Positions 1 to 64,000 of a stretch of DNA of 64,000 nt are shown piece after piece. This DNA is from Candidatus Vecturithrix granuli (GTDB lineage: Bacteria > Moduliflexota > Moduliflexia > Moduliflexales > Moduliflexaceae). The notes beneath the pieces were generated by a model. That model searched no databases, was not told the origin of the DNA, and saw only the letters and a program-made list of their open reading frames with translations. Made by a program: the position numbers and the translations under genes. How positions within the stretch are numbered: position 1 is the first letter of the stretch; the number at the start of each line of letters is the position of its first letter. The stretch is taken from the NCBI GenBank assembly GCA_000739535.1, contig DF820463.1, forward strand, positions 380,195 through 444,194, written 5' to 3'.

Positions 1-227
1 TATGACGTGAATAAGATCATTAATTTCCCATCTTTCTCCTTCATTCGGAAATAACATTTCAGATCCACAACATGAGGGTGTTCATCTCTCTGCTTTGATG
101 GGTTGTAAACTTCTGAAAACGCGCCCTTTTCCCTTTCTCCTTCCTAAAAATTTTTTATGGAATAGAACTTGCACAATAGTAAAAGTAGAAAAATTCAGGA
201 ATTTGTATTCTTCGAACATAAAAAAAG

Positions 228-256
228 TTGCAACTTTCTTAACAACGTTGTATCAT
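228..256 (+). promoter_or_regulatory. Candidate sigma70 promoter of the OmpA-like gene
   Basis: TTGCAA at 228-233 and TATCAT at 251-256 are separated by 17 bases and lie about 100 bases before the chosen start codon at 356. The rest of 1-355 is AT-rich and shows no gene I can support. The match is by eye only. Confidence 0.4.
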
Positions 257-355
257 GTAGAAAGATGTTTGAGGAGTTACAGCATGTCTTATAAAAATAG
301 AGGCTCATGTTCACAAGACATGTTGTCTTTATCAGTATTCAGGAGGAATAGATTT

Positions 356-1576
356 ATGAAAAATTTTAGAGTATATCAATGTGGTATCTTTATTCTTGTG
401 GGATTGCTTTTACTGGGAAGCGCGGGTCAGAGTTTTGCTCAGGTTCGTCCGCGAGAATCAGCCCCGGAAACACGCAAAATTGTGCCGCAGCCCAGAGACA
501 ATATTACGGTGGATTTGTGGTTTGACAAACAATGCGGGGCCTCGTATCGGCAGGGTGAAAAAATTATGATTAATTTTCGCACAAATGTCGATGCATACCT
601 GACACTCTATGATATTGATACCCGTGGAGAGGTTTCTGTGCTGTTCCCAAACCGCCATTATCCGAATAATTTTGTACGAGGCGGGGCGACTTACACGATT
701 CCGACGCCGAATTATTCGTATGATCTGATTGTTGAAGGCCCGGAAGGCATTGAATATGTAGATGCGGTGGCGTCAACAGACCCATATTATCAATGGGAAT
801 ACAATCGAGGCGAACCGCAGTGGCTGCGCGACTGGGGGTTAAAAGGCCGAAGCGTCAATAGAGAACCCTCTAAGAACTATAAGCGCAGTGCGGAATATCA
901 AAATCGTCCACAGGAATTTGGTTCTGAAGGGGAACAAAGTTTAGCAAGAAATTTTTCGCTGTCCGGTCAATTACGCGAAGATATCAAAGCTAAGATTGTT
1001 ACCCGGCCGCGTGTGGTTGAAAGTCCGCGCCAGGAAGATTACGGCACTGCGACCTGTTATTTCTATGTGGTCGGGTATCCAGGCCAGCCACAGCCGTATC
1101 CGACGCAGCCGCCGTATCCGCCGCAGCCCTATCCCTCGCGCGAAGAGTATCTGCGGCAGCAGCAGCAGGATTTTCAGCGGATTCCCGGGTTTGATGCCAG
1201 ATTATCAGGCGAACGATTGCTGGTGATGATTCCGAATACGATCCTCTTTGATTTCGACTCGTATGCGTTACGTTATGAAGCGCGCCTGGATTTGGATCGA
1301 GTGACAGATATCCTGCTGCGCTACCCTGAAACGACGATCGTTGTCGCTGGCCATACTGATAGTATTGGTGATGAGAATTATAATCAGCGACTTTCCGAAT
1401 ACCGGGCGCAATCGGTCGCGAATTATCTCGTAAGTCGGGGAGTTCAATCCTATCGAATCAGCGCGGTTGGTTACGGCGAGAGCATGCCGATGGCCTCAAA
1501 CGCCACTGAAAGCGGACGGCAGCGCAATCGCCGGGTCGAACTGGAAATTCGCGTGAATCCAAAATACGGTATGTAA
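356..1576 (+). CDS. OmpA-like cell envelope protein with DUF4384 domain
   Basis: The 406-residue protein starts at ATG 356 because AGGAGG lies at 341-346 and a signal peptide follows directly (hydrophobic core, then SFAQ, cleavage near residue 27). An upstream in-frame start at 95 would add 87 residues with no ribosome site. Residues about 45-150 match the DUF4384 pattern (LWFDKQCGASYRQGE, then VLFPNRHYPNN), a domain usually found in exported proteins. A proline/tyrosine-rich linker rich in PYP and PQP follows. The last ~110 residues form an OmpA C-terminal peptidoglycan-binding domain (ILFDFDSYAL, then VAGHTDSIGDENYN, then ending RQRNRRVE). Likely role: an outer-membrane or periplasmic protein tethered to peptidoglycan. 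No beta-barrel is evident, so it is not a classical OmpA porin. Confidence 0.88.
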   Translation: MKNFRVYQCGIFILVGLLLLGSAGQSFAQVRPRESAPETRKIVPQPRDNITVDLWFDKQCGASYRQGEKIMINFRTNVDAYLTLYDIDTRGEVSVLFPNRHYPNNFVRGGATYTIPTPNYSYDLIVEGPEGIEYVDAVASTDPYYQWEYNRGEPQWLRDWGLKGRSVNREPSKNYKRSAEYQNRPQEFGSEGEQSLARNFSLSGQLREDIKAKIVTRPRVVESPRQEDYGTATCYFYVVGYPGQPQPYPTQPPYPPQPYPSREEYLRQQQQDFQRIPGFDARLSGERLLVMIPNTILFDFDSYALRYEARLDLDRVTDILLRYPETTIVVAGHTDSIGDENYNQRLSEYRAQSVANYLVSRGVQSYRISAVGYGESMPMASNATESGRQRNRRVELEIRVNPKYGM

Positions 1577-1590
1577 CTTGTACTCGACGC

Positions 1591-1621
1591 TCCCTGTCAA
1601 GGTTCTGAAACCTGGCAGGGA
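1591..1621. repeat. Short imperfect inverted repeat after the OmpA-like gene
   Basis: TCCCTGTCAAGGTT and AACCTGGCAGGGA flank a short loop 14 bases after the stop codon. The core CTGTCA-GGTT resembles the perfect hairpin at 61036-61070. It may act as a weak terminator, but no T-tract follows. Confidence 0.45.
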
Positions 1622-1654
1622 TTTAAAACATCCAATCTCAAAACACCTTATCCT

Positions 1655-1691
1655 CGGATTGAAGGACTCAACGACTATTTCCTTCAATCCG
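1655..1691. repeat. Perfect 12-bp inverted repeat
   Basis: CGGATTGAAGGA (1655-1666) is repeated in reverse complement at 1680-1691 around a 13-base loop. It lies in the 412-base gap between the OmpA-like gene and the next gene, which holds three hairpins and a MITE-like element but no credible coding sequence. Confidence 0.6.
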
Positions 1692-1817
1692 GGGTTGTTA
1701 TCTCTCAATCACCTTCTTTCTTGTTGTATCTTTCCTTTCTTCCTAAGAGCAATCAGAAATTTTCAACCGTATGAAGTTTCTCCTTGACTGTAAAAGGAAA
1801 ATTTTCGATAATATGAT

Positions 1818-1947
1818 AACGTGAGTTCGGGATAAGAAAAACGCCGTAAAAGTCTCAAAAGGACGGGACCTGGTAGCCCAGGGTTCACCCCCTGGGCTAC
1901 CAGATTTCGCCCCGTTGGGGCTTAAAAACTTATCTCGAACTTACGTT
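1818..1947. mobile_element. MITE-like element, family 1, copy A
   Basis: The 130-bp element has terminal inverted repeats AACGTGAGTTCGGGATAAG and CTTATCTCGAACTTACGTT (17 of 19 match). It is flanked by direct repeats ATGAT (1813-1817 and 1948-1952) that look like a target-site duplication. The interior holds a perfect 12-bp stem (GGTAGCCCAGGG with its complement) and codes for nothing. A second copy with the same ends but a different interior lies at 35308-35439. It is a non-autonomous element by structure, and no transposase is in the window. Confidence 0.72.
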
Positions 1948-1988
1948 ATGATAAAACGTGGTATGCTTCAAGAAAGGGGGATAGAGAG

Positions 1989-2297
1989 ATGGAAGAAGTC
2001 AAGCTCAATAAATTAACCGCCACATTTGATAAATATGCTGGCCGCCAGGCAAATTTCAGCGTAGAACACAAAGAGTATAAAGTCCACGTGAACGGATTGC
2101 TTCAGAAAAACGATAAGCAGTATTGGTTTACAAATGGCGCAGGGAAAGTGATTATTGAGAAAAAGACATCCGGAAGCATGATGACCCTTAAGGGCACTTA
2201 CAACGTATTTTCTGTGAAATTTATGATTGGCGATACGATGATGGCGGAGTTTGAAATTCCGACTAAAGGCACGCTCCGGTTCGGGGTATCCGAGTAA
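1989..2297 (+). CDS. Small protein of unknown function
   Basis: The 102-residue protein starts at ATG 1989 with AAAGGGGG about 12 bases upstream. I do not recognise a family. It has no signal peptide or membrane segment and is rich in Lys, Thr and alternating hydrophobic positions, which suggests a small beta-rich cytoplasmic protein. It ends 15 bases before the YjbQ-family gene on the same strand, so the two are probably co-transcribed. Coding is supported by the ribosome site and the tight spacing. Confidence 0.65.
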   Translation: MEEVKLNKLTATFDKYAGRQANFSVEHKEYKVHVNGLLQKNDKQYWFTNGAGKVIIEKKTSGSMMTLKGTYNVFSVKFMIGDTMMAEFEIPTKGTLRFGVSE

Positions 2298-2312
2298 AAG
2301 AGGGCTTGAACG

Positions 2313-2726
2313 ATGAAATTTCATACAAAATATCTGACGATCAATACAACAAAACATCGAGAATATCTGAATATCACATCCGAAGTGGAAGCCACTCTAT
2401 ACGAAAGCGGAATTCGGGAAGGCATGATTTTAGTTTCTGCCATGCACATTACCGCCGCAGTGTACGTGAATGACTCGGAAAGCGGTTTAATTCAGGATAT
2501 TGATGACTGGTTAGAAGAGCTTGCGCCCTTTCGACCGGATTACCGCCATCATCGAACTGGCGAAACCAACGGCGACAGCCATTTGAAAAGTTTGTTGATG
2601 CACCATGAAGTGATTGTGCCGGTAACAAATGGACGTCTTGATTTCGGCCCCTGGCAGCAGATTTATTACGCCGAATTTGACGGGCAGCGACCGAAACGCC
2701 TGATTATCAAAGTGATGGGCGAATAA
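2313..2726 (+). CDS. YjbQ/UPF0047 family protein
   Basis: The 137-residue protein has the full length of the YjbQ (UPF0047) family. Characteristic stretches are [19 protein letters not shown], the His-rich [18 protein letters not shown] and a C-terminal [21 protein letters not shown] (family pattern G-x-W-Q-x-I/V-x-x-x-E-x-D/xGPR). Members bind metal through conserved His residues, and some can replace thiamine-phosphate synthase activity weakly in vivo. The physiological role is unsettled. It lies immediately downstream of the small unknown gene. Confidence 0.85.
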
Positions 2727-2736
2727 AGAGAAAGAC

Positions 2737-2791
2737 GTTCGTAGTAAACGCTTCAGCGTTTTCAGAAGCCGCTAAAGCAGCTACTACAAAC
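2737..2791. repeat. GTAGTA palindromic repeat, copy 1
   Basis: GTTCGTAGTAAACGCTT opens the element and its near reverse complement (AAGCAGCTACTACAAAC) closes it. A related copy is at 4979-5033. It sits between the convergent YjbQ-family and MFS genes, where a hairpin could serve as a bidirectional terminator. Confidence 0.6.
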
Positions 2792-2816
2792 CCATTAAGA
2801 TTCACTTTATAAGGTA

Positions 2817-4142
2817 CTACGAACTCGTGTTGCCTTTCTTTATTTCTGTCAAATATCGGGCTTCTTGTTTCGCTTGCTCTTCATCAACAAAATAAAACAA
2901 TACGCCGCCAGCTAAAAAGAGCAGGGCAATAGAAGTAATGCTCAAACGGGAGGCGAAATCACTGCTATATCCTAATACCCGGATGATAATTCCGGTTCCT
3001 CCCATGAGCAGCGGTCCAAAAAACGTCGCAAATTTGCCGAGCATATCGTAAAATCCGAAAAATTCTCCGGATTTATCTGCTGGAATAATTCTGGCGTAAA
3101 AGGAACGGCTTAAAGCCTGAATCCCTCCTTGTACCAGTCCGATCATGATTGCCAACAGATAAAATTCACGTTTATCTTGCATGAAGGCGGCCCAGATAGA
3201 AATCAAGAAATACACAGCAATGCCAAAGAAAATTCCACGTCGGGCGCCAATTTTGCTGCCTAACACCCCAAAGACAATTGCCGCCGGAAAACCTACAAAC
3301 TGGGTAATGAGCAAAGCTTTGATCAAATCATTGGAATCAAATCCGATCGAAAGCCCGTAATCAACCGCCATACGAATGATTGTGTCGACCCCATCGATAT
3401 ACAGCCAATAGGCTGCCAGAAACAGGAAGGTGGATTTCAGATGGCGAAATTCCTGAAAGGTATCGCGTAATTGCAAAAATCCGGCCTTAACCAGGTTTGT
3501 TCCTGGTTTTGCTTTGGCGCTCGGCGGTTCTTTCACAAATAAAAAGAGGGGAATGGAAAACAGAGCCCACCAGAGGCCGACCGTCAAAAAAGCAAAATTG
3601 ACTGCACTTTCAGCATTTGCAAAGCCAAATGCTGTTGGGCGCAACGCCATCCACACATTCAGGGCAAAGAGCAGTCCTCCGCCAAGATAACCTAAAGAAT
3701 AACCCAACGAAGAAACAAAATCTAATTTCTCTTCCGCTGCGACGCCCGGCAGTAAAGCATCGTAAAAAATGTTGGCCCCGGTAAATCCCATGGAACTGAA
3801 CACATACAGCATGACCGCCAGCAACCAATTGCCCATTGACACCAGATAAAGGGCGGAGGTCATGACAACCCCCATATAGGCAAAAAACATCAAAAACTTC
3901 TTTTTGGCAGTGCCTTTATCTGCAATGGCTCCCAGGATTGGCGCGAAACAGGCCATGAGAATCCCGGCCAATGAATTGGCGACTCCGAGGCGAGCAGTGC
4001 TTGTTGTCGGATCAACGCCAGCGCTCCAAAACTGTTTAAAAAAGATCGGAAAAAATCCGGCCATCACCGTCGTGGCATACGCCGAATTCGCCCAATCATA
4101 TATTCCCCATGAAATCACAGCTTTCTTGCCGTCAAATTGCAT
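2817..4142 (-). CDS. MFS transporter, UMF1/Atg22-like
   Basis: The 441-residue integral membrane protein has about 12 hydrophobic segments. The N-terminal GIYDWANSAYATTV is the hallmark of the UMF1 branch of the major facilitator superfamily (related to yeast vacuolar Atg22). An acidic/basic loop AIADKGTAKKKF follows TM2, as is usual in the superfamily. Family members are annotated as effluxers, some for amino acids or small solutes, but the substrate cannot be told from sequence. The gene stands alone, convergent with the YjbQ-family gene and downstream of the kinase gene on the same strand with a 182-base gap. Confidence 0.82.
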   Translation of the reverse strand: MQFDGKKAVISWGIYDWANSAYATTVMAGFFPIFFKQFWSAGVDPTTSTARLGVANSLAGILMACFAPILGAIADKGTAKKKFLMFFAYMGVVMTSALYLVSMGNWLLAVMLYVFSSMGFTGANIFYDALLPGVAAEEKLDFVSSLGYSLGYLGGGLLFALNVWMALRPTAFGFANAESAVNFAFLTVGLWWALFSIPLFLFVKEPPSAKAKPGTNLVKAGFLQLRDTFQEFRHLKSTFLFLAAYWLYIDGVDTIIRMAVDYGLSIGFDSNDLIKALLITQFVGFPAAIVFGVLGSKIGARRGIFFGIAVYFLISIWAAFMQDKREFYLLAIMIGLVQGGIQALSRSFYARIIPADKSGEFFGFYDMLGKFATFFGPLLMGGTGIIIRVLGYSSDFASRLSITSIALLFLAGGVLFYFVDEEQAKQEARYLTEIKKGNTSS

Positions 4143-4324
4143 AGAACCATACTCCTACATGAAAGGTTAATGAAATGCTCGCTGTTCATGACTCATCATA
4201 AGACGCAGGATTGGAAATATTCCACATCTTGCCCATTCAAAATGGAAAGAGTAACACTCATTATTTATTTACGATCCTGTCAAGTACCTTTACCGTGGTT
4301 TTCAAAATATTTTAAGAAGAGTTT

Positions 4325-4960
4325 TTACTCAAAGACCACGATCTCCTTACCATGTAGCTTATATAACACCCTGTTCGCAATCATTTCAAGGTGAGTGTTC
4401 GCCGTTACAAAGTTAAGATTGTCGGTTGGCACAGTCAGCACAGGGCAGAGCGTAAAATGATCCATCCAGGTTTCATATAAGGCATTCAACTGTGTCAGGT
4501 ATTCGGCCGAAATAGTTTGTTCGTAATCGCGGCCCCGCTGACGGATACGTTCTTGCAGTACCGAAACCGAGGCTTGTAAATAAATCACCAGGTCAGGAGG
4601 AGGGAGGATCGTGATCACGGTTTGATACAAATCCCAATAGCTGCGCCAATCCCGGTCGCTGATATATCCCTGTTGCAGGAGATTGCGGGCGAAGATTTCC
4701 GCGTCTTCATACACAGTACGATCCTGGAGCACTGTTCCGGGACGTTCAATAATCTGGCGGTGATGGCTCAGGCGTTTAGCAAGAAAAAAAATCTGGGAGT
4801 GAAAACTCCAGGCGCGCATATCCTGATAAAAATCGGCCAGATAGGGATTCGCGTCCACCGCCTCATAAAACGGTTCCCAACCCATGTACTCGCTCAACAA
4901 CCTGGTCAAGGTGGATTTTCCCACGCCCACGTTGCCAGCCACGGCAATAAACGTTTTCAT
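4325..4960 (-). CDS. Deoxynucleoside kinase
   Basis: The 211-residue cytoplasmic enzyme carries the P-loop GNVGVGKST at residues 9-17, the LQDRTVYEDAEIFA block (the DR[ST] substrate/catalytic motif of deoxynucleoside kinases) and a lid-type RIRQRGRDYE. Length and motifs fit the dCK/dGK/dNK family, which phosphorylates deoxynucleosides in salvage. Which base is preferred cannot be told. The start at 4960 gives a methionine four residues before the first beta strand, as usual. It lies divergent from the SpoIIE-type gene. Confidence 0.85.
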   Translation of the reverse strand: MKTFIAVAGNVGVGKSTLTRLLSEYMGWEPFYEAVDANPYLADFYQDMRAWSFHSQIFFLAKRLSHHRQIIERPGTVLQDRTVYEDAEIFARNLLQQGYISDRDWRSYWDLYQTVITILPPPDLVIYLQASVSVLQERIRQRGRDYEQTISAEYLTQLNALYETWMDHFTLCPVLTVPTDNLNFVTANTHLEMIANRVLYKLHGKEIVVFE

Positions 4961-4978
4961 TGAATGATTTCTCCATAA

Positions 4979-5033
4979 GTTTGTAGTAAATGCTTTAGTG
5001 TTTTATCTTGCCGTTAAAGCGGCTACTACGAAC
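4979..5033. repeat. GTAGTA palindromic repeat, copy 2
   Basis: GTTTGTAGTAAATGCTTTAG pairs with AAAGCGGCTACTACGAAC. It is the same family as 2737-2791. It lies in the 372-base gap between the divergent kinase and phosphatase genes. The remainder of that gap (to 5332) is AT-rich and presumably holds both promoters. A TTGACA is visible at 5243-5248, but I see no convincing -10 partner. Confidence 0.6.
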
Positions 5034-5332
5034 CTGATTTTCTTATGTACGTGTAAAAAACTGAGTTTTTTCGAAAAATAATGAACACTTTTTTGAGTCA
5101 AGGAAAATGTGGTCCGAGAAGCACGAAGTTCTGAATCACAGAAAAATGAGGATACTCCTTTTCTGGTTTAGTGCGTCTAAAAGGAGTAAATTTCATTCTT
5201 TCTACAAATCCGAGGGCGAAATAGAAAATCACAAATTAGCACTTGACAATTCTGAATTGCTGCATAACGTGAAAAATTATTTATGAAATCCATTAGATAT
5301 GTATTGATAAGCTTATGACAACGAGGATCGCT

Positions 5333-6616
5333 ATGGATACAGCCCAAATTCATCTCTTGATTGTAGAACAGAATGACACCGCCTCTAATTCATTAACAAG
5401 TGTTTGCCAACAATTGAACTATCACGTCACTTCAGTTCCGGAGGTTGCCCAGGCTTTAAACATACTGCCTGTTCGGGAAAAAACGTTTTCTCAGTCGCCT
5501 GTGTTCGATCTGATCGTGTTTGGGGCTGAGGTGCCTGAGCAAGAGATTTGCCCGTTTCTGGAAAGAATCCAAACCTTCCCTGAGGTCAATGACATTCCGA
5601 CGCTAGTCGCTGCCCATCGTGAAGATACGAAGAAGGTTGTCGCCTGTCTTGAAAAAGGTGCGACGGACTATCTTTTTGATACACATCCCCCTCTGCTATT
5701 AAAAACCCGCATTGATGATTGCGTCGAAATGAAACGGCTGCGCGACCAGGCGCAAACCCATTTAGGGTTGTTACAGCTTGAGCGCGATATGCAAATCGGA
5801 CGCAAGATTCAGACCGATTTTTTACCCAATGTCAATAAATTACCGCGTCCAACCGGGTGGGACATTGTGGCGAAATTTCATCCAGCGCGTCAGGTGGCTG
5901 GTGACTTTTTTGACGCCTTTCCTGTGGGGCGCGATAAAGTCGGGTTGGTCATCGCTGATGTCTGTGATAAAGGGGTTGGGCCGGCGATTTTTATGTCGCT
6001 GAGCCGCAGCCTGCTGCGAGCATTCGCCGAACAACATCGCCCGTTAAATTGGTTGGATAGTCTCACTGGCGAGCTTCCCGCCGAAGAAGTCCAAAAACGG
6101 ATGAAACGCCAGCGTATGCTGCTCTCCGGCGGCACCAGCGCATTGTTGGCGGTTGAATTGACGAATAAATATATTTGTGAAAATCACGGGGATATGAACA
6201 TGTTTGCGACTCTATTTTTTGGAGTGCTTGATCCGGCGACCGGGACGCTGACTTACGTGAATGGCGGACACGATTCGCCGATCATTATTGATTCAACCGG
6301 AAATGTCAAAACCCGCCTGCACCCCACCGGCCCGGCCATCGGCGTAATGTCTGATGTGGATTTTGATATTGAACAAACCACTTTAGACCCTGGCGACCTG
6401 GTGATGATGTTCACCGATGGCGTGACGGATGCCTTGAACCCCCAGGGAGAACAATTTGGAGAAGAGCGTTTGATCTCCTTGTTACAGCAACCCATTGTTT
6501 CAGTCAAGGACATGCTGGATCAGATTGTTGAGAATCTCAAAACCCACATCGCTGAAGCGGACCAGTTTGATGATATTACAATGCTGGCGGCGCGTCATAA
6601 CCCGAAATCGACTTAA
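5333..6616 (+). CDS. SpoIIE/RsbU-type PP2C phosphatase with degenerate receiver domain
   Basis: The 427-residue protein is taken from ATG 5333, which has ACGAGG at 5321-5326. ATG 5315 has no site. Residues 5-120 have a response-regulator fold pattern, but the phospho-acceptor position is Gly64 (D59-LIVF-G64) and the conserved Lys-Pro is replaced by THPP, so it is a pseudo-receiver. A helical linker (LLQLERDMQIGRKIQ) leads to a PP2C domain of the SpoIIE class at about 185-420, with metal-binding Asp in VAGDFFDAF and IADVCDKGVGPA and a later MMFTDGVTDALN. Such enzymes dephosphorylate anti-anti-sigma (STAS) proteins in partner switching. No STAS or RsbW protein is nearby. It is the first gene of a long co-directional block. 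Confidence 0.85.
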   Translation: MDTAQIHLLIVEQNDTASNSLTSVCQQLNYHVTSVPEVAQALNILPVREKTFSQSPVFDLIVFGAEVPEQEICPFLERIQTFPEVNDIPTLVAAHREDTKKVVACLEKGATDYLFDTHPPLLLKTRIDDCVEMKRLRDQAQTHLGLLQLERDMQIGRKIQTDFLPNVNKLPRPTGWDIVAKFHPARQVAGDFFDAFPVGRDKVGLVIADVCDKGVGPAIFMSLSRSLLRAFAEQHRPLNWLDSLTGELPAEEVQKRMKRQRMLLSGGTSALLAVELTNKYICENHGDMNMFATLFFGVLDPATGTLTYVNGGHDSPIIIDSTGNVKTRLHPTGPAIGVMSDVDFDIEQTTLDPGDLVMMFTDGVTDALNPQGEQFGEERLISLLQQPIVSVKDMLDQIVENLKTHIAEADQFDDITMLAARHNPKST

Positions 6617-6641
6617 AGATGGTAGATGAAGGAGGGATTTT

Positions 6642-6986
6642 ATGCCAGGATTTTATGAGCATTTGCTGGATGAACTGGACTCCCAGGGGCCGCAAGATGG
6701 ATTCTCCTCTGTTGATCTGTTGAACTTCCCTCCGGCCATCGCATCACTGATGGGGAGAATTATGCGCAAAAACGGGATGACCTTTGCTGAAATCTCCGAT
6801 GAATTACAGCTATCATCAGAAATGACCCAAAAAATTCTTGATGCCCTTCTATTGAAGGGATTTCTGCGCCAGGTACCTGACCCTCAGGACAACATTGTGT
6901 ATAAAACGAAATTTACACCAAAAACCAGAAGACGTGATCCACACCCAAGAGGACAATCTTTTTTAGACGACCTAATGAAAGAATAG
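6642..6986 (+). CDS. Small winged-helix protein
   Basis: The 114-residue protein has a strong ribosome site (GAAGGAGGG, about 6 bases before ATG 6642). Residues about 28-85 have a winged helix-turn-helix pattern: a helix around LMGRIMRKNG, then MTFAEISDELQLSSEMTQKI, LDALLLKGFLRQV and a wing ending IVYKT. The C-terminus is basic and disordered (KTRRRDPHPRGQS) and ends with an amphipathic FLDDLMKE. It could bind DNA or be a protein-interaction wing. It lies 25 bases downstream of the phosphatase and probably belongs to the same operon. Confidence 0.72.
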   Translation: MPGFYEHLLDELDSQGPQDGFSSVDLLNFPPAIASLMGRIMRKNGMTFAEISDELQLSSEMTQKILDALLLKGFLRQVPDPQDNIVYKTKFTPKTRRRDPHPRGQSFLDDLMKE

Positions 6987-7077
6987 CGAGTAATCAATCC
7001 TGTGATCAGTATAAGAGTGTGAGCAGGGTGAAATATTGCATTTTCAACATTTTCAATTCAACACAAGGAGGAAAATT

Positions 7078-7833
7078 ATGTCAAAGATAATATCGATTCA
7101 TTCTTTTCGAGGGGGAACGGGGAAATCGAATACAACCGCCAATCTTTCGTTATTGTTAGCAGATCAGGGACTGCGGGTTGGCATCGTGGATACGGATATT
7201 CAATCTCCTGGCATCCATGTGCTGTTGGGGTTAGATCCGAATGATATGGTCCATACGTTAAATGACTACCTGTGGGGAAAATGTGAACTGGCTGAGGCAG
7301 CGCACGATATGAGTTCGCACCTCGGCTTGAAGAGCGGCGGACAGATTTTTTTAATTCCTTCGAGCATGAAAGCCAATGATATTGCGCGAATTCTCAAGGA
7401 AGGGTATGATGTCGGGCTGTTAAACGATGGCTTTAATAATGTACTCGATGATCTGGAGTTAGATGTATTGATGATCGATACCCACCCTGGTTTGAATGAG
7501 GAAACGTTGCTTTCGATTGCGATCTCTGATGCGCTAGTGCTGATCATGCGCCCTGATCAGCAAGATATTCAGGGAACCGCCGTGACGATCGATGTCGCCC
7601 GTAAGTTGAGTGTGCCCAATTTATTGCTCGTCGTCAATAAAGCGCCGGATGTGTATGATTTTGATCAACTCAAACGCGATATGGAAAAAGTCTATGACTG
7701 TCCGGTCGCGGCGATTCTTCCCCATTCTGACGAAATGATGGTGTTGGGAGGAAAAGGGGTGTTTTCCTTAAGTTTTCCGGATCACCCTGTGACGTTAAAA
7801 TTGAAACAGGTTGCCGCTCAGTTAATGGCGTAA
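7078..7833 (+). CDS. MinD/ParA-like P-loop ATPase
   Basis: The 251-residue protein is taken from ATG 7078 because AAGGAGG stands at 7065-7071. An in-frame start at 7036 lacks a site. The deviant Walker A motif is RGGTGKSN at 11-18: the P-loop Lys16 is present, but the family signature lysine is Arg11 and the usual Thr is Asn18. The switch region VDTDIQSPG and the DVLMIDTHPGL strand (Walker B) fit MinD/ParA/CpaE-type SIMIBI ATPases. It lacks an obvious C-terminal amphipathic membrane helix. The next gene is a paralogue with the same length and segment order, for example NDYLWGKC against NNYLWGKC. It is probably part of a localisation or signalling module with the phosphatase and the large membrane protein. 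Confidence 0.85.
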   Translation: MSKIISIHSFRGGTGKSNTTANLSLLLADQGLRVGIVDTDIQSPGIHVLLGLDPNDMVHTLNDYLWGKCELAEAAHDMSSHLGLKSGGQIFLIPSSMKANDIARILKEGYDVGLLNDGFNNVLDDLELDVLMIDTHPGLNEETLLSIAISDALVLIMRPDQQDIQGTAVTIDVARKLSVPNLLLVVNKAPDVYDFDQLKRDMEKVYDCPVAAILPHSDEMMVLGGKGVFSLSFPDHPVTLKLKQVAAQLMA

Positions 7834-7938
7834 TTACGCACAGCATCCTGGTTCTCTGACAAGAGAACGTTTTCAATCGTAACCTGACTCATAAAACGAT
7901 GCAGGGTTCCGTGTAACACCTTCTCCTGGAGAAAAGGC

Positions 7939-8697
7939 ATGACGAAGATCATCATGATTCATTCGTTTCGTCGCGGAGTGGGACGCTCGACGATGATCGC
8001 AAATAGTGCGGCGTTATTAGCATTGGAAGGCAAACGGGTGGGGGTGATTGATACGAATATTCAATCTCCCTCGCTTCACTTTTTTTTCCGCCTAAGCGAG
8101 GCAGATATCGGCTGGTCGCTCAACAATTATTTGTGGGGAAAATGTACGCTCGCTCAGGCAATGTATAATGTGACACCTCAGCAAGACTCGGTCGAAATTC
8201 CGGGACAGATTTTTCTCATTCCAGGCACTTGTCAGACCCATGAAATCGCAAGAGTGTTGAGTAACAGCTATAGCTTCCATTCCTTGAATGCTGATATAGA
8301 ATCATGGGCCGAAGATCTCCAATTAGATGTGCTCTTTATTGACCCACGGTCTGGTTTAATCGAGATGACCCTGGCGTCTATTGCGATTGCTGATACCCTG
8401 GTGGTGTTGATGCGTCTTGATCGGCAGGATTTTGAAGGTACAGGAATGATGCTCCATCTGCTTCGGAAGATCGATGTTTCGGAGGTGCTCCTTGTGGTCA
8501 ATGAAGTTCCGAAAGAGTATGAGTTGAATGTCATCAGAAAAGAGGTCGGACAAAAATTACAACATGATGTGGCCGCAGTTATTCCTCATTCTCGAAAGCT
8601 GCTGGCACTGGGGAGTAATGGTTTGTATGCGTTGCGCTACCCTGACGATCCTTTGACAGATTTATACAGACAGATTGCTAAAAAGTTGCTTATCTAA
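7939..8697 (+). CDS. MinD/ParA-like paralogue with broken P-loop
   Basis: The 252-residue protein aligns along its length with its upstream neighbour (HSFR at 8-11, DTNIQSP, NNYLWGKC, IFLIPGTCQTHEIAR, DVLFIDPRSGL). Its Walker A is RRGVGRST at 11-18: the catalytic P-loop lysine is Arg16 and the second Gly is Arg12. Nucleotide hydrolysis is therefore unlikely in the usual way. It may be a regulatory partner that heterodimerises with the intact paralogue, as pseudo-ATPases often do (inference). A GGAG lies just upstream of ATG 7939. The 105-base gap from the first paralogue holds nothing I recognise. Confidence 0.82.
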   Translation: MTKIIMIHSFRRGVGRSTMIANSAALLALEGKRVGVIDTNIQSPSLHFFFRLSEADIGWSLNNYLWGKCTLAQAMYNVTPQQDSVEIPGQIFLIPGTCQTHEIARVLSNSYSFHSLNADIESWAEDLQLDVLFIDPRSGLIEMTLASIAIADTLVVLMRLDRQDFEGTGMMLHLLRKIDVSEVLLVVNEVPKEYELNVIRKEVGQKLQHDVAAVIPHSRKLLALGSNGLYALRYPDDPLTDLYRQIAKKLLI

Positions 8698-8720
8698 ACC
8701 TGGCGAATGTTGGAAGAGAT

Positions 8721-11700
8721 ATGGTAAATTTTTTTTGTACATTATTTAATATTCGAAAAGACGAATGGATGAGTGTTCTTTTTCTTTTTACGATAGCGGC
8801 TCTGGTGACAACCGGATCGATCTGGGGGTCAACCATCGCCTATGCCGCTTTTTTAAAACAAGTTGGACTACACTTATTGCCCTGGATTCTGGTGTTGAGC
8901 GCGATCCTCTCTTTTTTCGCCACAGGAATTTATACGGCCTTTGTTGATCGTATTAATCATCAGAAACTCCTGACGGGAATTTATATTTTTGGCGCTGCCA
9001 GCATTGCTTTAGGATTAACCTTACTCTATTTGAAATTTTCTTCCATTGCGTTTCCAATACTGTATCTGCTCTTCCTGGCAAGGGTCGCTATTTCTAATCC
9101 GCATTTTATTACCTATGTGAATAGTTTTTATGATATTCAATCTGCCAAGCGGGTTCTGCCGGTGATTACCGCCGGTTTTCGAATAGGAAATATTCTGGGC
9201 GGATTGACGACCCCGCTATTACTCGCCTGGTTTGCTTCGGATAGGATTATTACGATTTGGCTTTTAACCTATATCCCTATCGTAGGCCTGGTATGGTTAA
9301 TGCCTTACTTTCTCAGAAAAAAAGGAGCATCCGGTAAACCACCTCATCGGAGTACATCGCTTGTGAAGACAGCTTCAAGAAGACCCTATTTTCTTGATCT
9401 CGAAAATATAAAAGAAGGTTTTAGCTATACGATCCGCTCAAATTATCTGCGCTGGATCGCGATCGGAACCCTTTTATCTATGATACTCCTGGCTTTGATT
9501 GAGTATAAAACCATGGAGCTTTTATTACAGGTCTGTGGTACTCAGGAAGAATTAGCAAGCTTTTTAGCATTAGTGACCGGAATCGCCAATATTTTTGCTT
9601 TGCCGATATTGGTCTTTGCCATCAGCCGCCTTATTACCCTTCTCGGTCTGAACAATGTTATCTTATTTTTTCCCCTGATTAATTTGTTTATCTGCGGTGG
9701 GCTTATTTTTGCCCCGGGCACGCTCAGCGCAATAGGAGCGTATCTTGGTTACTCCGTCTTTCCAGGGATTTTTCAATTCCCGATTGATGGTCTGCTTTAC
9801 AATGCCGTGCCATCAAGAATAAAAGGGCGCGCCTGCGCCTTTGTGAATGGACTGGTTGAACCGATCGGCACCTTAATGGGAAGTCTGTTGCTCTTCATTC
9901 CGGTGTTGGTCACAAGCTGGTGGATGATTCCGTTGATTATTGGAATCCTGGCGCTGGCGTATGTTGCCAATACCCTGGTCATCCGCAAACAATATCGTAT
10001 CGCCTTAATCAAAATGTTAGAAGAGGAAGATTTCTCATTTATGCTTCCACAAGAAAGCTCAGATATTACCACAACGGATCCTATTATCCTTGCCCAGTTA
10101 GAAAAAAAGCTCAAAGAGAGTACCAGTCGAGAATTGACCGTGTTTATGGCTCAACTTATCAGCCAAACTGGGAGCCATGAAGCCGGAAAAATTTTGAGAA
10201 GAGCGATAGACAACGCGACAGACGCCAGAATGCGTTCAGCAATTCTTGATGTCATGGCGGCCTCAAATCTGAAGGGTGACATCGTACGCGATACATATAC
10301 CACGTTCCTTGCTGATCCGGATGAACAGGTTCGACAATCAGCCTTTATCGGCCTGGAACAATTGATGGGCATTAACAATAAGCAGTTTGTCGCCCTGGCC
10401 GTCAACATGTTGAACGATTCCAGTACGCAAGTGCGTATCCGCGTCCTTTCTGCACTCAGCCAAACCCGCGATTTTTATCTGATGCCCTCTGCCATGAATG
10501 TGCTGAATGCATTTCTTGCCGATGATGCGCCGAGCCTTCGCGCTCAGGGAGTTCAAATCCTCGGACAAATCGAAGAGGAGGGAGCTTTAGTGAGATTGGC
10601 TGAGTATGTGAATGACCCGGCTGATGAGGTGCGGTTAGAAGCGGCGACAGCCATTGAAGCCCGTATTCACAGCATCAATGGTCATCCATCAGGAACTCTG
10701 TTTGTGGCAAAAATGGAAACCTTGCTCCATGATCCGGTGGAACGTGTGCGTCAGGCCGCTTTGCAAGTGATCGGACATGGCTGCAAACAGAATCGAGATT
10801 TGTATCCAAAACTGATTGAAGCGTTATCTGATAGTAGTCCGCATATCAGAGCAACCGCAGTGAATAACCTGACGCACCTGGGAAAATCAGTCATTTCGGT
10901 TCTTCATCCGAAATTAAACTCGCCTCAACTGGATTTACGTAAAATGGTTGCGGTGGTATTGTGCCGGATTCAGCCGGAAGAATTTGGACCCCTGGTCAAC
11001 ACGAGTATTCAAGGAAACCTCCTGAACATTTATCAGCAGTACGCGATCTCAGACATGCTTGGAAGCTACCAGAGTTCTTTTGGACTCATGATCCTTCAAA
11101 AAGTCCTGAATGATCGCAATCAGCAACTTCTTGATGAGATTTTTTATCTGATGTCTGCGATGCACGATGCTGACGCGGTTCAATTGGTGAACGAATCGCT
11201 GCATAGCAAGGAGTTGAGCCTGAGAGCCAGTGCGATGGAGGTGTTAGAAACAATGACCAACCCCAAAACCGCAAGGCTCATGTCTCCGTTCTTTGATCCG
11301 GAACACCAAGCAGAACAGATCCTCTCGATTGGGAAAGATGTATGGGATTTACCCCAGCCGGACATGGCAAAGACGCTTCGAACGTTTCTCGCCACTCCTG
11401 AAGAACCCTGGTTGCGAACGATTGCTACCTTTGTTTTAGGTGAATTGGGAGCTTCCCTGACTCCATCCCCGCGACCCCCTCAACCTGCTATTCTTCCGGA
11501 TAAGCCCAGGGTCACATTCAAATTATTAGATGAGACAAACAGTGAAAACCGTGAAATCAACAATGGCGAAGGCGCTTCAGAACATATAGGGAGTAGGAGG
11601 AGGACGGCGCGGCGCGCGGTCAAACCCGATCTGTTGAGTCTCCTTTCCGATGAAGCGTCTCCAGAGACCGCGCAAACTTCAGCGCTGCCTGCTGTTGCCC

Positions 11701-12386
11701 CCGAAACGAAAGAATCTGACGCAATAGATCGCCCTTCAGATTCCGCTCCCACGATATTCACGCTACCAGAAATCGAAACGCTGCTAGCCAGTTCTCTTGC
11801 CGATTCGGATGAGGAGGTGCGTTTTACCGCTCAAATCGCCCAACGGATGATCGCAGGGCTCAGGAAAAAAGATCTTCTACAAAAGGAGCATGTCATGCTT
11901 TCAGCTATTGAAAAAGTGATTTTTTTAAAACAGGTATCATTCTTCCAGGGAATGACGATAGAACAACTCAAAGTGCTCGCCAATGTCTGTGAAGAAGAGT
12001 TCTTTCCGACAGATACGCACCTGTTTCATCAGGGAGAATCCGGCGTCAATTTATATGTCATCGTGAATGGTCGTGTGGGGATTGAACAGGAAAAACGCAA
12101 AGGCTCCTTTGTCAGAGTCAATACACTTGAAGCGTATTCCTATCTCGGCGAAGTATCGGTGTTTGATGCCAGTCCGCATACGGCGGATGCTATTGCCATC
12201 CAGGATACTCTGACCCTGCGAATCAGCCGTGAACACCTGTTAGCGTTAGCCCGGCAGCATCCAGAGCTCTCGCTGCAATTAATTAACGCGCTTAATAAAC
12301 AGTTACGCCATGCCTACGATCGTATTGCCGAACTGACTCGTTCCAGACCGCGAGAATTGCACAAATTATTCGATCAATTTGACTGA
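8721..12386 (+). CDS. Large membrane protein: transporter-like domain, HEAT repeats and cNMP-binding-like domain
   Basis: The 1221-residue protein has three parts. Residues 1-430 carry about 12 hydrophobic segments in the pattern of MFS or nucleotide (ATP/ADP) exchange transporters, with charged cytoplasmic loops. Residues about 455-900 are helical HEAT-like repeats (recurring D-x-x-x-x-V-R-x-x-A-x-x-A/L units such as DPDEQVRQSAFIGL, DDAPSLRAQGVQIL and DPVERVRQAALQVI). After a disordered stretch, residues about 1055-1180 match a cyclic-nucleotide-binding fold (HQGESGVNLYVIVNGRV, then LGEVSVFDASPHTADA). The phosphate-binding cassette has the Glu but a His where the ligand-binding Arg is expected, so cAMP binding is doubtful. 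It ends 19 bases before the NRPS start codon. It may be a sensor or scaffold rather than a transporter. Confidence 0.8.
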   Translation: MVNFFCTLFNIRKDEWMSVLFLFTIAALVTTGSIWGSTIAYAAFLKQVGLHLLPWILVLSAILSFFATGIYTAFVDRINHQKLLTGIYIFGAASIALGLTLLYLKFSSIAFPILYLLFLARVAISNPHFITYVNSFYDIQSAKRVLPVITAGFRIGNILGGLTTPLLLAWFASDRIITIWLLTYIPIVGLVWLMPYFLRKKGASGKPPHRSTSLVKTASRRPYFLDLENIKEGFSYTIRSNYLRWIAIGTLLSMILLALIEYKTMELLLQVCGTQEELASFLALVTGIANIFALPILVFAISRLITLLGLNNVILFFPLINLFICGGLIFAPGTLSAIGAYLGYSVFPGIFQFPIDGLLYNAVPSRIKGRACAFVNGLVEPIGTLMGSLLLFIPVLVTSWWMIPLIIGILALAYVANTLVIRKQYRIALIKMLEEEDFSFMLPQESSDITTTDPIILAQLEKKLKESTSRELTVFMAQLISQTGSHEAGKILRRAIDNATDARMRSAILDVMAASNLKGDIVRDTYTTFLADPDEQVRQSAFIGLEQLMGINNKQFVALAVNMLNDSSTQVRIRVLSALSQTRDFYLMPSAMNVLNAFLADDAPSLRAQGVQILGQIEEEGALVRLAEYVNDPADEVRLEAATAIEARIHSINGHPSGTLFVAKMETLLHDPVERVRQAALQVIGHGCKQNRDLYPKLIEALSDSSPHIRATAVNNLTHLGKSVISVLHPKLNSPQLDLRKMVAVVLCRIQPEEFGPLVNTSIQGNLLNIYQQYAISDMLGSYQSSFGLMILQKVLNDRNQQLLDEIFYLMSAMHDADAVQLVNESLHSKELSLRASAMEVLETMTNPKTARLMSPFFDPEHQAEQILSIGKDVWDLPQPDMAKTLRTFLATPEEPWLRTIATFVLGELGASLTPSPRPPQPAILPDKPRVTFKLLDETNSENREINNGEGASEHIGSRRRTARRAVKPDLLSLLSDEASPETAQTSALPAVAPETKESDAIDRPSDSAPTIFTLPEIETLLASSLADSDEEVRFTAQIAQRMIAGLRKKDLLQKEHVMLSAIEKVIFLKQVSFFQGMTIEQLKVLANVCEEEFFPTDTHLFHQGESGVNLYVIVNGRVGIEQEKRKGSFVRVNTLEAYSYLGEVSVFDASPHTADAIAIQDTLTLRISREHLLALARQHPELSLQLINALNKQLRHAYDRIAELTRSRPRELHKLFDQFD

Positions 12387-12405
12387 AAAGAGGGAACTGA
12401 GCAGT

Positions 12406-15400
12406 ATGGAGAAGTATGATCAGTTTTGTTGCTTTCTCATCGGAGAAGGTAGCCTTCCGGTCCAATGTGGCAATCTCCTTTTAGAATGCAAACATGGCAT
12501 CTGCGGAATGATTTCGCCGGATGCCACTGTGCGCCAATGGGCCGAGCAGCGCAAGATTCCCTGCTATGCTCCGACTGACGATCTTGTCCATATTTTAGGA
12601 AAACAACCCTTCGATTATCTTTTCAGTATCGTCAATAGCACGGTCATTCCTGCCAATGCCTTGAAATTGCCCCGGAGATATGCCATTAATTATCATAATG
12701 CGCCGCTGCCAAAATACGCCGGCACGAACGTGGCTTCTCATGCCATCATGCACCAGGAAAAATTTCATGGGGTCACATGGCATGTGATGACCGAGAGCGT
12801 GGATGCGGGCGACATCTTAAAACAACACACTTTTCCTATTGGAGCGCATGAAACAGCTCTGAGTTTGAATACTAAATGTTATGAAGCCGCGCTGCACTTA
12901 TTCGGTGAACTTGTTGAGGAACTTGCTTGTGGGCGCATTCACCCGATTCAACAAAATTTAACGGAACGAACGTATTTTGGACGCTATCAGCGTCCCCCTG
13001 CCGCCTGTCTGCTTGATTGGAACCAGGAAGCTCAGGTTATTGATGCAATGGTACGAGGGTTGACCTTTGGGAATTATCCTAATCCTCTGGGGCTGCCCAA
13101 GATGCTTGTTGGAAAGACGTGTCTGGCCGTCGCCGCGTTGGAGGTGACCGATATTCCTTCGCAAAATCCACCCGGAACAATTACAATGATAACCCCAGAG
13201 ATACTCACGATTGCCACTGGCACCTTCGATGTGAACATTTGTCAGATTACAAGACTTGATGGACACCCACTTTCCGTCGTGGAATGCGCAGAACAATTCG
13301 ATCTCCGTGTAAAAGATGTGCTGCCGCTTCCATCAGTTGACCTATCTCGTCGTCTTACTGAAATTCATGCTCAGATTTGCCGACACGAATCTTTTTGGAT
13401 CAAGTGTTTAGAAACTCTCCAGCCAATGCCTCTGCCATATAGTATCCATCTTGCAAATCCCTCAGCAACAGGCCATATCGAGTGTATCACCATGAATGTT
13501 CCGGCTCCGGCTGACAGCGATTTTTTCCTGGCAGCTTGCATAACATATTTTGCACGGCTCAACAATCTTTACCAAGGCGATATTGCCTTTTGTTACCCTG
13601 AATTACGCCAGAAGCTTGACGGCCTAGAGCCATTTTTTGCGATGTACGTGCCTTTTCACCTGCACCTGGATGATACGCAGTCTTTGTGTGTAAACCAACA
13701 AGCCATATACACCGAGATAAGCCGTGTGAAAACCCGTCAAACCTACATGCGCGATCTGGTTGCCCGTTTTCCTTCTCTTCATTCAAAAACAGAACTCCGT
13801 GCTCAGGCAATTTTACCTGTCGCTGTCGAAGTGTTTGAGGGGGAAAATCTGCTATCTGTCTCGTCTGATGCGTATTTGACGCTGAGGATAAAGGGGAATG
13901 GCGCGGTATGCCATTGGATCTATAAGACAGGCTGGTTGAAGCCGGATGACGTGGCCCGGATGGCGCATTATTTTGAAACCTTTGTCTCTGCCCTGCTCGC
14001 GCAGCCGGAACAGCCCTTAGCCTGTGTTCCTTTGTTAACGCCAAAGGAACAACATCAGATTCTTTATGAATGGAATGCAACTCAGGCTGAGTATCCCCAC
14101 ACCTCTTGTCTGCACCAAATCTTTGAGGCGCAAGTCAGAAAAACGCCTGAAGCAATCGCGGTCGTGTATGAAGATGCGCAGCTCACGTATCGGGAATTGA
14201 ATCAGCGCGCCAATCAATTGGCTCATTATCTACGGAAATCAGGGGTAGGCCCCGAAGTGCTGGTTGGCTTGTGCCTGGAACGGTCTTTAGAAATGATCGT
14301 CGGATTGTTGGGCATTTTGAAAGCTGGCGGAGCGTATGTGCCTTTCAATCCTGAGGATCCAAAGGAACGTTTAGCATTCATGCTGGAAGATACGCAGGCA
14401 TCAATACTCCTCACCCAACAAGCACTCTTAGCTCATATACCTGAGCAGAGAGTACAGGTGATCTGTATAGATACACACTGGAAAACAATTTCGCGTGAGA
14501 ACGAGAATGACCCTGAAAATAGCACGTTGCCCCAGAACATAGCGTATGTGATTTACACGTCAGGCTCAACAGGGATCCCAAAAGGCGTGGTGATTCAACA
14601 TCAGTCAGTCCTGAATTTATGGAACGGATTAGCTCATAGTATCTATGCTCAGAAGATCAGGGATTTACTAAGGATTAGCCTGAATGGCCCCTTAACGTTT
14701 GATACATCGGTGAAACAATGGGTTCAACTTCTGAGCGGTCATACCCTCTATGTGATCCCGGCAAGGATGCGATTTCATGGGAATGCGTTGCTCAATTATC
14801 TCCAGCAGCATAAAATTGATGTTTTCGATTGTACTCCCTCTCAGTTAAAGTTACTGCTTGAAGTTGGAATGTCAAAAGATGCCCCTGGTAAGGTACTCGT
14901 TGCCGGAGAAATGATTGAGGACGCAACCTGGCAAGAATTAGCCCCTCAGACAGTAACAACATTTTATAACCTATACGGGCCAACGGAATGTACTGTAGAT
15001 ACAACGGTCTGTCAAATAAGTGCTGTTTCTCACACACCGACGATTGGACGTCCACTTTCGAATATCCAGGTGTATATCCTGGATCCTTCTTGCCAACCTG
15101 TGCCGGTTGGCATCTCTGGTGAGCTTTACATTGGCGGTGTTGGACTGGCGCGAGGATATTTAAAGCGTGCTGACACGACAGCTGAAAAATTTGTGCCGCA
15201 CCCTTTTAGTTCTCAGCCAGGGGCACGTATGTATAAAACCGGCGACCTTGCGCGTTATTTGCCCGATGGAAATATCGAGTTCCTCGGCCGGAGCGATCAC
15301 CAGGTTAAAATTCGTGGTTTTCGAATTGAACCAGGAGAAATTGAAACAATAATATCTGAAAATCCTCTGGTGCAGGATGCTGTTGTGTTGGTACGCGAGG

Positions 15401-15924
15401 ATATCCCTGGCGATAAACGCTTGGTTGCGTATGTTATCCCTGCTCAGGGAGAACATCCAACATCTCGAGAACTACGGAATGCGCTCACAGAAAAATTGCC
15501 TGGCTACATGATTCCAGCGGCGTTTATCCAGGTAGAGCGTTTCCCGCTGACGCCGAATGGCAAGATCGATCGTCGCGCTTTTCCGCCTCCCGATTGGTCT
15601 CAAAGGCAGGGAAAATATGATATAGTTGCTCCGCGTACCTCTACAGAGCGCATTTTGGCCGAGATTTGGACGGAAGTATTAGAGATAGAACACATAAGTA
15701 TTGATGATAATTTTTTTGAGATAGGAGGTCATTCGCTTTCAGGTATGCGTATCCTTTCCCGCTTGCAAGCCATCTTGCACATCTCGTTGCCTCTTCACAC
15801 GCTCTTTGAGTCCCCCACCGTGGAAAGTCTGGCTCGCGCTGTCGACGCCGTGCACTGGGCCATTCAACATCAGCAAGAACCGTCTTCCCCAGCCGATAAT
15901 GAGCGCGAGGTGGTTGTATTATGA
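12406..15924 (+). CDS. NRPS starter module: formyltransferase, partial condensation, adenylation, PCP
   Basis: The 1172-residue protein is taken from ATG 12406 with AGAGGG upstream. A TTG at 12379 would overlap the previous gene. Residues 1-300 are a formyl-tetrahydrofolate-type transferase. The catalytic Asn95-x-His97 and Asp133 keep the 38-residue spacing of methionyl-tRNA formyltransferase, and a C-terminal lobe (LTFGNYPNPLG) follows. Residues about 312-555 look like only the C-lobe of a condensation domain, with no HHxxxDG. Residues about 563-1060 are an adenylation domain (YVIYTSGSTGIPKG, NLYGPTE, YKTGDLARYLPDG, NGKIDRRAF). The PCP attachment Ser1110 is in GGHSL. My hand-read specificity residues, D-T-K-D-L-A-L-V-D, resemble glutamate codes. 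The likely role is loading and N-formylating the first residue of a peptide. It overlaps the next gene by ATGA. Confidence 0.87.
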   Translation: MEKYDQFCCFLIGEGSLPVQCGNLLLECKHGICGMISPDATVRQWAEQRKIPCYAPTDDLVHILGKQPFDYLFSIVNSTVIPANALKLPRRYAINYHNAPLPKYAGTNVASHAIMHQEKFHGVTWHVMTESVDAGDILKQHTFPIGAHETALSLNTKCYEAALHLFGELVEELACGRIHPIQQNLTERTYFGRYQRPPAACLLDWNQEAQVIDAMVRGLTFGNYPNPLGLPKMLVGKTCLAVAALEVTDIPSQNPPGTITMITPEILTIATGTFDVNICQITRLDGHPLSVVECAEQFDLRVKDVLPLPSVDLSRRLTEIHAQICRHESFWIKCLETLQPMPLPYSIHLANPSATGHIECITMNVPAPADSDFFLAACITYFARLNNLYQGDIAFCYPELRQKLDGLEPFFAMYVPFHLHLDDTQSLCVNQQAIYTEISRVKTRQTYMRDLVARFPSLHSKTELRAQAILPVAVEVFEGENLLSVSSDAYLTLRIKGNGAVCHWIYKTGWLKPDDVARMAHYFETFVSALLAQPEQPLACVPLLTPKEQHQILYEWNATQAEYPHTSCLHQIFEAQVRKTPEAIAVVYEDAQLTYRELNQRANQLAHYLRKSGVGPEVLVGLCLERSLEMIVGLLGILKAGGAYVPFNPEDPKERLAFMLEDTQASILLTQQALLAHIPEQRVQVICIDTHWKTISRENENDPENSTLPQNIAYVIYTSGSTGIPKGVVIQHQSVLNLWNGLAHSIYAQKIRDLLRISLNGPLTFDTSVKQWVQLLSGHTLYVIPARMRFHGNALLNYLQQHKIDVFDCTPSQLKLLLEVGMSKDAPGKVLVAGEMIEDATWQELAPQTVTTFYNLYGPTECTVDTTVCQISAVSHTPTIGRPLSNIQVYILDPSCQPVPVGISGELYIGGVGLARGYLKRADTTAEKFVPHPFSSQPGARMYKTGDLARYLPDGNIEFLGRSDHQVKIRGFRIEPGEIETIISENPLVQDAVVLVREDIPGDKRLVAYVIPAQGEHPTSRELRNALTEKLPGYMIPAAFIQVERFPLTPNGKIDRRAFPPPDWSQRQGKYDIVAPRTSTERILAEIWTEVLEIEHISIDDNFFEIGGHSLSGMRILSRLQAILHISLPLHTLFESPTVESLARAVDAVHWAIQHQQEPSSPADNEREVVVL

Positions 15925-18900
15925 GACCTGTTTCTGAGCTGTTAGCAGATCTTCGAAATTCAGGAGTCCACATTCTGGTCAACGGCGAAGAACTGCATCT
16001 AAACGCCCCAAAAGGCAGCCTGACCCCAGACCTGCGCGCTGAAATTGCTCAACGCAAAGCGGACATCCTGGCGTTTTTCCGGGCGGTGGCGAGCGGCGGC
16101 TCGCAAGCATCGTCGCCCATTCCGGTTGTTCCGCGAGATACGCCTCTGCCCCTGTCTTTTGCCCAGCAACGCCTCTGGTTTTTGCACCAATTCGAGGAAG
16201 AACAACGGGGACTGTACAATGTGTCAAAAGCTTTTCAGCTTCACGGTCGGCTTGATATCCAGGCATTGGAACAAAACGTGAGCGCCATTGTGCGTCGTCA
16301 CGAGGTGTTGCGGACAAGCTTTGCCATGCATAACGGCGATCCGGTACAAACAATTCTGACTGACGCCAGAGTGCCCTTCTCCATCCGGGATCTCCAAGAT
16401 CTTTCACCGCAAGAACAGGCTGACAGCGTTCAACACTTCGCGGTGCAAGAAGCGCAACGCCCCTTTGATTTGGAGCAGGGACCCTTACTGCGCGTGCTGC
16501 TGCTGCGTGTCGCGCCAACAGACCATGTTGTAGTGCTGACGATACACCATATTGTGTCAGACGCTTGGTCAACCGGAATCTTGTTTCAAGAACTCGCGCA
16601 CATCTATCAGGCCTGGGTCACAGGAGAACCGGTTTCTTTGCCCGATCTCCCGATCCAGTATGCCGACTTTGCGGTCTGGCAGCGAAATTGGCTTCAGGGT
16701 GATCGCTTAGAGCGATTAACGGCTTATTGGAAAAATCAATTGGAGGCCATCCCTCCGATCCTGGAACTCTCTATAGAACATCCCCGCCCGGCGATTCAGA
16801 GTTTTCAGGGAAAGACTCTGAGATTTTCCCTGAACGCTGCTCTGTGCCAGAAATTAACGACGTTGAGTCAACAAGCAGGAGCGACGCTCTTTATGACGCT
16901 TTTGGCGGCGTTTGTCAGTTTACTTGCGCGTTATAGCGGGAGTAATGATATTGTCGTGGGGTCGCCGATTGCCAATCGCAGACATCCGGCGTTGGAATCG
17001 TTGATCGGCTTTTTTGTGAATACGTTGGTGTTGCGGGTGAATGTTGCGGAGAATCCGACATTTTTAGACGTGCTCCAACAAGTGCGAAAGGTGACTCTGG
17101 AGGCTTACGACCATCAGGATCTCCCTTTTGAACGGTTAGTTGAAGTTTTGCAGCCGGAACGGAACCTCCATTCATCCCCTCTTTTTCAGGTGATGTTTGT
17201 TTTCCAAAATGCGCCTAAAACCCACATGGAACTATCCGGGTTAACCGTAAAATCGCTCGAATTCGATCCTGGAATCGCTAAATTTGATCTCACTCTGGGC
17301 TTTATAGAAACTGAGCATGGAACATTAGACGGAACCATCGAATATGCTACAGATTTGTTCGATGCTGAGACGATCACGCGCATGATCGGCCATTTGCAGA
17401 CAATTCTCACTGGCATTGTCCAGGATCCCCAGAAATATATTTCGGATTTACCTCTGTTAACTCAGGCGGAGCGACAACAAATTTTAGAGCAATGGAACGA
17501 TACTCACGTCAGTTATGCGGAACAAGGCTTCCTTCCTGAGCTTTTTGAAGCGCAAGTGCAGCATACGCCGGACGCAACCGCGGTTGTATTTAACAATACA
17601 CCTTTGACGTATCAGGAACTGAATCAACGCGCTAATCACGTCGCGCACTACCTGAGGAGTTTAGGCGTTGGACCGGAAGTGCTGGTCGGGATTTTTGTTG
17701 AGCGTTCGCTGGAAATGATGGTCGGATTACTGGGGATTTTAAAAGCTGGAGGAGCGTATGTTCCTCTTGATCCGGAATTTCCCCAGGCGCGTTTACAGTT
17801 TATGATAGATAATTCAGGGGTTTCAGTGTTGTTAACCCAAAAGGCTTTAGAAAAGAAACTCCCGTCCAATCAATCCCAAAAGGTGTTTCTTGATGCCGAT
17901 TGGGAAAACATCGCTGTCACAAGCGAAGGCAATCTTGTGCATGGCCTGCACGGAGCGAATCTGGCGTATGTGATTTATACTTCAGGTTCAACAGGTCTTC
18001 CCAAAGGCGTCCAGATTTCGCACAACGCGCTGCGTAACTTCTTGCTCTTCATGCGTCAACAATTGGGGGTTACAGCCAGGGATGCGTTGCTCGCTGTCAC
18101 CACGCTGTCGTTTGATATTGCCGGTTTAGAACTATTTCTGCCCTTGATAGCAGGTGGAACAGTTGTGCTGGCCGACCGGGAGACAACGCTGGATGGCCGT
18201 CGGTTAAGCGAACGATTAGAGCAATGCGGCGTGACGGTGATGCAAGCAACCCCTGCGACGTGGCGGCTCATGTTAGCATCCGGGTGGCGCAACACCGCAG
18301 AATTGCGAGCGTTATGCGGTGGTGAGGCTCTTCCGCGCGACCTGGCCGCGCAGTTGCTTAATGGCGTCGCGTCGTTAAAGAACCTGTATGGCCCCACAGA
18401 AACCACAATATGGTCGTCGTTGCATCAGGTTACCTCTTCAGACCAGACCATTCCGATTGGCAGACCCATAGGCAATACTCAATTTTATATCCTGGACGCT
18501 TCTTTTACCCCTACGCCAGTTGGGGTGGCCGGGGAATTATATATCGGAGGCGCGGGTTTGGCGCGCGGATATTTCAAACGCCCAGACTTGACGGCTGAAA
18601 AATTTGTGCCGCACCCCTTGAGTTCAGTCCCCGGAGAACGATTATATAAAACCGGCGACCAGGTCAGATATTTGCCCGATGGCAATATTGAGTTTCTTGG
18701 GCGTCGCGACGATCAGGTCAAAATTCGAGGTTTCAGAATTGAATTGGGCGAAATTGAGACAGCATTATCCGAATATCCTGCCATACGTCAGGCTGTTGTT
18801 GTTGTGCAAGGAGACGATTTGCAGAGCAAACGTATCGCGGCTTACCTTGTGCCCCAGGATAATTCCGTTTCAATTGAAACGTTGCAGGGATTTCTGAAAG

Positions 18901-21011
18901 AAAAACTGCCTGACTATATGATCCCATCGGTATTTGTGTTTTTAGATGCGCTGCCGTTAACCCCGAATGGGAAAATAGATCGCCGCGCTTTACCATCTCC
19001 TGGCTCAGAGCGGCCCCGATTGCAAGCGCAATATGTTGCCCCGCGTACGCCTGTTGAAGACCTGCTTATCGGTATCTGGAGTGATCTCTTAGAACTTGAG
19101 CACATCGGTATTCATGATGATTTCTTTCAATCAGGCGGGCATTCTTTGCTCGGCACACAGCTTATCTCCAGGATTAGTCAGACATTCGGTATACACCTTC
19201 CTCTACGTGTGTTATTTGATAGACCGACGGTGGCTGGATTAGCAGAACTGATTGCGAACAATGATATCCTCCTGGGACAGGAGACTATGATTCCTCGTGC
19301 GCCCTTCGCATGCGCAAGAGAGTATAAGGAAGGGTTTCCGCTTTCGTACGCACAGCAACGTTTATGGTTCTTTGAACAACTTGAACCGGGAAATGCGGTG
19401 TATAATTTTCCGATGATGCTCCAATTGAATGGGCAGCTTCATATCTCTGCTCTGCAACAAAGTTTGGATGAAGTCGTTCGCCGCCATGAGATCTTGCGTG
19501 CATATTTTGTAACAATTCATGGCGAGCCGCGGCAGCGTATTGCTCCTGTCGCAAGCATTCCTGTACTAATTAGAAATCTGCAACATTTGTCGCCAACAGA
19601 GCAGATAATCGAAGTCCAGCGGCTGGTCGTCGCAGAGGTCCTGCAAGGTTTTGATCTTGCACGAGGGCCGCTATTGCGCGCCAGTTTGCTGCAATTAGCT
19701 GAATCAGAATACATCCTGTTTTTCATGATCCATCATATTGTGTTTGATGAGTGGTCAAAAGGAGTGCTTTTGTGGGAGTTATCAATGCTGTATGAGGCCT
19801 TTGCGGCTGGAAAGCCTTCTCCTTTGGCTGAACTTCCAATCCAATATACGGATTTTGCATGCTGGCAGCGGCAACAGTTGCAGGGAAAGGTCTTTGAGGT
19901 ACAATTGGACTATTGGAAAAAGACACTTGCCGGGAAAATCCCTCTCATGCGGCTTCCGACCGATCGGCCGCGACCGCGTATTCAAACCTTTCAGGGCGCA
20001 ACCTACTCGTTCATGTTTTCTCAATCCCTGATGAAGACGTTGAAAATATTGAGCCAACATGAGAATGTCACCTTATTCATGACGCTGTTGGCAGCCTGGA
20101 AAATCTTATTGTATCACTATACCGGCTTAGAGGATGTATTTGTTGGTACGCTGATTGCGAACAGAAATGTCAAGGAGAGCGAGGATCTGATCGGATTTTT
20201 TGCCAATACCCTCGTATTGCGCACCGATCTTTCCGGGAATCCGACTTTTCGGGAATTACTGAGACGGGTACGAGAAGTGACGTTGGGAGCGTATAGTCAT
20301 CAGGATATGCCCATCGAGAAACTTGTAGAAATTCTGCAGCCAGCGCGCAGTCTGAGGTATCATCCTTTTTTCCAGGTTTTATTTGTGTTTCAAAACACTC
20401 CAATGGAGAAATTAGAACTTCCCGGGGTGAGCGTGACCACATTAAAACCCCGGAACATGACGGCCCTGTTTGATTTGGAATTGTACATCCGTGAGGCAGA
20501 AGAGGGATTACAGGGCAATCTGGAATATAAAACAGACCTTTTTGATGAAGCCACGATGATCCGTTTAATCCAGCATTTTCAGACGATCTTAGAAACAGGC
20601 GTTGCTCATCCTGATTGGCGCATGACAGAATTTCCTCGTGTCTATCCCACTAAACAAGAGCAGAACAATATTCCTGGCATTCTTTCTGAGTCTGACCTGG
20701 GAATTTATCCGATTCCATCCGTTACCGCAAACGCATCTATCTCTTCCCTGTCTTCTCCTGAAAACACGCTATGCGCAATATGGTCTAAAATTTTGGGAGT
20801 AAAAGATGTTGACATTTATGATAATTTTTTTGAATTAGGAGGATATTCCCTGTTAGCTGCGCAGCTTATTTTTCAGGTGAACGCCGTTTTTCACGTTGAA
20901 ATTGCCTTGCGCAGTTTTTTTGAAAATCCAACGGTGGCTGGATTGACGCAAATTATAAGTCGTTTATCTGAGCAAAAAGAGGTTATGACCAGGGTAAGAG
21001 AGAGTTTCTGA
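15921..21011 (+). CDS. NRPS: docking, C-A-PCP, C-PCP
   Basis: The 1696-residue protein starts at ATG 15921 inside the ATGA overlap, so translation is coupled to the first NRPS. Residues 1-55 match the TubC-type N-terminal docking domain (LLADLRNSGVHILVNGEEL, then LTPDLRAEIAQRKADILAFF). C1 spans about 72-500 with H209-H210-IVSD. The A domain spans about 532-1020, and the hand-read code D-I-L-Q-L-G-L-I-W equals a published glycine code as I remember it. PCP1 has Ser1075 in GGHSL. C2 spans about 1150-1590 with HHIVFDEW near 1270. PCP2 has Ser1643 in GGYSL. There is no thioesterase or reductase, and the last module lacks its own A domain, so a partner may load PCP2 or another protein may release the product. 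Confidence 0.88.
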   Translation: MRPVSELLADLRNSGVHILVNGEELHLNAPKGSLTPDLRAEIAQRKADILAFFRAVASGGSQASSPIPVVPRDTPLPLSFAQQRLWFLHQFEEEQRGLYNVSKAFQLHGRLDIQALEQNVSAIVRRHEVLRTSFAMHNGDPVQTILTDARVPFSIRDLQDLSPQEQADSVQHFAVQEAQRPFDLEQGPLLRVLLLRVAPTDHVVVLTIHHIVSDAWSTGILFQELAHIYQAWVTGEPVSLPDLPIQYADFAVWQRNWLQGDRLERLTAYWKNQLEAIPPILELSIEHPRPAIQSFQGKTLRFSLNAALCQKLTTLSQQAGATLFMTLLAAFVSLLARYSGSNDIVVGSPIANRRHPALESLIGFFVNTLVLRVNVAENPTFLDVLQQVRKVTLEAYDHQDLPFERLVEVLQPERNLHSSPLFQVMFVFQNAPKTHMELSGLTVKSLEFDPGIAKFDLTLGFIETEHGTLDGTIEYATDLFDAETITRMIGHLQTILTGIVQDPQKYISDLPLLTQAERQQILEQWNDTHVSYAEQGFLPELFEAQVQHTPDATAVVFNNTPLTYQELNQRANHVAHYLRSLGVGPEVLVGIFVERSLEMMVGLLGILKAGGAYVPLDPEFPQARLQFMIDNSGVSVLLTQKALEKKLPSNQSQKVFLDADWENIAVTSEGNLVHGLHGANLAYVIYTSGSTGLPKGVQISHNALRNFLLFMRQQLGVTARDALLAVTTLSFDIAGLELFLPLIAGGTVVLADRETTLDGRRLSERLEQCGVTVMQATPATWRLMLASGWRNTAELRALCGGEALPRDLAAQLLNGVASLKNLYGPTETTIWSSLHQVTSSDQTIPIGRPIGNTQFYILDASFTPTPVGVAGELYIGGAGLARGYFKRPDLTAEKFVPHPLSSVPGERLYKTGDQVRYLPDGNIEFLGRRDDQVKIRGFRIELGEIETALSEYPAIRQAVVVVQGDDLQSKRIAAYLVPQDNSVSIETLQGFLKEKLPDYMIPSVFVFLDALPLTPNGKIDRRALPSPGSERPRLQAQYVAPRTPVEDLLIGIWSDLLELEHIGIHDDFFQSGGHSLLGTQLISRISQTFGIHLPLRVLFDRPTVAGLAELIANNDILLGQETMIPRAPFACAREYKEGFPLSYAQQRLWFFEQLEPGNAVYNFPMMLQLNGQLHISALQQSLDEVVRRHEILRAYFVTIHGEPRQRIAPVASIPVLIRNLQHLSPTEQIIEVQRLVVAEVLQGFDLARGPLLRASLLQLAESEYILFFMIHHIVFDEWSKGVLLWELSMLYEAFAAGKPSPLAELPIQYTDFACWQRQQLQGKVFEVQLDYWKKTLAGKIPLMRLPTDRPRPRIQTFQGATYSFMFSQSLMKTLKILSQHENVTLFMTLLAAWKILLYHYTGLEDVFVGTLIANRNVKESEDLIGFFANTLVLRTDLSGNPTFRELLRRVREVTLGAYSHQDMPIEKLVEILQPARSLRYHPFFQVLFVFQNTPMEKLELPGVSVTTLKPRNMTALFDLELYIREAEEGLQGNLEYKTDLFDEATMIRLIQHFQTILETGVAHPDWRMTEFPRVYPTKQEQNNIPGILSESDLGIYPIPSVTANASISSLSSPENTLCAIWSKILGVKDVDIYDNFFELGGYSLLAAQLIFQVNAVFHVEIALRSFFENPTVAGLTQIISRLSEQKEVMTRVRESF

Positions 21012-21110
21012 GTTTACCGCATCAAGGAAAATCCTTGTCGGATGTCTCAACTTTTGAGAGAGATTCTCGTCCATCTCTTTGAAAACATTTTATCTGTAAA
21101 AGGAAGCATA

Positions 21111-21231
21111 TATACTTGAGACCGCATAAATTTGTGACAATCTCACCCCCTTCCCCCTCTCCTAATTTAGGAGAGGGGGGACTGAGGGGGAGTGGTCAAA
21201 AAAATCACAAATTTACCCGGCCTCAAGTATA
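21111..21231. mobile_element. MITE-like element, family 2, copy A
   Basis: The 121-bp element begins TATACTTGAG and ends CTCAAGTATA. The ends continue as near-inverted repeats (CATAAATTTGTGA against TCACAAATTTACCC). Inside is a C-rich stretch followed by its G-rich complement around CTAATTTAG. The same element is at 42217-42336. It lies in the 325-base gap between the NRPS and the peptide-binding protein. Nothing else in that gap is recognisable apart from the start region of the next gene. Confidence 0.68.
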
Positions 21232-21336
21232 GATTGAAATTAATTTTTCGACAGACGTACGGTATGCCCAATCAGAAGTGGGACCATCGTTCCGAACGAT
21301 AGGATCTCTGGCGGCAACCGAGGTGGGAGTAACGAT

Positions 21337-23244
21337 ATGAACAACGAGAGTGGAAAAAAGTCTGCAAAGCCCTATATTTTAGCTTTTGTGTTATGGGGCA
21401 TCTTTTTTCTGATGATTTATGAAGATCAGATTCCTGAGTTTGCTGCGCGCGTGATGAATTCTTTCCATGCATCCTATAGTGCATTAATAAGGTTTATTCA
21501 GACGACTCAGACCGAACCCCCTCAGAAAATTGAAACAACGCTGCCGCTGGCTCTTGCTCCGGATATGAATGCCCAGACCGTGGGGGATACTCTGCGTATC
21601 ATTAACCCGGAAGCGCCCACATTACTCAACCCGCACCTTTCCTCATCCTTACAAGATTGGGAACCCAGTCGCATTACGTATGAACCGCTCGCTAGCTTCG
21701 ATAAGAATGGGAACTTAATTCCTTTTTTGGCCGCCGAGATTCCGACGCTTGAAAATGGCGGACTGGCGGCTGATGGCAAATCGGTCACCTGGAAGCTCAA
21801 ACAGGATGTGAAGTGGTCGGATGGAACGCCTTTTACTGCAGAAGACGTATTCTTTACGTATCAGTTTGATATCAACCCGGAAGTCAATACTCCCTATGCA
21901 GAGAATTATGAGGTGGTTGATAGTCTTGAGGTGTTAGATTCTTATACGATAAAAATTAATTTCAAAAATGTGAATCCGGCCTGGGCCACGCTCTTTGTTG
22001 GAATTGAGGGGACAATTCTTCCGCGCCATATCTTTGAGCCATACAATGGTTCCAATGCTCATGAGGCGCCTGCTAATACCTTGCCAGTAGGAACTGGACC
22101 GTATCGTGCCGTTCCTCCGGGGATAAAAACGCAGGAAGTTTTACTGTTGGGTACGCAGCTTTTGGAAACCAATAAAATCGTGTTTGAGCCGAATCCGTAT
22201 TTTCGAGAACTTGAGACGCTGTATTTCAGCCGCATCGAATTTCGGGGGGGCGGAACTTCCGAAGAAGCGGCGCGATCAGTCTTTCAGGAAGGGGCGGTTG
22301 ATTATGCCTTTGGAGTGGAAACCTTATCGAATGAGGTCTTAGAAGAAATGATGCAGGGGGAACAAGGCCGCCTTATTATCAATTGGGGCTCCGGGTGCGA
22401 GCGGATTGCGATGAATCGGACAGATCCGAATCGCGCAACCGAAGATGGCGAACGTTCGAGCGTGAATTTTCCCCATCCGCTTTTTAGCGATAAGAGGATT
22501 CGGCAGGCTATTGCTTATGCGATAAACCGAGACGCTATTGTGCAGGCGTTTGGTCCTGCCGGACGTCCGACCAGCAATAACCTGATTGCGCCGCCGCAAT
22601 ATAATTCGCCCAATGTCTTTTATACGTTTAATTTAACGAAAGCCGCTGAACTTTTAGATGAAGCCGGGTGGATTGATACGGATCATGACGGGATTCGCGA
22701 AAAAGACGGGGTAAAAATGAAAGTCGTGTATCAGACTTATGTTGGTGAAGCGGCCCAGCAAACCCAACGCATCGTGAAAGATACACTGGAATCAATTGGA
22801 ATTGAAGTGGAATTAAAAATCGTTGATTCAAGCATCATGTTCGGTTCTCCGCTGGAAAACCCTGACAACGTTCGGCGATTCAATGCCGATATGCAAGAAT
22901 TTTTTCGCATGAGCTCCAGTCCTGATCCCGGAAGCTATATGAAAGGTTGGACGTGCAGCCAAATTCCCCAGAAAGTCAACAATTGGACAGGCGCGAATTA
23001 TGAACGTTGGTGCAATCAGGAATATGATGATCTCTACCAGCAGACAACGGTTGAAGTTGATCCCAAACGGCGGCAGCAGATGTTTATTCGAATGAATGAT
23101 CTTCTGATCGAGGATGTCGTCATGATTCCTCTTGTGGATTGGGCTGATGTCCGGGGGATAAGCCAAACGGTTGCGGGCATTGATTTAACTCCCTGGGATG
23201 CTAATACCTGGAATATTAAAAATTGGAAGCGAATTGCACGCTAA
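21337..23244 (+). CDS. Membrane-anchored peptide-type solute-binding protein (SBP family 5)
   Basis: The 635-residue protein starts at ATG 21337 with GGGAG upstream. An N-terminal hydrophobic segment (about residues 13-31, AFVLWGIFFLMIY) has no clear cleavage site, so the protein is probably anchored facing the periplasm. From about residue 80 it follows the DppA/OppA class (TLRIINPEAPTLLNPH, then VKWSDGTPFTAEDVFFTY, then DKRIRQAIAYAINRDAIVQ). Family proteins bind oligopeptides, nickel or sugars for ABC import. No permease or ATPase genes follow. The position just after the NRPS and before a HAMP-GAF sensor suggests it may perceive or capture a peptide for signalling (inference). Confidence 0.85.
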   Translation: MNNESGKKSAKPYILAFVLWGIFFLMIYEDQIPEFAARVMNSFHASYSALIRFIQTTQTEPPQKIETTLPLALAPDMNAQTVGDTLRIINPEAPTLLNPHLSSSLQDWEPSRITYEPLASFDKNGNLIPFLAAEIPTLENGGLAADGKSVTWKLKQDVKWSDGTPFTAEDVFFTYQFDINPEVNTPYAENYEVVDSLEVLDSYTIKINFKNVNPAWATLFVGIEGTILPRHIFEPYNGSNAHEAPANTLPVGTGPYRAVPPGIKTQEVLLLGTQLLETNKIVFEPNPYFRELETLYFSRIEFRGGGTSEEAARSVFQEGAVDYAFGVETLSNEVLEEMMQGEQGRLIINWGSGCERIAMNRTDPNRATEDGERSSVNFPHPLFSDKRIRQAIAYAINRDAIVQAFGPAGRPTSNNLIAPPQYNSPNVFYTFNLTKAAELLDEAGWIDTDHDGIREKDGVKMKVVYQTYVGEAAQQTQRIVKDTLESIGIEVELKIVDSSIMFGSPLENPDNVRRFNADMQEFFRMSSSPDPGSYMKGWTCSQIPQKVNNWTGANYERWCNQEYDDLYQQTTVEVDPKRRQQMFIRMNDLLIEDVVMIPLVDWADVRGISQTVAGIDLTPWDANTWNIKNWKRIAR

Positions 23245-23298
23245 GAACGTAAAAGAGAAAGAATACAATCCCTTCACAACATATTGGGGACATCTAAC

Positions 23299-25236
23299 AT
23301 GATGAAAACACAATTTTTTAGCATCGGACGCAAATTGACGTTTGGATTTGGGGTGCTGGTCGTCTTAACATTTTTGAGTGCTGGCATCAGTTATTTTGGC
23401 AGTAACCGGGCAACGCTCAAAATTAATCAAACCGATGATGTGCGCGTGCCCACCGCGCTGGCTGCTTCGCGCGCTCAGGCTAATTTGCTGCGAATGTTAG
23501 GGGATGTGCGCGGTTATCTTGCCTTAGGCGACCAGCAATACCGGCGCAGCTATCACCAATCTGTCCAGGCCTTTACCGCCAATCTTGCAGAATTGCATCA
23601 ACTTTCGCCAAACCTGAATCCTGAAAATCAGCGACAATTGCGTGAACTCAGAAATGTGTACGAACAATGGATCGCGCTGCCGGAAAAATTATTCGCCCTG
23701 CGTGATGATCAACTTGACCGAGAACCAGCGTATAAACTCCTGGCTACAGAAGGCGTGAGACTGGCAGGGGGCGTGTTGATTGCGATTAATGAAATGATTG
23801 AAATGCAGGGGCAGCGTGAGCCAAGCAAAGAAAATTTGGAACGTTTACAAGATATGGCCAGGTTTCAAGGGAACTTTGCCGCGATGCTTTCGGCCTTGCG
23901 CGGTTACGTGACGACCCGTAATCGGATTTATCGCGGAGAATTTGAAGTCAATTTGACGGATAACCAAAATGCCTGGAATCGCTTGAAAGCAAAAAGCGCC
24001 ACTTTGAACCCGAATCAGAAAGAACTCCTTGAAAAAATCAGCAAAAATCGCGATACCTTTTTGATGCTACCTCCACTCATTTTCAATACCCTTGAAAGTG
24101 AACGCTGGCGGGAGGATTTGTATCTTTTCAGCAATGAGGCTGTGCCGCTTGCGAATGCCATGCAAGAAATTCTGGCAAAAATGACCGAAGACCAACAAAC
24201 CTTACTCACTCAGGAATTAAGTGAAGGACGTCAGGATCTGGTGACCGCCAACCAACGTATTCTGGCTGGCGGAATTATTGCGTTAGGTTTGGGGATCGCC
24301 ATGTCGTTTATTTTTCGAGGAAATATTGCTGGTCCCATTCGCCGTTTAACAACAATCGCCGAAAAAATTCGCAAAGGCGATTTAGAGGCGCAAGCAAAAA
24401 TCGAATCGCACGATGAAATCGGCATTCTGGCTGAAACCTTCAATAATATGACCGGACAATTGCGGACAACGTTGTTGCAAGTTCGTAAGGAGAAAAGACG
24501 GGCGGATGATTTATTGGAAGTCGTGATTCCGATCGGCGTGCAGCTCTCTTCAGAAAAAGATTTTAATCGTCTGTTAGAAACCATGCTGGTTGAAGCCAAA
24601 ACCTTTTGCAACGCCGATGCGGGTACTCTGTATTTACTGACCGAAGATCGACATTTACAGTTTGTGATTGTACGCAATGACTCCAAAAATGTCGCCCTGG
24701 GGGGCACAACTGGCAATGAAGTGCTCTATGCCCCGCTGCCCCTGCCAACTGAGGAAGATGAAAAATCCAGCCATTGCTATGTGGCGACTGAAGTTGCGAT
24801 CACTGGAATATCGAGTAATATTGCTGATTACAAACGCCAAAGTGAAATTATTCTTGATTATAGCGTTCACTCATTACTCACCATGCCGTTGAAAAATACC
24901 CTGGGACACGTGAAAGGCGTCTTGCAACTGATTAATGCTCAGGATTCTGAAACCAAAGAGATTATTCCCTTTGATCAGAACTTGCAGCAAATGATGGAAT
25001 CCTTCTCCTCTTTGGCCGTTGCAGCACTGGAAGCGTATATCCGAGAACAGAGTTTGAAGCAGGAGATCAAACAATTGCGGATCGAAATTGACGAAGCCAA
25101 ACGCGAGAAACAGGTCAAAGAAATTACCGAGACCGAAACCTTTCAGAGTTTGCAGGCTAAAGCCGCAGAACTACGTCGCCGTCGCCAGATCAAGCGCAGA
25201 CAAACAGAAGCCATTTCAGAAGATGCGCAGTCTTGA
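23299..25236 (+). CDS. Transmembrane sensor with HAMP and GAF domains, no output domain
   Basis: The 645-residue protein is taken from ATG 23299 with GGGGA at 23286-23290. TM1 is at about 13-33 and a long helical periplasmic region (about 34-325) resembles four-helix-bundle sensors. TM2 is ILAGGIIALGLGIAMSFIF, then a HAMP domain (GPIRRLTTIAEKIRKGDLEA). A GAF domain (about 420-585: LVEAKTFCNADAGTLYLL, then LLTMPLKNTLGHVKGVLQLIN) is followed by a charged coiled coil to the end. There is no kinase, cyclase, phosphatase or methyl-accepting output, so the signal must pass by protein contact. It lies 54 bases after the binding protein gene and is probably co-transcribed with it. Confidence 0.82.
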   Translation: MMKTQFFSIGRKLTFGFGVLVVLTFLSAGISYFGSNRATLKINQTDDVRVPTALAASRAQANLLRMLGDVRGYLALGDQQYRRSYHQSVQAFTANLAELHQLSPNLNPENQRQLRELRNVYEQWIALPEKLFALRDDQLDREPAYKLLATEGVRLAGGVLIAINEMIEMQGQREPSKENLERLQDMARFQGNFAAMLSALRGYVTTRNRIYRGEFEVNLTDNQNAWNRLKAKSATLNPNQKELLEKISKNRDTFLMLPPLIFNTLESERWREDLYLFSNEAVPLANAMQEILAKMTEDQQTLLTQELSEGRQDLVTANQRILAGGIIALGLGIAMSFIFRGNIAGPIRRLTTIAEKIRKGDLEAQAKIESHDEIGILAETFNNMTGQLRTTLLQVRKEKRRADDLLEVVIPIGVQLSSEKDFNRLLETMLVEAKTFCNADAGTLYLLTEDRHLQFVIVRNDSKNVALGGTTGNEVLYAPLPLPTEEDEKSSHCYVATEVAITGISSNIADYKRQSEIILDYSVHSLLTMPLKNTLGHVKGVLQLINAQDSETKEIIPFDQNLQQMMESFSSLAVAALEAYIREQSLKQEIKQLRIEIDEAKREKQVKEITETETFQSLQAKAAELRRRRQIKRRQTEAISEDAQS

Positions 25237-25237
25237 G

Positions 25238-25290
25238 GTGGAGTGTCAAAGCTTTGCTTTGACAGCGAAAGCAGAGCTTTCGCACTCCAC
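25238..25290. repeat. Double-hairpin palindromic repeat, copy 1
   Basis: GTGGAGTG and CACTCCAC bracket two adjacent hairpins, TCAAAGC/GCTTTGA and CGAAAGC/GCTTTCG. The element begins one base after the sensor stop codon and ends just before the convergent murG stop codon. It could terminate transcription from both sides, but no T-tract is present. Confidence 0.65.
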
Positions 25291-25292
25291 AC

Positions 25293-26396
25293 TTAGCGCA
25301 CAAATCGCTGAATCACCTCAATCACCTGTTCAATGCCATTAGTCGTAGTTGCCGCATTCATCGCCTGGATAAGTGTCTGGCGTTGTTCGTAGGTGCAGCG
25401 AATATTTTCGATCAAGCTTGCGACCGTCAAATCTTCCTCTTCAAGTACGCGACTGAAGCCCTGTTTGGCAAAGGATTGCGCGTTCAACACTTGATCTCCG
25501 CGGCTGGCTTTGCGTGAGAGCGGAATCAACAGATTTGGTTTGCGCAAGGTCAGCAACTCAAAGATGGTCGTAGCCCCGGCGCGTGAGACTACCACATTCG
25601 CCAGCGCTAACAGATGCGGCAATTCTTTGTCAACGTACTCGAACTGCGCATATCCCGGAGTTGTTTGTAATTTCCCCTCCCGGGAGGGGCCAGGGGTGGG
25701 TAAATGAATTTCCGCCTGAATATTGCCTGGCCCGCAAATATGACAAATCTGAAACTGCGGCTGCAATTCCTGGAGCGCGTTGCGAATCACGTGATTGATC
25801 GTTTCCGACCCCTGACTTCCGCCAATAATCAGTACAACCGGTTTCGTGTCCGTAAATCCGCACAACTCTCGACCTTTGGCCTGCTCTCCCTTTTGCAAGG
25901 ATTCTCGGATAGGAATACCCGTATGAGTAGCTTTTCCTGACGGGAGCATGGCAGCGGTTTCGGGAAAACTGTAACAGATGTGCACGGCAAAAGGCAGCGA
26001 CAGTTTATTCGCCAGACCCGGCGTCAAATCCGATTCATGAAGAATGGCCGGTATGCGGTGCAGCCAGGCCGCCCATACTAACGGACAGGAGACAAAGCCT
26101 CCTTTGCTGAAAATAATGTGCGGTTTTATGCGGTACAGTAACAAGCAAGCCTTCAGAAAACCGGCGATGACAAGAAAGATATCGCGCACATTTTTCAGAT
26201 CAATATAGCGGCGCAGCTTACCCGCCGGAATGGGATGATAGGGAATCCCTTCCGGTTCGATGAGTTGGCGTTCGATACCTGTGGTTTGCCCGACGTAATG
26301 AATCTCAAACCCCAGAGAACGCAATCCGGGCAGCAGCGCAATATTTGGCGTAACATGTCCCGCCGTTCCCCCGCCCGTCAGTATGATACGTTTCAT
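25293..26396 (-). CDS. murG: UDP-GlcNAc:lipid-linked MurNAc-pentapeptide GlcNAc transferase MurG
   Basis: The 367-residue enzyme is taken from the ATG at 26396 so that the N-terminus is MKRIILTGGGTAGHVTPN, the glycine-rich MurG motif. An upstream in-frame ATG at 26450 adds an unlikely 18 residues. Other family marks are FSKGGFVSCP, HESDLTPGLANK, IIGGSQGSETIN and the C-terminal donor-site SRAGATTIFELL. It makes lipid II at the inner face of the membrane in peptidoglycan synthesis. It stands outside any dcw cell-wall cluster. A palindrome-encoded PTPGPSREG insertion interrupts the region between the two Rossmann domains (25671-25704). It may be a second copy, since the cluster copy could be elsewhere. 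Confidence 0.87.
   Translation of the reverse strand: MKRIILTGGGTAGHVTPNIALLPGLRSLGFEIHYVGQTTGIERQLIEPEGIPYHPIPAGKLRRYIDLKNVRDIFLVIAGFLKACLLLYRIKPHIIFSKGGFVSCPLVWAAWLHRIPAILHESDLTPGLANKLSLPFAVHICYSFPETAAMLPSGKATHTGIPIRESLQKGEQAKGRELCGFTDTKPVVLIIGGSQGSETINHVIRNALQELQPQFQICHICGPGNIQAEIHLPTPGPSREGKLQTTPGYAQFEYVDKELPHLLALANVVVSRAGATTIFELLTLRKPNLLIPLSRKASRGDQVLNAQSFAKQGFSRVLEEEDLTVASLIENIRCTYEQRQTLIQAMNAATTTNGIEQVIEVIQRFVR
25671..25704. repeat. Intragenic palindrome in murG
   Basis: The core CCCCTCCCGGGAGGGG lies inside murG and is read in frame as PTPGPSREGK. Its flank CCAGGGGTGGGTAAA matches one arm of the 72-bp palindrome inside the helicase gene (30777-30848), so this is a shortened or single-arm copy of the same family. 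Confidence 0.65.
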
Positions 26397-26465
26397 GATA
26401 AAAATATGCAAATCGAGATGACAAATTCGTGAGATATTTACGATGAACACTCTTTGTTCATCAGA

Positions 26466-26867
26466 TTAGATAAAAATTGCAGGATTACACGCAAAACGCT
26501 GGCTTAATGCCCTGATCTGTCGTGTATTTAACTCCCGTTTCCCGGCTAATATCTCAGAAATCACGCCAGGGCTGCCAAGTTCCGTTAAATCTTTCTGTTT
26601 TAATCCATGTTCCTGCATGAAATATTTCAGACAACCAACCGGGGTTCCTTGAGGTTCCGGAACATGCTGCTGTTCATATTCCGCGATGAACATCCCGACA
26701 ATATCTAGCAGTCCCATGAGCGGATGTTCAGGATTACCCTGGGTTTGATCCATAAGATAATCCGCGAATCCGATCAACTTGTTCACTTCTGTCTCTGTCG
26801 TCGGAGCAGACAAATAGGATGAGACCGACGGCCAGATCTGAATTAGTTGTTGGAACTCCTGAACCAT
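26466..26867 (-). CDS. HigA-type antitoxin (HTH)
   Basis: The 133-residue protein is taken from the ATG at 26867, which has AGGAGG at the complement of 26872-26877. An ATG at 26882 encodes MEGGS, which is that ribosome site itself. The C-terminal half is a Cro/C1-type helix-turn-helix (MQEHGLKQKDLTELGSPGVISEILAGKRELNTRQIRALSQRF), and the N-terminal half is the acidic domain usual in this HigA group. It overlaps the toxin gene by 25 bases and would neutralise it and repress the operon, as in other higBA pairs. Confidence 0.82.
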   Translation of the reverse strand: MVQEFQQLIQIWPSVSSYLSAPTTETEVNKLIGFADYLMDQTQGNPEHPLMGLLDIVGMFIAEYEQQHVPEPQGTPVGCLKYFMQEHGLKQKDLTELGSPGVISEILAGKRELNTRQIRALSQRFACNPAIFI

Positions 26868-27157
26868 AGATCCTCCTTCCATTTCTCCCGATTGTATTCA
26901 TCATGCGTGAGAATGTGTCGAATAAATAAACGTTTCAGTGGATAGCGAATGAAAGCAATCAGGCGATATTTGTTGCCGCCAATATTGAACACCACAAAAT
27001 TACCCACCTGATCCGCACTGGGAAACAAGTGCTTGACATCAGCAAAAGTGGTGAAGGATTCATGCTTGACAATACGATACCAGTGTTGCAATGAATGGCT
27101 TGCCCCAGCATGTTTTTTACAAAACTCCTGGATCTTTTTGTAACTAATGATGTGCAT
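26843..27157 (-). CDS. HigB-type toxin (RelE fold mRNA interferase)
   Basis: The 104-residue protein matches HigB: FTTFADVKHLFPSADQVGNFVVFNIGGNKYRLIAFI, then KRLFIRHILTHDEYNREKW. Members cut mRNA at the ribosome and are held in check by HigA, whose gene follows directly with an overlap, in the toxin-first order typical of this type II system. The C-terminus (KEDLWFRSSNN) is normal. Nothing suggests inactivation. It lies next to the defence-type island, where such pairs are common. Confidence 0.83.
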   Translation of the reverse strand: MHIISYKKIQEFCKKHAGASHSLQHWYRIVKHESFTTFADVKHLFPSADQVGNFVVFNIGGNKYRLIAFIRYPLKRLFIRHILTHDEYNREKWKEDLWFRSSNN

Positions 27158-27277
27158 AGCGGCTGTCTCGATTCAGTTCTTGCTGAATATATATCTTTAT
27201 CCCACCCACTTTTTTTGTCAAATAAATTCTCATTTTGAGAAGTTTTTGTGCAGTATTAAAAATTATCCGGAGTTTTA

Positions 27278-27997
27278 TCAGCCAATTCCTCGTTGTTTGG
27301 CTTCTTCAAGTATGGCGGCGGTGGCGGTCGCGCCAATGCGCGTGACGCCAAGCGCTCTGACGCGGAGCAGATCATCAAGCGTTCTGACTCCGCCGGCTGC
27401 TTTGATTTGAACGTTTGCAGCACAATGCTCACGCATGAGTTTTAGATGGTGATCTGTGGCCCCTTGATACGCATACATGCCGTTTGCCTGCTTGAAAAAG
27501 CCATAGCCGGTTGAAGTCTTGACAAACGCGACCTGATGTTGGGAACAGATTTCACATAATTTGATGATATGCGTCTCCTGGAGAAAGTCGTTTTCAAAAA
27601 TGACTTTCAATATGCCCTTCTGAACGACAACCACATCGTTAATTGCCTGGATTTCTTGTGAAACATATTCCCAATCGCCGCCAAGCACTTTCCCGATATT
27701 CACGACCATATCAATTTCCGTAGCCCCGGCGGATACGGCGTCTTTGGCTTCCTGAATTTTGATGCATGTCCTGCTATTGCCGTGCGGAAAAGCAATCACC
27801 GCGCACACGCTAACGTCAGAACCCTTCAGTACACTGCACGCCAATTCAATTGCATAGGGTTTCACGCAGGCCGTCGCCACATCGTAACGTTTTGCCAGTT
27901 CACACCCCGCGCGCAGCTCGGCATCGATCAAAGTAGGATGCAAGAGGGAATGATCAATCATTTTCGCTAATTCATAGAGTCGCACTGTATTATTCAT
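27278..27997 (-). CDS. deoC: Deoxyribose-phosphate aldolase
   Basis: The 239-residue enzyme is taken from the ATG at 27997 (MNNTVRLYELAKMIDHSLL). An ATG 18 bases upstream lacks a better site. It has the DeoC signatures: the Asp in TEIDMVVNIG, the Schiff-base lysine in FVKTSTGYGF and the second lysine in VQIKAAGGVRT. It cleaves 2-deoxyribose-5-phosphate to glyceraldehyde-3-phosphate and acetaldehyde in deoxynucleoside breakdown. The deoxynucleoside and uridine kinases elsewhere in the window also belong to nucleoside salvage, but they are not in its operon. Confidence 0.93.
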   Translation of the reverse strand: MNNTVRLYELAKMIDHSLLHPTLIDAELRAGCELAKRYDVATACVKPYAIELACSVLKGSDVSVCAVIAFPHGNSRTCIKIQEAKDAVSAGATEIDMVVNIGKVLGGDWEYVSQEIQAINDVVVVQKGILKVIFENDFLQETHIIKLCEICSQHQVAFVKTSTGYGFFKQANGMYAYQGATDHHLKLMREHCAANVQIKAAGGVRTLDDLLRVRALGVTRIGATATAAILEEAKQRGIG

Positions 27998-28192
27998 AAG
28001 ACTACCCTTTTGCATGAATTTTGGGAGGTCCGTCGTTCTCGTTTGAGCCTGTACTCATGCCACGCAGTCCTTTGATCTGTCAAGCTTAATTTGGCGTCGC
28101 GATGCACGTATTTCTACGTAAAAATAATCACACAGAAAATTATTGACGAAATGATCGTATTATGTTGATGTTATCGTAAAAAGGGGGAAACT

Positions 28193-31100
28193 ATGGCGGA
28201 AAAATTCCTGCAAGGTACGATTATCACAGGCCCGAACTGGCCGGAACCGGTTGAAATCAAATTGATTGAAGAGACCGGCGATTATGTGCACATTGTCGGA
28301 GCCACGAAGCATTCCCGTCAGCATATTGATCAACTGCTGTCAAAGGCAGAGTTTGCGCAATTGCAGCCTGACCGGGTTCACACGAATTTCAGCGCAGAAG
28401 CCTGGAAAGTTTTTTTAGCCCTGGAAACCCTGCGCTATCGTTTTGCGTCCATGTATGATCCGTTGATCGCCATGAACGCCTCAAAAGTCGATCCCCTGCC
28501 GCATCAGATTGAAGCGGTGTATGGCTGCATCTTAAAAAAGCCGCGCATTCGTTTTCTGATTGCCGACGACCCCGGGGCCGGCAAAACCATTATGGCCGGG
28601 CTGTTAATCAAAGAATTGAAAATCCGCCAGCTCGTTAAGCGCATTCTAATTGTGGCGCCAGGGCATTTGCGCGATCAATGGCGGCGCGAACTGAAAGAGC
28701 GTTTCGAGGAAATCTTCATCCCGGTCGGACGCCAATATCTTGACGCGCTGTTTGGGCAAAATGTCTGGATGCGTGAAAATCAGGTGGTCACGTCGCTGGA
28801 TTTCGCCAAACGCGAGGATATTCTGCCCTCCATTGCTGCGGCGCACTTTGACCTGATCATCGTGGACGAAGCCCACAAAATGAGCGCGTATCGCTACGGC
28901 GAAAAGATTGATAAAACCAGCCGCTACAAGTTAGGCGAAACCCTGTCTAATACGTGCGAACATCTGCTGTTCCTCACCGCCACGCCCCATAAAGGGGACC
29001 CTGAAAATTTTCGCCTGTTTCTGGATTTGATTGAACCGGGGTTCTTTGCGACCAATGAATTGGTGGCGGAATCGGTCAAAAGCAAAGATAACCCCTTGTT
29101 TATCCGCCGCATCAAAGAGGACTTGCAAGATTTTGAGGGCAAACCCCTGTTCCTGCCGCGCCATGTGCACACGGTCGGTTTTCACTGGAAAACCACGTCG
29201 CCTCATGAAGTCGAACTCTATAACGCGCTCTCGCACTATGTGGAAACCCAATACAATAAGGCCCTGGCTAAAGACAAACGCCGCAATATCGCCTTTGCGC
29301 TGGTGATCTTGCAGCGCCGCCTGGCTTCCAGCACGTACGCGCTGCTGAAATCCCTGGAACGGCGTAAAAAACGTCTGGAAGAATACCTGCAAGGCGCGGC
29401 CGGCAATCAAAAATTCTCGGAGAATGCGTTTGATTTCGAAAGTGTGGAGGATATGAGCGAAGAAGAACGCTGGCGCGAGGAAGAAATCTGGGAAACCCTG
29501 AGCGTCGCGGAGAACCGCGCAGAACTGGAAAAAGAAATCAGGATCCTTGCCAAACTGATCGAGCAGGCCGCAGCCATCATTCAACAGGAAGAGGAGATCA
29601 AACTCAAGGAATTCAAGCGCGCGTTGCAAGAGCTTTCCGCAAAATATCAGGACCCACAGGATAAGAAAATTTTAGTGTTCACCGAGTCGCGGGATACGCT
29701 GGATTATCTGGAAAACAAGATTCGCGCCTGGGGCTACCGCACCAATACCATTCACGGCGGCATGAAACTGGAAGAACGGATCAAAGCCGAGGGGATTTTT
29801 AAGCACGAGACCGATGTGCTGATTGCGACTGAAGCGGCCGGCGAAGGCATTAATTTGCAGTTCTGCCATCTCATGCTGAATTATGACATCCCCTGGAATC
29901 CGAATCGCCTGGAGCAGCGCATGGGGCGCATTCATCGCTACGGACAACAGAAAGAAGTGTTTGTGTTTAATTTAGTCGCGCTTGACACCCGCGAAGGCAT
30001 GGTGCTGCACACGTTGTTTGAGAAACTGGATGAAATTCGCAATGCCATGGGCAGCGATAAAGTGTTTGACGTGCTGGATGAGGTGCTCTATCAGCAAAAC
30101 CTGGCGCAGTTAATGCTGGAAGCGGCCGCCCACGCCCGCAGCATGGAGGACATCCTGCAAGAACTCGACATCAAGGTGGATGAGGAATACATTCAGCGCA
30201 TCAAAGAAAATTTAGGCGAAAGCCTCGCCACTCGCTACATTGATTACACGCGCATCAAAGCCATGGCGCAGATTGCCCGCGAACACCGTCTGATCCCGGA
30301 ATACACCGAGAGCTTTTTCAAAAAAGCGCTGTTGAAAGCCGGGGGGAAATTCAGAAAACGCAAAGACGGGTTTCTGGCAATTGAATCCATTCCTTTCGAG
30401 ATTCGCGCCCTGGCTGAGGATGACACGTTTAAAAAAGCTTACGGCGACCTGCTGCGACGTTATCCCAAAGCCACGTTTGACAAAGAGATTGCGTTTAAAC
30501 ATCAGGACGCCGAATTTCTCTGTTTTGGGCATCCGTTATTTGAGGCGATGATGCTCTACATTGAACAGACATGCTCTGACGCGCTGCTCACAGGCGCAAC
30601 ATTTCTTGATCCCGACGGCCTGCTTGACGGCTATATCGTGTTTTATGAAGGTGAAATTCGAGACGGCATCGGCAGCGCGGCCGGCAAACGCCTGTTCAGC
30701 TTTTACGTGCAGGGTCAACAGGTAAAACCTTTTCCGGCGGCCGGGATCTGGGATTTAGCTGAAGCCAGCCATCTTTTACCCACCCCTTGCCCCTCCCAGG
30801 AGGGAAACAAGAGCGAATTCCCCTCCTGGGAGGGGCAAGGGGTGGGTATTGAACAGATCACCTCAATTTCCAACACGCAGGCTATCAACGCATTGGAAAA
30901 TTATAAACAAGAACTGCTGCAAGAACGCCAGCGCCAGGCAGCAATCAAAGAAAAATACGGCGTGCAATCCCTTGAGTATCTGGACTGGAAATTGGACGGG
31001 GAATTGATCGCCTTGTTGGGCCGTCAAGAACAGGGGGAAAATGTCGATTTGGTAATTCGCAACAAGCAAGAACGCAAAGCCAGCTATGGGAAGGCATTAA

Positions 31101-31594
31101 ATGAGTTGAAAGCGCAGATTGGCAAAGAAAAAAGCTTGACGATGAGCATGCCCCGCTTTAAAGGCATCATTCGGGTAGTCCCTGCAACCCTGGTTGAACC
31201 GGACATGCGCAGCGATCCTGAAGTGGAACGCATCGGCATGGAAATCAGCATGGCGTATGAACAACAGCAGCAGCGCATCCCTGAAGATGTGGCTGACCAG
31301 AACCTGGGCTTTGACATTCGCTCCCGGGACCCAAAAACAAAGGACATCCGCTATATCGAGGTGAAAGCGCGTTCAACCAGGGCCGCGGTAGCCTTAACGC
31401 AGAATGAATGGTTCAAGGCTAAACAATTCAAAGACGCTTATTATCTGTATGTCGTGTTAAATACCGCCGCCGAGCCGAAACTCTACATTATTCAGAATCC
31501 GGCGGAAAACGTGAACGCTGAAGAGAAAATCGAAGTCGTGCGCTACATTATTCCATTGACACAAATTCAGGAAAAAGGGAAACTCAATAATTAA
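28193..31594 (+). CDS. SNF2-like helicase with C-terminal DUF3883 (DISARM DrmD-like)
   Basis: The 1133-residue protein starts at ATG 28193 with AAGGGGGAA upstream. Superfamily 2 motifs are clear: Walker A DDPGAGKT (Lys131), D225EAH, the TATPHKGDP motif and motif VI QRMGRIHRYGQ. A charged coiled coil lies between the two RecA lobes. The C-terminal ~110 residues match DUF3883 (LGFDIRSRDPKT, then YIEVKARS), a domain with the E-x-K pattern of nuclease-like folds that is often fused to defence helicases. A palindrome adds 24 in-frame residues near 862-885. It is the first gene of a set with the DUF1156 methyltransferase and DUF499 ATPase, a neighbourhood related to DISARM. Its likely role is DNA translocation in phage defence (inference). 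Confidence 0.85.
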   Translation: MAEKFLQGTIITGPNWPEPVEIKLIEETGDYVHIVGATKHSRQHIDQLLSKAEFAQLQPDRVHTNFSAEAWKVFLALETLRYRFASMYDPLIAMNASKVDPLPHQIEAVYGCILKKPRIRFLIADDPGAGKTIMAGLLIKELKIRQLVKRILIVAPGHLRDQWRRELKERFEEIFIPVGRQYLDALFGQNVWMRENQVVTSLDFAKREDILPSIAAAHFDLIIVDEAHKMSAYRYGEKIDKTSRYKLGETLSNTCEHLLFLTATPHKGDPENFRLFLDLIEPGFFATNELVAESVKSKDNPLFIRRIKEDLQDFEGKPLFLPRHVHTVGFHWKTTSPHEVELYNALSHYVETQYNKALAKDKRRNIAFALVILQRRLASSTYALLKSLERRKKRLEEYLQGAAGNQKFSENAFDFESVEDMSEEERWREEEIWETLSVAENRAELEKEIRILAKLIEQAAAIIQQEEEIKLKEFKRALQELSAKYQDPQDKKILVFTESRDTLDYLENKIRAWGYRTNTIHGGMKLEERIKAEGIFKHETDVLIATEAAGEGINLQFCHLMLNYDIPWNPNRLEQRMGRIHRYGQQKEVFVFNLVALDTREGMVLHTLFEKLDEIRNAMGSDKVFDVLDEVLYQQNLAQLMLEAAAHARSMEDILQELDIKVDEEYIQRIKENLGESLATRYIDYTRIKAMAQIAREHRLIPEYTESFFKKALLKAGGKFRKRKDGFLAIESIPFEIRALAEDDTFKKAYGDLLRRYPKATFDKEIAFKHQDAEFLCFGHPLFEAMMLYIEQTCSDALLTGATFLDPDGLLDGYIVFYEGEIRDGIGSAAGKRLFSFYVQGQQVKPFPAAGIWDLAEASHLLPTPCPSQEGNKSEFPSWEGQGVGIEQITSISNTQAINALENYKQELLQERQRQAAIKEKYGVQSLEYLDWKLDGELIALLGRQEQGENVDLVIRNKQERKASYGKALNELKAQIGKEKSLTMSMPRFKGIIRVVPATLVEPDMRSDPEVERIGMEISMAYEQQQQRIPEDVADQNLGFDIRSRDPKTKDIRYIEVKARSTRAAVALTQNEWFKAKQFKDAYYLYVVLNTAAEPKLYIIQNPAENVNAEEKIEVVRYIIPLTQIQEKGKLNN
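30777..30848. repeat. 72-bp protein-coding palindrome in the helicase gene
   Basis: TACCCACCCCTTGCCCCTCC opens the element, and its reverse complement closes it. The arms are about 28 bases around a 15-base centre. The length is exactly 24 codons, read through in frame as a Pro/Ser/Glu/Gly-rich segment (PTPCPSQEGN, then FPSWEGQGVG). It resembles Rickettsia palindromic elements in behaviour. Confidence 0.8.
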
Positions 31595-31597
31595 GTC

Positions 31598-31795
31598 ATG
31601 TTACGCAGAGATTCTTTACCGCGTAGCGGTTACAGTATTGTAGAATCTGTGGCGTCCGCGGAATTTCCTACCGCGTAGCGGTTGCAGAAAGAACGCTCCA
31701 AGACTGCAACTGCTACGCGGTAAGAGAGCTCGGAGACATCCCTTATGCTACAATACTCCAATCGCTACGCGGTAAAGAGATGGACTGCGTAACAT
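31598..31795. repeat. Nested palindrome built on TACCGCGTAGCGGTT
   Basis: Outer arms run from ATGTTACGCA (31598) to TGCGTAACAT (ending 31795), and both continue for about 45 bases. Inside lies a second inverted pair, CTACCGCGTAGCGGTTGCAG (31668-31687) against CTGCAACTGCTACGCGGTAA (31704-31723). The arm motif therefore occurs four times. It fills the 272-base gap between the helicase and the CopG-like gene. It has no coding potential I would defend. Confidence 0.7.
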
Positions 31796-31866
31796 GAGTT
31801 ACAAGTCAACCAAAGAAGCTTTAATTCTCAGCGCACGCGATATGGCTGAGAAGGAGAGAACATATT

Positions 31867-32136
31867 ATGGCAAAAAAGTCTAAACAGCCGTTTTTAGGAC
31901 AGGGATCGCTTGAGGCCTTCGTCGCATATTTTGATTCGCATGATTTAGGCGACGAACTTGATGGGCTGCCAGAAGTCCGCTTTGATGTAGATATCCAGGC
32001 TCGCAAGCATCTTGTGACGCTCGACGAGGACATCGCTGAACAAGTCGAAAAAATTGCGATCAGACAGCATATTCCTTCGGAAGTGCTGATTAATGCCTGG
32101 TTACGGGAAAAAATTGCGCGTATGATGACAGCATAA
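31867..32136 (+). CDS. CopG-like (ribbon-helix-helix) antitoxin-type protein, orphan
   Basis: The 89-residue protein starts at ATG 31867 with GAAGGAGAG upstream. The C-terminal half (KHLVTLDEDIAEQVEKIAIRQ, then SEVLINAWLREKIA) has the beta-helix-helix pattern of CopG-type DNA-binding antitoxins, and the N-terminal half would contact a toxin. No toxin gene is adjacent. The preceding gap is filled by a repeat. It is possibly an antitoxin left after loss of its partner, or an autonomous regulator of the island. Confidence 0.62.
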   Translation: MAKKSKQPFLGQGSLEAFVAYFDSHDLGDELDGLPEVRFDVDIQARKHLVTLDEDIAEQVEKIAIRQHIPSEVLINAWLREKIARMMTA

Positions 32137-32200
32137 TACTCGTTCTGCTCTATCTCAACAAGCTTCGTTTCGGTCTCGGTGAAAAAGGAGAGAGGACGCG

Positions 32201-32491
32201 ATGACAATAGCAGAAATTATCAGGATTTTACAATCAGCGAAGCTCGATTCGCTGCGACAGTATAAAGCCGATTTAAAAGGTATTTTCGGTTCATATTCAA
32301 GAGAGGAACAGCGCAAAGACAGCGACGTTGATATTTTGGTAGAGTTCCAGCCTGGCGCGACATTATTCGATTTGTCAGGATTGCGAGATTTTTTAGAGCA
32401 AAAGCTCAAGATAAAAGTAGATATTGTGTCCAGCAGAGCCTTGAAAGAAGAGACAAAACCCTTTATTCATCACGATCTGATGCCAATATGA
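32201..32491 (+). CDS. MNT-type nucleotidyltransferase (antitoxin-like)
   Basis: The 96-residue protein has the minimal nucleotidyltransferase motif GSYSREEQRKDSDVDILVEF (G-S-x10-D-x-D) at residues 30-49 and a later acidic VDIVSS. MntA-type proteins AMPylate and neutralise HEPN RNase toxins. No HEPN gene sits beside this copy. It lies 15 bases before the methyltransferase on the same strand. A second MNT gene lies at 35477. Confidence 0.8.
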   Translation: MTIAEIIRILQSAKLDSLRQYKADLKGIFGSYSREEQRKDSDVDILVEFQPGATLFDLSGLRDFLEQKLKIKVDIVSSRALKEETKPFIHHDLMPI

Positions 32492-32506
32492 AAAGAGAAA
32501 AAAATC

Positions 32507-35053
32507 ATGACTAGCACCAAACGCTTTATCGAAGAATCCTTTCCGGTCAAGGAAGTCAGCGTGGAATCGGCGCGGGAAAAGAATATCCGGCACGGCCATA
32601 TTTCCACGCTGCACATCTGGTGGGCGCGCCGGCCTCTGGCCTCTTCGCGGGCGACCGCATACGCGGCCCTCATTCCGGCCCCGGCCAATATCGAGGAATG
32701 GCAGAAAGAACGGGATTTCATCGTCGAATTGTGCAAATGGGAAAATTCGAATAATCAACAACTGCTGGAACGGGCGCGGCGTAAAATTCTGGAAGCCAAC
32801 GCCGGGGTCCCGCCCAAAGTGCTCGATCCCTTTGGCGGCGGCGGTTCCATTCCCCTCGAAGCCCTGCGTTTAGGCTGTGAAACCTATTCGAATGATTTAA
32901 ACCCGGTCGCAGTCTTGATTCAGAAATGCACGCTGGAATACCCGCAGAAATACGGCCAACCGATTCCCAAAACCCAATACCTGGCTGAACGCCCCTGGCT
33001 GATGAGAGAAGACTCCCGGAGTCTGACAGACTCCGGGAGTCTGTTTGCTGATCGCTCCGAAATGGTCAATCCCTTAGTGGAAGACGTGAAATATTGGGGC
33101 AACTGGGTGTTGGCGCAAGCCAAAAAAGAGATCGGCCGTTTTTACCCGGAAGAACCGGACGGTTCGATTCCGGTGGGCTATATCTGGGCGCGGACGATCC
33201 CCTGCCAGAATCCGGCCTGCGGCGCGGAAATCCCCTTAATGCGCCAATACTGGCTGGCGAAAAAAGCTAAAAAGCATGTGGCCCTGTTTCCCTTCGTAGA
33301 AAATAATACCGTGCAATTCAAAATTGTGGGCGACGGGCCTGCCCTGAGCGGAGTCGAAGGGCACGATGAATGGCCGGCGGGCTTTACACCGGAAAACGGC
33401 ACGGTCGCTCGCGCCGTGGCAACCTGCCCGGTCTGCGGTTCAACAATCGCAGACAAAATGACCCGCCAGCTTTTTCAAGAAGGTAAAGCCGGGCAGCGCA
33501 TGATTGCGGTTGTGACCCACAAACCCGGGACAAGCGGCAAAAAATACCGCGTTGCTACAGCGCAGGACATGGCGGTGTTTACAGAAGCCGAAGCGTACTT
33601 GCAGGAAAAACGGGAAAAATTGATGCTGGCATGGGGCATGGATCCTGTGCCGGACGAATTGATAACAAGACCCTGTCACGACATTGATAGACCACCAATG
33701 TATGGGATGTTAAGTTGGGGCGATTTATTTAATGCCCGGCAAAAACTGGCATTGATGACCTTTGTGGAGAAGGTACGGCAGGTACGCGAAAAAATGTTGG
33801 GAATAGGAATAGAAGATGAATATTCGAAAGCGATAGGGAGTTATTTAGGCCTGAGCCTGGATATGCAAACGGGTTTCAATAGCAGCTTATCCAGGTGGGA
33901 AAATACCTCACAAATTATAAAACATGTATATTCCCGACAAGCGTTGCCAATGATGTGGGATTACGCTGAAAATAATTCATTCAGTGGTTCAACAGGTAGT
34001 TGGTTAAATGGATTTAATTATTATATGAACAGCGTTATTCATTGTTCCACAATCCCTTTTTCTTGCAGTGTCACTAACAATTCGGCAACACAATTGACTT
34101 TTGAAAATGACTCTTTTGATGCTGTTTTCACTGATCCCCCTTATTACGATAACATTGGTTATGCAAATCTTTCTGATTACTTTTATGTCTGGCTCAAGCG
34201 ATCTCTGATTATTACCTATCCCGAACTGTTTTTCACCCCGTTGACGCCTAAAAATAATGAAATTGTTTCTGATCTGAATCGTCATGGTGGAAAAAATAAT
34301 GCACGAAAATTTTTTGAAGAAATGCTCAAAAAATCGTTTCAGGAAATCTACCGAATCTTAAAACCTAACGGTACGGCGGTCATCGTTTACGCTCATAAAT
34401 CCACAGAAGGTTGGGAAACGCTGATTAATTCGCTGTTGGATTCCGGGCTGATTATGACCGGCGCATGGCCTTTAAATACTGAGATGCAGACCAGGCTTTT
34501 GGCAAATGAAACAGCGGCGCTGGCGTCTTCTATTTACATCGTGGCGCGTAAAATGGCGCGGCAGCCCACCGGTTTTTACACGCAGGTCAAAGAGGAACTC
34601 AACCGCTATCTCGCGCAAAAACTGGAACGGCTGTGGCAGGAGGGGATCAGCGGCTCGGACTTTTTTATTGCGGCCATCGGCTCGGCCATTGAGGTGTTTG
34701 GCAAATACGAACAGGTGATGGATTACGAGGGCAATGTCATCCGCGCCGACCGCTTGTTGCAGGACGTGCGCAAGATCGTGACCGATTTTGCGGTGAAACA
34801 AATCTTGCACAATGGTGCTTCGACTGCGCTCAGCACAAGCTTTGCCGGGGAAATTTCCGACCTGACGCGCTTTTATGTACTCTGGCGCTGGGAATTCGGC
34901 GCGGCCAAAGCGCCCTTTGATGAGGCCCGCAAACTCGCGCAGAGCTGCAGCCTGGATTTAGCCTTGCACTGGAACCGTCCGGGCTTCATCCAAAAAGAAA
35001 AAGAATTCATCCGTATTCTGGGACCCCCCAGGAACGCAAACCGGACAGCCTGA
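32507..35053 (+). CDS. DUF1156 DNA methyltransferase (frameshifted near the C-terminus)
   Basis: The 848-residue protein begins with the DUF1156 block ([20 protein letters not shown], then [17 protein letters not shown]). The S-adenosylmethionine site is D107-PFGGGGS, with SNDLNPVAV following. The catalytic motif D543-PPYYDN indicates amino-methylation of DNA. Two Cys pairs (CQNPACG and CPVCGS) suggest a zinc ribbon. The frame ends abruptly after a C6 run at 35024-35029, and the family's C-terminal end continues in another frame to 35325. Three palindromes lie in frame inside it. It probably marks host DNA in a DISARM-like system with the helicase and the DUF499 ATPase. The catalytic core is intact, so activity is possible. 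Confidence 0.84.
33010..33042. repeat. Perfect 33-bp palindrome inside the methyltransferase gene
   Basis: AGACTCCCGGAGTCTG and its exact complement flank one central base. It is read in frame as 11 codons giving [10 protein letters not shown]. It lies in a surface-like linker after the DUF1156 region. Confidence 0.75.
33341..33362. repeat. Palindromic repeat inside the methyltransferase gene (copy of a GAGCGGAGTCGA type)
   Basis: GCCCTGAGCGGAGTCGAAGG plus GC reads in frame as ALSGVEG. The GCCCT/AGGGC ends are inverted. A variant copy with GTGCT/AGCAC ends is at 34815-34836. Similar repeats occur widely in environmental genomes. Confidence 0.55.
34815..34836. repeat. Palindromic repeat inside the methyltransferase gene, second GAGCGGAGTCGA-type copy
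   Basis: GTGCTTCGACTGCGCTCAGC plus AC is the opposite-strand form of the repeat at 33341-33362. It is read in frame as GASTALST. Confidence 0.55.
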
Positions 35054-35325
35054 AGCAGCCCTCCGAATTGATTGACGTGCTGCACAAAGTGCTGCTATTA
35101 TGGGAAAAAAGCCAGCGTCAGGAAATCATCCAATTATTGCAGGAATCCGGCTTTGGAACCAGCGAAGCCTTTTACCGCGTGGGTCAGGCCGTGTCTGAAT
35201 GTTTGTCTAACGAGGATAAAGAAAAGAAATTATTGGACGGCTTTTTATCCGGCCGCGAACGCCTGCAAGAAGACGTGAAAAAAGCCGCCAGCCAGACAAC
35301 ATTATTTAACGTGAGTTCGGGATAA
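35029..35325 (+). pseudogene. Detached C-terminal end of the DUF1156 methyltransferase
   Basis: After the C6 run the frame starting at 35029 reads [27 protein letters not shown] in continuity with the methyltransferase sense, then GTSEAFYRVGQAVSECLSNEDKEKKLLDGFLSGRERL. I recognise this as the usual C-terminal end of these proteins. A -1 slip or one extra C would join the two frames. An independent start (TTG 35068) has no ribosome site. The last five codons and stop (NVSSG-TAA) come from the inserted MITE-like element. Confidence 0.72.
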
Positions 35326-35439
35326 GAGTTTTTTGCCACAGATTGCCACAGATTTTCACGAATTCGGCTCGGATTGGCTCGAAAATCCGTGTGAATCTGT
35401 GTTAATCTGTGGCTGATGAGCTTATCCCGAACTCATGTT
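35308..35439. mobile_element. MITE-like element, family 1, copy B
   Basis: It has terminal repeats AACGTGAGTTCGGGATAAG and CTTATCCCGAACTCATGTT (18 of 19 paired), the same ends as 1818-1947. The flanks show a direct repeat ATTT (TTATTT if shared end bases are counted). The interior is different: CCACAGATT motifs in both orientations form a long hairpin. Insertion cut the end of the methyltransferase reading frame. Confidence 0.72.
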
Positions 35440-35476
35440 ATTTACGTAACTTGTGAGAAAATGTATGCAGGATACC

Positions 35477-35827
35477 ATGTCAATTATCGGAAAACGTTGC
35501 GCCTCCTTTGATGAAATTTACAGGCAGTCGCAGCGCATCGTCGAAAAATTCGATCCGGAAAAAATTATTTTATTCGGTTCGTACGCCAGAGGAGAGCCTA
35601 CGCCTGAAAGCGACGTGGATTTATGTATTATCGTAGATTCCGCGCGCGCCTCCTGGGACATACGCGTTGAAATCTCTTTGATCTTAGATCATGCCTTTCC
35701 ACTGGATGTTTTTGTGAAGACCAGGCAGGAAGTCGAAAGACGCTTATCCATCGGTGATTTTTTTCTAGAAGATATTCTCAGGAAGGGGAAAGTCTTGTAT
35801 GAACGAACTGGTGCGAGAGTGGATTGA
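35477..35827 (+). CDS. MNT-type nucleotidyltransferase, antitoxin of a decayed HEPN-MNT pair
   Basis: The 116-residue protein is taken from ATG 35477. ATG 35465 and GTG 35453 are alternatives without better sites. It has GSYARGEPTPESDVDLCIIV (G-S-x10-D-x-D) and a third acidic position at PLDVFVKT. It overlaps the start of a HEPN remnant by 29 bases, the arrangement of HEPN-MNT toxin-antitoxin operons. With the toxin destroyed it is now an orphan. Confidence 0.8.
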   Translation: MSIIGKRCASFDEIYRQSQRIVEKFDPEKIILFGSYARGEPTPESDVDLCIIVDSARASWDIRVEISLILDHAFPLDVFVKTRQEVERRLSIGDFFLEDILRKGKVLYERTGARVD

Positions 35828-35943
35828 CAGAGCCGAAGGCGATTATCACAGCGCCTTATATCAGGGATCAGGCGCGGCAAGCCGTTCAGATCATGAAGAA
35901 ACTCAGACCCATTTTAAGAAAAACATTGAATATCGAAAGATAA
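35799..35943 (+). pseudogene. HEPN toxin remnant
   Basis: From ATG 35799 the frame gives MNELVREWIDRAEGDYHSAL, the usual N-terminus of HEPN-domain toxins. After about 22 residues the sequence jumps. Another frame then reads RQAVQIMKKLRPILRKTLNIER before TAA at 35941-35943, the usual C-terminal helix of the family. The middle, which would hold the R-x4-6-H RNase motif, is missing, and the two ends are out of frame. This is an internal deletion with frameshift. Confidence 0.75.
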
Positions 35944-35960
35944 TAAGGAGATAGAAATTC

Positions 35961-38528
35961 ATGAAACCATTTCACACGATTGCTGTGCCGCATGATGATA
36001 TTTTGCAGGGGCGTTTGACCATGGACGTGTTTGCCGCGGATTTATGGGAAGCCGCTCAAAATCGCGGCTCGGATGAATATCGAGATGCCGAGACCTTTTT
36101 TAAAAAAACCTATCTCACACAAGGGCTGGACAATTTATTGCACGTGGTACAAAAGCGTGTGACGGGACAGGGCGGAGACCCGATTATTCAGATTCAAACC
36201 CCCTTCGGCGGGGGCAAAACCCATGCGCTGATCGCCATGTATCATCAGGCGCAGCAATGGAACGCGAAACGGGTGGTCATGGTGGGCACGGCGTTAGGTC
36301 CGCGCAACACCCTGTGGGGCTTTCTCGAAGAACAATTGACCGGGAAAATCGAACGCTGCCCCGGACAGGTCTCGCCCGGCAAAGAAACTCTGCGCGCGCT
36401 GCTCGCTGAAAACCAGCCGCTGGTGATTCTGATGGATGAAGTGTTGGAATACGCCACCAAAGCCGCCGGCGTCCGGGTCGGCGACAGTAATCTGGCGGCC
36501 CAGTCCATCGCCTTCATGCAGGAACTTTCCGAAGCGGTCAGTACTTTGGAAAAGGTCTGTCTGGTAGTCACCTTACCGGCCAGTCTGCTCGAACATTACG
36601 ACGAGGGGGCGGAGAAATTATTCCAACAGTTGCAAAAAGTGTCGGGCCGGGTGGAAAAGATTTACACCCCGGTCGAAGAACATGAAATCGCCCGCATCAT
36701 CCGCCGCCGGCTGTTCAGCCGCCTTGATGCGGACGAGGCAAAGACGGTCGTCTCTGCATTTGTTGAGTATGCCGAGAAAGAAAATATTCTGCCCGGCGGC
36801 ATGCAAGTCAGTGAATACCGCACCCGGTTTACCGATTCTTATCCGTTTATGCCAGAGGTGATAGATGTGCTCTATCATCGCTGGGGCAGTTTTCATACCT
36901 TTCAGCGCACGCGCGGCGCGCTGCGCTTATTATCGCTGGTTATCCATCATCTCAAGGATTCGAATACGCCATATATCAGTTTGTCCGACTTTGATCTCGG
37001 CCGGCAGGAATTACGCCAGGAATTATTAAAACATATCGGCGCTGAATTTAACAGCGTGATTGGGGCTGATATCTCCGGCAGCGAGGCTGGCGCACAAAAA
37101 GTTGATCGAATGCTTGGCAAAGCTTATCAGGGCTTGAAGATCGGCAGCCGCACCGCCACAGCCATCTTTCTCTACTCCTTTTCCGGCGGCCAGGAACACG
37201 GAACCACCCTGGGGGAAATCAAACGTTCGGCCGCTACCCTGCAAAATCCCTCGCCGGTCGTGGCTGAAGCGATTGAGCAGCTAAAAGCGAAACTGTTCTA
37301 TCTCCAGAGTCGCGGCGACAAATATTTTTTTGATAATCAAGTCAATTTGAATCGTATCCTTCTGAACTACATGGAAAATGTGAAAGAGGAGGATGCGACG
37401 GATTTGGAAATGAGCCTGCTGCGTTCAGTGGTCAAAGGCAGCCGGTTCAAAACCTATCTCTGGGAAGATGCGTCGCTCAATATCGCCGATTCGGAAGAAT
37501 TCAAGCTCGTGGTGTTGAAAAAAGAGGACAAAGCGGTCATCAGCGATATTTTGAAAACAAAGGGGCACACTCCGCGAGTGTACCGCAACACCGTGTTTTT
37601 CCTGTATCCACTGGAATCTGATCGCAGTTATTTTCTTACCACGCTCAAACGCAAAATTGCCTTTGAGACGATTGCCAAAGATCAGCACCTGCGGCTGACT
37701 GAGGACCAGAAAAAAGAGGTCAAAGAAGAACTCAAAAAACTGGAAACCCCTTTAAAGGAAGCGGTGCGCCGCTTGTATCGCATGATCGCCATCCCGGCCA
37801 AAGACGGGTATAAAGAAAAGGATCTGGGCATCGCCGCGTATGGCTTTACGAAGAGTCTGGATGAGGAAGTGTATGAGCAACTGCGGCTCGAGAACGACAT
37901 CCTGCAAAAAATCGCTCCGCTTGTGTTGAAAGAGAAATATCTGATCGGAAAAGAGTATGTCTTCACCGCACAGATGTATCAGGCGGCGCTGACCACCCCG
38001 GGCGAGGCCAGACCGGCCGATCGTCTGGTGCTCGAACATGGCATCCGCGAAGGCGTGCAGATGGGCGTGTTCGGTCTGGGGGAATTAGAGGAAGACCGCC
38101 CGCGCTGTATGTATTTCAAAGAACGCGCGGTTGTGGCGTTTGCCGGCAATGAGATTCTCATCCGACAGGACATCTGCGAGCAGCAGAAGCAGGCACAGGA
38201 ACAGGACATTAAGCCGCAGGCACCCCCGGTCTATCGCGGCGGCGAAGAACAGAAACCGGTCGGCGTGAACGACCGCGCTACTTCCCCGGTTGAGCCGCAT
38301 CAGCCTGTTCGCCCAACGCACGCGCAGTTACGCTTAACCTTTGAAATCCCAAAAGGCAAAGTCGCTGGCATTATGGGCGTGATAAATTTGTTACAGAGCA
38401 AGTTCACCTCCCTTGAAATTTCGTTAAAGGCAAAAAACGGCGCGATTTCCCAGCAGGAAATCGAAGATAAAATCGAAGAAACCTTTCGGCAGTTGAATAT
38501 TCCGTTCGAGCTTTCCGATGAATCCTGA
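35961..38528 (+). CDS. DUF499 AAA-type ATPase of the defence-type locus
   Basis: The 855-residue protein starts at ATG 35961 with AAGGAG upstream. The P-loop FGGGKTHALIA (Lys86) and Walker B LVILMDEVLEYA mark an ATPase. The opening PHDDILQGRLTMDVFAADLW is typical of DUF499 proteins. An Arg-rich RIIRRRLFSRL and a helical C-terminal half follow. The last ~90 residues (after a Pro-rich linker near 760) form a small separate domain. DUF499 ATPases co-occur with DUF1156 methyltransferases and DUF3883 helicases in defence islands. The precise activity is not known to me. It closes the island and is not interrupted. Confidence 0.82.
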   Translation: MKPFHTIAVPHDDILQGRLTMDVFAADLWEAAQNRGSDEYRDAETFFKKTYLTQGLDNLLHVVQKRVTGQGGDPIIQIQTPFGGGKTHALIAMYHQAQQWNAKRVVMVGTALGPRNTLWGFLEEQLTGKIERCPGQVSPGKETLRALLAENQPLVILMDEVLEYATKAAGVRVGDSNLAAQSIAFMQELSEAVSTLEKVCLVVTLPASLLEHYDEGAEKLFQQLQKVSGRVEKIYTPVEEHEIARIIRRRLFSRLDADEAKTVVSAFVEYAEKENILPGGMQVSEYRTRFTDSYPFMPEVIDVLYHRWGSFHTFQRTRGALRLLSLVIHHLKDSNTPYISLSDFDLGRQELRQELLKHIGAEFNSVIGADISGSEAGAQKVDRMLGKAYQGLKIGSRTATAIFLYSFSGGQEHGTTLGEIKRSAATLQNPSPVVAEAIEQLKAKLFYLQSRGDKYFFDNQVNLNRILLNYMENVKEEDATDLEMSLLRSVVKGSRFKTYLWEDASLNIADSEEFKLVVLKKEDKAVISDILKTKGHTPRVYRNTVFFLYPLESDRSYFLTTLKRKIAFETIAKDQHLRLTEDQKKEVKEELKKLETPLKEAVRRLYRMIAIPAKDGYKEKDLGIAAYGFTKSLDEEVYEQLRLENDILQKIAPLVLKEKYLIGKEYVFTAQMYQAALTTPGEARPADRLVLEHGIREGVQMGVFGLGELEEDRPRCMYFKERAVVAFAGNEILIRQDICEQQKQAQEQDIKPQAPPVYRGGEEQKPVGVNDRATSPVEPHQPVRPTHAQLRLTFEIPKGKVAGIMGVINLLQSKFTSLEISLKAKNGAISQQEIEDKIEETFRQLNIPFELSDES

Positions 38529-38530
38529 AC

Positions 38531-38581
38531 AGGAGTGTCAACGCTCTGCTTTGACAGCGAACGCAGAGCTTTCGCACTCCT
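38531..38581. repeat. Double-hairpin palindromic repeat, copy 2
   Basis: AGGAGTG and CACTCCT flank two small hairpins (GTCAACGC with GCTTTGAC, and CGAACGC with GCTTTCG, both imperfect). It sits two bases after the ATPase stop codon and just before the convergent uridine kinase stop codon. Confidence 0.65.
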
Positions 38582-38585
38582 TTTC

Positions 38586-39212
38586 TTATTGCTGTTGGGC
38601 TAATTCCGCCAGATACGCCTTAATTTTCGTGACAATCAGGTCTAAGCCGGTGTTATGTTTTTTGATCTTGCCATGAATAATGATGTCCGCATATCTTTTG
38701 CTTGGTTCGACAAATTCCCTGTGCATGGGGCGGACAGTTTTGAGATATTGATCGAGCACCGATTCCGGGGTACGTCCGCGTTCAAATAAATCGCGCTGTA
38801 AGCGCCGCGCTAAGCGAATATCTGCATCGGCGTCTATAAACACTTTAATATCAAACAAATCCCGCAAAGCTTCAATCGCAAAAATTAAAATGCCATCCAC
38901 CAGGATGACCGGTTTGGGCAGAATCCGGATTGTTTCCGTTGTGCGCCGATGGATGGTAAAATCGTACACCGGGCGTTCAATCGGTTGATTCGTCTGGAGT
39001 TGGTGAAGATGTTGGATAAACAGAGCATTATCAAGCGAGTCCGGATGATCAAAATTCTTGGTTTCTTGCAATTCCGGCGGTAATTCTGTCAATCCTTTGT
39101 AATAGGCGTCATGTTCTAAATAAATGAGCGCATCAGAGCCTACAAGTTCGATAATTTTTTTCGTGAAAATCGTTTTGCCCGAGGCGCTGCCGCCGCAAAT
39201 CCCTATAATCAC
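38586..39212 (-). CDS. udk: Uridine kinase
   Basis: The 208-residue enzyme is taken from GTG 39212, which has AAAGGGG upstream and gives the family-typical start IIGICGGSASGKT (P-loop). A TTG at 39236 would place that ribosome site inside the gene. Other marks are LEHDAYYKG, NFDHPDSLDNALF, PVYDFTIHRRT and VILVDGILIFA, followed by RLARRLQRDLFERGR. It phosphorylates uridine and cytidine in pyrimidine salvage in the cytoplasm. It is monocistronic here. Confidence 0.9.
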   Translation of the reverse strand: MIIGICGGSASGKTIFTKKIIELVGSDALIYLEHDAYYKGLTELPPELQETKNFDHPDSLDNALFIQHLHQLQTNQPIERPVYDFTIHRRTTETIRILPKPVILVDGILIFAIEALRDLFDIKVFIDADADIRLARRLQRDLFERGRTPESVLDQYLKTVRPMHREFVEPSKRYADIIIHGKIKKHNTGLDLIVTKIKAYLAELAQQQ

Positions 39213-39312
39213 AACTTCATCCCCTTTGATTGGCAAGAGTTCTGTTCAGTCAATCCACTCATTTCAGACGTATCTTGTAAGAGCAGAGAAAAAGCGCAAG
39301 AAAATTGTTGCT

Positions 39313-39430
39313 GTAAATAATTCTGTGATAATTGGCTGGAGTGCGAAAGTTCTACTTTCGCTTGTGAGTGTTTGCCGAAAAACTGATACGCAAAAGGAGA
39401 ACTTTTGCACTCCAGCACAGAATTATTTAC
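39313..39430. repeat. Nested palindrome upstream of the TRAP binding protein
   Basis: Perfect outer arms GTAAATAATTCTGTG (39313-39327) and CACAGAATTATTTAC (39416-39430) enclose an inner inverted pair CTGGAGTGCGAAAGTTCT and AGAACTTTTGCACTCCAG. The inner part uses the GAGTGC/GCACTC ends of the double-hairpin family, so one palindrome seems to have entered another. This gap (39213-39625) otherwise holds the promoter and a further hairpin. Confidence 0.68.
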
Positions 39431-39477
39431 GGGTACAGAAAATTTTTGTAATCTTCCGGTATGTTTGTCTAAACTAC

Positions 39478-39508
39478 TTGACAATTTTTTCATATTTCGC
39501 TCTATAGA
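39478..39508 (+). promoter_or_regulatory. Candidate promoter of the TRAP binding protein
   Basis: TTGACA (39478-39483) is followed after 19 bases by TATAGA (39503-39508), or after 17 by TCTATA. It lies about 120 bases before the start codon. Identified by eye. Confidence 0.4.
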
Positions 39509-39546
39509 TTTGTCGGTGTGAGAGATGGAGAAAAATCATACGTATT

Positions 39547-39605
39547 GAGCGCAGACTTCAGTTGACAAAATGCCGACAAATCAGGCGAACTGAAGTTTGC
39601 GCTTC
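39547..39605. repeat. Inverted repeat in the TRAP binding protein leader
   Basis: GAGCGCAGACTTCAGTT pairs with AACTGAAGTTTGCGCTTC around a 24-base centre containing a smaller GCCGACAAAT copy. It ends about 20 bases before the start codon, so in mRNA it would form a long hairpin just upstream of the ribosome site. Confidence 0.6.
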
Positions 39606-39625
39606 TGATGACATAGGAGGAATTT

Positions 39626-40618
39626 ATGCAAAAAAGTCAAAGAGTGTTGATGGGTGTGCTTGCAGTGACCATGATTGTTCTTGCAACGGCGGCTTCGGCG
39701 GCGGAGTTTACGTTTAAATTTGCTCACATTGCCCCGCTTGTTCACGCTGACCACCGGGCAGCCCTGCATTTTAAGGACTATGTGGAAGCCAAATCGAAGG
39801 GCCGCATTGAAGTATCTGTCCACCCCGCCGGTCAATTGGGGGGAGAACGCGCCATGATTGAAGGGGTACAATTAGGGACGATTGAAATGGGATTTTTTAC
39901 CGCGGCCGTGCTCACCAATTTCATCCCCCAGATTGCTGTGACGAATTTACCCTTTATCTTCCCGGATCAAAAGACGGCGTATCGGGTGTTAGATGGTGAA
40001 ATCGGCGATAAACTTCTGAGTTATTTTCCGGAAAAAGGCATGATCGGTTTGGCCTGGGGCGAGAATGGGTTCCGTGATTTTTCCAGTTCGAAACGCCCGA
40101 TTCATACCCCTGAAGATATGGCGGCCTTAAAAATGCGCTCGATTGAAAGCCCTTTATTTCTCGATTCCTATAAGGCGTTAGGCGTGGATGCGGTCTCGAT
40201 TGCCTGGCCGGAAACCTTTACAGCGTTACAACAGAAAGTGGTGGATGGGGCTGATTTGCCGTACAATACGATGGCTCTGTCAAAATGGCTGGAAGTGCAG
40301 CAGTATGTCACGCTGTCCGGCTGGATTTATGAGCCGATGCCGGTGGTCGCCAATATTGACTGGTTCCAGAGCCTGCCCGAAGATATTCAGCGCATTCTTG
40401 CTGATGGCGCGTATGAATTGCAATTAGTGAATCGGGCGTTAAATGCGCTGGATCGTCTTCAAACCGACGCTGAAGCCCGAGCCAAAGGCGTCGAGGTAAT
40501 CGAACTCACGCCGGAAGAACGGAAGGCCTTTCGTGAAAAAGTGCTGGTCGTGTATGATGCCTGGAAAGAAAAAATCGGCCCGGAATTAGTTGATATGGTC
40601 ATTGAAGCTACACAATAA
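39626..40618 (+). CDS. TRAP transporter solute-binding protein (DctP family), orphan
   Basis: The 330-residue protein has GGAGG eight bases before ATG 39626. A signal peptide ends ATAASA. The mature part follows the DctP family (FKFAHIAPLVHADHRAALHFKDYVEAKSKGRIEVSVHPAGQLGGE, then the Arg-containing ALKMRSIESPLFLDSYKALGVDAVSI that binds carboxylates, then QQKVVDGADLPYN). No DctQ or DctM membrane gene is adjacent. It may serve a distant transporter or feed ligand information to the kinases next door. A strong terminator follows. Confidence 0.88.
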   Translation: MQKSQRVLMGVLAVTMIVLATAASAAEFTFKFAHIAPLVHADHRAALHFKDYVEAKSKGRIEVSVHPAGQLGGERAMIEGVQLGTIEMGFFTAAVLTNFIPQIAVTNLPFIFPDQKTAYRVLDGEIGDKLLSYFPEKGMIGLAWGENGFRDFSSSKRPIHTPEDMAALKMRSIESPLFLDSYKALGVDAVSIAWPETFTALQQKVVDGADLPYNTMALSKWLEVQQYVTLSGWIYEPMPVVANIDWFQSLPEDIQRILADGAYELQLVNRALNALDRLQTDAEARAKGVEVIELTPEERKAFREKVLVVYDAWKEKIGPELVDMVIEATQ

Positions 40619-40632
40619 CCGTGAAACACTTC

Positions 40633-40666
40633 AAAAACCGGGTTTCTTCAAGAAACCCGGTTTTTT
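40633..40666. terminator. Bidirectional rho-independent terminator
   Basis: AAAAACCGGGTTTCTT pairs with AAGAAACCCGGTTTTTT around a short loop and carries a T-tract on one strand and the A-tract complement on the other. It lies 15 bases after the TRAP protein stop and overlaps the stop codon of the convergent GGDEF gene, so it can end both transcripts. Confidence 0.88.
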
Positions 40667-42161
40667 ATGGTGTTTCATCGGGAACAGCCGAGACCGCCAC
40701 CTGATTCCGCCCATGTTTTTTAGCCTGATACATAGCCATGTCAGCGGCGTTCACAAGCCCCTGACTCTCTCTCCCATATTCAGGAAAGGTTGATACTCCC
40801 AGAGAGATCGTAATCGAAAAATGTGTCCCCTGGTGTACAATCCGCAATTTCCGAACCTGTTCCAGCAATTCTTTGGCGCGTTGCTCACTCGTTGTGAGCG
40901 AAGCATCAGGAAGAATCAGCAAGAATTCTTCTCCTCCGTAACGGCAGGCAATATCCCCTTCGCGAATGTGCTCTTGTAAGAGTTTGGCAAGTGTTTGCAA
41001 CACGATGTCGCCGGTTTCATGGCCGTGGGTATCATTAAATTGTTTGAAATGATCGACATCGAGCATAATCAAACCGACATGGCTGCCATTGCGTTTGGCG
41101 CGCCGAATTTCTTGACGAAGCGATTCTTCCATGTACCGCCGATTGAAAAGTCCTGTCAGGGGATCGCGGATGGCTTCATGTTTCAGGGCTTCGCGGAGGC
41201 GCAAATTCACCAGAGAGAGTGTGTATTGTTCGACCACGCGAGATATAAGGAGTTGTTTGGTTTCGATCAAGTACATATATTCTTCATCAGATGTTGCTGA
41301 AATGGGCGGCTGACTGTACAAGAGCAGAATTCCGAGGATTTGTCCGGTTGCATCGCGCATCGGATAGGGGCAGCCATTATCCAGTGAGGCATCAAGATAC
41401 AGATAGAGGGGATGCATGGGCGAATCGATCTGATACATTTCGCCGTGCTGCACCTGTTGATAATCGGTGGAAATGGAGGCTTGCGGAGTTGAAGATGTAT
41501 TCCAACAGTCGATCAACTCTAAGGCAGTGGGGTTTTCATGGAGCATATACAGACATCCGCCCTCTGAAGGGAACAATTGCTCACAGATATTCCGCAGCAC
41601 ATGATAGGTTTCAGGTTCATTATGACAAGCCTGAAGCATGGCATTCATCTGGTTTAGTAAGGTCAATTCCCGATTGCGCTGTTGAAGCGATTCCTGCGCC
41701 CGTTTTCGTTCAAAAATTTCTTGTTGTAATTGAATATTCTGTTCCTGAAGTTGTTTTTGCAGATGCCGTATCGCCAGATGAGCGTTGACCCGCGCCAGAA
41801 CTTCATCGGGGTGAAAAGGTTTGGTGACATAATCAACGCCGCCGATGGAAAAGGCTTTCACTTTATCAAACACCTGATTCAATGCGCTGATAAAGATGAT
41901 TGGAATATCACGGGTATGTTCGTCAGCTTTCAACTGTTTGCATACCTCATAACCAGACAAACCAGGCATCATAATGTCAAGCAGGATGAGATCCGGAGGG
42001 GCGGCTTTGGCCGAAGTTACCGCTAATCTTCCGTCAGGAACAGGGCGAACCGTATGACCATGTTGGGTCAAAATTTCGGTCAGCAAATGTAAATTCGCAT
42101 GCACGTCATCAACCGCTAAAATGTTACCTTTCGGCGCAGCTAAGTTACCTTCAAACGTCAT
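40665..42161 (-). CDS. Response regulator diguanylate cyclase (REC-GAF-like-GGDEF)
   Basis: The 498-residue protein is taken from the ATG at 42161 with AAAAGGTGA upstream. A longer frame to 42233 reaches toward the MITE-like element. A receiver (NILAVDD, LILLDIMMP, then TKPFHP) is at about 13-130, a coiled coil follows, then a GAF-like sensor (about 165-310). The GGDEF domain at about 330-490 has an intact active site GGEEF and the RxxD inhibitory site (REGD, five residues before GGEEF). It should make cyclic di-GMP when phosphorylated, with product feedback. It ends the signalling cluster and may receive phosphate from the upstream kinases. Confidence 0.88.
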   Translation of the reverse strand: MTFEGNLAAPKGNILAVDDVHANLHLLTEILTQHGHTVRPVPDGRLAVTSAKAAPPDLILLDIMMPGLSGYEVCKQLKADEHTRDIPIIFISALNQVFDKVKAFSIGGVDYVTKPFHPDEVLARVNAHLAIRHLQKQLQEQNIQLQQEIFERKRAQESLQQRNRELTLLNQMNAMLQACHNEPETYHVLRNICEQLFPSEGGCLYMLHENPTALELIDCWNTSSTPQASISTDYQQVQHGEMYQIDSPMHPLYLYLDASLDNGCPYPMRDATGQILGILLLYSQPPISATSDEEYMYLIETKQLLISRVVEQYTLSLVNLRLREALKHEAIRDPLTGLFNRRYMEESLRQEIRRAKRNGSHVGLIMLDVDHFKQFNDTHGHETGDIVLQTLAKLLQEHIREGDIACRYGGEEFLLILPDASLTTSEQRAKELLEQVRKLRIVHQGTHFSITISLGVSTFPEYGRESQGLVNAADMAMYQAKKHGRNQVAVSAVPDETP

Positions 42162-42216
42162 AATCACCTTTTCAAAAACTGAAAAGTTCAAGAGAGCGTG
42201 GCATTGGATAGCAACA

Positions 42217-42336
42217 TATACTTGAGACTGCATAAATTTGTGAACACCTCACCCCCTTCCCCCTCTCCTAATTTAGGAGAGGGGGACTGAGGGGGAGTGG
42301 TCAAAAAAATCACAAATTTATGCAGTCCGCAGTATA
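42217..42336. mobile_element. MITE-like element, family 2, copy B
   Basis: The 120-bp element begins TATACTTGAGACTGCATAAA and ends TGCAGTCCGCAGTATA, inverted with a few changes. The interior is almost identical to 21111-21231. It sits about 55 bases upstream of the GGDEF gene, so it could affect that gene's promoter. Confidence 0.68.
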
Positions 42337-42378
42337 TATTACAACATAATTTATCTCGACAATGTAAAATTAACGGTA

Positions 42379-42468
42379 TTTCGGGAATGAAACGCAGTAG
42401 AATTCCCGAAAACAGGCTTTTTATGACGAGCATGTTTCGGGAATTCCGTTGTACTCCATTCCCGAAAC
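42379..42468. repeat. Two tandem TTTCGGGAAT stem-loops
   Basis: TTTCGGGAAT pairs with ATTCCCGAAA (42379-42411). A second pair GTTTCGGGAAT and ATTCCCGAAAC follows at 42434-42468. The same stem occurs inside the nested palindrome at 53746-53837. They lie in the 397-base gap between the GGDEF gene and the hybrid kinase, which also holds the MITE-like element. Confidence 0.6.
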
Positions 42469-42558
42469 AACTTGAAATGGAAAATTTAACATTGTTGATT
42501 TATATATTTGCGTTTATTAACGTCTGGTCAAGAATATTTCATCTGCATAAATCATATT

Positions 42559-44718
42559 TCAGCAATCTTTGGCCTGAATCAATTTTAAGATGTTCTCATA
42601 CTCATATTCATGCGCCAATGCTGCCAGGCGTTCCGCGATAACTGCATCATAGGGGCGAATCTCTTCAATAATTCGTGTAATCCGAAGAATGTCCGCCGTG
42701 GTAGTCGCATACGTTAATCTCTGAAGCACTTCAGCAGGCAGCGCGGCAAGTCTCTCAGCAATCAGTGCATGTTCATGGCGTTCCTGTTCGGAGAGTTCGT
42801 GGATCTTTCCCTTCTGTTCTGCCTCTCTGGATTGGTTGAGATATTCTTCCAAACCGTGGGCGATCTCTTTGAGCTGATATTGCTTGAGCCAGGGTTGAAA
42901 GTGAGCGACAAAGGAAGCGAAGCGTTCGTGCGAATCGGCCAGGATCTGGAATTGTTTGCGTAGTGCCAGGATGTCGCCCATGTATGCCAGAGATAATAGG
43001 GTTTCGAGCGTTGCCACTGCTGGGAGGCAGAGTGGGAGAGAGCGCGCCAAGACTTGTGTTGTCTCTCCGGTAGTTTCATAGTTCCACTCTATATCCAGCA
43101 CGTGCTGAAGCTGTGTGAAGAGCAATTCGGCATCAATCGGTTTAGGCAGAAACGCGCAGCCTCCAACCTTTGCGCTTTGCTGGCGATCAACGTCAAAGAT
43201 GCTCGCAGAGGTTGCAATGACCGGGATGTGTTGCAGGGCAGGACTCCGCTTGATCTGCCGGATCAACTCGAATCCATCCATTTCCGGCATTCGTAGATCG
43301 GTAATCACAAGATCTGGCTGCCCTGTGAGCGCGCGGCGCAATCCATCTCTTCCACTTTCGGCTTCCAGAATCTCGAATCCCAGCGGCGATAACAGATCGC
43401 GTAAGACCATCCGGTTCTCCCGAAGGTCTTCCACAATCAGCACTTTCGGGACGGTTCCCGGCCTTCCGCGCCAGATTTTGATCCCGATTTTTTTCCGTCT
43501 GCCAGAACTGACGTCTGCTTCTGGCAAGACACAGCGCAACGGTAGATCACAGACAAAGGTACTACCAACTCCGAATTCACTGGACACAGCGATCGTGCCG
43601 CCCATGAGTTCGACCAGATTATGACTGATCGCCAACCCTAATCCTGTCCCCTGCATACGGCGAGCGGCCTCGCCGACCTGCTGAAACGGGGCAAACATAC
43701 GCGGAAGGTCTTCCGGCGCAATGCCTACCCCGGTATCTTGAATTGAAAATTGCAGATTGACGACTGAAGTATTTTCACTTTTCAGGCGACAATCTGCAAT
43801 TTTTTTGACGCGCAGGATCACGCGGCCCTGGTCTGTAAATTTAACAGCGTTACCTAACAAATTGAGCAAAATTTGCCGGATGCGCTGCTCATCGCCGTGA
43901 ACATAGTCAGGCAGATCGTTTGCCAATTCCACCCGAAATTCCAGGCGTTTTTGATCGGCGCGGATTCGCATAATATCCACCACTTCCCGAATAAAGTTGG
44001 AAAGATGGAAGTCTTTCAATGTCAATTCGATTTTGCCGGCTTCTACTTTGGCGAGATCAAGAATATCGTTGATCAGGGTGAGCAAATGGCGTCCGCTGCG
44101 TTCAATAATCTCAACTCCTTCGATTTGTTTTGGGTTGAGGGAAGGGTCGCTTTTGAGAATCTGGGCATACCCCAAAATGCCGTTGAGTGGCGTGCGCAGT
44201 TCATGGCTCATATTGGCCAGAAACTGGCTTTTGGCTGTATTCGCGGCTTCTGCCGCCTCTTTAGCTTGTTGGAGCTCGATATTCTGCCTGTATAATCGCT
44301 GCCGCGCCTCATGTAAGGCCAAATGAATGCGAATACGGGCTAACACTTCTTGTGATTCAATCGGTTTCGGAATATAATCCACCGCGCCGATTTCAAACGC
44401 TTTGACTTTATCAAGGGATTCATTGAGCGCGCTGATGAAAATGACCGGAATACTGCGGGTGCGTTCGTCGGCTTTTAAGTGTTCGCACACCTCGAAACCC
44501 GAGAGATCAGGCATCATAACATCCAGCAGAATCAGATCCGGGTGTTGGTTTTGAGCAGCAGCAAGACCCATTGCGCCATTGGTTGCAGGCAGTACCCGAT
44601 AACCTTCTTTCATCAGCAGGTCAACGAGTAAGCGCAGGTTAGCGCGAGTATCATCAACCACTAAAATCGTTTGTGATGGTGTGGGGAAAGCAGGGCCTGC
44701 GGCATCGTTTTGAGTCAT
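42559..44718 (-). CDS. Hybrid histidine kinase REC-HisKA-HATPase-REC with conserved C-terminal tail
   Basis: The 719-residue protein, without membrane segments, has AGGAG seven bases before its ATG, inside the end of the upstream kinase gene. REC1 is at 16-135 (LLDVMMP, KPIES), HisKA at about 165-230 (phospho-His in [12 protein letters not shown]) and HATPase at about 275-400 (NLLGNAVKF, then IQDTGVGI, then GTGLGLAIS). REC2 is at about 425-545 ([10 protein letters not shown], then [12 protein letters not shown]). A helical C-terminal region ends with the tail shared by its neighbours ([17 protein letters not shown]). An in-frame palindrome inserts about 18 residues in the ATPase domain. It is probably translated together with the preceding sensor kinase and relays to other regulators. 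Confidence 0.87.
43747..43802. repeat. In-frame palindrome in the kinase ATPase domain
   Basis: AAATTGCAGATTG (43747-43759) and CAATCTGCAATTT (43790-43802) are perfect inverted arms, with an inner CTGAA/TTCAG pair. It is read on the minus strand as [19 protein letters not shown] in the loop before the IQDTG motif. Confidence 0.7.
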
Positions 44719-44721
44719 AGT

Positions 44722-47700
44722 TTACTCCTGCTGGATAGCGGCTAAAATTTTTTCATAATCGAAGTTTTTTGCCAATGGCTCTAACATATCTGCAACTAAA
44801 GGTTGGTGAACGCGGATTCTGGAGATAATATGCAATATCAAGTTGATATCAAGTTGTTTCGTTGCCTGCGCGAGTTCTTGAAGTATGTCAGAGGAAACCT
44901 CTGTAATAGCAGCGGCGAGAATATCCGCATCTAAAAGGACTGCTTGATCTGTTTGGGAAGGCGTTTCTTGCTCATAAATAAAGCGAAGGCCCAGGTGTTT
45001 TTCCAGGAGTGTAAAAATATCGGCTTCCTGAAAGGGTTTGCGCAGAAAATCGTCGCAGCCGGCGGCGAACACTGCTTGTCGGTCGTCATCCACCACACTC
45101 GCGCTCACCACAATCACTTTCGTCTGCTGCCCCTGGGGCGTGGCTTTGATCTGCTGCGTTGCCTGATACCCGTCCAGGACTGGCATCCGTAGATCCATCC
45201 AGATCAAGTGCGGCTGCCAGGTTTGCCAGAGTTCAAGAGCTTCCTGACCGTTTTGCGCCTCCCGCAATTCCAATCCCCCCTGTTCGGAGTCAATCCCAGG
45301 GGCGAAAGGCGCAAGCAGCGTCATGAACAGCTTACGGTTATCAGGGTTATCGTCCACGATCAGGGTACGATAACAAGGCTGGCCGGGGACGAGCGCAATC
45401 GCCTGGCGAGTTGGAGGCGGCTGGGCAGCATCGGACTCCGCCACGCGCTCGACCAGAATGTGAAAAGAGAACATCGCGCCGCGTCCGATTTCACTGTTGA
45501 CGTGGATATCGCCGCCCATAAGCTGCACGAACTTCCGGCTAATGGCTAAGCCTAAGCCCGTTCCTTCCTGCATTTGCCGTCCTGTGGTTGTTTGCGTGAA
45601 CGCCTTGAATAGGAGCGACTGTTCTTCTGGCGTAATTCCCGGCCCCGTATCTTCAATTTCAAAAAAGAGCGTCAAAGCGGAGCTTTGATGGGTAAAAGCT
45701 TCGCTTTTGCACTCCTGACATGTTACCCGCATGGTCACACCGCCAGTCTGGGTAAACTTGATCGCGTTGCTCATCAGATTCATCAACACCTGTCGCAACT
45801 TCACATCATCTGTCCGCACATATTGCGGTACATCGGGCGTGTAGGTTATTATGAGGCGTATCCCTTTCTGTTGCGCTTTCATGGCAAATAGGTCTTTAAC
45901 CTCCTCCAGAAACCGGAGCAGGTTAATATTCTTGACATTCAGAGTGATGTGGCCAGCTTCGATTTTGGAGAGATCAAGCACCTGGTTGATTAAGGTCAGC
46001 AGATGTTCACCACTGTGCAAAATCGTCATCGCATGGTCTGACGCCCGGGGAGTCTCTGGATGGCGGGCAAGAATCCGGGCGAACCCGAGAATAGCATTGA
46101 GGGGTGTACGGAATTCATGACTCATATTGGCGAGAAATGTACTTTTGGCTCGATTGGCAGCATCAGCAGCGTCTTTAGCTTGTTGCAATACAGCCTCCGT
46201 CTGCTTACGGTCGCTGATGTCAATGATAATGCCCACCAGCCCCACGAGATGCCCCTGTTCATCCTCCAGGCGGCGACTACTTAATAAGCCCCAAAAATCG
46301 CTGCCATCGGCGCAGAGATAGTGCCGCTCGAGAGTAATTACACCAATCTCGCCGGCAATCAACCGCCGCATGTTGTGATCCCCCAACTCTCGTTCATCAG
46401 GGTAAATGTGATCAGGATAGGTTGAGCCAATCAGGTTGGGTAAAGCGCATTTGAACAGATCAGCCATATACTGGTTGGCAAACGTGATGACGCCGCGTGG
46501 ATCAGCCAGCATGATCCCGGCTTGCGACGTTTCAAAGATGGTACGCAGACGATTTTCACTTTCGCGTAGTTTGGCGGTGCGGTCAGCGACAAGCTCTTCC
46601 AGATGTTCACGATGTTGTCGTAATTCGTCCTCAACTTTCTGGCGTTCGACGATTTCCGTATGCAAGCTGTCGCTGAGCCGACGGCTTTGGCGCAGCAGGA
46701 ATGCGAGGATCAGCGACAGGATGGAGAGCAGAACAAAGACGCTGATCGTGATCCAAACATAGGGCTTATATTTATGATAAAACGTATCAGGCCGGTTAAT
46801 CACAATACTCCCCGCCGGCAACTCACGTTCTGAGATTCCGAAGCGGCGCATGGCGTTGAAATCGAAGATGCTGCTCGTCGGGGTATTCATTACGACCGGG
46901 ATGCTATCGGCCGGCGTCCCCTCCAGGATTTTGAGCGTGAGTTCTGCAACCATACGCCCCTGATCAGGCCCGGTGATAATGCGCCCCCCCATCATGCCGG
47001 TATTCAGGGTAAAATCCCAAAATCCATACGCGGGCGCAGTGCTAGCGGCCGCCGCCCGCCGATAAAATTCCTCGGCGGCCATGAACTGCGCGTCGCGGTT
47101 ATCAAGTGGTTCGCCGAAAATGAACACCAGGGTATTGGGTGATAATGCAGACAGGCGTTGCTCAAGTTCTTGTAAATAGAGGTTCTTAAGCTGCACGATC
47201 TGATAGCGATCACGATAGGCGGGAATGAGCGTGATCTCCACGACGTCCTGATTGCGTTGGCCTGCCGAGTAATAATCTGACATAATGAAGACGAGTGTCC
47301 GAGTTTTCGGATGTACTGCAAGCGCCAGATCAATCGTGCCGGCGAAATCAATTTCTTCGTTGACCCCGGTGACATTGGTAATTCCTTTGAGAGCCTCCGG
47401 ACGGAACGTGTTATACCCGCAAAAGATAAGGGGCGTGCGCGGAAAGAGCAGTTCCCGATATGTCACAGCGAATTCAAAGGCGGCGTTGTCAGACACGATG
47501 ATGGCGTCATAGCTGACCTTGCTATGTTTCATCGCAAACACCTCAGCCAATTTCGTAAGGTACGCGAGATCGGGGAAGCGTTTAGTATCGAGAAATTCGA
47601 CATACACGTCAATTTTTTTACCAGACGCCTGCAAGCGTTCCCGCAAACCTTGTTCGATGCCATCGCTCCATAGATAGCCCCGGTGATATGCATTAATGTA

Positions 47701-47820
47701 GAGCACGCGGCTCGTTTGCGCCTGAACTGCCGTTGCCAGACTCAGGATGAATATCCCAGCGAATATGGTGCGCCGCCAATGAGTTGCTGTTTGTGAAAGA
47801 TGATAGGTATATTTCAGCAT
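44722..47820 (-). CDS. Hybrid histidine kinase with periplasmic substrate-binding-like sensor domain
   Basis: The 1032-residue protein has a signal peptide or first TM (ends AVQAQ), then a periplasmic domain at about 36-335 resembling the ABC substrate-binding family used as sensor inputs (RVLYINAYHRGYLWSDGIEQGL, then PLIFCGYN, GVNEEID). One TM is at about 350-373. A coiled coil and a PAS domain (about 415-540) follow, then HisKA (SHEFRTPLNA), HATPase ([28 protein letters not shown]), a C-terminal receiver (LIVDDNPDNR, WMDLRMPVLDG) and the shared tail (LAKNFDYEKILAAIQ). A 16-codon copy of the double-hairpin repeat lies in the ATPase domain. It overlaps none of its neighbours but is followed after three bases by the next kinase. 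Confidence 0.87.
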   Translation of the reverse strand: MLKYTYHLSQTATHWRRTIFAGIFILSLATAVQAQTSRVLYINAYHRGYLWSDGIEQGLRERLQASGKKIDVYVEFLDTKRFPDLAYLTKLAEVFAMKHSKVSYDAIIVSDNAAFEFAVTYRELLFPRTPLIFCGYNTFRPEALKGITNVTGVNEEIDFAGTIDLALAVHPKTRTLVFIMSDYYSAGQRNQDVVEITLIPAYRDRYQIVQLKNLYLQELEQRLSALSPNTLVFIFGEPLDNRDAQFMAAEEFYRRAAAASTAPAYGFWDFTLNTGMMGGRIITGPDQGRMVAELTLKILEGTPADSIPVVMNTPTSSIFDFNAMRRFGISERELPAGSIVINRPDTFYHKYKPYVWITISVFVLLSILSLILAFLLRQSRRLSDSLHTEIVERQKVEDELRQHREHLEELVADRTAKLRESENRLRTIFETSQAGIMLADPRGVITFANQYMADLFKCALPNLIGSTYPDHIYPDERELGDHNMRRLIAGEIGVITLERHYLCADGSDFWGLLSSRRLEDEQGHLVGLVGIIIDISDRKQTEAVLQQAKDAADAANRAKSTFLANMSHEFRTPLNAILGFARILARHPETPRASDHAMTILHSGEHLLTLINQVLDLSKIEAGHITLNVKNINLLRFLEEVKDLFAMKAQQKGIRLIITYTPDVPQYVRTDDVKLRQVLMNLMSNAIKFTQTGGVTMRVTCQECKSEAFTHQSSALTLFFEIEDTGPGITPEEQSLLFKAFTQTTTGRQMQEGTGLGLAISRKFVQLMGGDIHVNSEIGRGAMFSFHILVERVAESDAAQPPPTRQAIALVPGQPCYRTLIVDDNPDNRKLFMTLLAPFAPGIDSEQGGLELREAQNGQEALELWQTWQPHLIWMDLRMPVLDGYQATQQIKATPQGQQTKVIVVSASVVDDDRQAVFAAGCDDFLRKPFQEADIFTLLEKHLGLRFIYEQETPSQTDQAVLLDADILAAAITEVSSDILQELAQATKQLDINLILHIISRIRVHQPLVADMLEPLAKNFDYEKILAAIQQE
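45667..45714. repeat. In-frame copy of the double-hairpin repeat in a kinase gene
   Basis: GAGCGTCAAAGC opens and GCTTTTGCACTC closes, with two hairpins TCAAAGC/GCTTTGA and AAAAGC/GCTTTT. It has the same layout as 25238-25290, 38531-38581 and 54991-55041. The 48 bases are 16 codons, read on the minus strand as ECKSEAFTHQSSALTL just before the EIEDTG motif. Confidence 0.75.
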
Positions 47821-47972
47821 AGTTACATCCTGTTGGGATGTTTCAGGAATGAAGTTTGTGGCATCCCTAAACCTCTACGACCGGGGAGGCGACAATTGTT
47901 CGCAAAAACCTGGTATTTATTGCAGCCTCCTTTCGTATGCGTCTGAGTGTCAGCAGGTTGTTCTCATTTTTG

Positions 47973-50327
47973 TCAAGAAAGATTAAACGTGTTGAGAAGC
48001 GTCTCGTATTCGAAATTTCGCGCCAGGCGTTCCAGCGTATCTGCAAGCGCAGGCTGATTCTGACGAATTTGATTGATAATTTGTGACATCAGCGCAATGT
48101 CAAGGTGTTGGGTGGCGTCAGCAAAACTGCGGCGTATATCCTCCGGCAGTTCCTGTAGCCTGTGTCGTAGCGTCTCAATCTCCTTTTCGTCCAGAATAGT
48201 TTCAGTTTGCGGCGTCAATGTGGCTTGCGGCATCTTGTTTTCCAACAAATCGAGTAACTGATGGGAAGCCTGGTCGGCGACAAGCTCATTGGCTTGAAGT
48301 TTAGACACCCTGAGCATTTGATTAATCAACGCCAGCAAGTCTTTGCCGCTTTTCCGGATCAACATCAGATACTCCTGATAGTCCGGTTTCAGTGTTGCAT
48401 CCTCGGCCATGAGTTCGGCAAAGCCAAGAATGGCATTAAGTGGAGTACGGAGATGGTGACTGACATTCGCCCAAAAGGTACTTTTGACCCGTTCGGCGTT
48501 TTCGGCAGCGTCTTTGGCGCGAGTTAACTCCGCTTCCATCCGTTTACGTTCCGTGATGTCGCGGGTAACGCCGAGAATCCCAACAAATTCTCCTTGATCA
48601 TTATACATCCGACTGGTAATCGCTTCGGTCCAGACCGTGGTGCCATCTTTACAGGGTTGTTCCAGTTCGTTACGATGCGGGCGGATATCCTGCTGACCGG
48701 TTTGTATTATTTCGTAGGTGTAGCGCAAGCCTGCAACGGCAACCTCAATAGATCCCGGACAGAGGGCCTCTGCCAGGGTTTGCTGCATGACTTCTTCCGG
48801 AGTATATCCCCGCAATCGCTTGACCGATGGACTGACATACGTAAATCGCCCCTGGAGATCAAGAGTCCAGATCACGTCCGTTGCATTTTCAGCCAACAAC
48901 CGGTATTTCTGCTCGCTTTCGCGTAACGCCTCCTCGGCCTGTTTACGAGCGGTGATGTCATGGATGATGGAAAAGAGGATCGTCTGACGCTGCCACGTGA
49001 TCGGCGCGGAGTGAACTTCCACGTCGCGAATATAGCCGTTGGCAAGACGGTGGCGGAACTCGAAACTGTTCCGTTGGTGCGCCATAGCCTGGCTCATAAT
49101 CTGATCAACTTCTGTGCGACTCAATTGATTGATGGCATAGATGGATATAGTCTGTAATTCTTCCAGCGAGTACCCGTAATAACGGACCGCAGCCTGATTA
49201 GCCTCAATAATACGGCCATTAGCGGGATCGAGCAAAAACATCACTGCGCTGTGCGTGTTGAACATCCCGTGAAACAGAGCTTCTCGTTCGCGTAAGACAT
49301 TTTCGATCTGGATTCGTTCAGCGATTTCCTGGTGTAATGCATTGGTGCGAACTTGCACCAGATCTTCGAGGTGCTGCTGGTAACGTCTTAATTCGATTTC
49401 CGCAGCCTCCCGCCGTTGAACTTGCCGGATTGTCATGGCGCTCGCGCAGAGAGTGATGACCGTGAGCACACTGGTGATGCTGAGCACGATCAGGGTTTCC
49501 TGACGCCAGGCGCCCAGAATTTCGCTGGTAAGATACGCAGCCGTGATATGAAATGGGAAAGCAGGCACTTGATACGCGGCGATCACGATCTGTTCGTCTT
49601 CATAGGTGCGTATGCCGCCGCCTTGCCATAGGTTTTCAGCAACTGCGTCAAAAAGTGGAATTTCCCGGACGGGCAGGCCAGTGAAACGTTTTTGATGTTT
49701 GAATGTATCCTTAAACCAATCAGTGAGCACAATACCGTGCAAATCCAATAAGAGCAACGCATCCACGTCAATATTGAGATAAGTGGCGTAGCGATCATGA
49801 AAGAACTGCGGATCAATCACAGCCATCACGACTCCGGCAAATGTTCCGGTCTGCGTCTCAATTCGACGGCTCATCACAATCAACGCGTCCTGCGTTTCGG
49901 TGAAAATGGCCTCCACGGCAAAATCAAGCCAGGCATCACGGTGTTGAGGACATGTAGCACACATGATCTCAGGAGATTCGTACAAATGAGAGCGCAGATT
50001 TCCTTGCGCGTCGAATACCAGGAGGTTTTGGATTTGCGGCAGCAGCAAGTATGACTTGAAAAGCGCGACCGCATTGTCAGAAACCTGGTTGATATTCTGG
50101 AGCAGCGGCAACAGCGCCATGAGTGCGGCGTCAACCGCATACAACGTACTTGATGCGTTTTCACCAAGCAGTTGAACCTGTGCCTGCGACTTGATGCGGG
50201 CAACCTGCAGCGCCTGCTCTTTATTTCTGAGAATGAAAAAGAGGCTGCCCGCGATCAAAAAGGTCATAAAGATCACCAACAGGCCAACGAGCAGAAATAT
50301 TCGATTTTTGGGAAAACGATCGGTCAT
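47973..50327 (-). CDS. Membrane sensor protein with PAS domains and HisKA but no ATPase domain
   Basis: The 784-residue protein has TM1 at about 11-30, a periplasmic Cache-type sensor region (about 35-270) and TM2 at about 275-297. A coiled coil, two PAS domains (about 345-470 and 475-600) and a HisKA helix with a potential phospho-His (NVSHHLRTPLNAILGFAELM) follow. There the usual HATPase and receiver are missing: the sequence goes directly into a linker and the shared C-terminal tail (LERLARNFEYETLLNTF). It therefore cannot phosphorylate itself in the known way. It may be a phosphate acceptor or dimer partner of the neighbouring kinases, or a deletion product. Its ATG overlaps the stop of the TRAP binding protein gene (ATGA), so the two are coupled. 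Confidence 0.82.
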   Translation of the reverse strand: MTDRFPKNRIFLLVGLLVIFMTFLIAGSLFFILRNKEQALQVARIKSQAQVQLLGENASSTLYAVDAALMALLPLLQNINQVSDNAVALFKSYLLLPQIQNLLVFDAQGNLRSHLYESPEIMCATCPQHRDAWLDFAVEAIFTETQDALIVMSRRIETQTGTFAGVVMAVIDPQFFHDRYATYLNIDVDALLLLDLHGIVLTDWFKDTFKHQKRFTGLPVREIPLFDAVAENLWQGGGIRTYEDEQIVIAAYQVPAFPFHITAAYLTSEILGAWRQETLIVLSITSVLTVITLCASAMTIRQVQRREAAEIELRRYQQHLEDLVQVRTNALHQEIAERIQIENVLREREALFHGMFNTHSAVMFLLDPANGRIIEANQAAVRYYGYSLEELQTISIYAINQLSRTEVDQIMSQAMAHQRNSFEFRHRLANGYIRDVEVHSAPITWQRQTILFSIIHDITARKQAEEALRESEQKYRLLAENATDVIWTLDLQGRFTYVSPSVKRLRGYTPEEVMQQTLAEALCPGSIEVAVAGLRYTYEIIQTGQQDIRPHRNELEQPCKDGTTVWTEAITSRMYNDQGEFVGILGVTRDITERKRMEAELTRAKDAAENAERVKSTFWANVSHHLRTPLNAILGFAELMAEDATLKPDYQEYLMLIRKSGKDLLALINQMLRVSKLQANELVADQASHQLLDLLENKMPQATLTPQTETILDEKEIETLRHRLQELPEDIRRSFADATQHLDIALMSQIINQIRQNQPALADTLERLARNFEYETLLNTFNLS

Positions 50328-51337
50328 AATCCCTCTTCTCGAAATGCCTCAAGGAGTTGTTTGACAAGTTCCGGATCAATATTCATGCGAGCAACAAATT
50401 CATCTTGTCTTGATAATAGCGCATATCGCTGCTGTTCGATGGCATCTTCATCAGGTACAATAATTTTGACGCCCTGCTCGAGGAGGATCGCTTTGGCCTG
50501 CGTTTGCATTGCGGCCGCCTTTTCACGGGCAGGATCAACGTGTTTGTCCCAGGTCGTCAGCACAATCTCTTGAATATCCCCAGGGAGCTTGTTCCAAAAG
50601 GAGAGCCTGATGAGCGGGATGTATTGCGGAAAATATTCCCGGTCTTCGAATCCATAGTTTACGCCGTATTCCCATAACTTTGCGCTTCTGATCGTCTCAT
50701 AGCTCGTTAAAATCCCATCAACCGTACCTTGCTGCAAATACGCCGGCAGATCGGGCCAGGCAATGCTGGTTGGGATGCCACCCAGAGCTTGAATACGCAG
50801 TTCATTGGCGATACCCCCGGCCACGCGGATTCTCATATCACGAATGTCTTCGTAGCGGACAATCGGTTTACCGATGCTGAATAGATGGGCGTGTCCCAAA
50901 TCAAGCCAACGCCCCACAACTTTCAAATGAAGACGCTCTTCAATCTTGCCATTGATAGCATCGCCAATTTTCCCTGCGAGTATAGCATAATAGGTTTGCG
51001 CTGAGCGGCCATAAAAGATTGGCAGCAAAAAAATTCCGACGTTTGGGTCAAAGCGGTCAAACTGCCAAGTGCCAGGGACGGCCATTTCGACTTTTCCGTG
51101 CATGAGCGCCTGAATGACATCGTTATCGCGAAAAAGTTGGGCGTTGGAGTAAAACTCGACAGCAATACGGCCGGCAAGCTGCTGTTGAAGTTCCTCTGCA
51201 AACCCTTGCACGGCTTTGGTCTGGACATGCGACGGCGCGTTTTCTACGGAAATGCGCATTTTGGGTAACATTTGAGCGCCGACTTGCGTTACCGCGATCA
51301 TGGTCAATAATATGAATGCCATGAAGGTTTTCATCAT
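50324..51337 (-). CDS. TRAP-type solute-binding protein (DctP family) in a sensor operon
   Basis: The 337-residue protein is taken from the ATG at 51337 with AGGAGG five bases upstream. A longer frame to 51400 runs into the next gene. A signal peptide ends VGAQ. The family pattern is clear (FAEELQQQLAGRIAVEFYSNAQLF, MRIRVAGGIANELRIQALGGIPTSIAWPDLPAYLQQGTVDG). No membrane TRAP components follow. Instead its stop codon overlaps the start of the PAS-HisKA sensor gene. It probably delivers ligand to that sensor's periplasmic domain (inference, as in some DctP-linked two-component systems). Confidence 0.86.
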   Translation of the reverse strand: MMKTFMAFILLTMIAVTQVGAQMLPKMRISVENAPSHVQTKAVQGFAEELQQQLAGRIAVEFYSNAQLFRDNDVIQALMHGKVEMAVPGTWQFDRFDPNVGIFLLPIFYGRSAQTYYAILAGKIGDAINGKIEERLHLKVVGRWLDLGHAHLFSIGKPIVRYEDIRDMRIRVAGGIANELRIQALGGIPTSIAWPDLPAYLQQGTVDGILTSYETIRSAKLWEYGVNYGFEDREYFPQYIPLIRLSFWNKLPGDIQEIVLTTWDKHVDPAREKAAAMQTQAKAILLEQGVKIIVPDEDAIEQQRYALLSRQDEFVARMNIDPELVKQLLEAFREEGL

Positions 51338-51386
51338 TGTTACCTCCTTATAGGTTTTCCCTGGTATTATCAGGTATTTGGAAGGA

Positions 51387-52412
51387 TCAAACATCTTCAA
51401 ACAGCGTCAACAGACGCTTATATTCGAAGTTCTCCGCCAATTTGGTCAGCGTATCAACGACAGCCTTGTGTTCCGGGCGAAGTTGGGCAATGAGATGGAG
51501 CATCAGGGTCAGATTACATTGTCGTGTGGCCTGAAGGAATGCGGCCGAAAAGTCAGGCGGAAGAGCGGCGATGGCAGCGGTAAGGGCATCTGGCGTCATG
51601 ACTTCTTCGGGAATGACCTGTTCAGGCTGTTTTTCAGCGTAAACACAGCGCAGGCCCAAATGCTGCTCTAACAGGGCGAATACTTCCGCCTCTCGAAAGG
51701 GTTTGCCCAAAAAATCGTCGCAGCCTGCGGCCATGACCGCCAGCCGATCGTCATCTATCACACTGGCGCTCAACACAATCACCTTTGTCTGCTTGCTCTG
51801 GGGCGTCGCCTTGATCTGTCGGGTAGCCTGGTTCCCGTCCAGCACTGGCATACGCAAATCCATCCAGATCAGGTGCGGCTGCCAGTCACGCCATACATCA
51901 ATGGCTTCCTGACCGTTTGCGGCTTCACGGATTTCAAAGTCGAAAGGCGCAAGCAAGGTAACGAGTAGTTTCCGATTATCGAGGCTGTCATCCGCGATCA
52001 GGATGCGGTAGCGCGGTTGTCCGGGTTCAAGGGACACAGGTCGCATGAGTGTTGACGAGCGACGCCTAACGCTTGCGGCTTGTTCCATACGCTTCCCTGT
52101 TATATGAAAACTGAAGGGGCTGCCAACGCCGATTTCGCTGCGGACGCGGAGGTCGCCGCCCATTAACTGGACGAATTTGCGGCTGATCGTTAACCCCAGT
52201 CCGGTGCCTTCTTGCGCCTGTCTTTCGGTATGCGCCGAAGAGACGACATCGGCAATCGTCCAATCATCGGTCGGGTCTTCCAGGTATTCGAGAAAATTTC
52301 CTAATACATAGCGATCTTGTGCATCTTTCAGGAGAAATAGTATTTGAGCATACGCGCAGAACGGACATCTCGCAAACATGAAAATGAAGAAACAACGCCA
52401 AATGATATTCAT
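51387..52412 (-). CDS. Internally deleted hybrid kinase: sensor stub, half ATPase domain, receiver
   Basis: The 341-residue protein starts with a signal peptide (to about residue 22, FCAYAQ) and a stub reading YVLGNFLEYLEDPTDDWTIADV, which I recognise as the beginning of a 7TMR-DISM extracellular domain. At about residue 60 it jumps to ERQAQEGTGLGLTISRKFVQLMGGD, the last third of a histidine-kinase ATPase domain. A full receiver follows (LIADDSLDNR, WMDLRMPVLDG, KPFRE) and then the shared tail. The transmembrane, HisKA and N-box parts are absent, and no N-terminal ribosome site is seen. It is probably a large in-frame deletion. The receiver could only work if made in the cytoplasm, which the signal peptide opposes, so it is likely a pseudogene. 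Confidence 0.75.
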   Translation of the reverse strand: MNIIWRCFFIFMFARCPFCAYAQILFLLKDAQDRYVLGNFLEYLEDPTDDWTIADVVSSAHTERQAQEGTGLGLTISRKFVQLMGGDLRVRSEIGVGSPFSFHITGKRMEQAASVRRRSSTLMRPVSLEPGQPRYRILIADDSLDNRKLLVTLLAPFDFEIREAANGQEAIDVWRDWQPHLIWMDLRMPVLDGNQATRQIKATPQSKQTKVIVLSASVIDDDRLAVMAAGCDDFLGKPFREAEVFALLEQHLGLRCVYAEKQPEQVIPEEVMTPDALTAAIAALPPDFSAAFLQATRQCNLTLMLHLIAQLRPEHKAVVDTLTKLAENFEYKRLLTLFEDV

Positions 52413-52464
52413 AAAATGATCATAGGGAGGACAGAGAGAGAATAGTCAATAAAATATTACCATA

Positions 52465-53679
52465 TCACCCATGTTCAGAATTTCTCTGCTTTCCCATTTT
52501 GGGAAGGGTAAAGGTAAACGTACTCCCTTTGCTAACCTCACTTTCTGCCCAAATTCTTCCGCCATTGTGTTCCACAAATTCTTTGCAGAGGATTAAGCCG
52601 AGACCTGTGCCTTTTTCATGCGCTGTCCCTAAACGTTTGTATTTGGCTTCCGGGTCAAAGAGTTTAGCAAGGTGCTGAGGCTCAATTCCAATTCCGTTAT
52701 CGGTCACGGAGACTTCAGCATATTGCTGATCTTGACGAACTGTAATTTCTATACTTCCGTTTGGGTGGGTAAATTTGATTGCATTGGACACCAGATTACG
52801 AATCACAGTATCGATCATATTGAAATCGGCGTAAATTATGACAGATTCTTGCACGGAATTTTTTAATGAGATTTGCTTGTGTTCTGCCTGGACCGTAAAG
52901 AGAGCAATGCTGCGCTTGACAAGTTGTTTGAGATCTATCTCCTGCGGGATAAATTCAATCATATCTCGCTGCAGCCGTGACCAGGTAAGCAAATTTTCCA
53001 GAAGTTTTGCGAGGTTCTCAGTCGTGTCACGTTGCAACAGGATGATTTCTTTGAGTTGCTGTAAGGTATAAGTATCGATATTTTCAGAAGCAAAGTGCGT
53101 CAAATCGTTCAACGAACTGATCGGGCCGCGTAAGTCGTGGGCAATAATCGAAAAAAATTTATCCTTACTCGCATTGTTTTTCCGAAGTTGTAGTTCCGAG
53201 GCTTTTAACGCTTCTTCCGCGTGTGTCCGTTCCGCAATTTCTTCAGAGAGCTGTTCGTTTTTTTCTTGCAGCCGTTTTTGCAACGTTCGCAGAGTGAGGT
53301 GAGTTTTGACCCTGGATAGGACTTCTTCCGGCTGAAAAGGTTTAGTGATATAATCCACCCCGCCTAGCTCAAAGGCTTTCACTTTATCTACCACATCATG
53401 CAAGGCGCTGATAAAAATAATCGGGATTTCACGGGTCAATTCATTGGTTTTCAACTCCTGACAGACTTCGTAGCCAGACATCTCCGGCATGCGAATATCG
53501 AGCAGCACTAAATCGGGCGCTGCAGCCTTAGCAGAGGCAATTGCCAACCGTCCGTCAGGCACAGGGCGCACAATATAGCCCTGCCCTGTTAAAATCTCAT
53601 TCAATAGCCGTAAATTGGCAGGGGTATCATCAACAACTAAAATATTGGGTTTGGGTATTTGAGAGATATTCTCATTCAT
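52465..53679 (-). CDS. Cytoplasmic histidine kinase with N-terminal receiver (REC-HisKA-HATPase)
   Basis: The 404-residue protein has a receiver at about 10-130 (NILVVDD, LVLLDIRMPEMSG, TKPFQPEE), a coiled coil, HisKA at about 180-250 (phospho-His in IIAHDLRGPISS) and a complete HATPase at about 285-395 (NLVSNAIKF, VTDNGIGI, GTGLGLILCKEF). It lacks the C-terminal tail of the hybrid kinases. Such proteins receive phosphate from a hybrid kinase and pass it on, or regulate themselves. It is the upstream end of the minus-strand signalling cluster, 52 bases before the damaged kinase gene. Confidence 0.88.
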   Translation of the reverse strand: MNENISQIPKPNILVVDDTPANLRLLNEILTGQGYIVRPVPDGRLAIASAKAAAPDLVLLDIRMPEMSGYEVCQELKTNELTREIPIIFISALHDVVDKVKAFELGGVDYITKPFQPEEVLSRVKTHLTLRTLQKRLQEKNEQLSEEIAERTHAEEALKASELQLRKNNASKDKFFSIIAHDLRGPISSLNDLTHFASENIDTYTLQQLKEIILLQRDTTENLAKLLENLLTWSRLQRDMIEFIPQEIDLKQLVKRSIALFTVQAEHKQISLKNSVQESVIIYADFNMIDTVIRNLVSNAIKFTHPNGSIEITVRQDQQYAEVSVTDNGIGIEPQHLAKLFDPEAKYKRLGTAHEKGTGLGLILCKEFVEHNGGRIWAESEVSKGSTFTFTLPKMGKQRNSEHG

Positions 53680-53745
53680 AAAGTATTGGCCTTTCCCGAA
53701 AAATTTGCACTATCATCCACTCAGGGTCTTTTATCTTTCCTTATC

Positions 53746-53837
53746 CAATACTTCGGACAGTTTTTCAGTTGTTTCGGGAATGAGTCTTCAAAATTCCCGA
53801 AACAACGGGCATGTTCAAAAAACTGTCCGAAGTATTG
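53746..53837. repeat. Nested palindrome (outer CAATACTTCGGACAG arms)
   Basis: CAATACTTCGGACAGTTTTT and its exact reverse complement enclose GTTGTTTCGGGAAT (53768-53781) and ATTCCCGAAACAAC (53793-53806). The inner stem is the same as at 42379-42468. It lies in the 469-base gap 53680-54148. The rest of the gap is AT-rich, and a 146-codon reading frame across it looks accidental. Confidence 0.7.
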
Positions 53838-54148
53838 CTTATCATTACTTCTGCGTTATTGATATTCTGTCAAATGAATTTTCTTTAGGAATGAATGAAA
53901 AAACATCATGTTTTGATTGTCTTCAACTACGCTTATCTTTCTTTATATGGTTTTTACTCACAATCCGAAAAAAGTCCCAGATATTCCGAGGGGCGTCTAT
54001 TAAGTTTCGAAAAAAATTCCTTGCGATAGTCCAGGAGATTCAATATTCTGACATGATGAACAACTTTTTTCCTGGTTTCCACAATTCTGAATCTGTTCAT
54101 TGTGAATATGTCTTCAGAGGTGGGGAAAGCATCGGTTGTCGGTGAGGT

Positions 54149-54988
54149 ATGAAAAAGAAATCACAGATTGTGCTTCTGGGTACAGGAACTCCTAACGCTG
54201 ATCCGGAGCGTCATGGTCCGTCCGTGGCGATTGTGGTGAACCAGACGCCCTATATTGTGGATTGCGGGCCGGGCGTGGTTCGTCGGGCTGCCGCAGCATA
54301 TCAGGCAGGCGTTAAAGGGCTTGAGGTTCGCAACCTCAGCCACGCCTTTATCACACATCTCCATTCTGATCATACTGTGGGTTATCCGGATCTGATTTTC
54401 ACTCCCTGGGTGCTGGAGCGCAACGAGCCGTTAGAGGTCTATGGCCCGCCCGGACTTCAGGAAATGACCAATCATCTTCTGGCCGCGTATCAAGCCGATA
54501 TTCATGAACGGCTGTATGGCCTGGAGCCGGCCAATGATCAAGGGTATCAGGTGCATGTGACCGAGATTGTTCCGGGGCAGATTTATTGTGACGCGAATGT
54601 ACGGGTCGAAGCGTTTCGTGCCAAGCATGGTTCCTGGCCGGCTTATGGCTATAAATTTTTTACTCCGGATCGCACTATCGTTATCTCTGGCGACACTGCG
54701 CCTTTTGAAGGGATGGTAGAACAGTATCAGGGCTGTGACGTACTGATCCATGAGGTACATTCCGCGGTGGGACTGCAACAGCGCGCCCCTGAATGGCAGA
54801 AATATCACTCAAGTGTGCATACCTCGTCAATCGAATTAGCTGAAGTTGCGGCACAAGCCCGACCGGGAATGTTGATCCTGTATCATCAGCTTTTTCATGG
54901 CGTCGTTTCTGAAGAGGAACTTCTACGAGAAGTACAAGACAGGTATGATGGAACTGTGATTTCAGGCAAAGACCTTGACGTGTATTAA
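54149..54988 (+). CDS. MBL-fold hydrolase, RNase Z-like
   Basis: The 279-residue protein carries the metal motif THLHSDHTVG (H-x-H-x-D-H) at about residue 69, the early Asp of YIVDCGPG, further metal ligands in AKHGSWP and ISGDTAPF, and a late His in LYHQLF. Its layout is like ribonuclease Z and arylsulfatase-type beta-lactamase-fold enzymes. Without the exosite arm typical of tRNase Z the substrate is uncertain. It may be a general phosphodiesterase or lactonase. It is monocistronic, convergent with the TctA gene. Confidence 0.83.
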   Translation: MKKKSQIVLLGTGTPNADPERHGPSVAIVVNQTPYIVDCGPGVVRRAAAAYQAGVKGLEVRNLSHAFITHLHSDHTVGYPDLIFTPWVLERNEPLEVYGPPGLQEMTNHLLAAYQADIHERLYGLEPANDQGYQVHVTEIVPGQIYCDANVRVEAFRAKHGSWPAYGYKFFTPDRTIVISGDTAPFEGMVEQYQGCDVLIHEVHSAVGLQQRAPEWQKYHSSVHTSSIELAEVAAQARPGMLILYHQLFHGVVSEEELLREVQDRYDGTVISGKDLDVY

Positions 54989-54990
54989 CC

Positions 54991-55041
54991 AGGAGTGTCA
55001 AAGCTCTGCTTTGACAGCGAAAGCAGAGCTTTCGCACTCCT
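54991..55041. repeat. Double-hairpin palindromic repeat, copy 3
   Basis: AGGAGTG and CACTCCT flank hairpins GTCAAAGC/GCTTTGAC and CGAAAGC/GCTTTCG. It sits two bases after the MBL stop and touches the convergent TctA stop codon, as in the other intergenic copies. Confidence 0.68.
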
Positions 55042-56524
55042 AGTGGTTTCTTCGATAATCCAGAATAAACGGGATAACGACGATCAAAATTGAGGCGATC
55101 ATCAGGCCCAGCGAAATGGGCCTGGTGAAAAAAATCAACGGGTTCCCATCGGCGATACTTAAACTCTCCCGCAGCCGATTTTCCAAAATGTCCCCCAGAA
55201 CAAGTCCCATGACCAGATTCACAATCGGCCATTGGAGTCTGAGCAGCATATACCCGAATACCCCCATCACAATTGCCAGTGCCGCATCGAAGATTCGCGT
55301 ATTCATCGCATAAATGCCAATCAGAGAAATCACCATGATATTCACCGCCAGCAGTGAACTGGGGATGCGGATGATCATCGCAAAGGGTCGCAGCCAGATC
55401 GCTAGCATCAGGAATGCGGCAATATTAATGAGAAACAGAGAGAAATACAGGGTGTTAATCAACACCGGCTCCTTAACCAGTAATAACGGGCCGGGGTAGA
55501 TGCCGTTGATTGTAAAAACGCCCAGAAGTACTGCACTGATTGCTTCACCCGGAATTCCCAATGTCAAAAGCGGGATCATTGCTCCGGCGGGCACCGCGTT
55601 ATTCCCTGCCTCAGAAGCCAGACACCCTTCCGGCGTTCCCTGCCCAAACTCTTCGGGGTGTTTTGAAGAATGCTTGGCGGCCTGATAAGCCATAAATGAA
55701 GCCAAAATCGAACCGGGGCCCGGCAATAAGCCAACGAATGTCCCAATCACACTCGACCTGAGCAGCGTTTTCCAATAACGCAGAACTTTCAGGAGTTTTG
55801 AAAAGTCAAGCATACGTCCGGTGAGATTCATGCTGTCGGTTTGCAGAATTTTCTGTTCCACCAGCAGAAGAGTCTGACCCAGGCCGAAAAGCCCTAAACA
55901 GACCGGCGCAATATCAAGACCGTTCTGTATAGCCAGGGTGCCGAAGCAAAAACGAGAGCTAAGGGTGGTGCCGTCAATACCAATGGTAGAGAACCACAAT
56001 CCCATCCCCAACAGCAAAAGTCCACGCGCGAGATACTGGCGATGAGCCATTACCACTAGTACCACGCCAAAAAAACCGGCTGAGAAATACTCCGGCGGCC
56101 CGAAAGAGGCTGCGACATGCGCCAGAAAAGGGGCCAGCGTAATGAGGATCACGACGCTTACCATGCCACCGCCAAATGAACCGAGTAACGCCGCCGACAG
56201 AGCTATTTGAGCTTCCCCTCTGCGAGTCAGAGGAAACCCGTCGAAACTGGTGAACAAGGAAGACGGAACACCCGGAGTACCCATGAGGATCGCCGGGATT
56301 CCGCCCCCGAAATATCCGCCGCAGAACACTCCTAACAGCAAAGAAAGTGCCGTATTTGAGGCCATCGCAAAGGTAAAGGGTAACAACACCACCATCCCGA
56401 CCATCGGGCCGATACCAGGGATGATTCCCACAATGATTCCGATAAAAGTACCCGAGAGGAGGGCGACCAGATTACCGACTGACAAACACGCCTGTATGCC
56501 TTCTAACAAATATTCAAACATCAT
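55040..56524 (-). CDS. tctA: Tripartite tricarboxylate transporter large permease TctA
   Basis: The 494-residue membrane protein has about 12 hydrophobic segments and the two internal-repeat TctA motifs GIIPGIGPMVGMVVLLPFT (near residue 35) and GLLPGPGSILASFMAYQAAK (about residue 262). The second is followed by the SEAGNNAVPAGAMIPLLTLGIPG block. It forms the transport channel with TctB and receives substrate from TctC. Citrate or other carboxylates are the known substrates of the family, and the substrate here cannot be read from sequence. The start codon abuts the TctB stop codon. Confidence 0.93.
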   Translation of the reverse strand: MMFEYLLEGIQACLSVGNLVALLSGTFIGIIVGIIPGIGPMVGMVVLLPFTFAMASNTALSLLLGVFCGGYFGGGIPAILMGTPGVPSSLFTSFDGFPLTRRGEAQIALSAALLGSFGGGMVSVVILITLAPFLAHVAASFGPPEYFSAGFFGVVLVVMAHRQYLARGLLLLGMGLWFSTIGIDGTTLSSRFCFGTLAIQNGLDIAPVCLGLFGLGQTLLLVEQKILQTDSMNLTGRMLDFSKLLKVLRYWKTLLRSSVIGTFVGLLPGPGSILASFMAYQAAKHSSKHPEEFGQGTPEGCLASEAGNNAVPAGAMIPLLTLGIPGEAISAVLLGVFTINGIYPGPLLLVKEPVLINTLYFSLFLINIAAFLMLAIWLRPFAMIIRIPSSLLAVNIMVISLIGIYAMNTRIFDAALAIVMGVFGYMLLRLQWPIVNLVMGLVLGDILENRLRESLSIADGNPLIFFTRPISLGLMIASILIVVIPFILDYRRNH

Positions 56525-57016
56525 CTATCGCCACAACTCCATCAGAAGAGGGGTTGGAAAAAACACGTCCAGGACATACTTAAAGATCAACACCAGCAGA
56601 CCCGTAACAATGAGCGGAACCAGGATCAACGTTCGAGAACTTCGATACCCCAAATAATAGAGCAATGAGAACAGGAAACCCCAGGAAGTGGCTTCCAATC
56701 CGATCAAGACCAAACCGGCAGGGAAAAGTATCAGGAATCCTAACACAACTATTGTTTTCAGAGGCATTCCTGCGTCGTCCAATTGCCACGATGCCCCTTC
56801 AGGAGGCTTCATAAGCCGCCAGACTGCCGGCAGAGAGGCCAGGATCATGAGGCCGAGCGCAAGCAGCGGAAAGATCAGCGGCCCCTTGTAAAACGGATCG
56901 GGGCCAGACGTATCAACCTGCCAGGGCGCGCTGATCAGAACAACTACCGCCAGACCACCTAAACATGCTGCCAGAAGATCATGTAAACGACTTGCTTGAT
57001 TGAGCGGCTGAGACAT
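56525..57016 (-). CDS. tctB: Tripartite tricarboxylate transporter small permease TctB
   Basis: The 163-residue protein has four hydrophobic segments and the usual DTSGPDPFYKGPLIFPLLALGLM region of TctB. It lies directly upstream of TctA with no intergenic bases and 142 bases downstream of TctC, in the usual C-B-A order. Primary sequence is poorly conserved in this family, and the call rests on topology and context. Confidence 0.85.
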   Translation of the reverse strand: MSQPLNQASRLHDLLAACLGGLAVVVLISAPWQVDTSGPDPFYKGPLIFPLLALGLMILASLPAVWRLMKPPEGASWQLDDAGMPLKTIVVLGFLILFPAGLVLIGLEATSWGFLFSLLYYLGYRSSRTLILVPLIVTGLLVLIFKYVLDVFFPTPLLMELWR

Positions 57017-57158
57017 AAAAGCATCCTTTATTCCTCACTACTCAGCCCACGAAACACATTCGGGAAAATGTGTACGTGGATGATGAATAATTTTCTGAAT
57101 TGTTTTGTGTCTTTTCGGGTGTTTCTCGGGCAATAGCTCTTAGCTTGAGTGGTTGCCT

Positions 57159-58115
57159 TTATTCAAGGATACCAAGCCCTTTCATGATTTCACCAAAATT
57201 CGCCAATTCGTTGTCCATCTGGGTCCGAGCCTTTTGCGGCCCAGTCGGATGAGAAATAACACCGGCTTTTTTGATCACATCCTGAATGTCTGGTAGTGCC
57301 ATAACTTTAAAGAAGGCGTCGCTCAATTTCTGCACAATCTCATCCGGAGTTTGCGCCGGCACAAACGCGCCAAACCAAATTGAATATGCATCGCCAAAGC
57401 CCTGTTCGGTCACAGTAGGGACATCCGGATAGTCAGGAAGTCGATCTGGGAGCATACAGGCCAGGAGTTTCATCTGACCAGATTCAATATAGTCTTTTAA
57501 TCCCGGGGTCGAAAATGTGATCACATCGGCATCGCCTTTCACGACCAACAGCGGTGTCAATTCGTTATAGGCCGTCTCTTTCCAGGCAAACCCACCGATT
57601 TTGGCTGCATTCATCGCAATTAAGGTGGGCACTGCACCCAGGCCCCAGTGCGCCAGCCGTAAATCATGGGTCTTGCCGTATTCCGCTAACTCCTGCAAAT
57701 TATTATACGGCGCATCAGCCCGGCAGGCAAGGGTGAAAGGTGAAGACCAGATTAAGCCCAGAGGCTTGAGATCCTGATTCTTATACGGCGTCTTCCCTCT
57801 GAGCACCTGCGTAATCATCGGACCGATCGAGATCAGGCCGACCTGATACCCATCGGGCCGACTTTGGGCAAGCTCATTAGTGGCAAGTACTGCACCGCCG
57901 CCGGGTTTATTAATTGCTTTGACCGCAACACCAAGCTCGTCAGACAAATAAGGTGCCATGGCAGTAGCGATGATCGTCGTCGGATCATTGGGAGCCGGCC
58001 AGGGGATAATCAACTGAATCGGTTTTTCAGGCCATTCCGCTTCCGATAAAATCGGAAACAGGGAATAGATAAGGATGATACCAAATAGTAATACGATACT
58101 CTTCTTTGTTTTCAT
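57159..58115 (-). CDS. tctC: Tripartite tricarboxylate transporter binding protein TctC
   Basis: The 318-residue protein has a signal peptide ending near LSEAEWPEKPI. The mature start (WPEKPIQLIIPWP) and AINKPGGGAVLATNELAQSRPDGYQVGLISIGPM are hallmarks of the TctC/Bug receptors. It captures carboxylates in the periplasm for TctAB. It is the first gene of the tct operon and divergent from the lacI-type regulator, but no matching operator lies in front of it. Confidence 0.92.
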   Translation of the reverse strand: MKTKKSIVLLFGIILIYSLFPILSEAEWPEKPIQLIIPWPAPNDPTTIIATAMAPYLSDELGVAVKAINKPGGGAVLATNELAQSRPDGYQVGLISIGPMITQVLRGKTPYKNQDLKPLGLIWSSPFTLACRADAPYNNLQELAEYGKTHDLRLAHWGLGAVPTLIAMNAAKIGGFAWKETAYNELTPLLVVKGDADVITFSTPGLKDYIESGQMKLLACMLPDRLPDYPDVPTVTEQGFGDAYSIWFGAFVPAQTPDEIVQKLSDAFFKVMALPDIQDVIKKAGVISHPTGPQKARTQMDNELANFGEIMKGLGILE

Positions 58116-58170
58116 AAAGGCCTCCTTGAACGATTCTTACGAGGATAACAGATCAATAACAACGGAAGGA

Positions 58171-58199
58171 ATTATTCTCACGCCAGAGAATTCGTCAAG
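58171..58199 (-). promoter_or_regulatory. Candidate promoter of the tct operon
   Basis: On the minus strand TTGACG (58194-58199) and AATAAT (58171-58176) are separated by 17 bases and lie about 55 bases before the TctC start. The gap 58116-58485 holds this promoter, the regulator's own promoter and operator, and a small hairpin near 58260-58283. Confidence 0.5.
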
Positions 58200-58397
58200 T
58201 TTTTTCTCCGCAGTGCAGCATAAAGTATAACAGAGGAGTTGATCGATCTATGGTTAGAGAAATTCCATCATTCTGGGAATTTAACATTGTCGAGTTACTT
58301 ATCGCTGTATTAAAAAATTGTAAGTGTGTTGCAATTGCTTTATGCGGGAACTGTTCACCTCTGATTCTCACAATAGCCATCATTGAGATGATTCTTC

Positions 58398-58403
58398 TTG
58401 ACA
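58398..58403 (+). promoter_or_regulatory. Candidate -35 box of the LacI-type gene
   Basis: TTGACA lies 24 bases before the operator-like site at 58427. The -10 region (about 58420-58426, TTGAAAA) is weak, which would suit a repressible promoter. Confidence 0.35.
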
Positions 58404-58426
58404 AAAATTAGCAGACCATTTGAAAA

Positions 58427-58440
58427 TGCAAACGGTTACA
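58427..58440. promoter_or_regulatory. LacI-family operator-like site 1
   Basis: TGCAAACGGTTACA differs by one base in the inverted arms from TGTAA-nCGG-TTACA, the pattern of the sites at 59549 and 59690. It lies in front of the regulator gene and suggests autoregulation. Confidence 0.6.
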
Positions 58441-58485
58441 ATCAATACAACGATTAAAGATCATGAGATAATGGAGAAAAAAGAC

Positions 58486-59523
58486 ATGACTATTCGTGAT
58501 CTTGCTAAACTTGCAGGAGTGAGCGTGGCGACCGTCTCTCGCAGCATGAATAACAGCCCTTTAGTCCAGGAGGCCACCAAACAAAAAATTTTGAAACTCG
58601 CTGATGAAGTGGGCTTTGAATTAAACGCCAGCGCTAAAGGGCTGGCTACCTCCAAAGTCAATACGATCGGGGTTATTCTTCCTCCGGAATACGACCAGTT
58701 TGGGCAGCAATTATATTACAGTTCTCTGCTGAATGATCTGCGTGGCACGCTGGAACGGGCAAACTATGATTTAATTGTCACCTTCTTAACAAACCGCTTT
58801 ACCGGCAAAAGCAATATCCTCAGCCTGATTAACAGAAGAAAGGTTGACGGCTTAATTATTCTGCAAGAAACCCTGGAACCTGAGCTTCTGGATTTTCTGG
58901 AAAAGAAGAATGTGCCCTATATCTTTTCGCATTATCCCCCGAGTTCTGAAGATATCAGCGTTGACGCCGTATATCCGGATCATCTCTGGGGTGGAAAGCT
59001 GGCCGGCGAGCACCTGGCGTCATTGGGATGTCAGCGCATGATGTGCATCGGCGCGGAAAATAAGGTCAATGAATTTGTGCTCCGGGAAAGAGGATTTGCC
59101 AGAGCGCTGACGACGCATGGGCTTGATTTTTCTGAAAAACATGTACTGTACGCCTCTCTGACGGTCAACGATGGGTATCAAATTGTCAGAGAGCACGCCA
59201 ACAAATTTCAAGCGACAGAGGCCGTGTTTGTCGTGACAGATTTATTAGCGTTCGGAGTGATTGCGGGTCTGAAAGACATCGGGCTGGCTATTCCTCAAGA
59301 TATTTCGGTTGTTGGATATGATGATATTCCTCTGGCGTCAATGTTAAAACCGACCTTGACAACCATTCACCAGCCGCGCGAGGAAATCGCAAAAAAAACG
59401 TGCAGGCGGCTGATTGAAAAAATTCAACATGTTGAAAAATCCTCGGCGAAAATCAAAGAGACTATTCGCCCGCATCTTATTGTAAGAGAGTCTTGCAAAA
59501 AACCTGTCAGAAAAAAAACATGA
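58486..59523 (+). CDS. LacI-family transcriptional regulator
   Basis: The 345-residue protein is taken from ATG 58486 (GGAG at 58473-58476) because the family normally opens with T-I-R-D-L-A-K-L-A-G-V-S. Upstream starts at 58420, 58426 and 58471 have no sites. The helix-turn-helix is at 2-25 (AGVSVATVSRSMNN), with a hinge region near ASAKGLATSK. A periplasmic-binding-protein-like effector domain follows from about 60 (NTIGVILPP, then GYDDIPLASMLKPTLTTIHQP). It probably represses the sugar ABC operon downstream through the two operator-like palindromes at 59549 and 59688 and is released by a sugar. Confidence 0.93.
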   Translation: MTIRDLAKLAGVSVATVSRSMNNSPLVQEATKQKILKLADEVGFELNASAKGLATSKVNTIGVILPPEYDQFGQQLYYSSLLNDLRGTLERANYDLIVTFLTNRFTGKSNILSLINRRKVDGLIILQETLEPELLDFLEKKNVPYIFSHYPPSSEDISVDAVYPDHLWGGKLAGEHLASLGCQRMMCIGAENKVNEFVLRERGFARALTTHGLDFSEKHVLYASLTVNDGYQIVREHANKFQATEAVFVVTDLLAFGVIAGLKDIGLAIPQDISVVGYDDIPLASMLKPTLTTIHQPREEIAKKTCRRLIEKIQHVEKSSAKIKETIRPHLIVRESCKKPVRKKT

Positions 59524-59548
59524 AAAGCCTCTTTTTTTACTTGACAAC

Positions 59549-59562
59549 TGTAAGCGGTTACA
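59549..59562. promoter_or_regulatory. LacI-family operator-like site 2
   Basis: TGTAAGCGGTTACA has perfect TGTAA/TTACA arms. It lies just after a TTGACA box (59541-59546), so a bound repressor would cover the promoter. It is 26 bases after the regulator stop codon. Confidence 0.7.
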
Positions 59563-59687
59563 AAATTAATTTTGAGGTCGTCAAAAATCAGACCCGTTTT
59601 TATTTGCGGAAAGTTCTTTAGAGAGAGGGGGGATGTGAGGTAGAAATCTAACATTTTCAGGCAACAGGTGAGCTTGTTGGGTAATTT

Positions 59688-59707
59688 TAATGTAATCGGT
59701 TACATTA
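59688..59707. promoter_or_regulatory. LacI-family operator-like site 3
   Basis: TAATGTAATCGGTTACATTA has perfect 8-bp arms around TCGG and shares the TGTAA-nCGG-TTACA core with sites 1 and 2. A TATAAA at 59706-59711 overlaps its edge. It lies 33 bases before the binding-protein gene start codon. Confidence 0.75.
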
Positions 59708-59739
59708 TAAATTTATTCTTGAGATGAAGGAGAAATATC

Positions 59740-61026
59740 ATGAAAAACATCGTGAAAACGATCATGGTCTGTGCATGTGTTCTGATTCTCACGGGCGTTG
59801 TGGCCCTGACCGGATATGCTGAAAAGCTTGTGCTCGCCACCTTGAATTCGGTGGAAGGGCAGACAACGGCAAAAGCTCTGCGTGAATATGGCGAGCTGAA
59901 AGGGATTGAAGTCGAAATTGTCGAAGCGCCCTATTCCAACCTCTTTGAAAAAGAGGTTCTGGATATGTCACAAGGTACCGGATTGTATGACATCATTTTG
60001 TTGGATGATCCATGGTTTACCCAATTCGCTGAGAGTAACTGGTTAACGGATTTGACCCCATTTTTCAAAGCCAAAGGTGAGGCTGGTTTATCGGACGATT
60101 TCATTCCCACCTCGGCCGCCATTTGCCATCATCCCTATAAAACTGGAACGCCGTATGCGCTCCCATTTTTTGGAAATGCCCAGATGTTCTTCTATCGCGC
60201 GGATCTGTTCACCAAATATGGGATGGATCGCGCCCCTAAAACCTGGGATGAGGCCCTGGACATGATGAAGAAAATTATGGCAGGGGAAAAAGGCGTGTAC
60301 GGATATGTCATGCGCGGCGAGCAAGGCAACCCGGTAGTGGCAGATTTTATGCCGATTTTATGGTCTTTTGGTGCGGACATGTTCACTGAGGATAAAACCC
60401 AAGTTACACTGAATACGCCGGAAGCGCTGAATACCGTGAAATTCTTTTTGCAACTGCGCGATGTGTCGCCGTTAGGTTCCGAGAGTTTTGACGCGCAAGA
60501 ACTGGCGACGTATATGCTGCAAGGCAAAGCCGCGGCGATGATCAACTGGCCGGCGTTTGTGCCCGCGTTTGAAGATCCGAAACAATCAAAAGTGGTTGGG
60601 AAAGTTGGCTATGCGCCGATTCCTGATGGCACGGCGAAAGGCTCATCGGAAATCGGACACTGGATTGCGGCTATTCCGGCTAAGGCCAAAAACAAAGAAG
60701 CCGCATTTGATTTTATCCATTGGGCCACGTCTGCCGAACAACAAAAAGCCTTTGCGAAAGCATTGGGAACTCCGCCGACCCGTAAATCGGTATTCACCGA
60801 TCCAGAGTTGACCAGCCAACCTGCATTTAAGCATTATCCGGTGTTGATGGAAGCGATTGCCAATTCGAGCCCGCGTCCACGCATTGCGAACTGGAATGAA
60901 GTCGAAAATACCTTCGGCATCTATCTGTCTACCATGGTGGCCAAAAAAATCACGCCCGAAGAAGCCCTGGCGAAATCGCAAGAAGAAGTTGAAAAATTGA
61001 TGAAGAAAGCCGGATATATTAAATAG
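59740..61026 (+). CDS. Sugar ABC transporter binding protein (SBP family 1)
   Basis: The 428-residue protein has AAGGAGA upstream and a signal peptide ending TGYA. Family 1 features include YDIILLDDPWFTQFAESNWLTDL, the FGNAQMFFYRADLFTKYG block and the C-terminal KSQEEVEKLMKKAGY. It delivers a sugar, oligosaccharide or polyol to the permeases downstream. The LacI operator sites in front indicate induction by the same compound. The exact sugar is not readable. Confidence 0.9.
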   Translation: MKNIVKTIMVCACVLILTGVVALTGYAEKLVLATLNSVEGQTTAKALREYGELKGIEVEIVEAPYSNLFEKEVLDMSQGTGLYDIILLDDPWFTQFAESNWLTDLTPFFKAKGEAGLSDDFIPTSAAICHHPYKTGTPYALPFFGNAQMFFYRADLFTKYGMDRAPKTWDEALDMMKKIMAGEKGVYGYVMRGEQGNPVVADFMPILWSFGADMFTEDKTQVTLNTPEALNTVKFFLQLRDVSPLGSESFDAQELATYMLQGKAAAMINWPAFVPAFEDPKQSKVVGKVGYAPIPDGTAKGSSEIGHWIAAIPAKAKNKEAAFDFIHWATSAEQQKAFAKALGTPPTRKSVFTDPELTSQPAFKHYPVLMEAIANSSPRPRIANWNEVENTFGIYLSTMVAKKITPEEALAKSQEEVEKLMKKAGYIK

Positions 61027-61035
61027 CTGAGAAAG

Positions 61036-61070
61036 AAGACCTGACAGGTTGCAGAAACCTGTCAGGTCTT
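61036..61070. repeat. Perfect 15-bp hairpin between binding-protein and permease genes
   Basis: AAGACCTGACAGGTT pairs with AACCTGTCAGGTCTT around a 5-base loop. In binding-protein ABC operons such intercistronic hairpins commonly stabilise the upstream mRNA or reduce read-through, so the binding protein exceeds the permeases. It also resembles the repeat at 1591-1621. Confidence 0.72.
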
Positions 61071-61080
61071 AAATTGCCGT

Positions 61081-61968
61081 ATGAATGCACAATTGAAAAT
61101 GGGGTGGTTTGAGAAGCATACACAATGGTTGTTGCTCGTCCCCACTGTGCTATTATTGCTCGCGCTGACGATTTATCCATTGATTTATTCCCTTATTGCA
61201 ATGCTGCACACGGTCAATGTTCGTACTGGAGAGCGCACTTTTGTCGGGCTGCAAAATTTTGTCGAGATCGCGAAAGATACGTTTTTCTGGAACGCGCTGA
61301 AAAATACGGCGATCTATACAGGTGTGGGGGTCGCCATCGAATTTCTAATCGGTTTAGGGCTGGCGGTTCTTTTAACATCAGACATTAAAGGCCGTGGGAT
61401 TTTTCGGAGTCTGCTGCTGAGTCCGATGATGCTGCCGCCGATTGTTGCAGCGGTGATTTTTAAAGTGATGTATATTCCGGATTTCGGCGTCCTGAACTGG
61501 CTTTTAGGATTAGTTGGTATTTCTGGCATCGTTTGGGAATCCAGCGCTGACACGGCCTTAATGTCGTTAATTATTGTGGATGTCTGGGAATGGACGCCCT
61601 TTATGTTCCTGATCCTACTAGCCGGGTTGCAAGCTATTCCACTTGATCCGTATGAAGCCGCAGAAGTGGATGGCGCAAACCATTGGCAAATTTTCCGTGA
61701 TATCACCTTTCCGCTCCTCAAGCCCGCGATCCTGATCGCGCTGTTGCTGCGAATTATGGACACTTTGCGGATTTTCGATCAAGTATTTATTATGACGGGC
61801 GGCGGACCGGCCAACGCGACCGAGACCATGAGCATGTATATTTATCGGCATGCTTTTCGATTTTCCAATGTCGGGTATGCCACTGCGTTGTCCTTTATTA
61901 TGTTGATTTTGACAACCATTGTCAGTAATATTTTCATCGCCCGGTTAAAGACGGAAGAGGTGTTCTAA
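61081..61968 (+). CDS. Sugar ABC transporter permease (MalF/UgpA type)
   Basis: The 295-residue protein has six hydrophobic segments and the EAA loop PYEAAEVDGANHWQIFRDITFP, which contacts the ATPase. Its start at ATG 61081 follows the intercistronic hairpin with only a weak ribosome site. It pairs with the next permease to form the channel. Confidence 0.92.
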   Translation: MNAQLKMGWFEKHTQWLLLVPTVLLLLALTIYPLIYSLIAMLHTVNVRTGERTFVGLQNFVEIAKDTFFWNALKNTAIYTGVGVAIEFLIGLGLAVLLTSDIKGRGIFRSLLLSPMMLPPIVAAVIFKVMYIPDFGVLNWLLGLVGISGIVWESSADTALMSLIIVDVWEWTPFMFLILLAGLQAIPLDPYEAAEVDGANHWQIFRDITFPLLKPAILIALLLRIMDTLRIFDQVFIMTGGGPANATETMSMYIYRHAFRFSNVGYATALSFIMLILTTIVSNIFIARLKTEEVF

Positions 61969-61969
61969 C

Positions 61970-62794
61970 ATGAGGAAATCAGGGTGGAAATACGGAGTGT
62001 TACTCGTGGTGACCGGCGTCATGCTCTTTCCGATTTTTTGGCTGGTCAGCACATCTTTCAAAAATACCGTGGATATCTTTGCGATTCCACCGATCTTTAT
62101 CCCCGCCACGCCAACGTTAGATCATTATCTGAACTTGTTTGTCGAGGCGCAAATCATAAAATACATCCAAAACAGTTTATTTGTAGCAGTCTCGACCACC
62201 CTGTTGGCGCTCGTGATCGGGACCTTAGCCGCTTATGCGCTGGCGCGCTTTAAACTTCCCTATAAACTGAATGAACGCCTGTCTTTTTGGGTGCTTTCGA
62301 CCCGCATGTTTCCGCCGATTGTCAGTATTATTCCATTGTTTGCGATGATGAAGTTTTTGCATCTGGTCAACACCAAATTCGGCCTGGTGATTGCGTATGC
62401 GGCGTTTAATCTGCCCTTCGTGGTATGGATGATGCGGGGATTTTTCCAGGAAATCCCTCATGAGCTTGAAGAAGCCGCCATGGTGGACGGTGATTCGCGC
62501 ATGAGCGCATTTCTCAGAATCGTCCTCCCGATTGCCAGGCCCGGCCTGGTGGCGACCGCGATTTTTACGATGATCATGTCCTGGAATGAATTTATGTTTG
62601 CCCTCATTTTATCACAAACCCGCGATGCCGCGACCTTGCCGATTGGAATCGCCTCACGTGTGACGCAGTATGAAATTCTGTGGGGTCCGATGAGCGCCGG
62701 AGGGGTGATTGCCGTCATCCCGGTCTTAATTTTTGCCTTTATTGTGCAACGGCATCTGGTGCGCGGAATGTCTTTTGGAGCGATTAAAGGGTAA
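61970..62794 (+). CDS. Sugar ABC transporter permease (MalG/UgpE type)
   Basis: The 274-residue protein has six hydrophobic segments and the EAA loop ELEEAAMVDGDSRMSAFLRIVLP. Its start codon follows the previous stop after one base, with GAAGAGG inside the upstream gene, so translation is probably coupled. Confidence 0.92.
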   Translation: MRKSGWKYGVLLVVTGVMLFPIFWLVSTSFKNTVDIFAIPPIFIPATPTLDHYLNLFVEAQIIKYIQNSLFVAVSTTLLALVIGTLAAYALARFKLPYKLNERLSFWVLSTRMFPPIVSIIPLFAMMKFLHLVNTKFGLVIAYAAFNLPFVVWMMRGFFQEIPHELEEAAMVDGDSRMSAFLRIVLPIARPGLVATAIFTMIMSWNEFMFALILSQTRDAATLPIGIASRVTQYEILWGPMSAGGVIAVIPVLIFAFIVQRHLVRGMSFGAIKG

Positions 62795-62805
62795 GGAGTC
62801 ACAAT

Positions 62806-63897
62806 ATGGAAACTGCCGTAAAAGCGAGCTTGAAAAACGTTACCAAAAAATTTGATGAGGTTGTGGCGGTCAACAATGTGTCTTTAGATATTTATGAAGG
62901 GGAATTCCTGGTGCTTCTGGGGCCTTCCGGGAGCGGTAAAACGACGCTGTTACGCCTGTTAGCCGGCTTAGAGCAGTTAACGGCGGGCGACATTTATATT
63001 GAGGAGACCCTGGTGAACGATCTGCCTCCCAGACATCGTAACATTGCCATGGTTTTCCAGAGTTACGCCTTGTATCCGCACATGACCGTTTACGAAAATC
63101 TCGCATATCCCTTAAAAATCAGGAAACGCCCGGAAGCAGAAAAACGCCAACGCGTGGCTGAAGTCGCTGAACGCCTGGAGATCTCCGAACTCTTGAAACG
63201 GAAACCAAAACAACTTTCCGGGGGCCAAAGGCAACGTGTGGCCCTGGGCCGTGCTATGATCAGACAGGCGAATTTATTTCTGATGGACGAACCGCTCTCA
63301 AATCTCGATGCCAAACTCCGCGTGCAAATGCGGGCCGAATTACGCCGATTACAGAAGTCATTGGGAACGACAACGGTGTACGTGACTCATGATCAGGCCG
63401 AAGCGATGACCCTGGCCGATCGAGTTGCAATCGTCAACAATGGAGTGATCCAGCAATTAGCAAGTCCGGCAGACATCTACTTTCACCCGATTAATCGTTT
63501 TGTAGCCGGTTTTGTTGGTTCTCCCCAGATGAATTTTTTTATCGGTACCTATACCCAGGGGCAAATTACGACCGATCATTTTGCCTATCCATTGCTCGCT
63601 GATATAACTCAAAAGCTGGAAGAACATGGCAAAGTTGAAAAAGTACTTCTCGGGATAAGGCCCGAAGATATTGAAGTCGGCAAAACGCAAACCGAAGGCG
63701 CGTATCCGGCAAAAGTCTATGTTTCAGAGTTGATGGGGGCGGAAACCTTTGTCTTTTTTCATTTCAGCGGTACCGAAACCTTCCTTTCAAGAACCTCTCC
63801 CGATTTTAGCGCGAATATGGATGAAGATATCTGGGTTTCGTTTAAGGATAAGAAAATCCATGTGTTTGATTATGAGACTGAAGTCGCTATCATCTGA
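62806..63897 (+). CDS. Sugar ABC transporter ATPase (MalK/UgpC type)
   Basis: The 363-residue protein has AAGGAG before ATG 62806. It shows Walker A GPSGSGKTT, the Q-loop in VFQSYALYPHM, the signature LSGGQRQRVALGRA, Walker B LFLMDEPLSNLDA and the H-loop TVYVTHDQAEAM. A C-terminal TOBE-type domain (about 290-360) is typical of MalK-like subunits. It completes the importer whose other genes lie directly upstream. Confidence 0.94.
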   Translation: METAVKASLKNVTKKFDEVVAVNNVSLDIYEGEFLVLLGPSGSGKTTLLRLLAGLEQLTAGDIYIEETLVNDLPPRHRNIAMVFQSYALYPHMTVYENLAYPLKIRKRPEAEKRQRVAEVAERLEISELLKRKPKQLSGGQRQRVALGRAMIRQANLFLMDEPLSNLDAKLRVQMRAELRRLQKSLGTTTVYVTHDQAEAMTLADRVAIVNNGVIQQLASPADIYFHPINRFVAGFVGSPQMNFFIGTYTQGQITTDHFAYPLLADITQKLEEHGKVEKVLLGIRPEDIEVGKTQTEGAYPAKVYVSELMGAETFVFFHFSGTETFLSRTSPDFSANMDEDIWVSFKDKKIHVFDYETEVAII

Positions 63898-63917
63898 AAA
63901 AAGGAGGAATACGTGCG

Positions 63918-64000
63918 ATGGATACCACCCTCTCTCCTAAAGAACGGGTACTACACACGATCAATTTTCAAGAACCCGATCGCGTGCCGATTTTTATTAC
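63918..64000 (+). CDS. Uroporphyrinogen decarboxylase-family protein, 5' end only
   Basis: From ATG 63918 (AAGGAGGA at 63901-63908) the frame reads MDTTLSPKERVLHTINFQE, then PDRVPIFI, and runs off the window. The S-P-K-E-R-V-L pattern with EPDRVP is the usual opening of the URO-D/MtaA-type superfamily, which includes methyltransferases and decarboxylase-like enzymes of unknown role. It follows the sugar ABC ATPase after 20 bases, so it is probably in that operon and not a heme gene. Confidence 0.72.
   Translation, partial: MDTTLSPKERVLHTINFQEPDRVPIFI

Follow-up and report, generated by a model that had tools for sequence, protein, structure and literature searches.

A putative sensor-controlled nonribosomal peptide gene cluster with ParA-type ATPases in Candidatus Vecturithrix granuli

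Why should a phosphatase, a winged-helix protein, two ParA-like ATPases and a transporter-like protein be encoded directly in front of a nonribosomal peptide synthetase (NRPS)? This question is raised by a locus in a 64,000-nt stretch of contig DF820463.1 of Candidatus Vecturithrix granuli, called the window throughout. A preliminary description had reported seven genes on one strand, with small gaps and coupling at the NRPS pair; all seven were recovered as called, and the two NRPS genes overlap by 4 nt. The block that it had delimited, 5333-21011, is real and co-directional but too short, as two further genes, for an SBP and a sensor, extend it to 25236. The phosphatase gene was called from 5315, and an internal ATG at 5333 agrees with the start given previously. 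The nine genes and the C-terminal tail of the last protein are:

5315..6616, + strand, SpoIIE-type PP2C phosphatase with an N-terminal receiver-like domain (PF07228, 157 bits)
6642..6986, + strand, small MarR-like winged-helix protein (wHTH; MarR score slightly below the cut-off)
7078..7833, + strand, ParA1, ATPase of the ParA/MinD superfamily with the P-loop HSFRGGTGKSN (AAA_31/CbiA above cut-off)
7939..8697, + strand, ParA2, of a second subfamily, Walker A Lys replaced by Arg (RRGVGRST; from Pfam, pairwise comparison and a P-loop survey)
8721..12386, + strand, 12-TM NTT/MFS-fold domain (to about 10250), HEAT repeats and C-terminal cNMP-binding domain (about 11997-12260; HEAT_2, cNMP_binding)
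12379..15924, + strand, NRPS1: formyltransferase, partial C region, A, T (A code DTKDLALVDK, Glu/Gln-like by resemblance)
15921..21011, + strand, NRPS2: TubC docking, C-A-T-C-T (A code DILQLGLIWK, Gly-like)
21337..23244, + strand, orphan SBP_bac_5 protein (SBP) of the peptide-binding type, N-terminal segment as membrane anchor (PF00496, 203 bits)
23284..25236, + strand, sensor: long periplasmic helical bundle (4HB/CHASE3)-HAMP-GAF with a C-terminal tail (Pfam and model)
25042..25188, + strand, the tail, about 49 aa, REQSLKQEIKQLRIEIDEAKREKQVKEITETETFQSLQAKAAELRRRRQ, common to many ParA-linked sensors (no Pfam match)

From the phosphatase gene through NRPS2 the intergenic gaps are 25, 91, 105, 23, -8 and -4 nt; 325 nt separate NRPS2 from the SBP gene and 39 nt the SBP gene from the sensor gene. 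Literature searches yielded no report of this gene set. For the block, the analysis established which genes are present, their order and conservation, the domain folds and the integrity of the catalytic motifs; the interpretation offered below builds on these.

The encoded proteins and their known counterparts

The receiver-like domain of the phosphatase scores 28.8 bits with Response_reg, slightly below the cut-off of 30.2. The genome bin, which has a contamination of 10.75%, contains about 12 SpoIIE matches, including the window gene, and 18 cyclase-domain matches, with many class III cyclases, and no cyclase gene adjoins the nine-gene block. A SpoIIE phosphatase with a receiver-like N-terminus is shared with the partner-switching system HmpU/HmpV/HmpW of Nostoc (PMC8256260); in contrast to that system, a STAS protein and an anti-sigma kinase are absent from the nine proteins of the block. 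STAS and HATPase partners do occur beside SpoIIE and ParA in loci related to the window. The wHTH is 41% identical over 96 aa to its counterpart in L041 (9515-9859). A profile search of 88 ParA loci found it as a standalone protein in 39 of them, and fused to the C-terminus of a cyclase in L037, L038 and L166; the equivalence of the window wHTH and the cyclase C-terminus had no support in pairwise BLASTP and was supported by the profile.

Both ATPases belong to the ParA/MinD superfamily, with AAA_31, CbiA and ParA above cut-off, and are 43% identical to each other. Unlike the well-known members, the window family has Arg in place of the first Lys in the deviant Walker A signature. Hardly any of 173 examined family members share the loss of the P-loop Lys seen in ParA2. 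ParA1 is 62-74% identical to the listed relatives in Chloroflexota and other groups, and no close ParA outside the window was found among four genomes of its own phylum. An assignment as septum-site MinD has no support, as the scores lie below the NCBIfam cut-offs (minD_arch 87.5 versus 201.75 bits, minD_bact 55.3 versus 212.9 bits). A separate MinD-like gene, flanked by genes that look minC- and minE-like by eye, is present on C20 (L192, 17221-19210).

The membrane part of the third large protein (8721-10250) was modelled with a pLDDT of 82, and the best PDB matches of the model are the ATP/ADP translocators AtNTT1 and Chlamydia NTT1 (9j3l, 9j3m, 9j3n; E about 1e-7, TM 0.60-0.67). The predicted fold is thus that of the NTT translocases, but HEAT repeats and a cNMP-binding domain are fused to it and its gene is coupled to an NRPS gene. 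The window protein misses the NTT profile PF03219 and has only a sub-threshold MFS_1 match; the Chloroflexota homologue in L037 passes the Pfam TLC cut-off (PF03219). At the position of the phosphate-binding Arg of cNMP domains the window protein has His (SPHTADA) and its relatives have Arg, His or Tyr, and therefore ligand binding is uncertain. No cyanobacterial homologue was found among 292 searched at E 1e-60, a set with no positive control, and a plasmid search with this protein matched generic domains only.

NRPS1 resembles the linear gramicidin synthetase LgrA, its best PDB match, in the formyltransferase-A-T start (PF00551/PF02911 above cut-off) with the N-H-D residues intact (NYHNAPLPKYAG and DAGDIL); the T-domain motif GGHS is also present. 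It differs from LgrA in the incomplete C region that follows the formyltransferase and precedes the A domain, in the A code and in the short line of two proteins, of which NRPS2 ends in C-T and contains neither a thioesterase nor a reductase detectable by Pfam. Release domains do occur in related loci, namely a terminal reductase (L157) and thioesterases (L156, L176), and the NRPSs of L041 and L156 contain a methyltransferase domain. A reductive-release product is predicted at G885. A single conserved product across loci was ruled out by the variation of A-domain codes and release domains; the chassis is constant and the predicted peptide varies.

The closest PDB relatives of the SBP are the peptide-binding proteins 2d5w and AppA (1xoc). 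In the Chloroflexota NRPS clusters with the best coverage, genes in the equivalent position encode proteins 50-57% identical to the SBP and 57-59% identical to the sensor, and the adjacency of SBP and HAMP sensor is conserved. The model of the sensor has a pLDDT of 69 overall, with confident periplasmic helices. TorT-TorS and LuxP-LuxQ are pairs of a dedicated periplasmic binding protein and a sensor. In its gene arrangement, a binding protein adjoining a long helical-bundle HAMP sensor, the window pair is similar to them; unlike TorS and LuxQ, the sensor has no histidine kinase domain detectable by Pfam that could serve as output, and ends in a GAF domain followed by the ParA-linked tail.

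Recurrence of the arrangement in Chloroflexota

The transporter-HEAT-cNMP gene directly precedes an NRPS gene in ten Chloroflexota loci (L037, L038, L041, L154-L158, L166, L178), and therefore the arrangement is not due to chance. Most of these loci also contain ParA and wHTH genes. In the window, L038, L156 and L157, four of the seven loci measured, the transporter and NRPS genes overlap (-4 to -17 nt). The earlier proposal that signalling genes are tied to the NRPS is thereby borne out in another phylum. The SBP gene lies 3' of the NRPS in L154, L156, L173, L174, L176 and L179, and the sensor gene in the same loci apart from L156; both are usually present in Chloroflexota loci whose sequence extends far enough. 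In a tree of the transporter proteins the NRPS-linked ones form one clade with support 99/99, and its 13 rows comprise the ten NRPS-linked loci, the window and two rows that stop at contig ends, so that a single origin of the linkage is possible. Within it, the window groups with L037, L157 and L166 (100/100), all of which have formyl-NRPS starters.

A fixed core of five front genes, as had been suggested, was not found: the exact set occurs nowhere else, and in most NRPS-linked Chloroflexota loci the place of SpoIIE is taken by a class III cyclase-AAA protein. SpoIIE directly 5' of a window-family ParA is found in eight other loci (L028, L033, L043, L044, L092, L097, L110, L111). Homologues of the transporter protein outside the clade, in loci free of NRPS (L159-L165, L167-L172, L076, L180-L183), indicate that the front part also exists alone. 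The gene-order search that had been recommended thus showed that the transporter-NRPS linkage, mostly with ParA and wHTH, is kept, but that SpoIIE is variable and the front part is not always accompanied by an NRPS. Filamentous bacteria, KSB3, cyanobacteria and Chloroflexi among them, have been reported to share genes horizontally (PMC6390638), and the cluster is probably shared between the window lineage and Chloroflexota by horizontal transfer. Since a second phylum has this wiring too, combined with other predicted peptides, it is apparently a real, undescribed signalling-and-synthesis system.

The sensor tail and the ParA family

The SBP and sensor genes, absent from the preliminary description, hold the most informative clue, the tail. 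It was found in 50 of 88 ParA-anchored loci, and 80 of 85 tails are located close to the C-terminus; the residues R1, L12, D17 and F34 of the tail are invariant. The domains ahead of it include Cache, PAS, GAF, FHA, HAMP, receiver/HisKA and also cNMP. L037, L038 and L041 join the tail-bearing loci once sequence farther downstream is included. All 12 genomes with the window-type ParA family contain the tail, versus none of ten genomes without it (Fisher 1.5e-6), the 12 having been found via their ParA loci and thus not being a random sample. A window-type ParA lies within about 7 kb of 17 of 40 cyanobacterial tail loci, where about 0.3 would be expected under an assumed ParA density, and is not nearby in the remaining 23. 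Because the tail recurs on very different sensors and co-occurs with ParA, we infer that it is the partner of ParA.

ParA/MinD ATPases are recruited and switched through short conserved partner segments, and the peptides of ParB, MinE, McdB and TlpT are partners or activators of their respective ATPases. By analogy, the superfamily ATPases of the window would likewise be linked to a protein that ends in a short conserved segment, but this segment has no Pfam match and is carried by many kinds of sensors. If this is true, these ATPases would be hubs for signals of many kinds, serving tail-bearing sensors with Cache, PAS, GAF, FHA, HAMP or cNMP input in Chloroflexota, in cyanobacteria and in further lineages.

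Possible functions of the cluster

Our preferred reading, quite conceivable but short of probable, is that 5315-25236 is a self-contained, sensor-controlled nonribosomal peptide cluster with signalling from tail to ParA and an NRPS served at the membrane. Its signal, cargo and biochemistry might then be as follows, in order of decreasing certainty. The 49-aa tail would partner or activate ParA1/ParA2, as ParB, MinE, McdB and TlpT do for their ATPases. The orphan SBP may bind an extracellular peptide and present it to the helical-bundle sensor, similar to TorT-TorS and LuxP-LuxQ. The SpoIIE phosphatase and the wHTH could relay the output to gene expression, which in Chloroflexota would run via the cyclase, often bearing the same wHTH. 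The NTT-fold/HEAT/cNMP protein might export the product or anchor the synthase under cyclic-nucleotide control. Finally, NRPS1 and NRPS2 would make a short N-formyl peptide, perhaps with a formyl-Glu/Gln-Gly start; the signal that is sensed could be this very peptide. It is possible that the front genes control the timing or the membrane position of peptide synthesis, as had been suggested. Rather unlikely in our estimation is the combined proposal of a widespread and so far undescribed architecture, in which diverse sensors with the common tail drive ParA/MinD ATPases, and of a variable peptide that is a self-made signal for the conserved SBP-sensor pair, so that the whole would be a means of communication by nonribosomal peptides. 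The predicted peptides differ between loci, and therefore the receptor must co-vary if the peptide is the signal. If true, the NRPS version would be a directly testable case in which a nonribosomal peptide is tied to a receptor and output genes of its own.

McdA/McdB positions carboxysomes and PpfA/TlpT positions receptors. The ParA pair could similarly position a sensor array and/or a membrane-tethered synthase, with no peptide autoinduction involved, an idea that comes nearest to the preliminary description; the superfamily membership of the ATPases, the short tail shared by membrane sensors and the translational coupling of transporter and NRPS fit this explanation, which we regard as unlikely yet serious, the missing P-loop Lys of ParA2 speaking against it. 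Equally doubtful is that SBP and sensor detect foreign peptides, from nutrients or competitors, and trigger a defensive or inhibitory product, for example the one predicted at G885. The general oligopeptide type of the SBP and the reductase, thioesterase and methyltransferase differences between loci would agree with such a trigger, but signals that diversify fast would also account for one conserved receptor pair accompanied by different products.

An ordinary NRPS cluster with common regulatory genes, co-located merely by shared transfer, is improbable: the richness of the genome in signalling genes and the reported gene sharing are in its favor, but the linkage persists within one clade although the proteins have diverged (transporter 40-47% identical), the genes overlap, and tail and ParA occur together at the level of whole genomes. 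It is very improbable that the block is a conflict or immunity system, with the ParA-like ATPase, HEAT and cNMP modules protecting the cell and an effector made by the NRPS, since the sub-threshold KGGVGR ATPase match, the weak HEAT and cNMP matches in PADLOC and the NB-ARC or CHAT proteins close to ParA in L029 and L031 are opposed by the lack of a complete PADLOC system, the absence of a nuclease or toxin effector and a conserved SBP-sensor pair that is better explained by sensing. No known anti-phage defence system was matched completely in PADLOC.

The number of promoter-like matches showed no clear excess over shuffled sequences in two comparisons (9 versus 12.2 and 9 versus 6.4), and terminator-like matches were slightly above shuffles in one (12 versus 7.9) and slightly below in the other (3 versus 5.6). 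The repeat-bearing 325-nt gap ahead of the SBP gene could be a transcript break. It contains:

21154..21178, no strand assigned, palindrome within the core of a long hairpin (fold z = -5.1)

A second copy of this palindrome is located at 42260-42284 of the window.

Extent of the block

ORF and Pfam analysis recovered all seven co-directional genes of the preliminary description, with intergenic gaps of 25, 91, 105, 23, -8, and -4 nt. The end at 21011 had to be revised, as two more co-directional genes follow and the block spans 5315-25236. The nearest upstream genes lie on the opposite strand. The genome bin has a contamination of 10.75%.

Genes of the block (all on the same strand)
5315-6616, SpoIIE phosphatase
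6642-6986, small winged-helix protein (wHTH)
7078-7833, ParA1, P-loop intact
7939-8697, ParA2, P-loop with Arg for Lys
8721-12386, transporter-HEAT-cNMP protein
12379-15924, NRPS1 with formyltransferase start
15921-21011, NRPS2
21337-23244, peptide-type solute-binding protein (SBP) 3' of NRPS2, no transporter genes adjoining
23284-25236, 4HB/CHASE3-HAMP-GAF sensor, last gene, without kinase domain (Pfam); 49-aa C-terminal tail at 25042-25188

The 325-nt gap preceding the SBP gene contains a long stable hairpin, the core of which is a 25-nt palindrome (21154-21178) with an identical copy at 42260-42284, possibly a small dispersed repeat element. PADLOC detected Hma-type defence genes at 28193-38528 (HmaA helicase, 28193-31594; HmaB methylase, 32507-35053; HmaC ATPase, 35961-38528).

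Linkage to NRPS genes in Chloroflexota

Scanning named genomes with a ParA profile yielded 79 loci among the best 80 matches listed, by their titles mostly from Chloroflexota, plus some cyanobacteria and others; three of the 79 contain ParA, transporter-HEAT-cNMP, and NRPS genes in the window order. Alignment-based searches for the transporter-HEAT-cNMP protein were positive for 23/396 genomes within that Chloroflexota class, 7/400 at phylum level, and none of 292 cyanobacterial genomes. When the surroundings of the matches were read, with mechanical gene calls, the NRPS-linked set comprised ten Chloroflexota loci. Of the gene order described previously, the linkage of transporter-HEAT-cNMP protein and NRPS recurs; the upstream SpoIIE gene varies. 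In L162, L164, and L165, copies of SBP, tail sensor, and ParA adjoin the transporter-HEAT-cNMP gene, with no NRPS within the stretch read.

ParA1, wHTH, transporter-HEAT-cNMP protein, NRPS, SBP, and sensor are nearly constant in the NRPS-linked loci, the transporter-HEAT-cNMP protein and the NRPS by definition of the set. ParA1 is present in 7/10, and the wHTH stands alone (L041, L156, L157) or is fused to a cyclase C-terminus (L037, L038, L166). SBP and sensor are nearly constant where the sequence reaches far enough; L173, L174, and L176 carry a second ParA after the sensor. The upstream signalling gene is SpoIIE in the window and encodes a class III cyclase-AAA protein in seven Chloroflexota loci (domains Pfam-checked in L037 and L041, the others assigned by full-length similarity). 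Two NRPS-linked loci have a 1271-aa protein just 23-24% similar to it, and the stretch read of L178 encodes neither of the two. SpoIIE immediately 5' of ParA recurs elsewhere, in eight loci, the chance expectation for which uses an assumed SpoIIE density. On Deinococcus, Nostoc, and Streptomyces plasmids (L028, L031, L033), genes for an AGE epimerase, a STAS protein, and GlgX neighbour a ParA of this family; L028 and L033 also carry SpoIIE. Elainella has a ParA-wHTH fusion (L097, 5084-6190).

In a maximum-likelihood tree of 29 transporter-HEAT-cNMP proteins, all NRPS-linked ones fall into one 13-row set (support 99/99). The contigs of its two remaining rows, L112 and L145, end before any NRPS could appear, and therefore the linkage could have arisen just once. 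The linkage label requires 3 changes versus 9.1 in shuffles, with L112 and L145 scored as 'no group'. The window clusters with L037, L157, and L166 (100/100), the NRPSs of which all begin with a formyltransferase. Horizontal transfer would fit the sharing of the block with Chloroflexota.

The sensor tail and ParA

BLAST with the final 70 residues of the sensor finds the tail segment in many otherwise dissimilar proteins. No Pfam domain covers the tail region, and NCBIfam matches on tail-bearing proteins fall on other parts. A profile search detected the tail in 50/88 ParA-anchored loci, with 80/85 matches at most 40 residues from the C-terminus. In a set of 22 genomes, the tail and a window-type ParA occur together in 12, and neither occurs in the other 10; sampling of the ParA-positive genomes started from ParA loci, and different thresholds applied to tail and ParA. 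Reciprocally, a ParA of this family lies within about 7 kb in 17/40 cyanobacterial tail loci, so that tail and ParA are strongly, though not exclusively, associated. The window genome has one further tail on another contig (C20), in a sensor of the same make-up (L192, 11920-13887, minus strand), 60% identical to the window sensor. Some 4 kb from this sensor gene is a MinC/MinD/MinE-like set, but no ParA of this family adjoins it.

Possible roles and predicted peptide

Building on the observed gene content, order, recurrence, motif integrity, and tail-ParA association, we propose a tentative chain, which we regard as possible, somewhat short of an even chance. The tail would act as a ParA partner, the SBP would signal to the sensor, and output would run through SpoIIE/wHTH or cyclase/wHTH. 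The transporter-like protein would export the product or anchor the synthase at the membrane, and the NRPS product would be a possible signal. The sensor model contains a long confident periplasmic helical bundle, with low confidence C-terminal to HAMP. ParA-based positioning instead of this chain is a serious rival, albeit of low probability. The nearest solved relatives of the SBP are peptide binders; sensing of foreign peptides is an equally serious rival and just as improbable. That the NRPS product itself is the signal, as an autoinducer, is rather unlikely.

In the transporter-like protein, HEAT repeats and a cNMP-binding domain come after a membrane part that gave a good model (pLDDT 82) and has ATP/ADP translocators as best solved relatives. 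In the phosphate-binding cassette GE is kept, but His replaces the Arg of many relatives, so that nucleotide binding by this domain remains putative.

The NRPS motifs are intact in the window. The A-domain codes, read via alignment to a gramicidin S synthetase segment, resemble Glu/Gln and then Gly-like codes; those of other loci resemble published Asn, Asp, Pro, Thr, Val, or Lys-like codes. As the reading of the published codes is our own, these putative substrates are leads, not results. The presence of thioesterase, reductase, and methyltransferase domains differs between the NRPS-linked loci. In L030, L032, and L234, the neighbours of a ParA of this family include RiPP-precursor-like genes and a gene for a cNMP-binding protein, in L030 also an NHLP exporter, which suggests that such ParA proteins are used with ribosomal peptides, too.

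Follow-up and report, generated by a model that had tools for sequence, protein, structure and literature searches.

The window, the whole stretch of 64,000 nucleotides analysed here, carries on its forward strand two neighbouring genes for MinD/ParA-like proteins, which we refer to as ParA1 (7078..7833, +) and ParA2 (7939..8697, +). Both reading frames are intact: that of ParA1 runs from the ATG at 7078 to the stop at 7833, encodes 251 residues and follows the ribosome-binding site AAGGAGG, and that of ParA2 runs from the ATG at 7939 to the stop at 8697, encodes 252 residues and has the ribosome-binding site CTGGAGAAAAGGC. The two genes are separated by 105 bases, ParA2 and the next gene by 23, and the proteins are 43-44% identical. 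The P-loop of ParA1, a MinD/ParA-like ATPase, reads R11-G-G-T-G-K16-S (within HSFRGGTGKSN), with Lys16 present and Arg11 in place of the signature lysine as the sole change, and its switches I and II read DTD and IDTHPG. ParA2 is a degenerate paralogue with the P-loop R11-R-G-V-G-R16-S (within HSFRRGVGRST), in which arginine stands at both the signature (Arg11) and the P-loop (Arg16) lysine; a sequence-only reading of the window had singled out Arg11 in ParA1 and Arg16 in ParA2, and both are confirmed. Further changes in ParA2 are G12R, at the second glycine of the motif, and the replacement of DTD by DTN in switch I and of IDTHPG by IDPRSG in switch II, the altered site residues being R16, N40 and P136. 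In an alignment to the genome's own MinD, it retains the switch-II aspartate and the base-contacting asparagine; the roles of this asparagine and of the switch residues in ParA1 and ParA2 we take to be those generally ascribed to them in MinD/ParA proteins. The central residues G13, G15, S17, D38, D135, G139 and N188 are all present in ParA2 and are invariant in a 32-row alignment. No further close relative of the pair was found in the rest of the 8.38-Mb genome, nor, at an E-value of 1e-10, in three other genomes of the phylum.

Between the two genes lies a weak terminator-like hairpin (7851..7868, +) with a stem of 7 pairs and a T-rich tail behind it, which could uncouple ParA1 from ParA2; its fold z-score is -1.0, and 11 terminator-like sites were found between 4900 and 12500 where 7.6 (sd 3.0) are expected. 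A promoter scan gave 8 sites against 11.7 expected, and Rfam gave no match close to the pair. At some distance from it, at 1877-1922 (+), the window contains an Acido-Lenti-1 RNA with an Rfam score of 40.1 against a gathering threshold of 37.

The pair is embedded in a co-directional series of genes. Upstream of ParA1 are a response-regulator-like protein with a SpoIIE (PP2C) phosphatase domain (5315..6616, +) and a winged-helix (wHTH), MarR-like protein of 114 residues (6642..6986, +), and similar small ORFs precede ParA1 in other genomes. ParA2 is directly followed by a protein that combines a membrane (NTT/MFS-like) part with HEAT repeats and a cNMP-binding domain (8721..12386, +), a non-ribosomal peptide synthetase (NRPS) with formyltransferase-like, adenylation and PCP domains (12379..15924, +), a second NRPS with a TubC-like docking domain and condensation, adenylation, PCP, condensation and PCP domains (15921..21011, +), an SBP_bac_5 solute-binding protein (21337..23244, +) and a 4HB/CHASE3-HAMP-GAF sensor (23284..25236, +). 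The order in the window is thus SpoIIE-type phosphatase, wHTH, ParA1, ParA2, membrane-HEAT-cNMP, two NRPS, SBP_bac_5 and CHASE3-HAMP-GAF. Fusions of transporter, HEAT and cNMP-binding domains similar to that at 8721-12386 are known as NTT-HEAT-cNBD proteins (Major et al., 2017, PMC5381601), and the accessible part of that paper makes no mention of a ParA/MinD or NRPS neighbourhood. One of our loci (L079) contains a stand-alone membrane protein weakly similar to the membrane part of 8721..12386, which matches the TLC ATP/ADP transporter family with an E-value of 5e-6.

This arrangement is found in several Chloroflexota as well (genomes and loci are denoted here by G and L numbers, respectively). 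ParA1 precedes a membrane-HEAT-cNMP gene in 9 loci, and in 8 of them a ParA2 lies further downstream, on the contig and strand of ParA1, the exception being G541, where there is none. While ParA1 adjoins ParA2 in the window, the two are mostly non-adjacent in the other genomes. In G004, G015, G538 and G539, ParA1 is followed by genes of these kinds in the order of the window, with the first NRPS in the same place and homologues of the second NRPS, the SBP_bac_5 protein and the sensor also present, and the series ends with ParA2, behind the HAMP-GAF gene. In these four genomes and in G542, a HAMP-GAF homologue lies directly before ParA2 or is separated from it by a small wHTH gene, as is sometimes seen in the first four. 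In G542, of whose locus the two ends were read, ParA1 and the membrane-HEAT gene are followed about 15 kb further on by SBP_bac_5, HAMP-GAF and ParA2 genes, and in G014 the order is ParA1, NRPS, HAMP-GAF, NTT-like and ParA2 (Arg at the P-loop), with other ORFs interspersed and no SBP_bac_5 match at the locus. G544 has HAMP-GAF and ParA2 (Arg) genes on a different contig from ParA1. Across these eight genomes, including that of the window, the P-loop residue of ParA2 is Arg three times and Lys five times. A protein of about 1200 residues lies upstream of ParA1 in G004, G015 and G538, the G015 version (L005) having adenylate/guanylate cyclase and AAA domains.

The cluster is hence common to the window and several Chloroflexota, across phyla, and the context is new; a literature search by title and abstract, with subscription journals mostly outside its scope, found no description of such a ParA pair or cluster. 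The full cluster is also rare: at an E-value of 1e-60, the HAMP-GAF marker was found in 4 of 150 genomes of the class of G014, three of them matching over the C-terminal part only and the fourth being G014 itself. ParA1 by itself is common, often with a DNA ligase or sigma-factor gene as its neighbour, and occurs in genomes that yielded no ParA2 (e.g., G541, G545, G546 and G458), which argues that ParA1 does not depend on ParA2. Conversely, the recurrence of ParA2-type genes in the cluster of ParA1 argues that they are not casual duplicates. In one bin labelled as Desulfobacteraceae (L008), where no ParA2 was found, ParA1 groups with that of the window (support 96/83), so that either ParA1 crosses phyla or the contig was mis-binned.

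By fold and sequence, both proteins belong to the MinD/ParA (SIMIBI, deviant Walker A) superfamily. Each scores above the gathering thresholds of the Pfam families AAA_31, ParA and CbiA, and phmmer returns matches to MinD chains. An AlphaFold2 model of ParA2, built from an alignment of the window protein with 31 relatives from the window or the loci, has a mean pLDDT of 92.9 and a pTM of 0.91, places the predicted P-loop helix at residues 16-29, and finds MinD (1hyq, TM 0.80/0.86) as its top Foldseek match in the PDB, the best matches being MinD, FlhG, FleN and Soj, with McdA at rank 30 and BcsQ (6yay) at rank 39. The prediction thus supports ParA2 as an intact protein with a MinD fold and several catalytic residues replaced. 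The canonical KGGxxK[S/T] motif with both lysines is found in neither protein, ParA1 being without the first lysine and ParA2 without both, and we therefore treat them as superfamily relatives by fold and sequence rather than as bearers of the canonical motif. Nor are they MinD proper: they score 55.3 (ParA1) and 37.7 (ParA2) bits against an equivalog cut-off of 212.9, stop near residue 251, short of the C-terminal stretch in the genome's own MinD, and have no C-terminal extension with a membrane-targeting helix. They likewise fall below the cut-off of 157.85 bits for BcsQ (TIGR03371), with 30.6 (ParA1) and 37.0 (ParA2) bits.

Loss of the P-loop lysine is already known in the superfamily, and the pair appears, by analogy, to be a variant of this. 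The curated NCBIfam family NF047398 (KGGVGR-motif variant AAA ATPase), in which the P-loop lysine is likewise an arginine, differs from ParA2 in keeping the first lysine (KGGVGR). ParA2 has the arginine in its P-loop (GVGRS), which ParA1 does not, but at 73.6 bits it stays below the family cut-off of 90 and does no better than ParA1 (74.9 bits), so that we do not assign it to the family. Two other proteins of the same genome exceed this cut-off, with 149.6 and 125.9 bits, and their switch II, IDSRTG, resembles the IDPRSG of ParA2. The genome's two KGGVGR/KGGTGR ParA-like proteins (C19:159516-160136, L157, and C20:443479-444099, L158) are further P-loop arginine variants and lie in frames of 710 and 502 residues with long C-terminal extensions. 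TadZ/CpaE proteins, which are ParA/MinD-like as well, have a receiver domain and a Tad-pilus context, both absent from ParA1, ParA2 and the locus. In the TadZ of E. rectale both lysines are lost and ATPase activity is reported (PMC10482377). BcsQ, with the motif RGGVGTT (PMC9178275, Table 1), shares with ParA2 the arginine at the signature position and the loss of the P-loop lysine, and works with its operon partner as an ATP-bound sandwich dimer (PMC11470070); in contrast, NRPS genes occur in the cluster of ParA2, among whose members we saw no cellulose synthase. As BcsQ and TadZ are described as ATP-bound or hydrolysing without both lysines, the loss in ParA2 need not mean that it does without ATP. 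Comparable to ParA1 with its Arg11 is McdA type 1, which is without the signature lysine (PMC8262871; motif SGGQGKT, PMC9178275) but differs from ParA2 in that it keeps the P-loop lysine and positions carboxysomes together with McdB.

We collected 26 full-length ParA2-type proteins, comprising that of the window and those from loci and genomes of Chloroflexota, and counted as a second paralogue any row without RGGTGKS, which is why Gly12 is absent from 26 of 26; left out were near-copies (L015 and L016, of L014), a duplicate entry (L171, the same gene as L172) and fragments (L098, without its N-terminus, L030/L090 and L069). At the P-loop position 19 of them carry Lys and 6 carry Arg (those of the window, G005, G014 and G544 and both from G548), and one, L022 6950-7705 (GTGTS), has Thr, a change from Lys to Thr as in BcsQ. 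The second switch-I aspartate is replaced in 12 of the 26 and the P-loop lysine is gone in 7, so that 15 have lost at least one of both residues and 11 retain both, while Arg11 is kept in 22. Given Lys in 19 and Lys with Asp in 11, it does not follow that hydrolysis is lost throughout the ParA2 family. One of the two G548 copies (L180 1734-2639; GAGRTT, switch I CAR) is strongly degraded, and the other (L179 2334-3188) is an Arg-type ParA2 immediately before a membrane-HEAT gene, in a window-like arrangement. On the side of ParA1, positions 11, 12, 13, 15, 16, 17, 38, 40, 135, 136, 139 and 188 (numbered as in ParA2) show no variation across all 83 rows, nor do the same twelve across all 28 rows of another group with RGGTGKS, although part of this invariance is built in, as the former were picked at ≥60% identity to the window ParA1 and the latter by the motif. 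As far as these alignments tell, loss of site residues is recurrent in ParA2, unlike in ParA1.

When 8 genomes are compared pairwise, ParA2 is less conserved in identity than ParA1 in all 28 pairs. For the two closest pairs, dN/dS estimates are 0.113 and 0.070 with ParA2 and 0.049 and 0.043 with ParA1. By these estimates ParA2 evolves faster than ParA1 yet is constrained, in two pairs that are both Lys-type; in Arg-type pairs, synonymous sites have reached saturation or come close to it. A scan of 400 Chloroflexota genomes with an Arg-motif pattern that requires HSF matched 49, and in a subset of 40 loci checked the hit was ParA-like in one, G014, which had been chosen as the centre. The pattern HSFRRG matched 12 of 400 genomes, with ParA-like hits in G004 (the centre), G006, G029, G309 and G391, all with Lys.

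The Arg16 codon of the window ParA2 is CGC, and those of four other Arg-type rows are CGC or CGA (the sixth, L180, is outside this set); all five are two or three changes away from a lysine codon. The Arg-type proteins of the Chloroflexota G005, G014 and G544 form a clade with support of 100/100, and together with the five CGN codons this argues that the arginine is not recent. In the maximum-likelihood tree the window ParA2 falls outside this clade and 4 changes account for the 6 Arg rows, and none of 200 bootstrap trees recovers a single origin. A single clade is, however, not rejected by AU tests, whether for the window with the three-genome clade (p 0.367), for five (p 0.259) or all six rows (p 0.209) or in an earlier three-row test (p 0.243), and we therefore do not claim proven convergence but allow for one or several origins. 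A clade of three Arg ParA2s with two KGGxGR proteins is likewise neither established nor rejected (p-AU 0.144). The terminal branch of the window ParA2 measures 0.88, against 0.21 for ParA1. For the sequence-only reading this is a mixed outcome: its view of ParA2 as held as a protein without a normal site agrees with the intact ORF, the predicted MinD fold and the recurrence in the cluster, but the check it proposed, conservation of the arginine in the second paralogue across genomes, fails, and although orthologues with lysine, which it would have taken for the sign of a recent mutation, do exist, the recent mutation itself is contradicted by the CGC codon and the Arg clade.

Switches of the MinD/ParA type are usually viewed as symmetric dimers obliged to hydrolyse ATP. 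We give about even odds (a probability of roughly 0.5) to ParA2 being a selected, nucleotide-binding but poorly hydrolysing protein that would act together with ParA1, or with another protein of the cluster, either as a locked half or as a scaffold, and the recurrence of this degraded partner suggests that it may have been retained for a job besides ordinary ATP burning. ParA1 and ParA2 would then be an unequal SIMIBI pair of the MinD/ParA type in a conserved signalling and peptide-synthesis cluster, in which ParA1 retains the P-loop Lys16 and both switch-I aspartates, with Arg in the place of the signature lysine, and ParA2 retains the fold, the switch-II aspartate and the presumably trans-acting Arg11, combined with R16, N40 and the changes in switch II. 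We infer that ParA2 still binds nucleotide and that its hydrolysis is poor or absent. It could be an ‘ATP-locked’ half dimerised with ParA1, with Arg11 reaching the nucleotide of ParA1 and its own site without turnover, or a stable, BcsQ-like scaffold; in either case it would determine the place or the time at which the membrane-HEAT-cNMP/NRPS/SBP machinery works. Arg11 is expected, by analogy to the signature lysine, to act on the nucleotide of the partner (PMC10482377), and we count its retention while cis-acting residues are lost, along with the association of the genes, in favour of pairing with ParA1. Against it count the frequent occurrence of ParA1 alone, the many ParA2s with Lys, the mostly separate genes and the weak hairpin.

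That Arg16 simply replaces lysine in a variant P-loop, leaving ParA2 an active or slow ATPase and no pseudo-enzyme, is in our view unlikely. A whole curated family, NF047398, has Arg at the P-loop, with two members in the same genome whose IDSRTG resembles the switch II of ParA2, and the TadZ passage (PMC10482377), by which relatives without the lysines may hydrolyse ATP, counts here and against the reading we prefer. The switch-I aspartate is, however, replaced too, neither ParA2 nor ParA1 reaches the cut-off of that family, and our literature search found no biochemistry for KGGVGR proteins. We find it more unlikely still that ParA2 is a decaying duplicate with unselected ATP turnover, the arginine being one step of neutral decay. 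The long terminal branch, the several site changes occurring together and the even more degraded L180 copy of G548 would fit such decay, whereas the intact frame of 252 codons with its ribosome-binding site, the seven central residues kept, the recurrent cluster membership, the dN/dS of 0.07-0.11 in two (Lys-type) ParA2 pairs and the arginine kept throughout a three-genome clade speak against it. It is very improbable, finally, that ParA2 serves a conflict system of multicellular bacteria as an inactive MinD/ParA effector, a ‘decoy or dominant-negative’ that would target ParA1 or the partition proteins of phages or plasmids. MinD/ParA-like effector domains ‘predicted to be inactive’ are described from such systems in multicellular lineages, Chloroflexi included (Kaur et al., 2020, PMC7159879), and cNMP and wHTH parts are present in our cluster too, but there is no MoxR or vWA among the window genes scanned, PADLOC matches are partial only (PDC-M28B, HEAT or CRP-like models), and the cluster is centred on NRPS genes and a solute-binding protein.

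A fuller version of the preferred reading, of a ParA2 retained for a role other than turnover, we put forward tentatively and consider doubtful as a whole: ParA1 would hydrolyse, while a nucleotide-locked ParA2 that has given up its own turnover would complete the ParA1 site in trans through Arg11, and this asymmetric switch would serve to position or gate a signalling system, made up of a cNMP-controlled membrane transporter, NRPS and peptide-binding parts, that is common to this lineage and Chloroflexota, in which the partner would have lost its P-loop lysine repeatedly. A conserved cluster that maintains an invariant site in one member and tolerates the loss of catalytic residues in the other would offer a natural experiment on the residues still required in a partner or scaffold, and it ties a MinD/ParA pair to an apparently undescribed set of NRPS, cyclic-nucleotide and solute-binding genes across phyla.

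Further along the window, at 28193-38528, a helicase with a NO VEIN C-terminus, a DUF1156 methylase-like protein and DUF499 proteins are encoded in series, in what looks like a defence or restriction-type island.

Follow-up and report, generated by a model that had tools for sequence, protein, structure and literature searches.

Our results show that a gene in the window, a stretch of 64,000 nucleotides from Candidatus Vecturithrix granuli (contig DF820463.1), joins a complete formyltransferase (F) to the C-terminal lobe of a condensation (C) domain, ahead of an adenylation (A) domain and a peptidyl carrier protein (PCP). Judged from its distribution over sequenced genomes, this combination of F and 'half C' is a widespread and conserved building block, not a one-off relic. 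We consider it probable that the half C is a non-catalytic adaptor, a C-lobe that seats the formyltransferase on the A domain.

The gene for this F-lobe-A-PCP protein spans positions 12406-15924 and encodes a product of 1172 residues, whose parts are listed in Table 1. Its mechanically called ORF opens at a TTG, 27 bases before the ATG at 12406, the position that the earlier note had correctly taken as the start. The A domain of the window protein is continuous and has no Bac_luciferase match in Pfam. We take its code, DTKDLALVD(K), to be Glu-like. In the second NRPS of the operon, both C domains keep HHxxxD (HHIVSDA and HHIVFDE), and the A domain has a Gly-like code, DILQLGLIW. This second protein terminates in C-T, without an A domain for that C-T and without a thioesterase. 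Just 5' of the F gene, a gene at 8721-12386 encodes a protein whose N-terminal region is hydrophobic and which also has HEAT repeats and a cyclic-nucleotide-binding domain; the stop of this gene lies within 20 bases of the start of the F gene.

Table 1. Features of the F-lobe-A-PCP protein and its partner NRPS, in window positions.
Feature	Position	Strand	Basis
Formyltransferase catalytic domain (F_N), residues 1-180, N95/H97/D133	12406..12945	+	Pfam PF00551, 58.2 bits; ArnA/FMT relatives in PDB
Formyltransferase C-terminal domain (F_C), ~residues 190-300	12973..13305	+	PF02911, 34.4 bits, cut-off 21.1; ArnA alignment to residue 286
C-lobe without N-lobe ('half C'), ~residues 311-560, ending in C-A linker (LPLLTPKEQ..EWNAT type)	13336..14085	+	Profile A3, AF2, structural alignment
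Half C family motif D450-x-x-x-R454-x-P456-x-L458	13753..13779	+	Row comparison with full C domains
Adenylation core, code DTKDLALVD(K)	14092..15195	+	Pfam PF00501, 277.7 bits
Adenylation C-terminal subdomain	15316..15591	+	Pfam PF13193; own scan
Peptidyl carrier protein, GGHSL at residue 1107	15631..15855	+	Pfam PF00550
Second NRPS of operon, TubC_N-C-A-T-C-T	15921..21011	+	Pfam

The formyltransferase looks active, in line with the earlier note: N95, H97 and D133 (counted from the ATG) are present and conserved in relatives, and the domain is recognized by Pfam. It is of the two-domain type, in which Formyl_trans_N is followed by Formyl_trans_C, both above the Pfam cut-off; this second domain was absent from the earlier note. 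Among the PDB matches of the window F, ArnA reaches 71.7 bits over residues 51-286, whereas LgrA reaches 29-30 bits over residues 75-195 only. By these alignments, the window F is nearer to ArnA/FMT than to LgrA.

LgrA, the linear gramicidin synthetase (F-A-T; PDB 5es5-5es9, 5jnf, 6ulz), resembles the window protein in having a formyltransferase before an A-T starter. However, the direct F-A junction of the LgrA type is absent in the window protein, where F_C and the C-lobe intervene. The F-A chain of LgrA (5es6) has 583 residues, too few to accommodate F_C or a C-lobe, whereas the window protein takes 964 residues to the same point. The earlier note was right that the half C distinguishes the window protein from LgrA, where F leads straight into A.

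The half C would be overlooked by routine annotation, because its Pfam score is far under the cut-off. The Condensation model matches only with its last ~64 columns (391-456), at 14-15.6 bits versus a cut-off of 30.6. In a Legionella lytica relative, the same stretch scores above the cut-off, over Condensation columns 194-451 of 456. Profile A3, which was built from 66 relatives and run against the C domains of the PDB, aligned to C-lobes alone, with McyB as best match (E 4.7e-28), and several of its alignments span the whole lobe (e.g. 7c1k 190-434). The AlphaFold (AF2) model of the half C has a pLDDT of 92.5 and a pTM of 0.88. This model gave 141 matches in the PDB at E <= 0.001, and the best 50 of the 141 are NRPS condensation-type domains. 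Its best structural alignment is to EntF 175-442 (Z 19.1, 3.0 Å, 230 residues). The structural matches begin at the lobe boundary, with no counterpart of the N-lobe or of HHxxxDG. The idea that the residues between F and A form a C-lobe without its HHxxxDG half is therefore borne out by the profile E-value, the pLDDT and the Z-score to the C-lobe of EntF. The profile search and AlphaFold check that had been proposed for this segment both return a C-lobe fold, at ~residues 311-560.

The single window protein, used as query against the genome contigs, found no relatives, and the half C alone gave one weak match (G031, E 2.2e-5) in 58 other genomes. A search for other F-(half C)-A proteins had been suggested, and a profile scan of the genome contigs recovered at least 579 relatives of F + half C, from many phyla. 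Among the four genomes of the window's phylum that were searched, full-length F + half C occurs only in the window's own genome. In a tblastn search of F + half C against plasmids, 66 of the 397 matching records have at least 80% query coverage; at E 1e-20 this is 65 of 90. F_C and the lobe are found in 80 of 80 loci, the best 80 of the at least 579 relatives, a count biased to complete matches since the full F-lobe query matched these loci best. An A domain is seen in 76 of the 80; of the four others, one frame ends (L069) and three contigs end (L100, L106, L111). A luciferase-like monooxygenase lies inside the A domain in 32 of these 80 genome loci.

Because the set of 80 loci is biased, searches with the formyltransferase alone are the fair test. 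In these searches, the lobe was present at 67 of 68 places, and the 68th (L174) leaves its contig after F_C. The phylum of G031 (195 genomes) contains 25 family places, all with at least 192 bits while the next match has 88; the lobe is detected by HMM at 20 of the 25, and a degraded lobe is found at the other five (hhalign probability 95.8). The phylum of G050 (339 genomes) gave 12 matches, two of which are stand-alone frames (254 and 304 residues), and the lobe is present in the other 10 of 10. In the order of G730 (291 genomes), 42 places were found, of which nine had already been sampled, and 32 of the 33 new ones have the lobe. The search with F alone gave no NRPS match in the phylum of G055 (348 genomes), only one stand-alone frame of 292 residues, and found nothing in two further sets of three genomes each.

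Some loci are built differently. Five giant ORFs of ~14,200 residues (L134-L138) have a very degraded half C that is separated from A. In L134, the one giant frame that was examined, the degraded lobe is followed by a methyltransferase domain and then by A. Direct contact between lobe and A is thus not universal, because these five ORFs interpose sequence before A. At L146 and L168, ~420-440 residues matching no identified domain lie between half C and A. L143 has a stop codon within the half C, with the remainder in the same frame downstream, which indicates either a disrupted gene or an error in the sequence. L183, L184 and L185 (980-990 residues) lack F_C; their F_N is followed by a half C of reduced length, then by A and PCP, and their tree neighbours are monooxygenase-type rows. 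In L031, on a Sinorhizobium medicae plasmid (from 8917), F_N runs straight into a full C domain, both F_C and half C being absent. The same short F match is given by several Sinorhizobium plasmids.

The predicted geometry of lobe and A was compared with the PDB, using a model of F, lobe and A (residues 1-1066, 26 sequences, pLDDT 88.3, pTM 0.78). Residues 310-1010 of the model fit McyB C1A1 (8hlk) as one body (642 residues, 3.0 Å, Z 56.2), and residues 310-1064 fit EntF (5ja1) over 723 residues at 2.6 Å. Lobe and A together also fit Txo1 (635-641 residues, 3.2-3.4 Å) and SrfA-C (2vsq; 633 residues, 3.6 Å). In contrast, the F-A constructs of LgrA superpose on the model at 20-22 Å only, over 559-668 residues (5es6: 20.6 Å over 561). 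These fits suggest that the lobe:A geometry of C-A pairs is kept, whereas F is sited differently from LgrA. In the model, the C-lobe fold is packed against A with the same arrangement as in these C-A di-domains, but the window protein has no N-lobe and no HHxxxDG, and a formyltransferase lies upstream instead. The model gives support rather than proof, because C-A structures sit in the AlphaFold training.

For the window protein, we infer the following course. The complete F_N and F_C are joined to a C-lobe that would pack on the N-terminal subdomain of A like an ordinary C-A pair, and F would occupy the place of the N-lobe on the C:A platform. The A domain, with its Glu-like code, would load an amino acid onto the PCP. 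The C-terminal subdomain of A and the PCP would then swing, and the PCP would present the aminoacyl group to F, which would formylate its free amine from formyl-tetrahydrofolate. The resulting N-formyl-aminoacyl-PCP would pass to the TubC_N-C-A-T-C-T protein, which would add a Gly-like residue. F and lobe would be inherited as one cassette and set before A domains of many specificities; the codes of the A domains behind the cassette vary widely. Two observations may speak against an adaptor. Conservation is lower in the lobe than in any other domain of the unit, which would hold for a decaying relic too, and in the five giant ORFs the degraded lobe is separated from A.

An alternative explanation might be that the lobe participates actively, by keeping the acceptor-side PCP-binding face, with a D...R...P motif that serves F as docking site for the aminoacyl-PCP. 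Within the half C, the residues that vary least, D450, R454 and P456, occupy the place of the HQDxPFE region in ordinary C domains, and the link to P456 is shorter than in those domains. D450 is present in 91 of 94 half C rows versus 0 of 30 full C domains, and R454 in 93 of 94 versus 15 of 30, where the 94 rows include L031_H, whose lobe really belongs to a full C domain. Moreover, it is mainly an RYPDL-type motif that still stands out in the degraded lobes of the giant ORFs, and its survival away from A suggests a function directed at F or PCP. Yet, the lobe:A platform is predicted to be intact, and a docking role overlaps with that of an adaptor. We regard it as possible but rather unlikely that docking is what the lobe does.

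The lobe may also be a fossil, a functionless and harmless remnant of a C domain that lost its N-lobe, or had it replaced, when the formyltransferase arrived. In its favour, the half C is without N-lobe and HHxxxDG, and the stretch that lies ahead of the C7-like region in ordinary C domains is gone. The lobe is also the domain of the unit with the lowest identity: across 26 F-lobe-A sequences, pairwise identity averages 0.25 for the lobe, compared to 0.43 for F_N, 0.35 for F_C, 0.39 for the A core and 0.46 for the A subdomain. At 5 of the 25 places in the phylum of G031, it is strongly decayed. However, this fastest-diverging domain is not, on the sequence evidence, free to decay. Its divergence in the same 26 sequences follows that of F_C (r 0.91) and F_N (0.87) more closely than that of the A core (0.83). 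In 15 pairs from six related Bradyrhizobium loci, dN/dS of the lobe is 0.22-0.39, which is a sign of purifying selection in this one group. Furthermore, the lobe is retained at nearly all places found with F alone, keeps its family-specific residues, and has been carried into modules that already possess an intact C domain. A fossil is accordingly an improbable explanation.

The earlier note had described the half C as the fossil of a C domain of which the N-lobe was replaced by the formyltransferase. An origin through loss of the N-lobe fits, as the half C begins where the C-lobe of a C domain does and a single branch of the lobe tree sets the F-linked lobes apart (1 change, SH-aLRT 96). The term 'fossil' is not supported, in view of the 67 of 68 places, the lobe's own residues, the dN/dS values and the intact-C modules. 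The tree contains 71 F-linked lobes, 30 ordinary C-lobes and one F-free lobe; 23 of the 95 rows gathered were omitted from it, namely L031 and others that were mostly near-relatives from rhizobia, near-duplicates or short. With long branches present, its topology is compatible with a single recruitment of the F-linked lobes but no proof of it. The natural reading is that the lobe originated by loss of the N-lobe, with F either as direct replacement or placed upstream before the later loss.

The window's genome has a second C-lobe without N-lobe, in a frame that lacks a formyltransferase (L113; G000:C20:829000-848500, minus strand). This frame of 2088 residues consists of a weak A-like start, a PCP, a divergent full C domain (770-1174, DHLAIDG), the C-lobe (1180-1449), A and PCP. 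Since its F-free lobe clusters with ordinary C domains in the lobe tree, a C-lobe seems to have been kept beside A under other upstream parts at least twice, separately. We also considered A-domain swapping with a break at the lobe/A junction. This idea was dropped, because sliding identities place the divergent stretch within the A core (~residues 640-880 in one Bradyrhizobium pair and 720-880 in three others).

Finally, although Pfam alone gives only a sub-threshold match, the chance that the half C is an artefact is negligible, because a single continuous open frame and the same architecture in hundreds of genomes (at least 579 relatives) rule out an assembly gap hiding a full C domain, and profile, predicted fold and structural alignments all give a C-lobe, which rules out an unrelated domain resembling one.

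In the window protein, F holds the position of an initiation module, whereas in 12 relatives F-lobe-A directly follows a complete C domain (L035, L145, L155-L161, L163, L166, L171). In L035 and L145, the two that were inspected by eye, the upstream C domain keeps HHxxxDG and F begins a few residues after its end. The 12 loci with an intact C domain imply that the half C is not simply the residue of the module's own C domain, and that F and lobe move together. In L059, a single frame encodes C-A-T-F-half C-A-T, and the stretch from its first T to its second A lacks a full C domain.

These mid-line modules differ in their A-domain codes from starters, i.e., modules without upstream C or T. Glu239-type D.E..G codes (DAEDIGTVV and similar) occur in 12 of 12 mid-line modules (11 readable C-F-lobe-A modules and L059) but in only 5 of 69 starters, a set in which L031 is counted and the same strain can recur among the 80 loci and the other genomes. 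In view of these repeats, we also report unique codes, of which 8 of 8 mid-line and 4 of 44 starter codes have Glu239 (Fisher p 6.6e-7, kinship ignored). The mid-line modules do not form one clade, because their label needs five changes on the tree, at least four of them across well supported branches, with most rows being close kin. This tree covers 106 of 158 rows, including L031; monooxygenase rows were thinned to one in four, and rows of <380 residues and rows sharing their first 120 residues were dropped.

In the literature, codes with Glu239 are assigned to Lys (e.g. DGEDHGTVVK), Orn and Arg, and the same paper gives DILQLGMIWK as Gly code and DLYNLSLIWK as Cys code, in agreement with our readings (PMC12283262). 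By this comparison, the D.E..G codes are likelier to specify a basic residue, most like Lys, with Arg or Orn as alternatives. In the C-F-lobe-A modules the side-chain amine would be the likelier target, because the upstream C domain could not acylate an alpha amine that already carries a formyl group. Possibly, then, F + C-lobe acts in elongation modules as a portable tailoring cassette between an intact C domain and A, and formylates a basic residue (most like Lys) at its side-chain amine; we offer this as a tentative suggestion, somewhat more doubtful than its opposite. If true, cis-acting F domains would be neither rare nor limited to N-termini, and a class of lysine-formylated peptides would be predictable from sequence. 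This would differ from the picture in the accessible portion of a 2022 review, where F domains are very scarce, known from three peptides, and always located in the initiation module, acting on the N-terminal amino acid only (PMC8949500).

We found no description of F followed by a half C domain in the literature searched, which has most subscription journals outside its coverage. The MupA/Atu3671 proteins, annotated in plasmid records as FMN-dependent luciferase-like monooxygenase, have the same F_N-F_C-half C start as the window protein, but with a luciferase-like monooxygenase inserted in A, which the window protein does not have. The fungal FmqC, as presented in the available sections of its source, likewise retains a truncated and presumably inactive C domain (C*) in an NRPS; unlike the window case, it concerns one fungal pathway and has no formyltransferase (PMC10212144). 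Formyltransferase loading modules are known from sponge symbionts: in the available part of that report, the calyxamide/discodermin clusters of Entotheonella have Fmt in an NRPS loading module, as in the window (PMC12858407).

Our results thus describe an F lineage with its own C-lobe in hundreds of genomes of many phyla, which is easily missed, its lobe being below the Pfam cut-off in the window. If the lobe is an adaptor, it would offer a ready design for linking foreign catalytic domains to A domains.

Elsewhere in the window, at 28193-35053, a helicase with a NO VEIN C-terminal domain lies beside a DUF1156 DNA-methylase-like protein, and this pair may be a phage-defence island. A match to the Acido-Lenti-1 RNA family is located at 1877-1922 on the + strand (40.1 bits, cut-off 37).

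What the first reader, a model, noticed from the sequence alone, without database searches (positions are those of the whole stretch)
30777..30848. A 72-bp palindrome inserted in frame in the helicase
The arms are about 28 bases, the length is exactly 24 codons and the reading frame is kept. Behaviour is like Rickettsia palindromic elements, which spread within genes. Here it lies in a linker of a large enzyme.
Basis: seen in the sequence. Interest (0 to 1): 0.75.

Follow-up and report, generated by a model that had tools for sequence, protein, structure and literature searches.

The report
Dispersed palindrome inserted in helicase gene
A short hairpin-forming repeat, copied about 80 times around this bacterium's genome, has landed inside a phage-defence helicase gene without breaking its reading frame; about a third of its insertion sites are inside working genes, usually read as the same peptide.

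Summary
Window 30777-30848 is a 72-bp hairpin (28-bp perfect stem, 16-nt loop) in frame inside HmaA, the helicase of an intact HmaABC defence operon. Sixteen homologues have 35-49 residues between the flanking anchors, against 56 here; AlphaFold leaves residues 863-883 unstructured. The palindrome is an inverted pair of a 30-nt unit, ACCCACCCCTNNCCCCTCCCAGGAGGGGAA, found at about 82 places (58 clusters) in the 8.4-Mb genome, against 0-1 for the reversed control. It is absent from the three nearest relatives and present in two unrelated genomes. Inward pairs match each other at the variable NN (9 of 11; P<1e-5), so the long hairpin is the propagating entity, as in REPINs. Most clusters are intergenic. 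Nineteen lie inside open genes (Cas6, MurG, UvrD, kinases and others), where sense units almost always read PTPxPSQEG and carry their own NN signature. The unit lacks the GTAG/CGTC tags of described REPs, and none of 12 Y1 transposase genes is flanked by it. It works like a REPIN and, in genes, like a Rickettsia palindromic element, but is a member of neither as defined. In-frame intragenic REPs are known, so this is a new variant of a known kind.

The parts
30777..30848 (.). 72-bp palindrome: inverted doublet of the 30-nt unit, 28-bp perfect stem; encodes about residues 862-885 of HmaA
30778..30807 (+). first 30-nt unit, sense, reads P-T-P-C-P-S-Q-E-G (phase 2)
30818..30847 (-). second 30-nt unit, antisense, reads F-P-S-W-E-G-Q-G-V-G (phase 0)
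30828..30846 (+). canonical G-quadruplex motif GGGAGGGGCAAGGGGTGGG within the second unit (mirror copy on the - strand at 30779-30797)
   Evidence: motif match only, folding not tested
28193..31594 (+). HmaA helicase (SNF2/DEAD, NOV_C C-terminal domain) that carries the insertion
32507..35053 (+). HmaB DNA methylase; carries two further short palindromic inserts of other families
33010..33042 (.). 33-bp perfect palindrome (AGACTCCCGGAGTCT-GAC-AGACTCCGGGAGTCT) in frame in HmaB; about 10 such doublets in the genome
33338..33361 (+). 24-bp in-frame insert in HmaB ([26 protein letters not shown] repeat family, 188 genome matches), missing in 5 homologues
35961..38528 (+). HmaC AAA+ ATPase, completing the Hma operon
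25672..25701 (-). single copy of the same 30-nt unit in frame inside MurG (ORF 25293-26450, - strand), reads LPTPGPSREGK

Best explanation
The palindrome is one copy of a dispersed, non-autonomous, hairpin-forming element built from two inverted copies of a 30-nt REP-like unit. It inserted in frame into a loop or linker of the HmaA helicase and survives because its sequence has open frames and the site tolerates a disordered loop. Shown: the element, its genome-wide copies, its absence from homologues, the matching of the two arms of inward doublets, and the frame bias of copies in genes. Inferred: that it moved by a hairpin-recognising HUH/Y1 (RAYT-type) mechanism acting on single-stranded DNA and supplied from elsewhere in the genome or since lost; that most intragenic insertions were purged; and that survivors are those with a multiple-of-three length and a frame that gives a soluble, stop-free peptide (PTPxPSQEG sense, FPSWEGxGVG antisense).
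For: Copies: about 82 units in 58 clusters with a sharp 5' edge, against 0-1 in the reversed control; 0 in same-family/order relatives G001-G003, present in G004 and G050. Doublet as the unit: 11 inward pairs, NN equal in 9 against 2.3 expected (none of 100,000 permutations reached it), outward pairs 2 of 8. Insertion: 35-49 residues between anchors in 16 homologues against 56 here; predicted disorder at 863-883. Tolerated in genes: 19 clusters in 16 open genes, 15 of them with Pfam domains, including MurG in this same window. Frame bias: 15 of 18 sense units (11 of 14 gene loci) in phase 2, though phases 1 and 2 are always stop-free (binomial about 7e-4 by loci). Genic units form a subgroup with G at position 11: 13 of 20 against 4 of 37 intergenic, Fisher P=4e-5.
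Against: None of 12 Y1_Tnp genes has the unit within 1.5 kb; the ones inspected carry other repeats. The helicase doublet has a 10-nt loop unrelated to the 22-25-nt spacer of most doublets, so it may not have arrived as a standard doublet. No empty site from a close relative exists to prove an exact 72-bp gain. Genic copies were found through open frames, which biases towards in-frame cases. The assembly is a draft with 10.75% estimated contamination.
Confidence: 0.83

Rival explanations
1. A single 30-nt unit inserted first, and the palindrome was then made on the spot by inverted duplication or template switching, so the doublet never moved as such.
For: The two arms share the rare NN = TG and differ at one base; the loop CAAGAGCGAA is unlike the spacer of most other doublets. 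Genic copies elsewhere are mostly single units.
Against: Arm matching is general to inward doublets, including intergenic 82-85-bp ones with shared spacers, so it needs no local event. Another doublet (C9:133462) also has a short 9-nt loop.
Confidence: 0.25
2. The element is a MITE moved by a DDE transposase that recognises the terminal ACCCACCCC inverted repeats, not a REP moved by a Y1 enzyme.
For: Inward doublets are 69-85 bp with terminal inverted repeats; no Y1 transposase gene is flanked by the unit.
Against: Single units and outward pairs are common, and no target-site duplication is evident in the 52 aligned flanks. No autonomous element with these ends was found between inward units, although only regions around copies were read.
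Confidence: 0.25
3. The hairpin or its G-quadruplex motif is a selected regulatory element of the hma operon.
For: Very stable mRNA hairpin (-67 kcal/mol). The only canonical G4 motifs in the 64-kb window are in copies of this unit, and 63 of 82 units have one.
Against: Homologous hma operons lack it. Copies lie in unrelated genes and intergenic sites. Loop positions of the G4 are as conserved as the G tracts apart from NN, so selection on a quadruplex is not shown.
Confidence: 0.06
4. The 24 residues are an original part of the helicase and the palindrome is coincidental.
For: The linker is variable in length among homologues (35-49 residues).
Against: Genome-wide copies of the same DNA in unrelated genes; no homologue has related residues.
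Confidence: 0.02

Closest known systems
REPIN (REP doublet forming a hairpin; Bertels and Rainey 2011, PMC3116915)
   Same: Two inverted copies of a short palindromic unit with a short variable spacer; dispersed at tens of sites; doublets whose arms match; singlets also present.
   Different: No RAYT gene flanked by the unit found here; unit sequence not among those described there; REPINs are described as extragenic whereas a third of the clusters here are in genes.
GTAG-/CGTC-tagged REPs, including intragenic REPs (Di Nocera et al. 2013, PMC3733652)
   Same: 20-40-bp palindromic units, singly or as dimers, some inside ORFs (uvrA, recB, DNA polymerase and others; more than half of the intragenic ones as dimers or groups encoding 20-30 residues).
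   Different: Neither a GTAG nor a CGTC tag at the end of the unit. The section of that paper read here does not report one dominant frame or a sequence subgroup for genic copies.
Rickettsia palindromic elements (RPE-1 to RPE-7; Ogata et al., as described in PMC2229807 and PMC3767692)
   Same: Palindromic repeats in frame inside many unrelated protein genes, tolerated at the protein level, also found between genes.
   Different: RPEs are about 100-150 bp and Rickettsia-specific; here a 30-nt unit and 69-85-bp doublets in a lineage with few sequenced relatives.
MITEs found in frame in genes (ERIC/RU-1, Correia 107-bp form; Delihas reviews PMC2229807, PMC2759123)
   Same: Small non-autonomous repeats with open frames fused in frame to genes.
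   Different: Those are 100-170 bp, mostly with target duplications; no such duplication is evident here.

Membership tests
REPIN | two inverted REP units forming one hairpin | tested here: met
   arms match in 9 of 11 inward doublets
REPIN | cognate RAYT (Y1_Tnp) gene flanked by the same REP in the genome | tested here: not met
   12 Y1_Tnp matches; no unit within 1.5 kb of any; those inspected have other repeats. Draft genome, 94% complete, so absence is not final.
REPIN | doublets more conserved than singlets | not tested
   The copy sets were chosen by similarity, which would bias the comparison.
GTAG/CGTC REP superfamilies | GTAG or CGTC tag next to the palindrome | tested here: not met
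   The end of the unit is ACCCACCCCT / AGGGGTGGGT
Rickettsia palindromic elements | in-frame insertion in unrelated protein genes, absent from homologues | tested here: met
   clear for HmaA, approximate for MurG, homologues not compared for the other genes
Rickettsia palindromic elements | RPE element of 100-150 bp in Rickettsia | tested here: not met
   30-nt unit and 69-85-bp doublets; the relatives survey places the host in a sparsely sampled lineage; no RPE models were available to search
Hma defence system (host gene) | HmaA helicase, HmaB methylase and HmaC AAA+ ATPase adjacent | tested here: met
   PADLOC E 1e-201, 1e-148, 3e-121

The most novel reading that the evidence does not exclude
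Genic copies are a separately evolving subgroup of the repeat (mostly single units, G at position 11) that persists because one frame encodes an innocuous Pro/Ser/Glu-rich linker, PTPxPSQEG: a mobile DNA element shaped by selection on the peptide it adds to host proteins. The genome carries several such gene-dwelling palindrome families at once, three of them in one defence operon.
Probability: 0.3. Interest if true: 0.72.

Novelty: new variant of a known kind. Interest (0 to 1): 0.5.

Why it matters
In-frame palindromic repeats are best known from Rickettsia, and intragenic REPs have been catalogued in a number of other species. Here an untagged repeat family in a poorly sampled, large-genome lineage does the same, with a clear preferred reading frame and a genic subgroup. 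That makes a long-standing question, whether such repeats survive in genes by neutrality or by selection on the encoded peptide, testable with strain comparisons. It also warns that odd peptides such as [17 protein letters not shown] and [12 protein letters not shown] in proteins from metagenome-assembled genomes can be mobile-repeat insertions rather than protein features.

Tried and rejected
Rfam finds nothing in the palindrome (one hit elsewhere). RAYT linkage was looked for and not found in this genome nor clearly in G050/G004. A related C-rich doublet family was checked as a possible autonomous parent: the intervening DNA is short or masked, with no transposase seen. The unit sequence was searched for in the paper library without a relevant hit. 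G-quadruplex selection was considered and not supported beyond the motif itself. The MurG insertion is only roughly supported: 80 residues against 72-74 in most relatives, but 80-82 in two. The organism could not be named with the tools.

Full report
Observation. Arms 30777-30807 and 30818-30848 are 97% complementary over 31 nt, with a perfect 28-bp stem around a 16-nt loop. Its folding energy is about 10 standard deviations beyond shuffles of the same composition, and it is the strongest hairpin of the window. It lies inside an intact 1133-codon ORF.

Host gene. The ORF is a SNF2/DEAD helicase with a C-terminal NOV_C domain. Its best PADLOC match is HmaA (E 1e-201). It is followed by HmaB and HmaC, so the insertion is in a complete Hma phage-defence operon.

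It is an insertion. In 16 aligned homologues (most of them 54-68% identical over nearly full length) the stretch between the conserved WDL and QERQRQAA anchors is 35-49 residues long, mostly 36-38; here it is 56. No homologue has related residues. Taking out 24 leaves 32, slightly less than any homologue, so either the local linker was short or a few residues were lost on insertion. The AlphaFold model built on 14 sequences (mean pLDDT 69, modest) gives residues 863-883 a pLDDT below 50 and no secondary structure, between a folded domain ending near residue 854 and a long helix from 886.

The repeat family. Pattern and alignment work resolve the palindrome into two inverted copies of a 30-nt unit, ACCCACCCCTNNCCCCTCCCAGGAGGGGAA, with a sharp 5' edge. 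The genome (8.38 Mb, 21 contigs) has 37+48 matches to the 20-nt arm at up to 3 mismatches, against 0+1 for the reversed pattern, and a search with the 72-mer gives 104 matches. Scanning the fetched stretches gives 82 units in 58 clusters. Three relatives of the same family or order have none. Of 385 genomes surveyed (own included) only G004 and G050 also carry the exact unit core, and in G050 the whole unit through GGGGAT is recognisable in mostly intergenic copies. This points to horizontal spread rather than vertical descent; convergence over 28 fixed positions is unlikely (inference).

Architecture. Units occur as inward pairs (11, mostly 82-85 bp with a related 22-25-nt spacer; the helicase copy and one other have 9-10-nt loops), outward pairs (8, about 90 bp) and singles. 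In inward pairs the variable NN is the same in both arms in 9 of 11, against 2.3 expected when arms are re-paired at random (none of 100,000 permutations); in outward pairs it is 2 of 8. The long hairpin is therefore the coherent entity, as in REPINs (PMC3116915).

Genes. About 74% of the sampled DNA is in ORFs of at least 150 codons, yet only 19 of 58 clusters lie wholly inside such ORFs (P=7e-11): genes are avoided but far from free. By my own assignment 19 clusters are in 16 credible genes, 15 of which have Pfam domains: Cas6, a CHAT-TPR protein, two histidine kinases and a response regulator, a 2323-residue polyketide/fatty-acid-type synthase ORF with three units, UvrD, a radical-SAM protein, a methyltransferase, an FGE-sulfatase-domain protein, a BatD-like protein with three tandem units, a TPR protein with two, a DUF2298 protein with two, MurG and HmaA. 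Fifteen of 18 sense units read in the same phase (PTPxPSQEG), 11 of 14 when counted by locus, although two of three phases are always free of stops. Antisense units favour FPSWEGxGVG (5 of 8). The genic units differ in sequence from the intergenic ones: G at position 11 in 13 of 20 against 4 of 37 (Fisher 4e-5). Tandem units within one gene are spaced 36, 42, 45 and 84 bp. Caveat: genic copies were recognised by open frames, so the in-frame property itself is partly built in; the choice among open frames and the NN difference are not.

Mechanism. Shown: many copies, hairpin doublets, absence from homologues, frame bias. Inferred: mobility. RAYT (Y1 transposase) action is the most natural mechanism for REP doublets, and the genome has 12 Y1_Tnp matches. 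None is flanked by this unit, however, and those inspected sit among other palindromic repeats. A Y1 enzyme acting in trans, a lost enzyme, or a DDE-type MITE mechanism all remain open.

Known context. In-frame palindromic repeats are the hallmark of Rickettsia elements (PMC3767692, PMC2229807). Intragenic REPs, often as dimers encoding 20-30 residues and often in DNA-processing genes, have been listed in several species (PMC3733652). The present family shares the behaviour but lacks the GTAG/CGTC tags, differs from RPEs in size and host, and was not found in the held literature.

Wider picture. The same operon carries two more short palindromic inserts of other families in HmaB: a 33-bp perfect palindrome, of which about ten similar doublets occur in the genome with co-varying arms, and a 24-bp PALSGVEG insert missing from five homologues that belongs to a repeat with 188 matches. 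This genome seems to host several gene-entering palindrome families at once, which I regard as the most interesting part.

Noticed in passing
window 33338-33361: 8-residue in-frame insert PALSGVEG in HmaB, absent from five homologues; matches the CCTGAGYGRAGTCGAAGG repeat (188 matches in the genome).
   Followed up: partly
window 33010-33042: 33-bp perfect palindrome in frame in HmaB; about ten 33-34-bp doublets of this family in the genome, arms co-varying, several in long ORFs.
   Followed up: partly
window 25672-25701: Same 30-nt unit as a single copy in frame in MurG, normally an essential cell-wall enzyme.
   Followed up: partly
window 43746-43803: 58-bp imperfect palindrome inside a 719-aa ORF (- strand); may be another in-frame insert.
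   Followed up: no
L129 (G000:C19:256758-258611): Another helicase of this genome, a paralogue of HmaA, has an insert of about 70 residues made of repeat-derived peptides (RSTGDVPVIERSRDEE...SAKALLSLPKQSFGTP); similar peptides occur in the C16 2323-aa ORF and the C10 methyltransferase.
   Followed up: no
window 21110-21235 and 42216-42340: Two similar copies (94% and 87% in two parts) of a related C-rich palindromic element (CACCCCCTTCCCCCTCTCCTAATTTAGGAGAGGGGG).
   Followed up: no
window 1877-1922: Rfam Acido-Lenti-1 match that resembles the GGGCTACCAG-type repeats next to a Y1 transposase (L036); the 'RNA' may be a REP-like repeat.
   Followed up: no
window 25682-25700, 30779-30797, 30828-30846: The only canonical G-quadruplex motifs in the window are all in copies of this unit; 63 of 82 units have one.
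   Followed up: partly
window 26843-27157: 104-aa ORF matching PADLOC PD-Lambda-2_A, 1 kb upstream of the Hma operon: possible defence neighbourhood.
   Followed up: no
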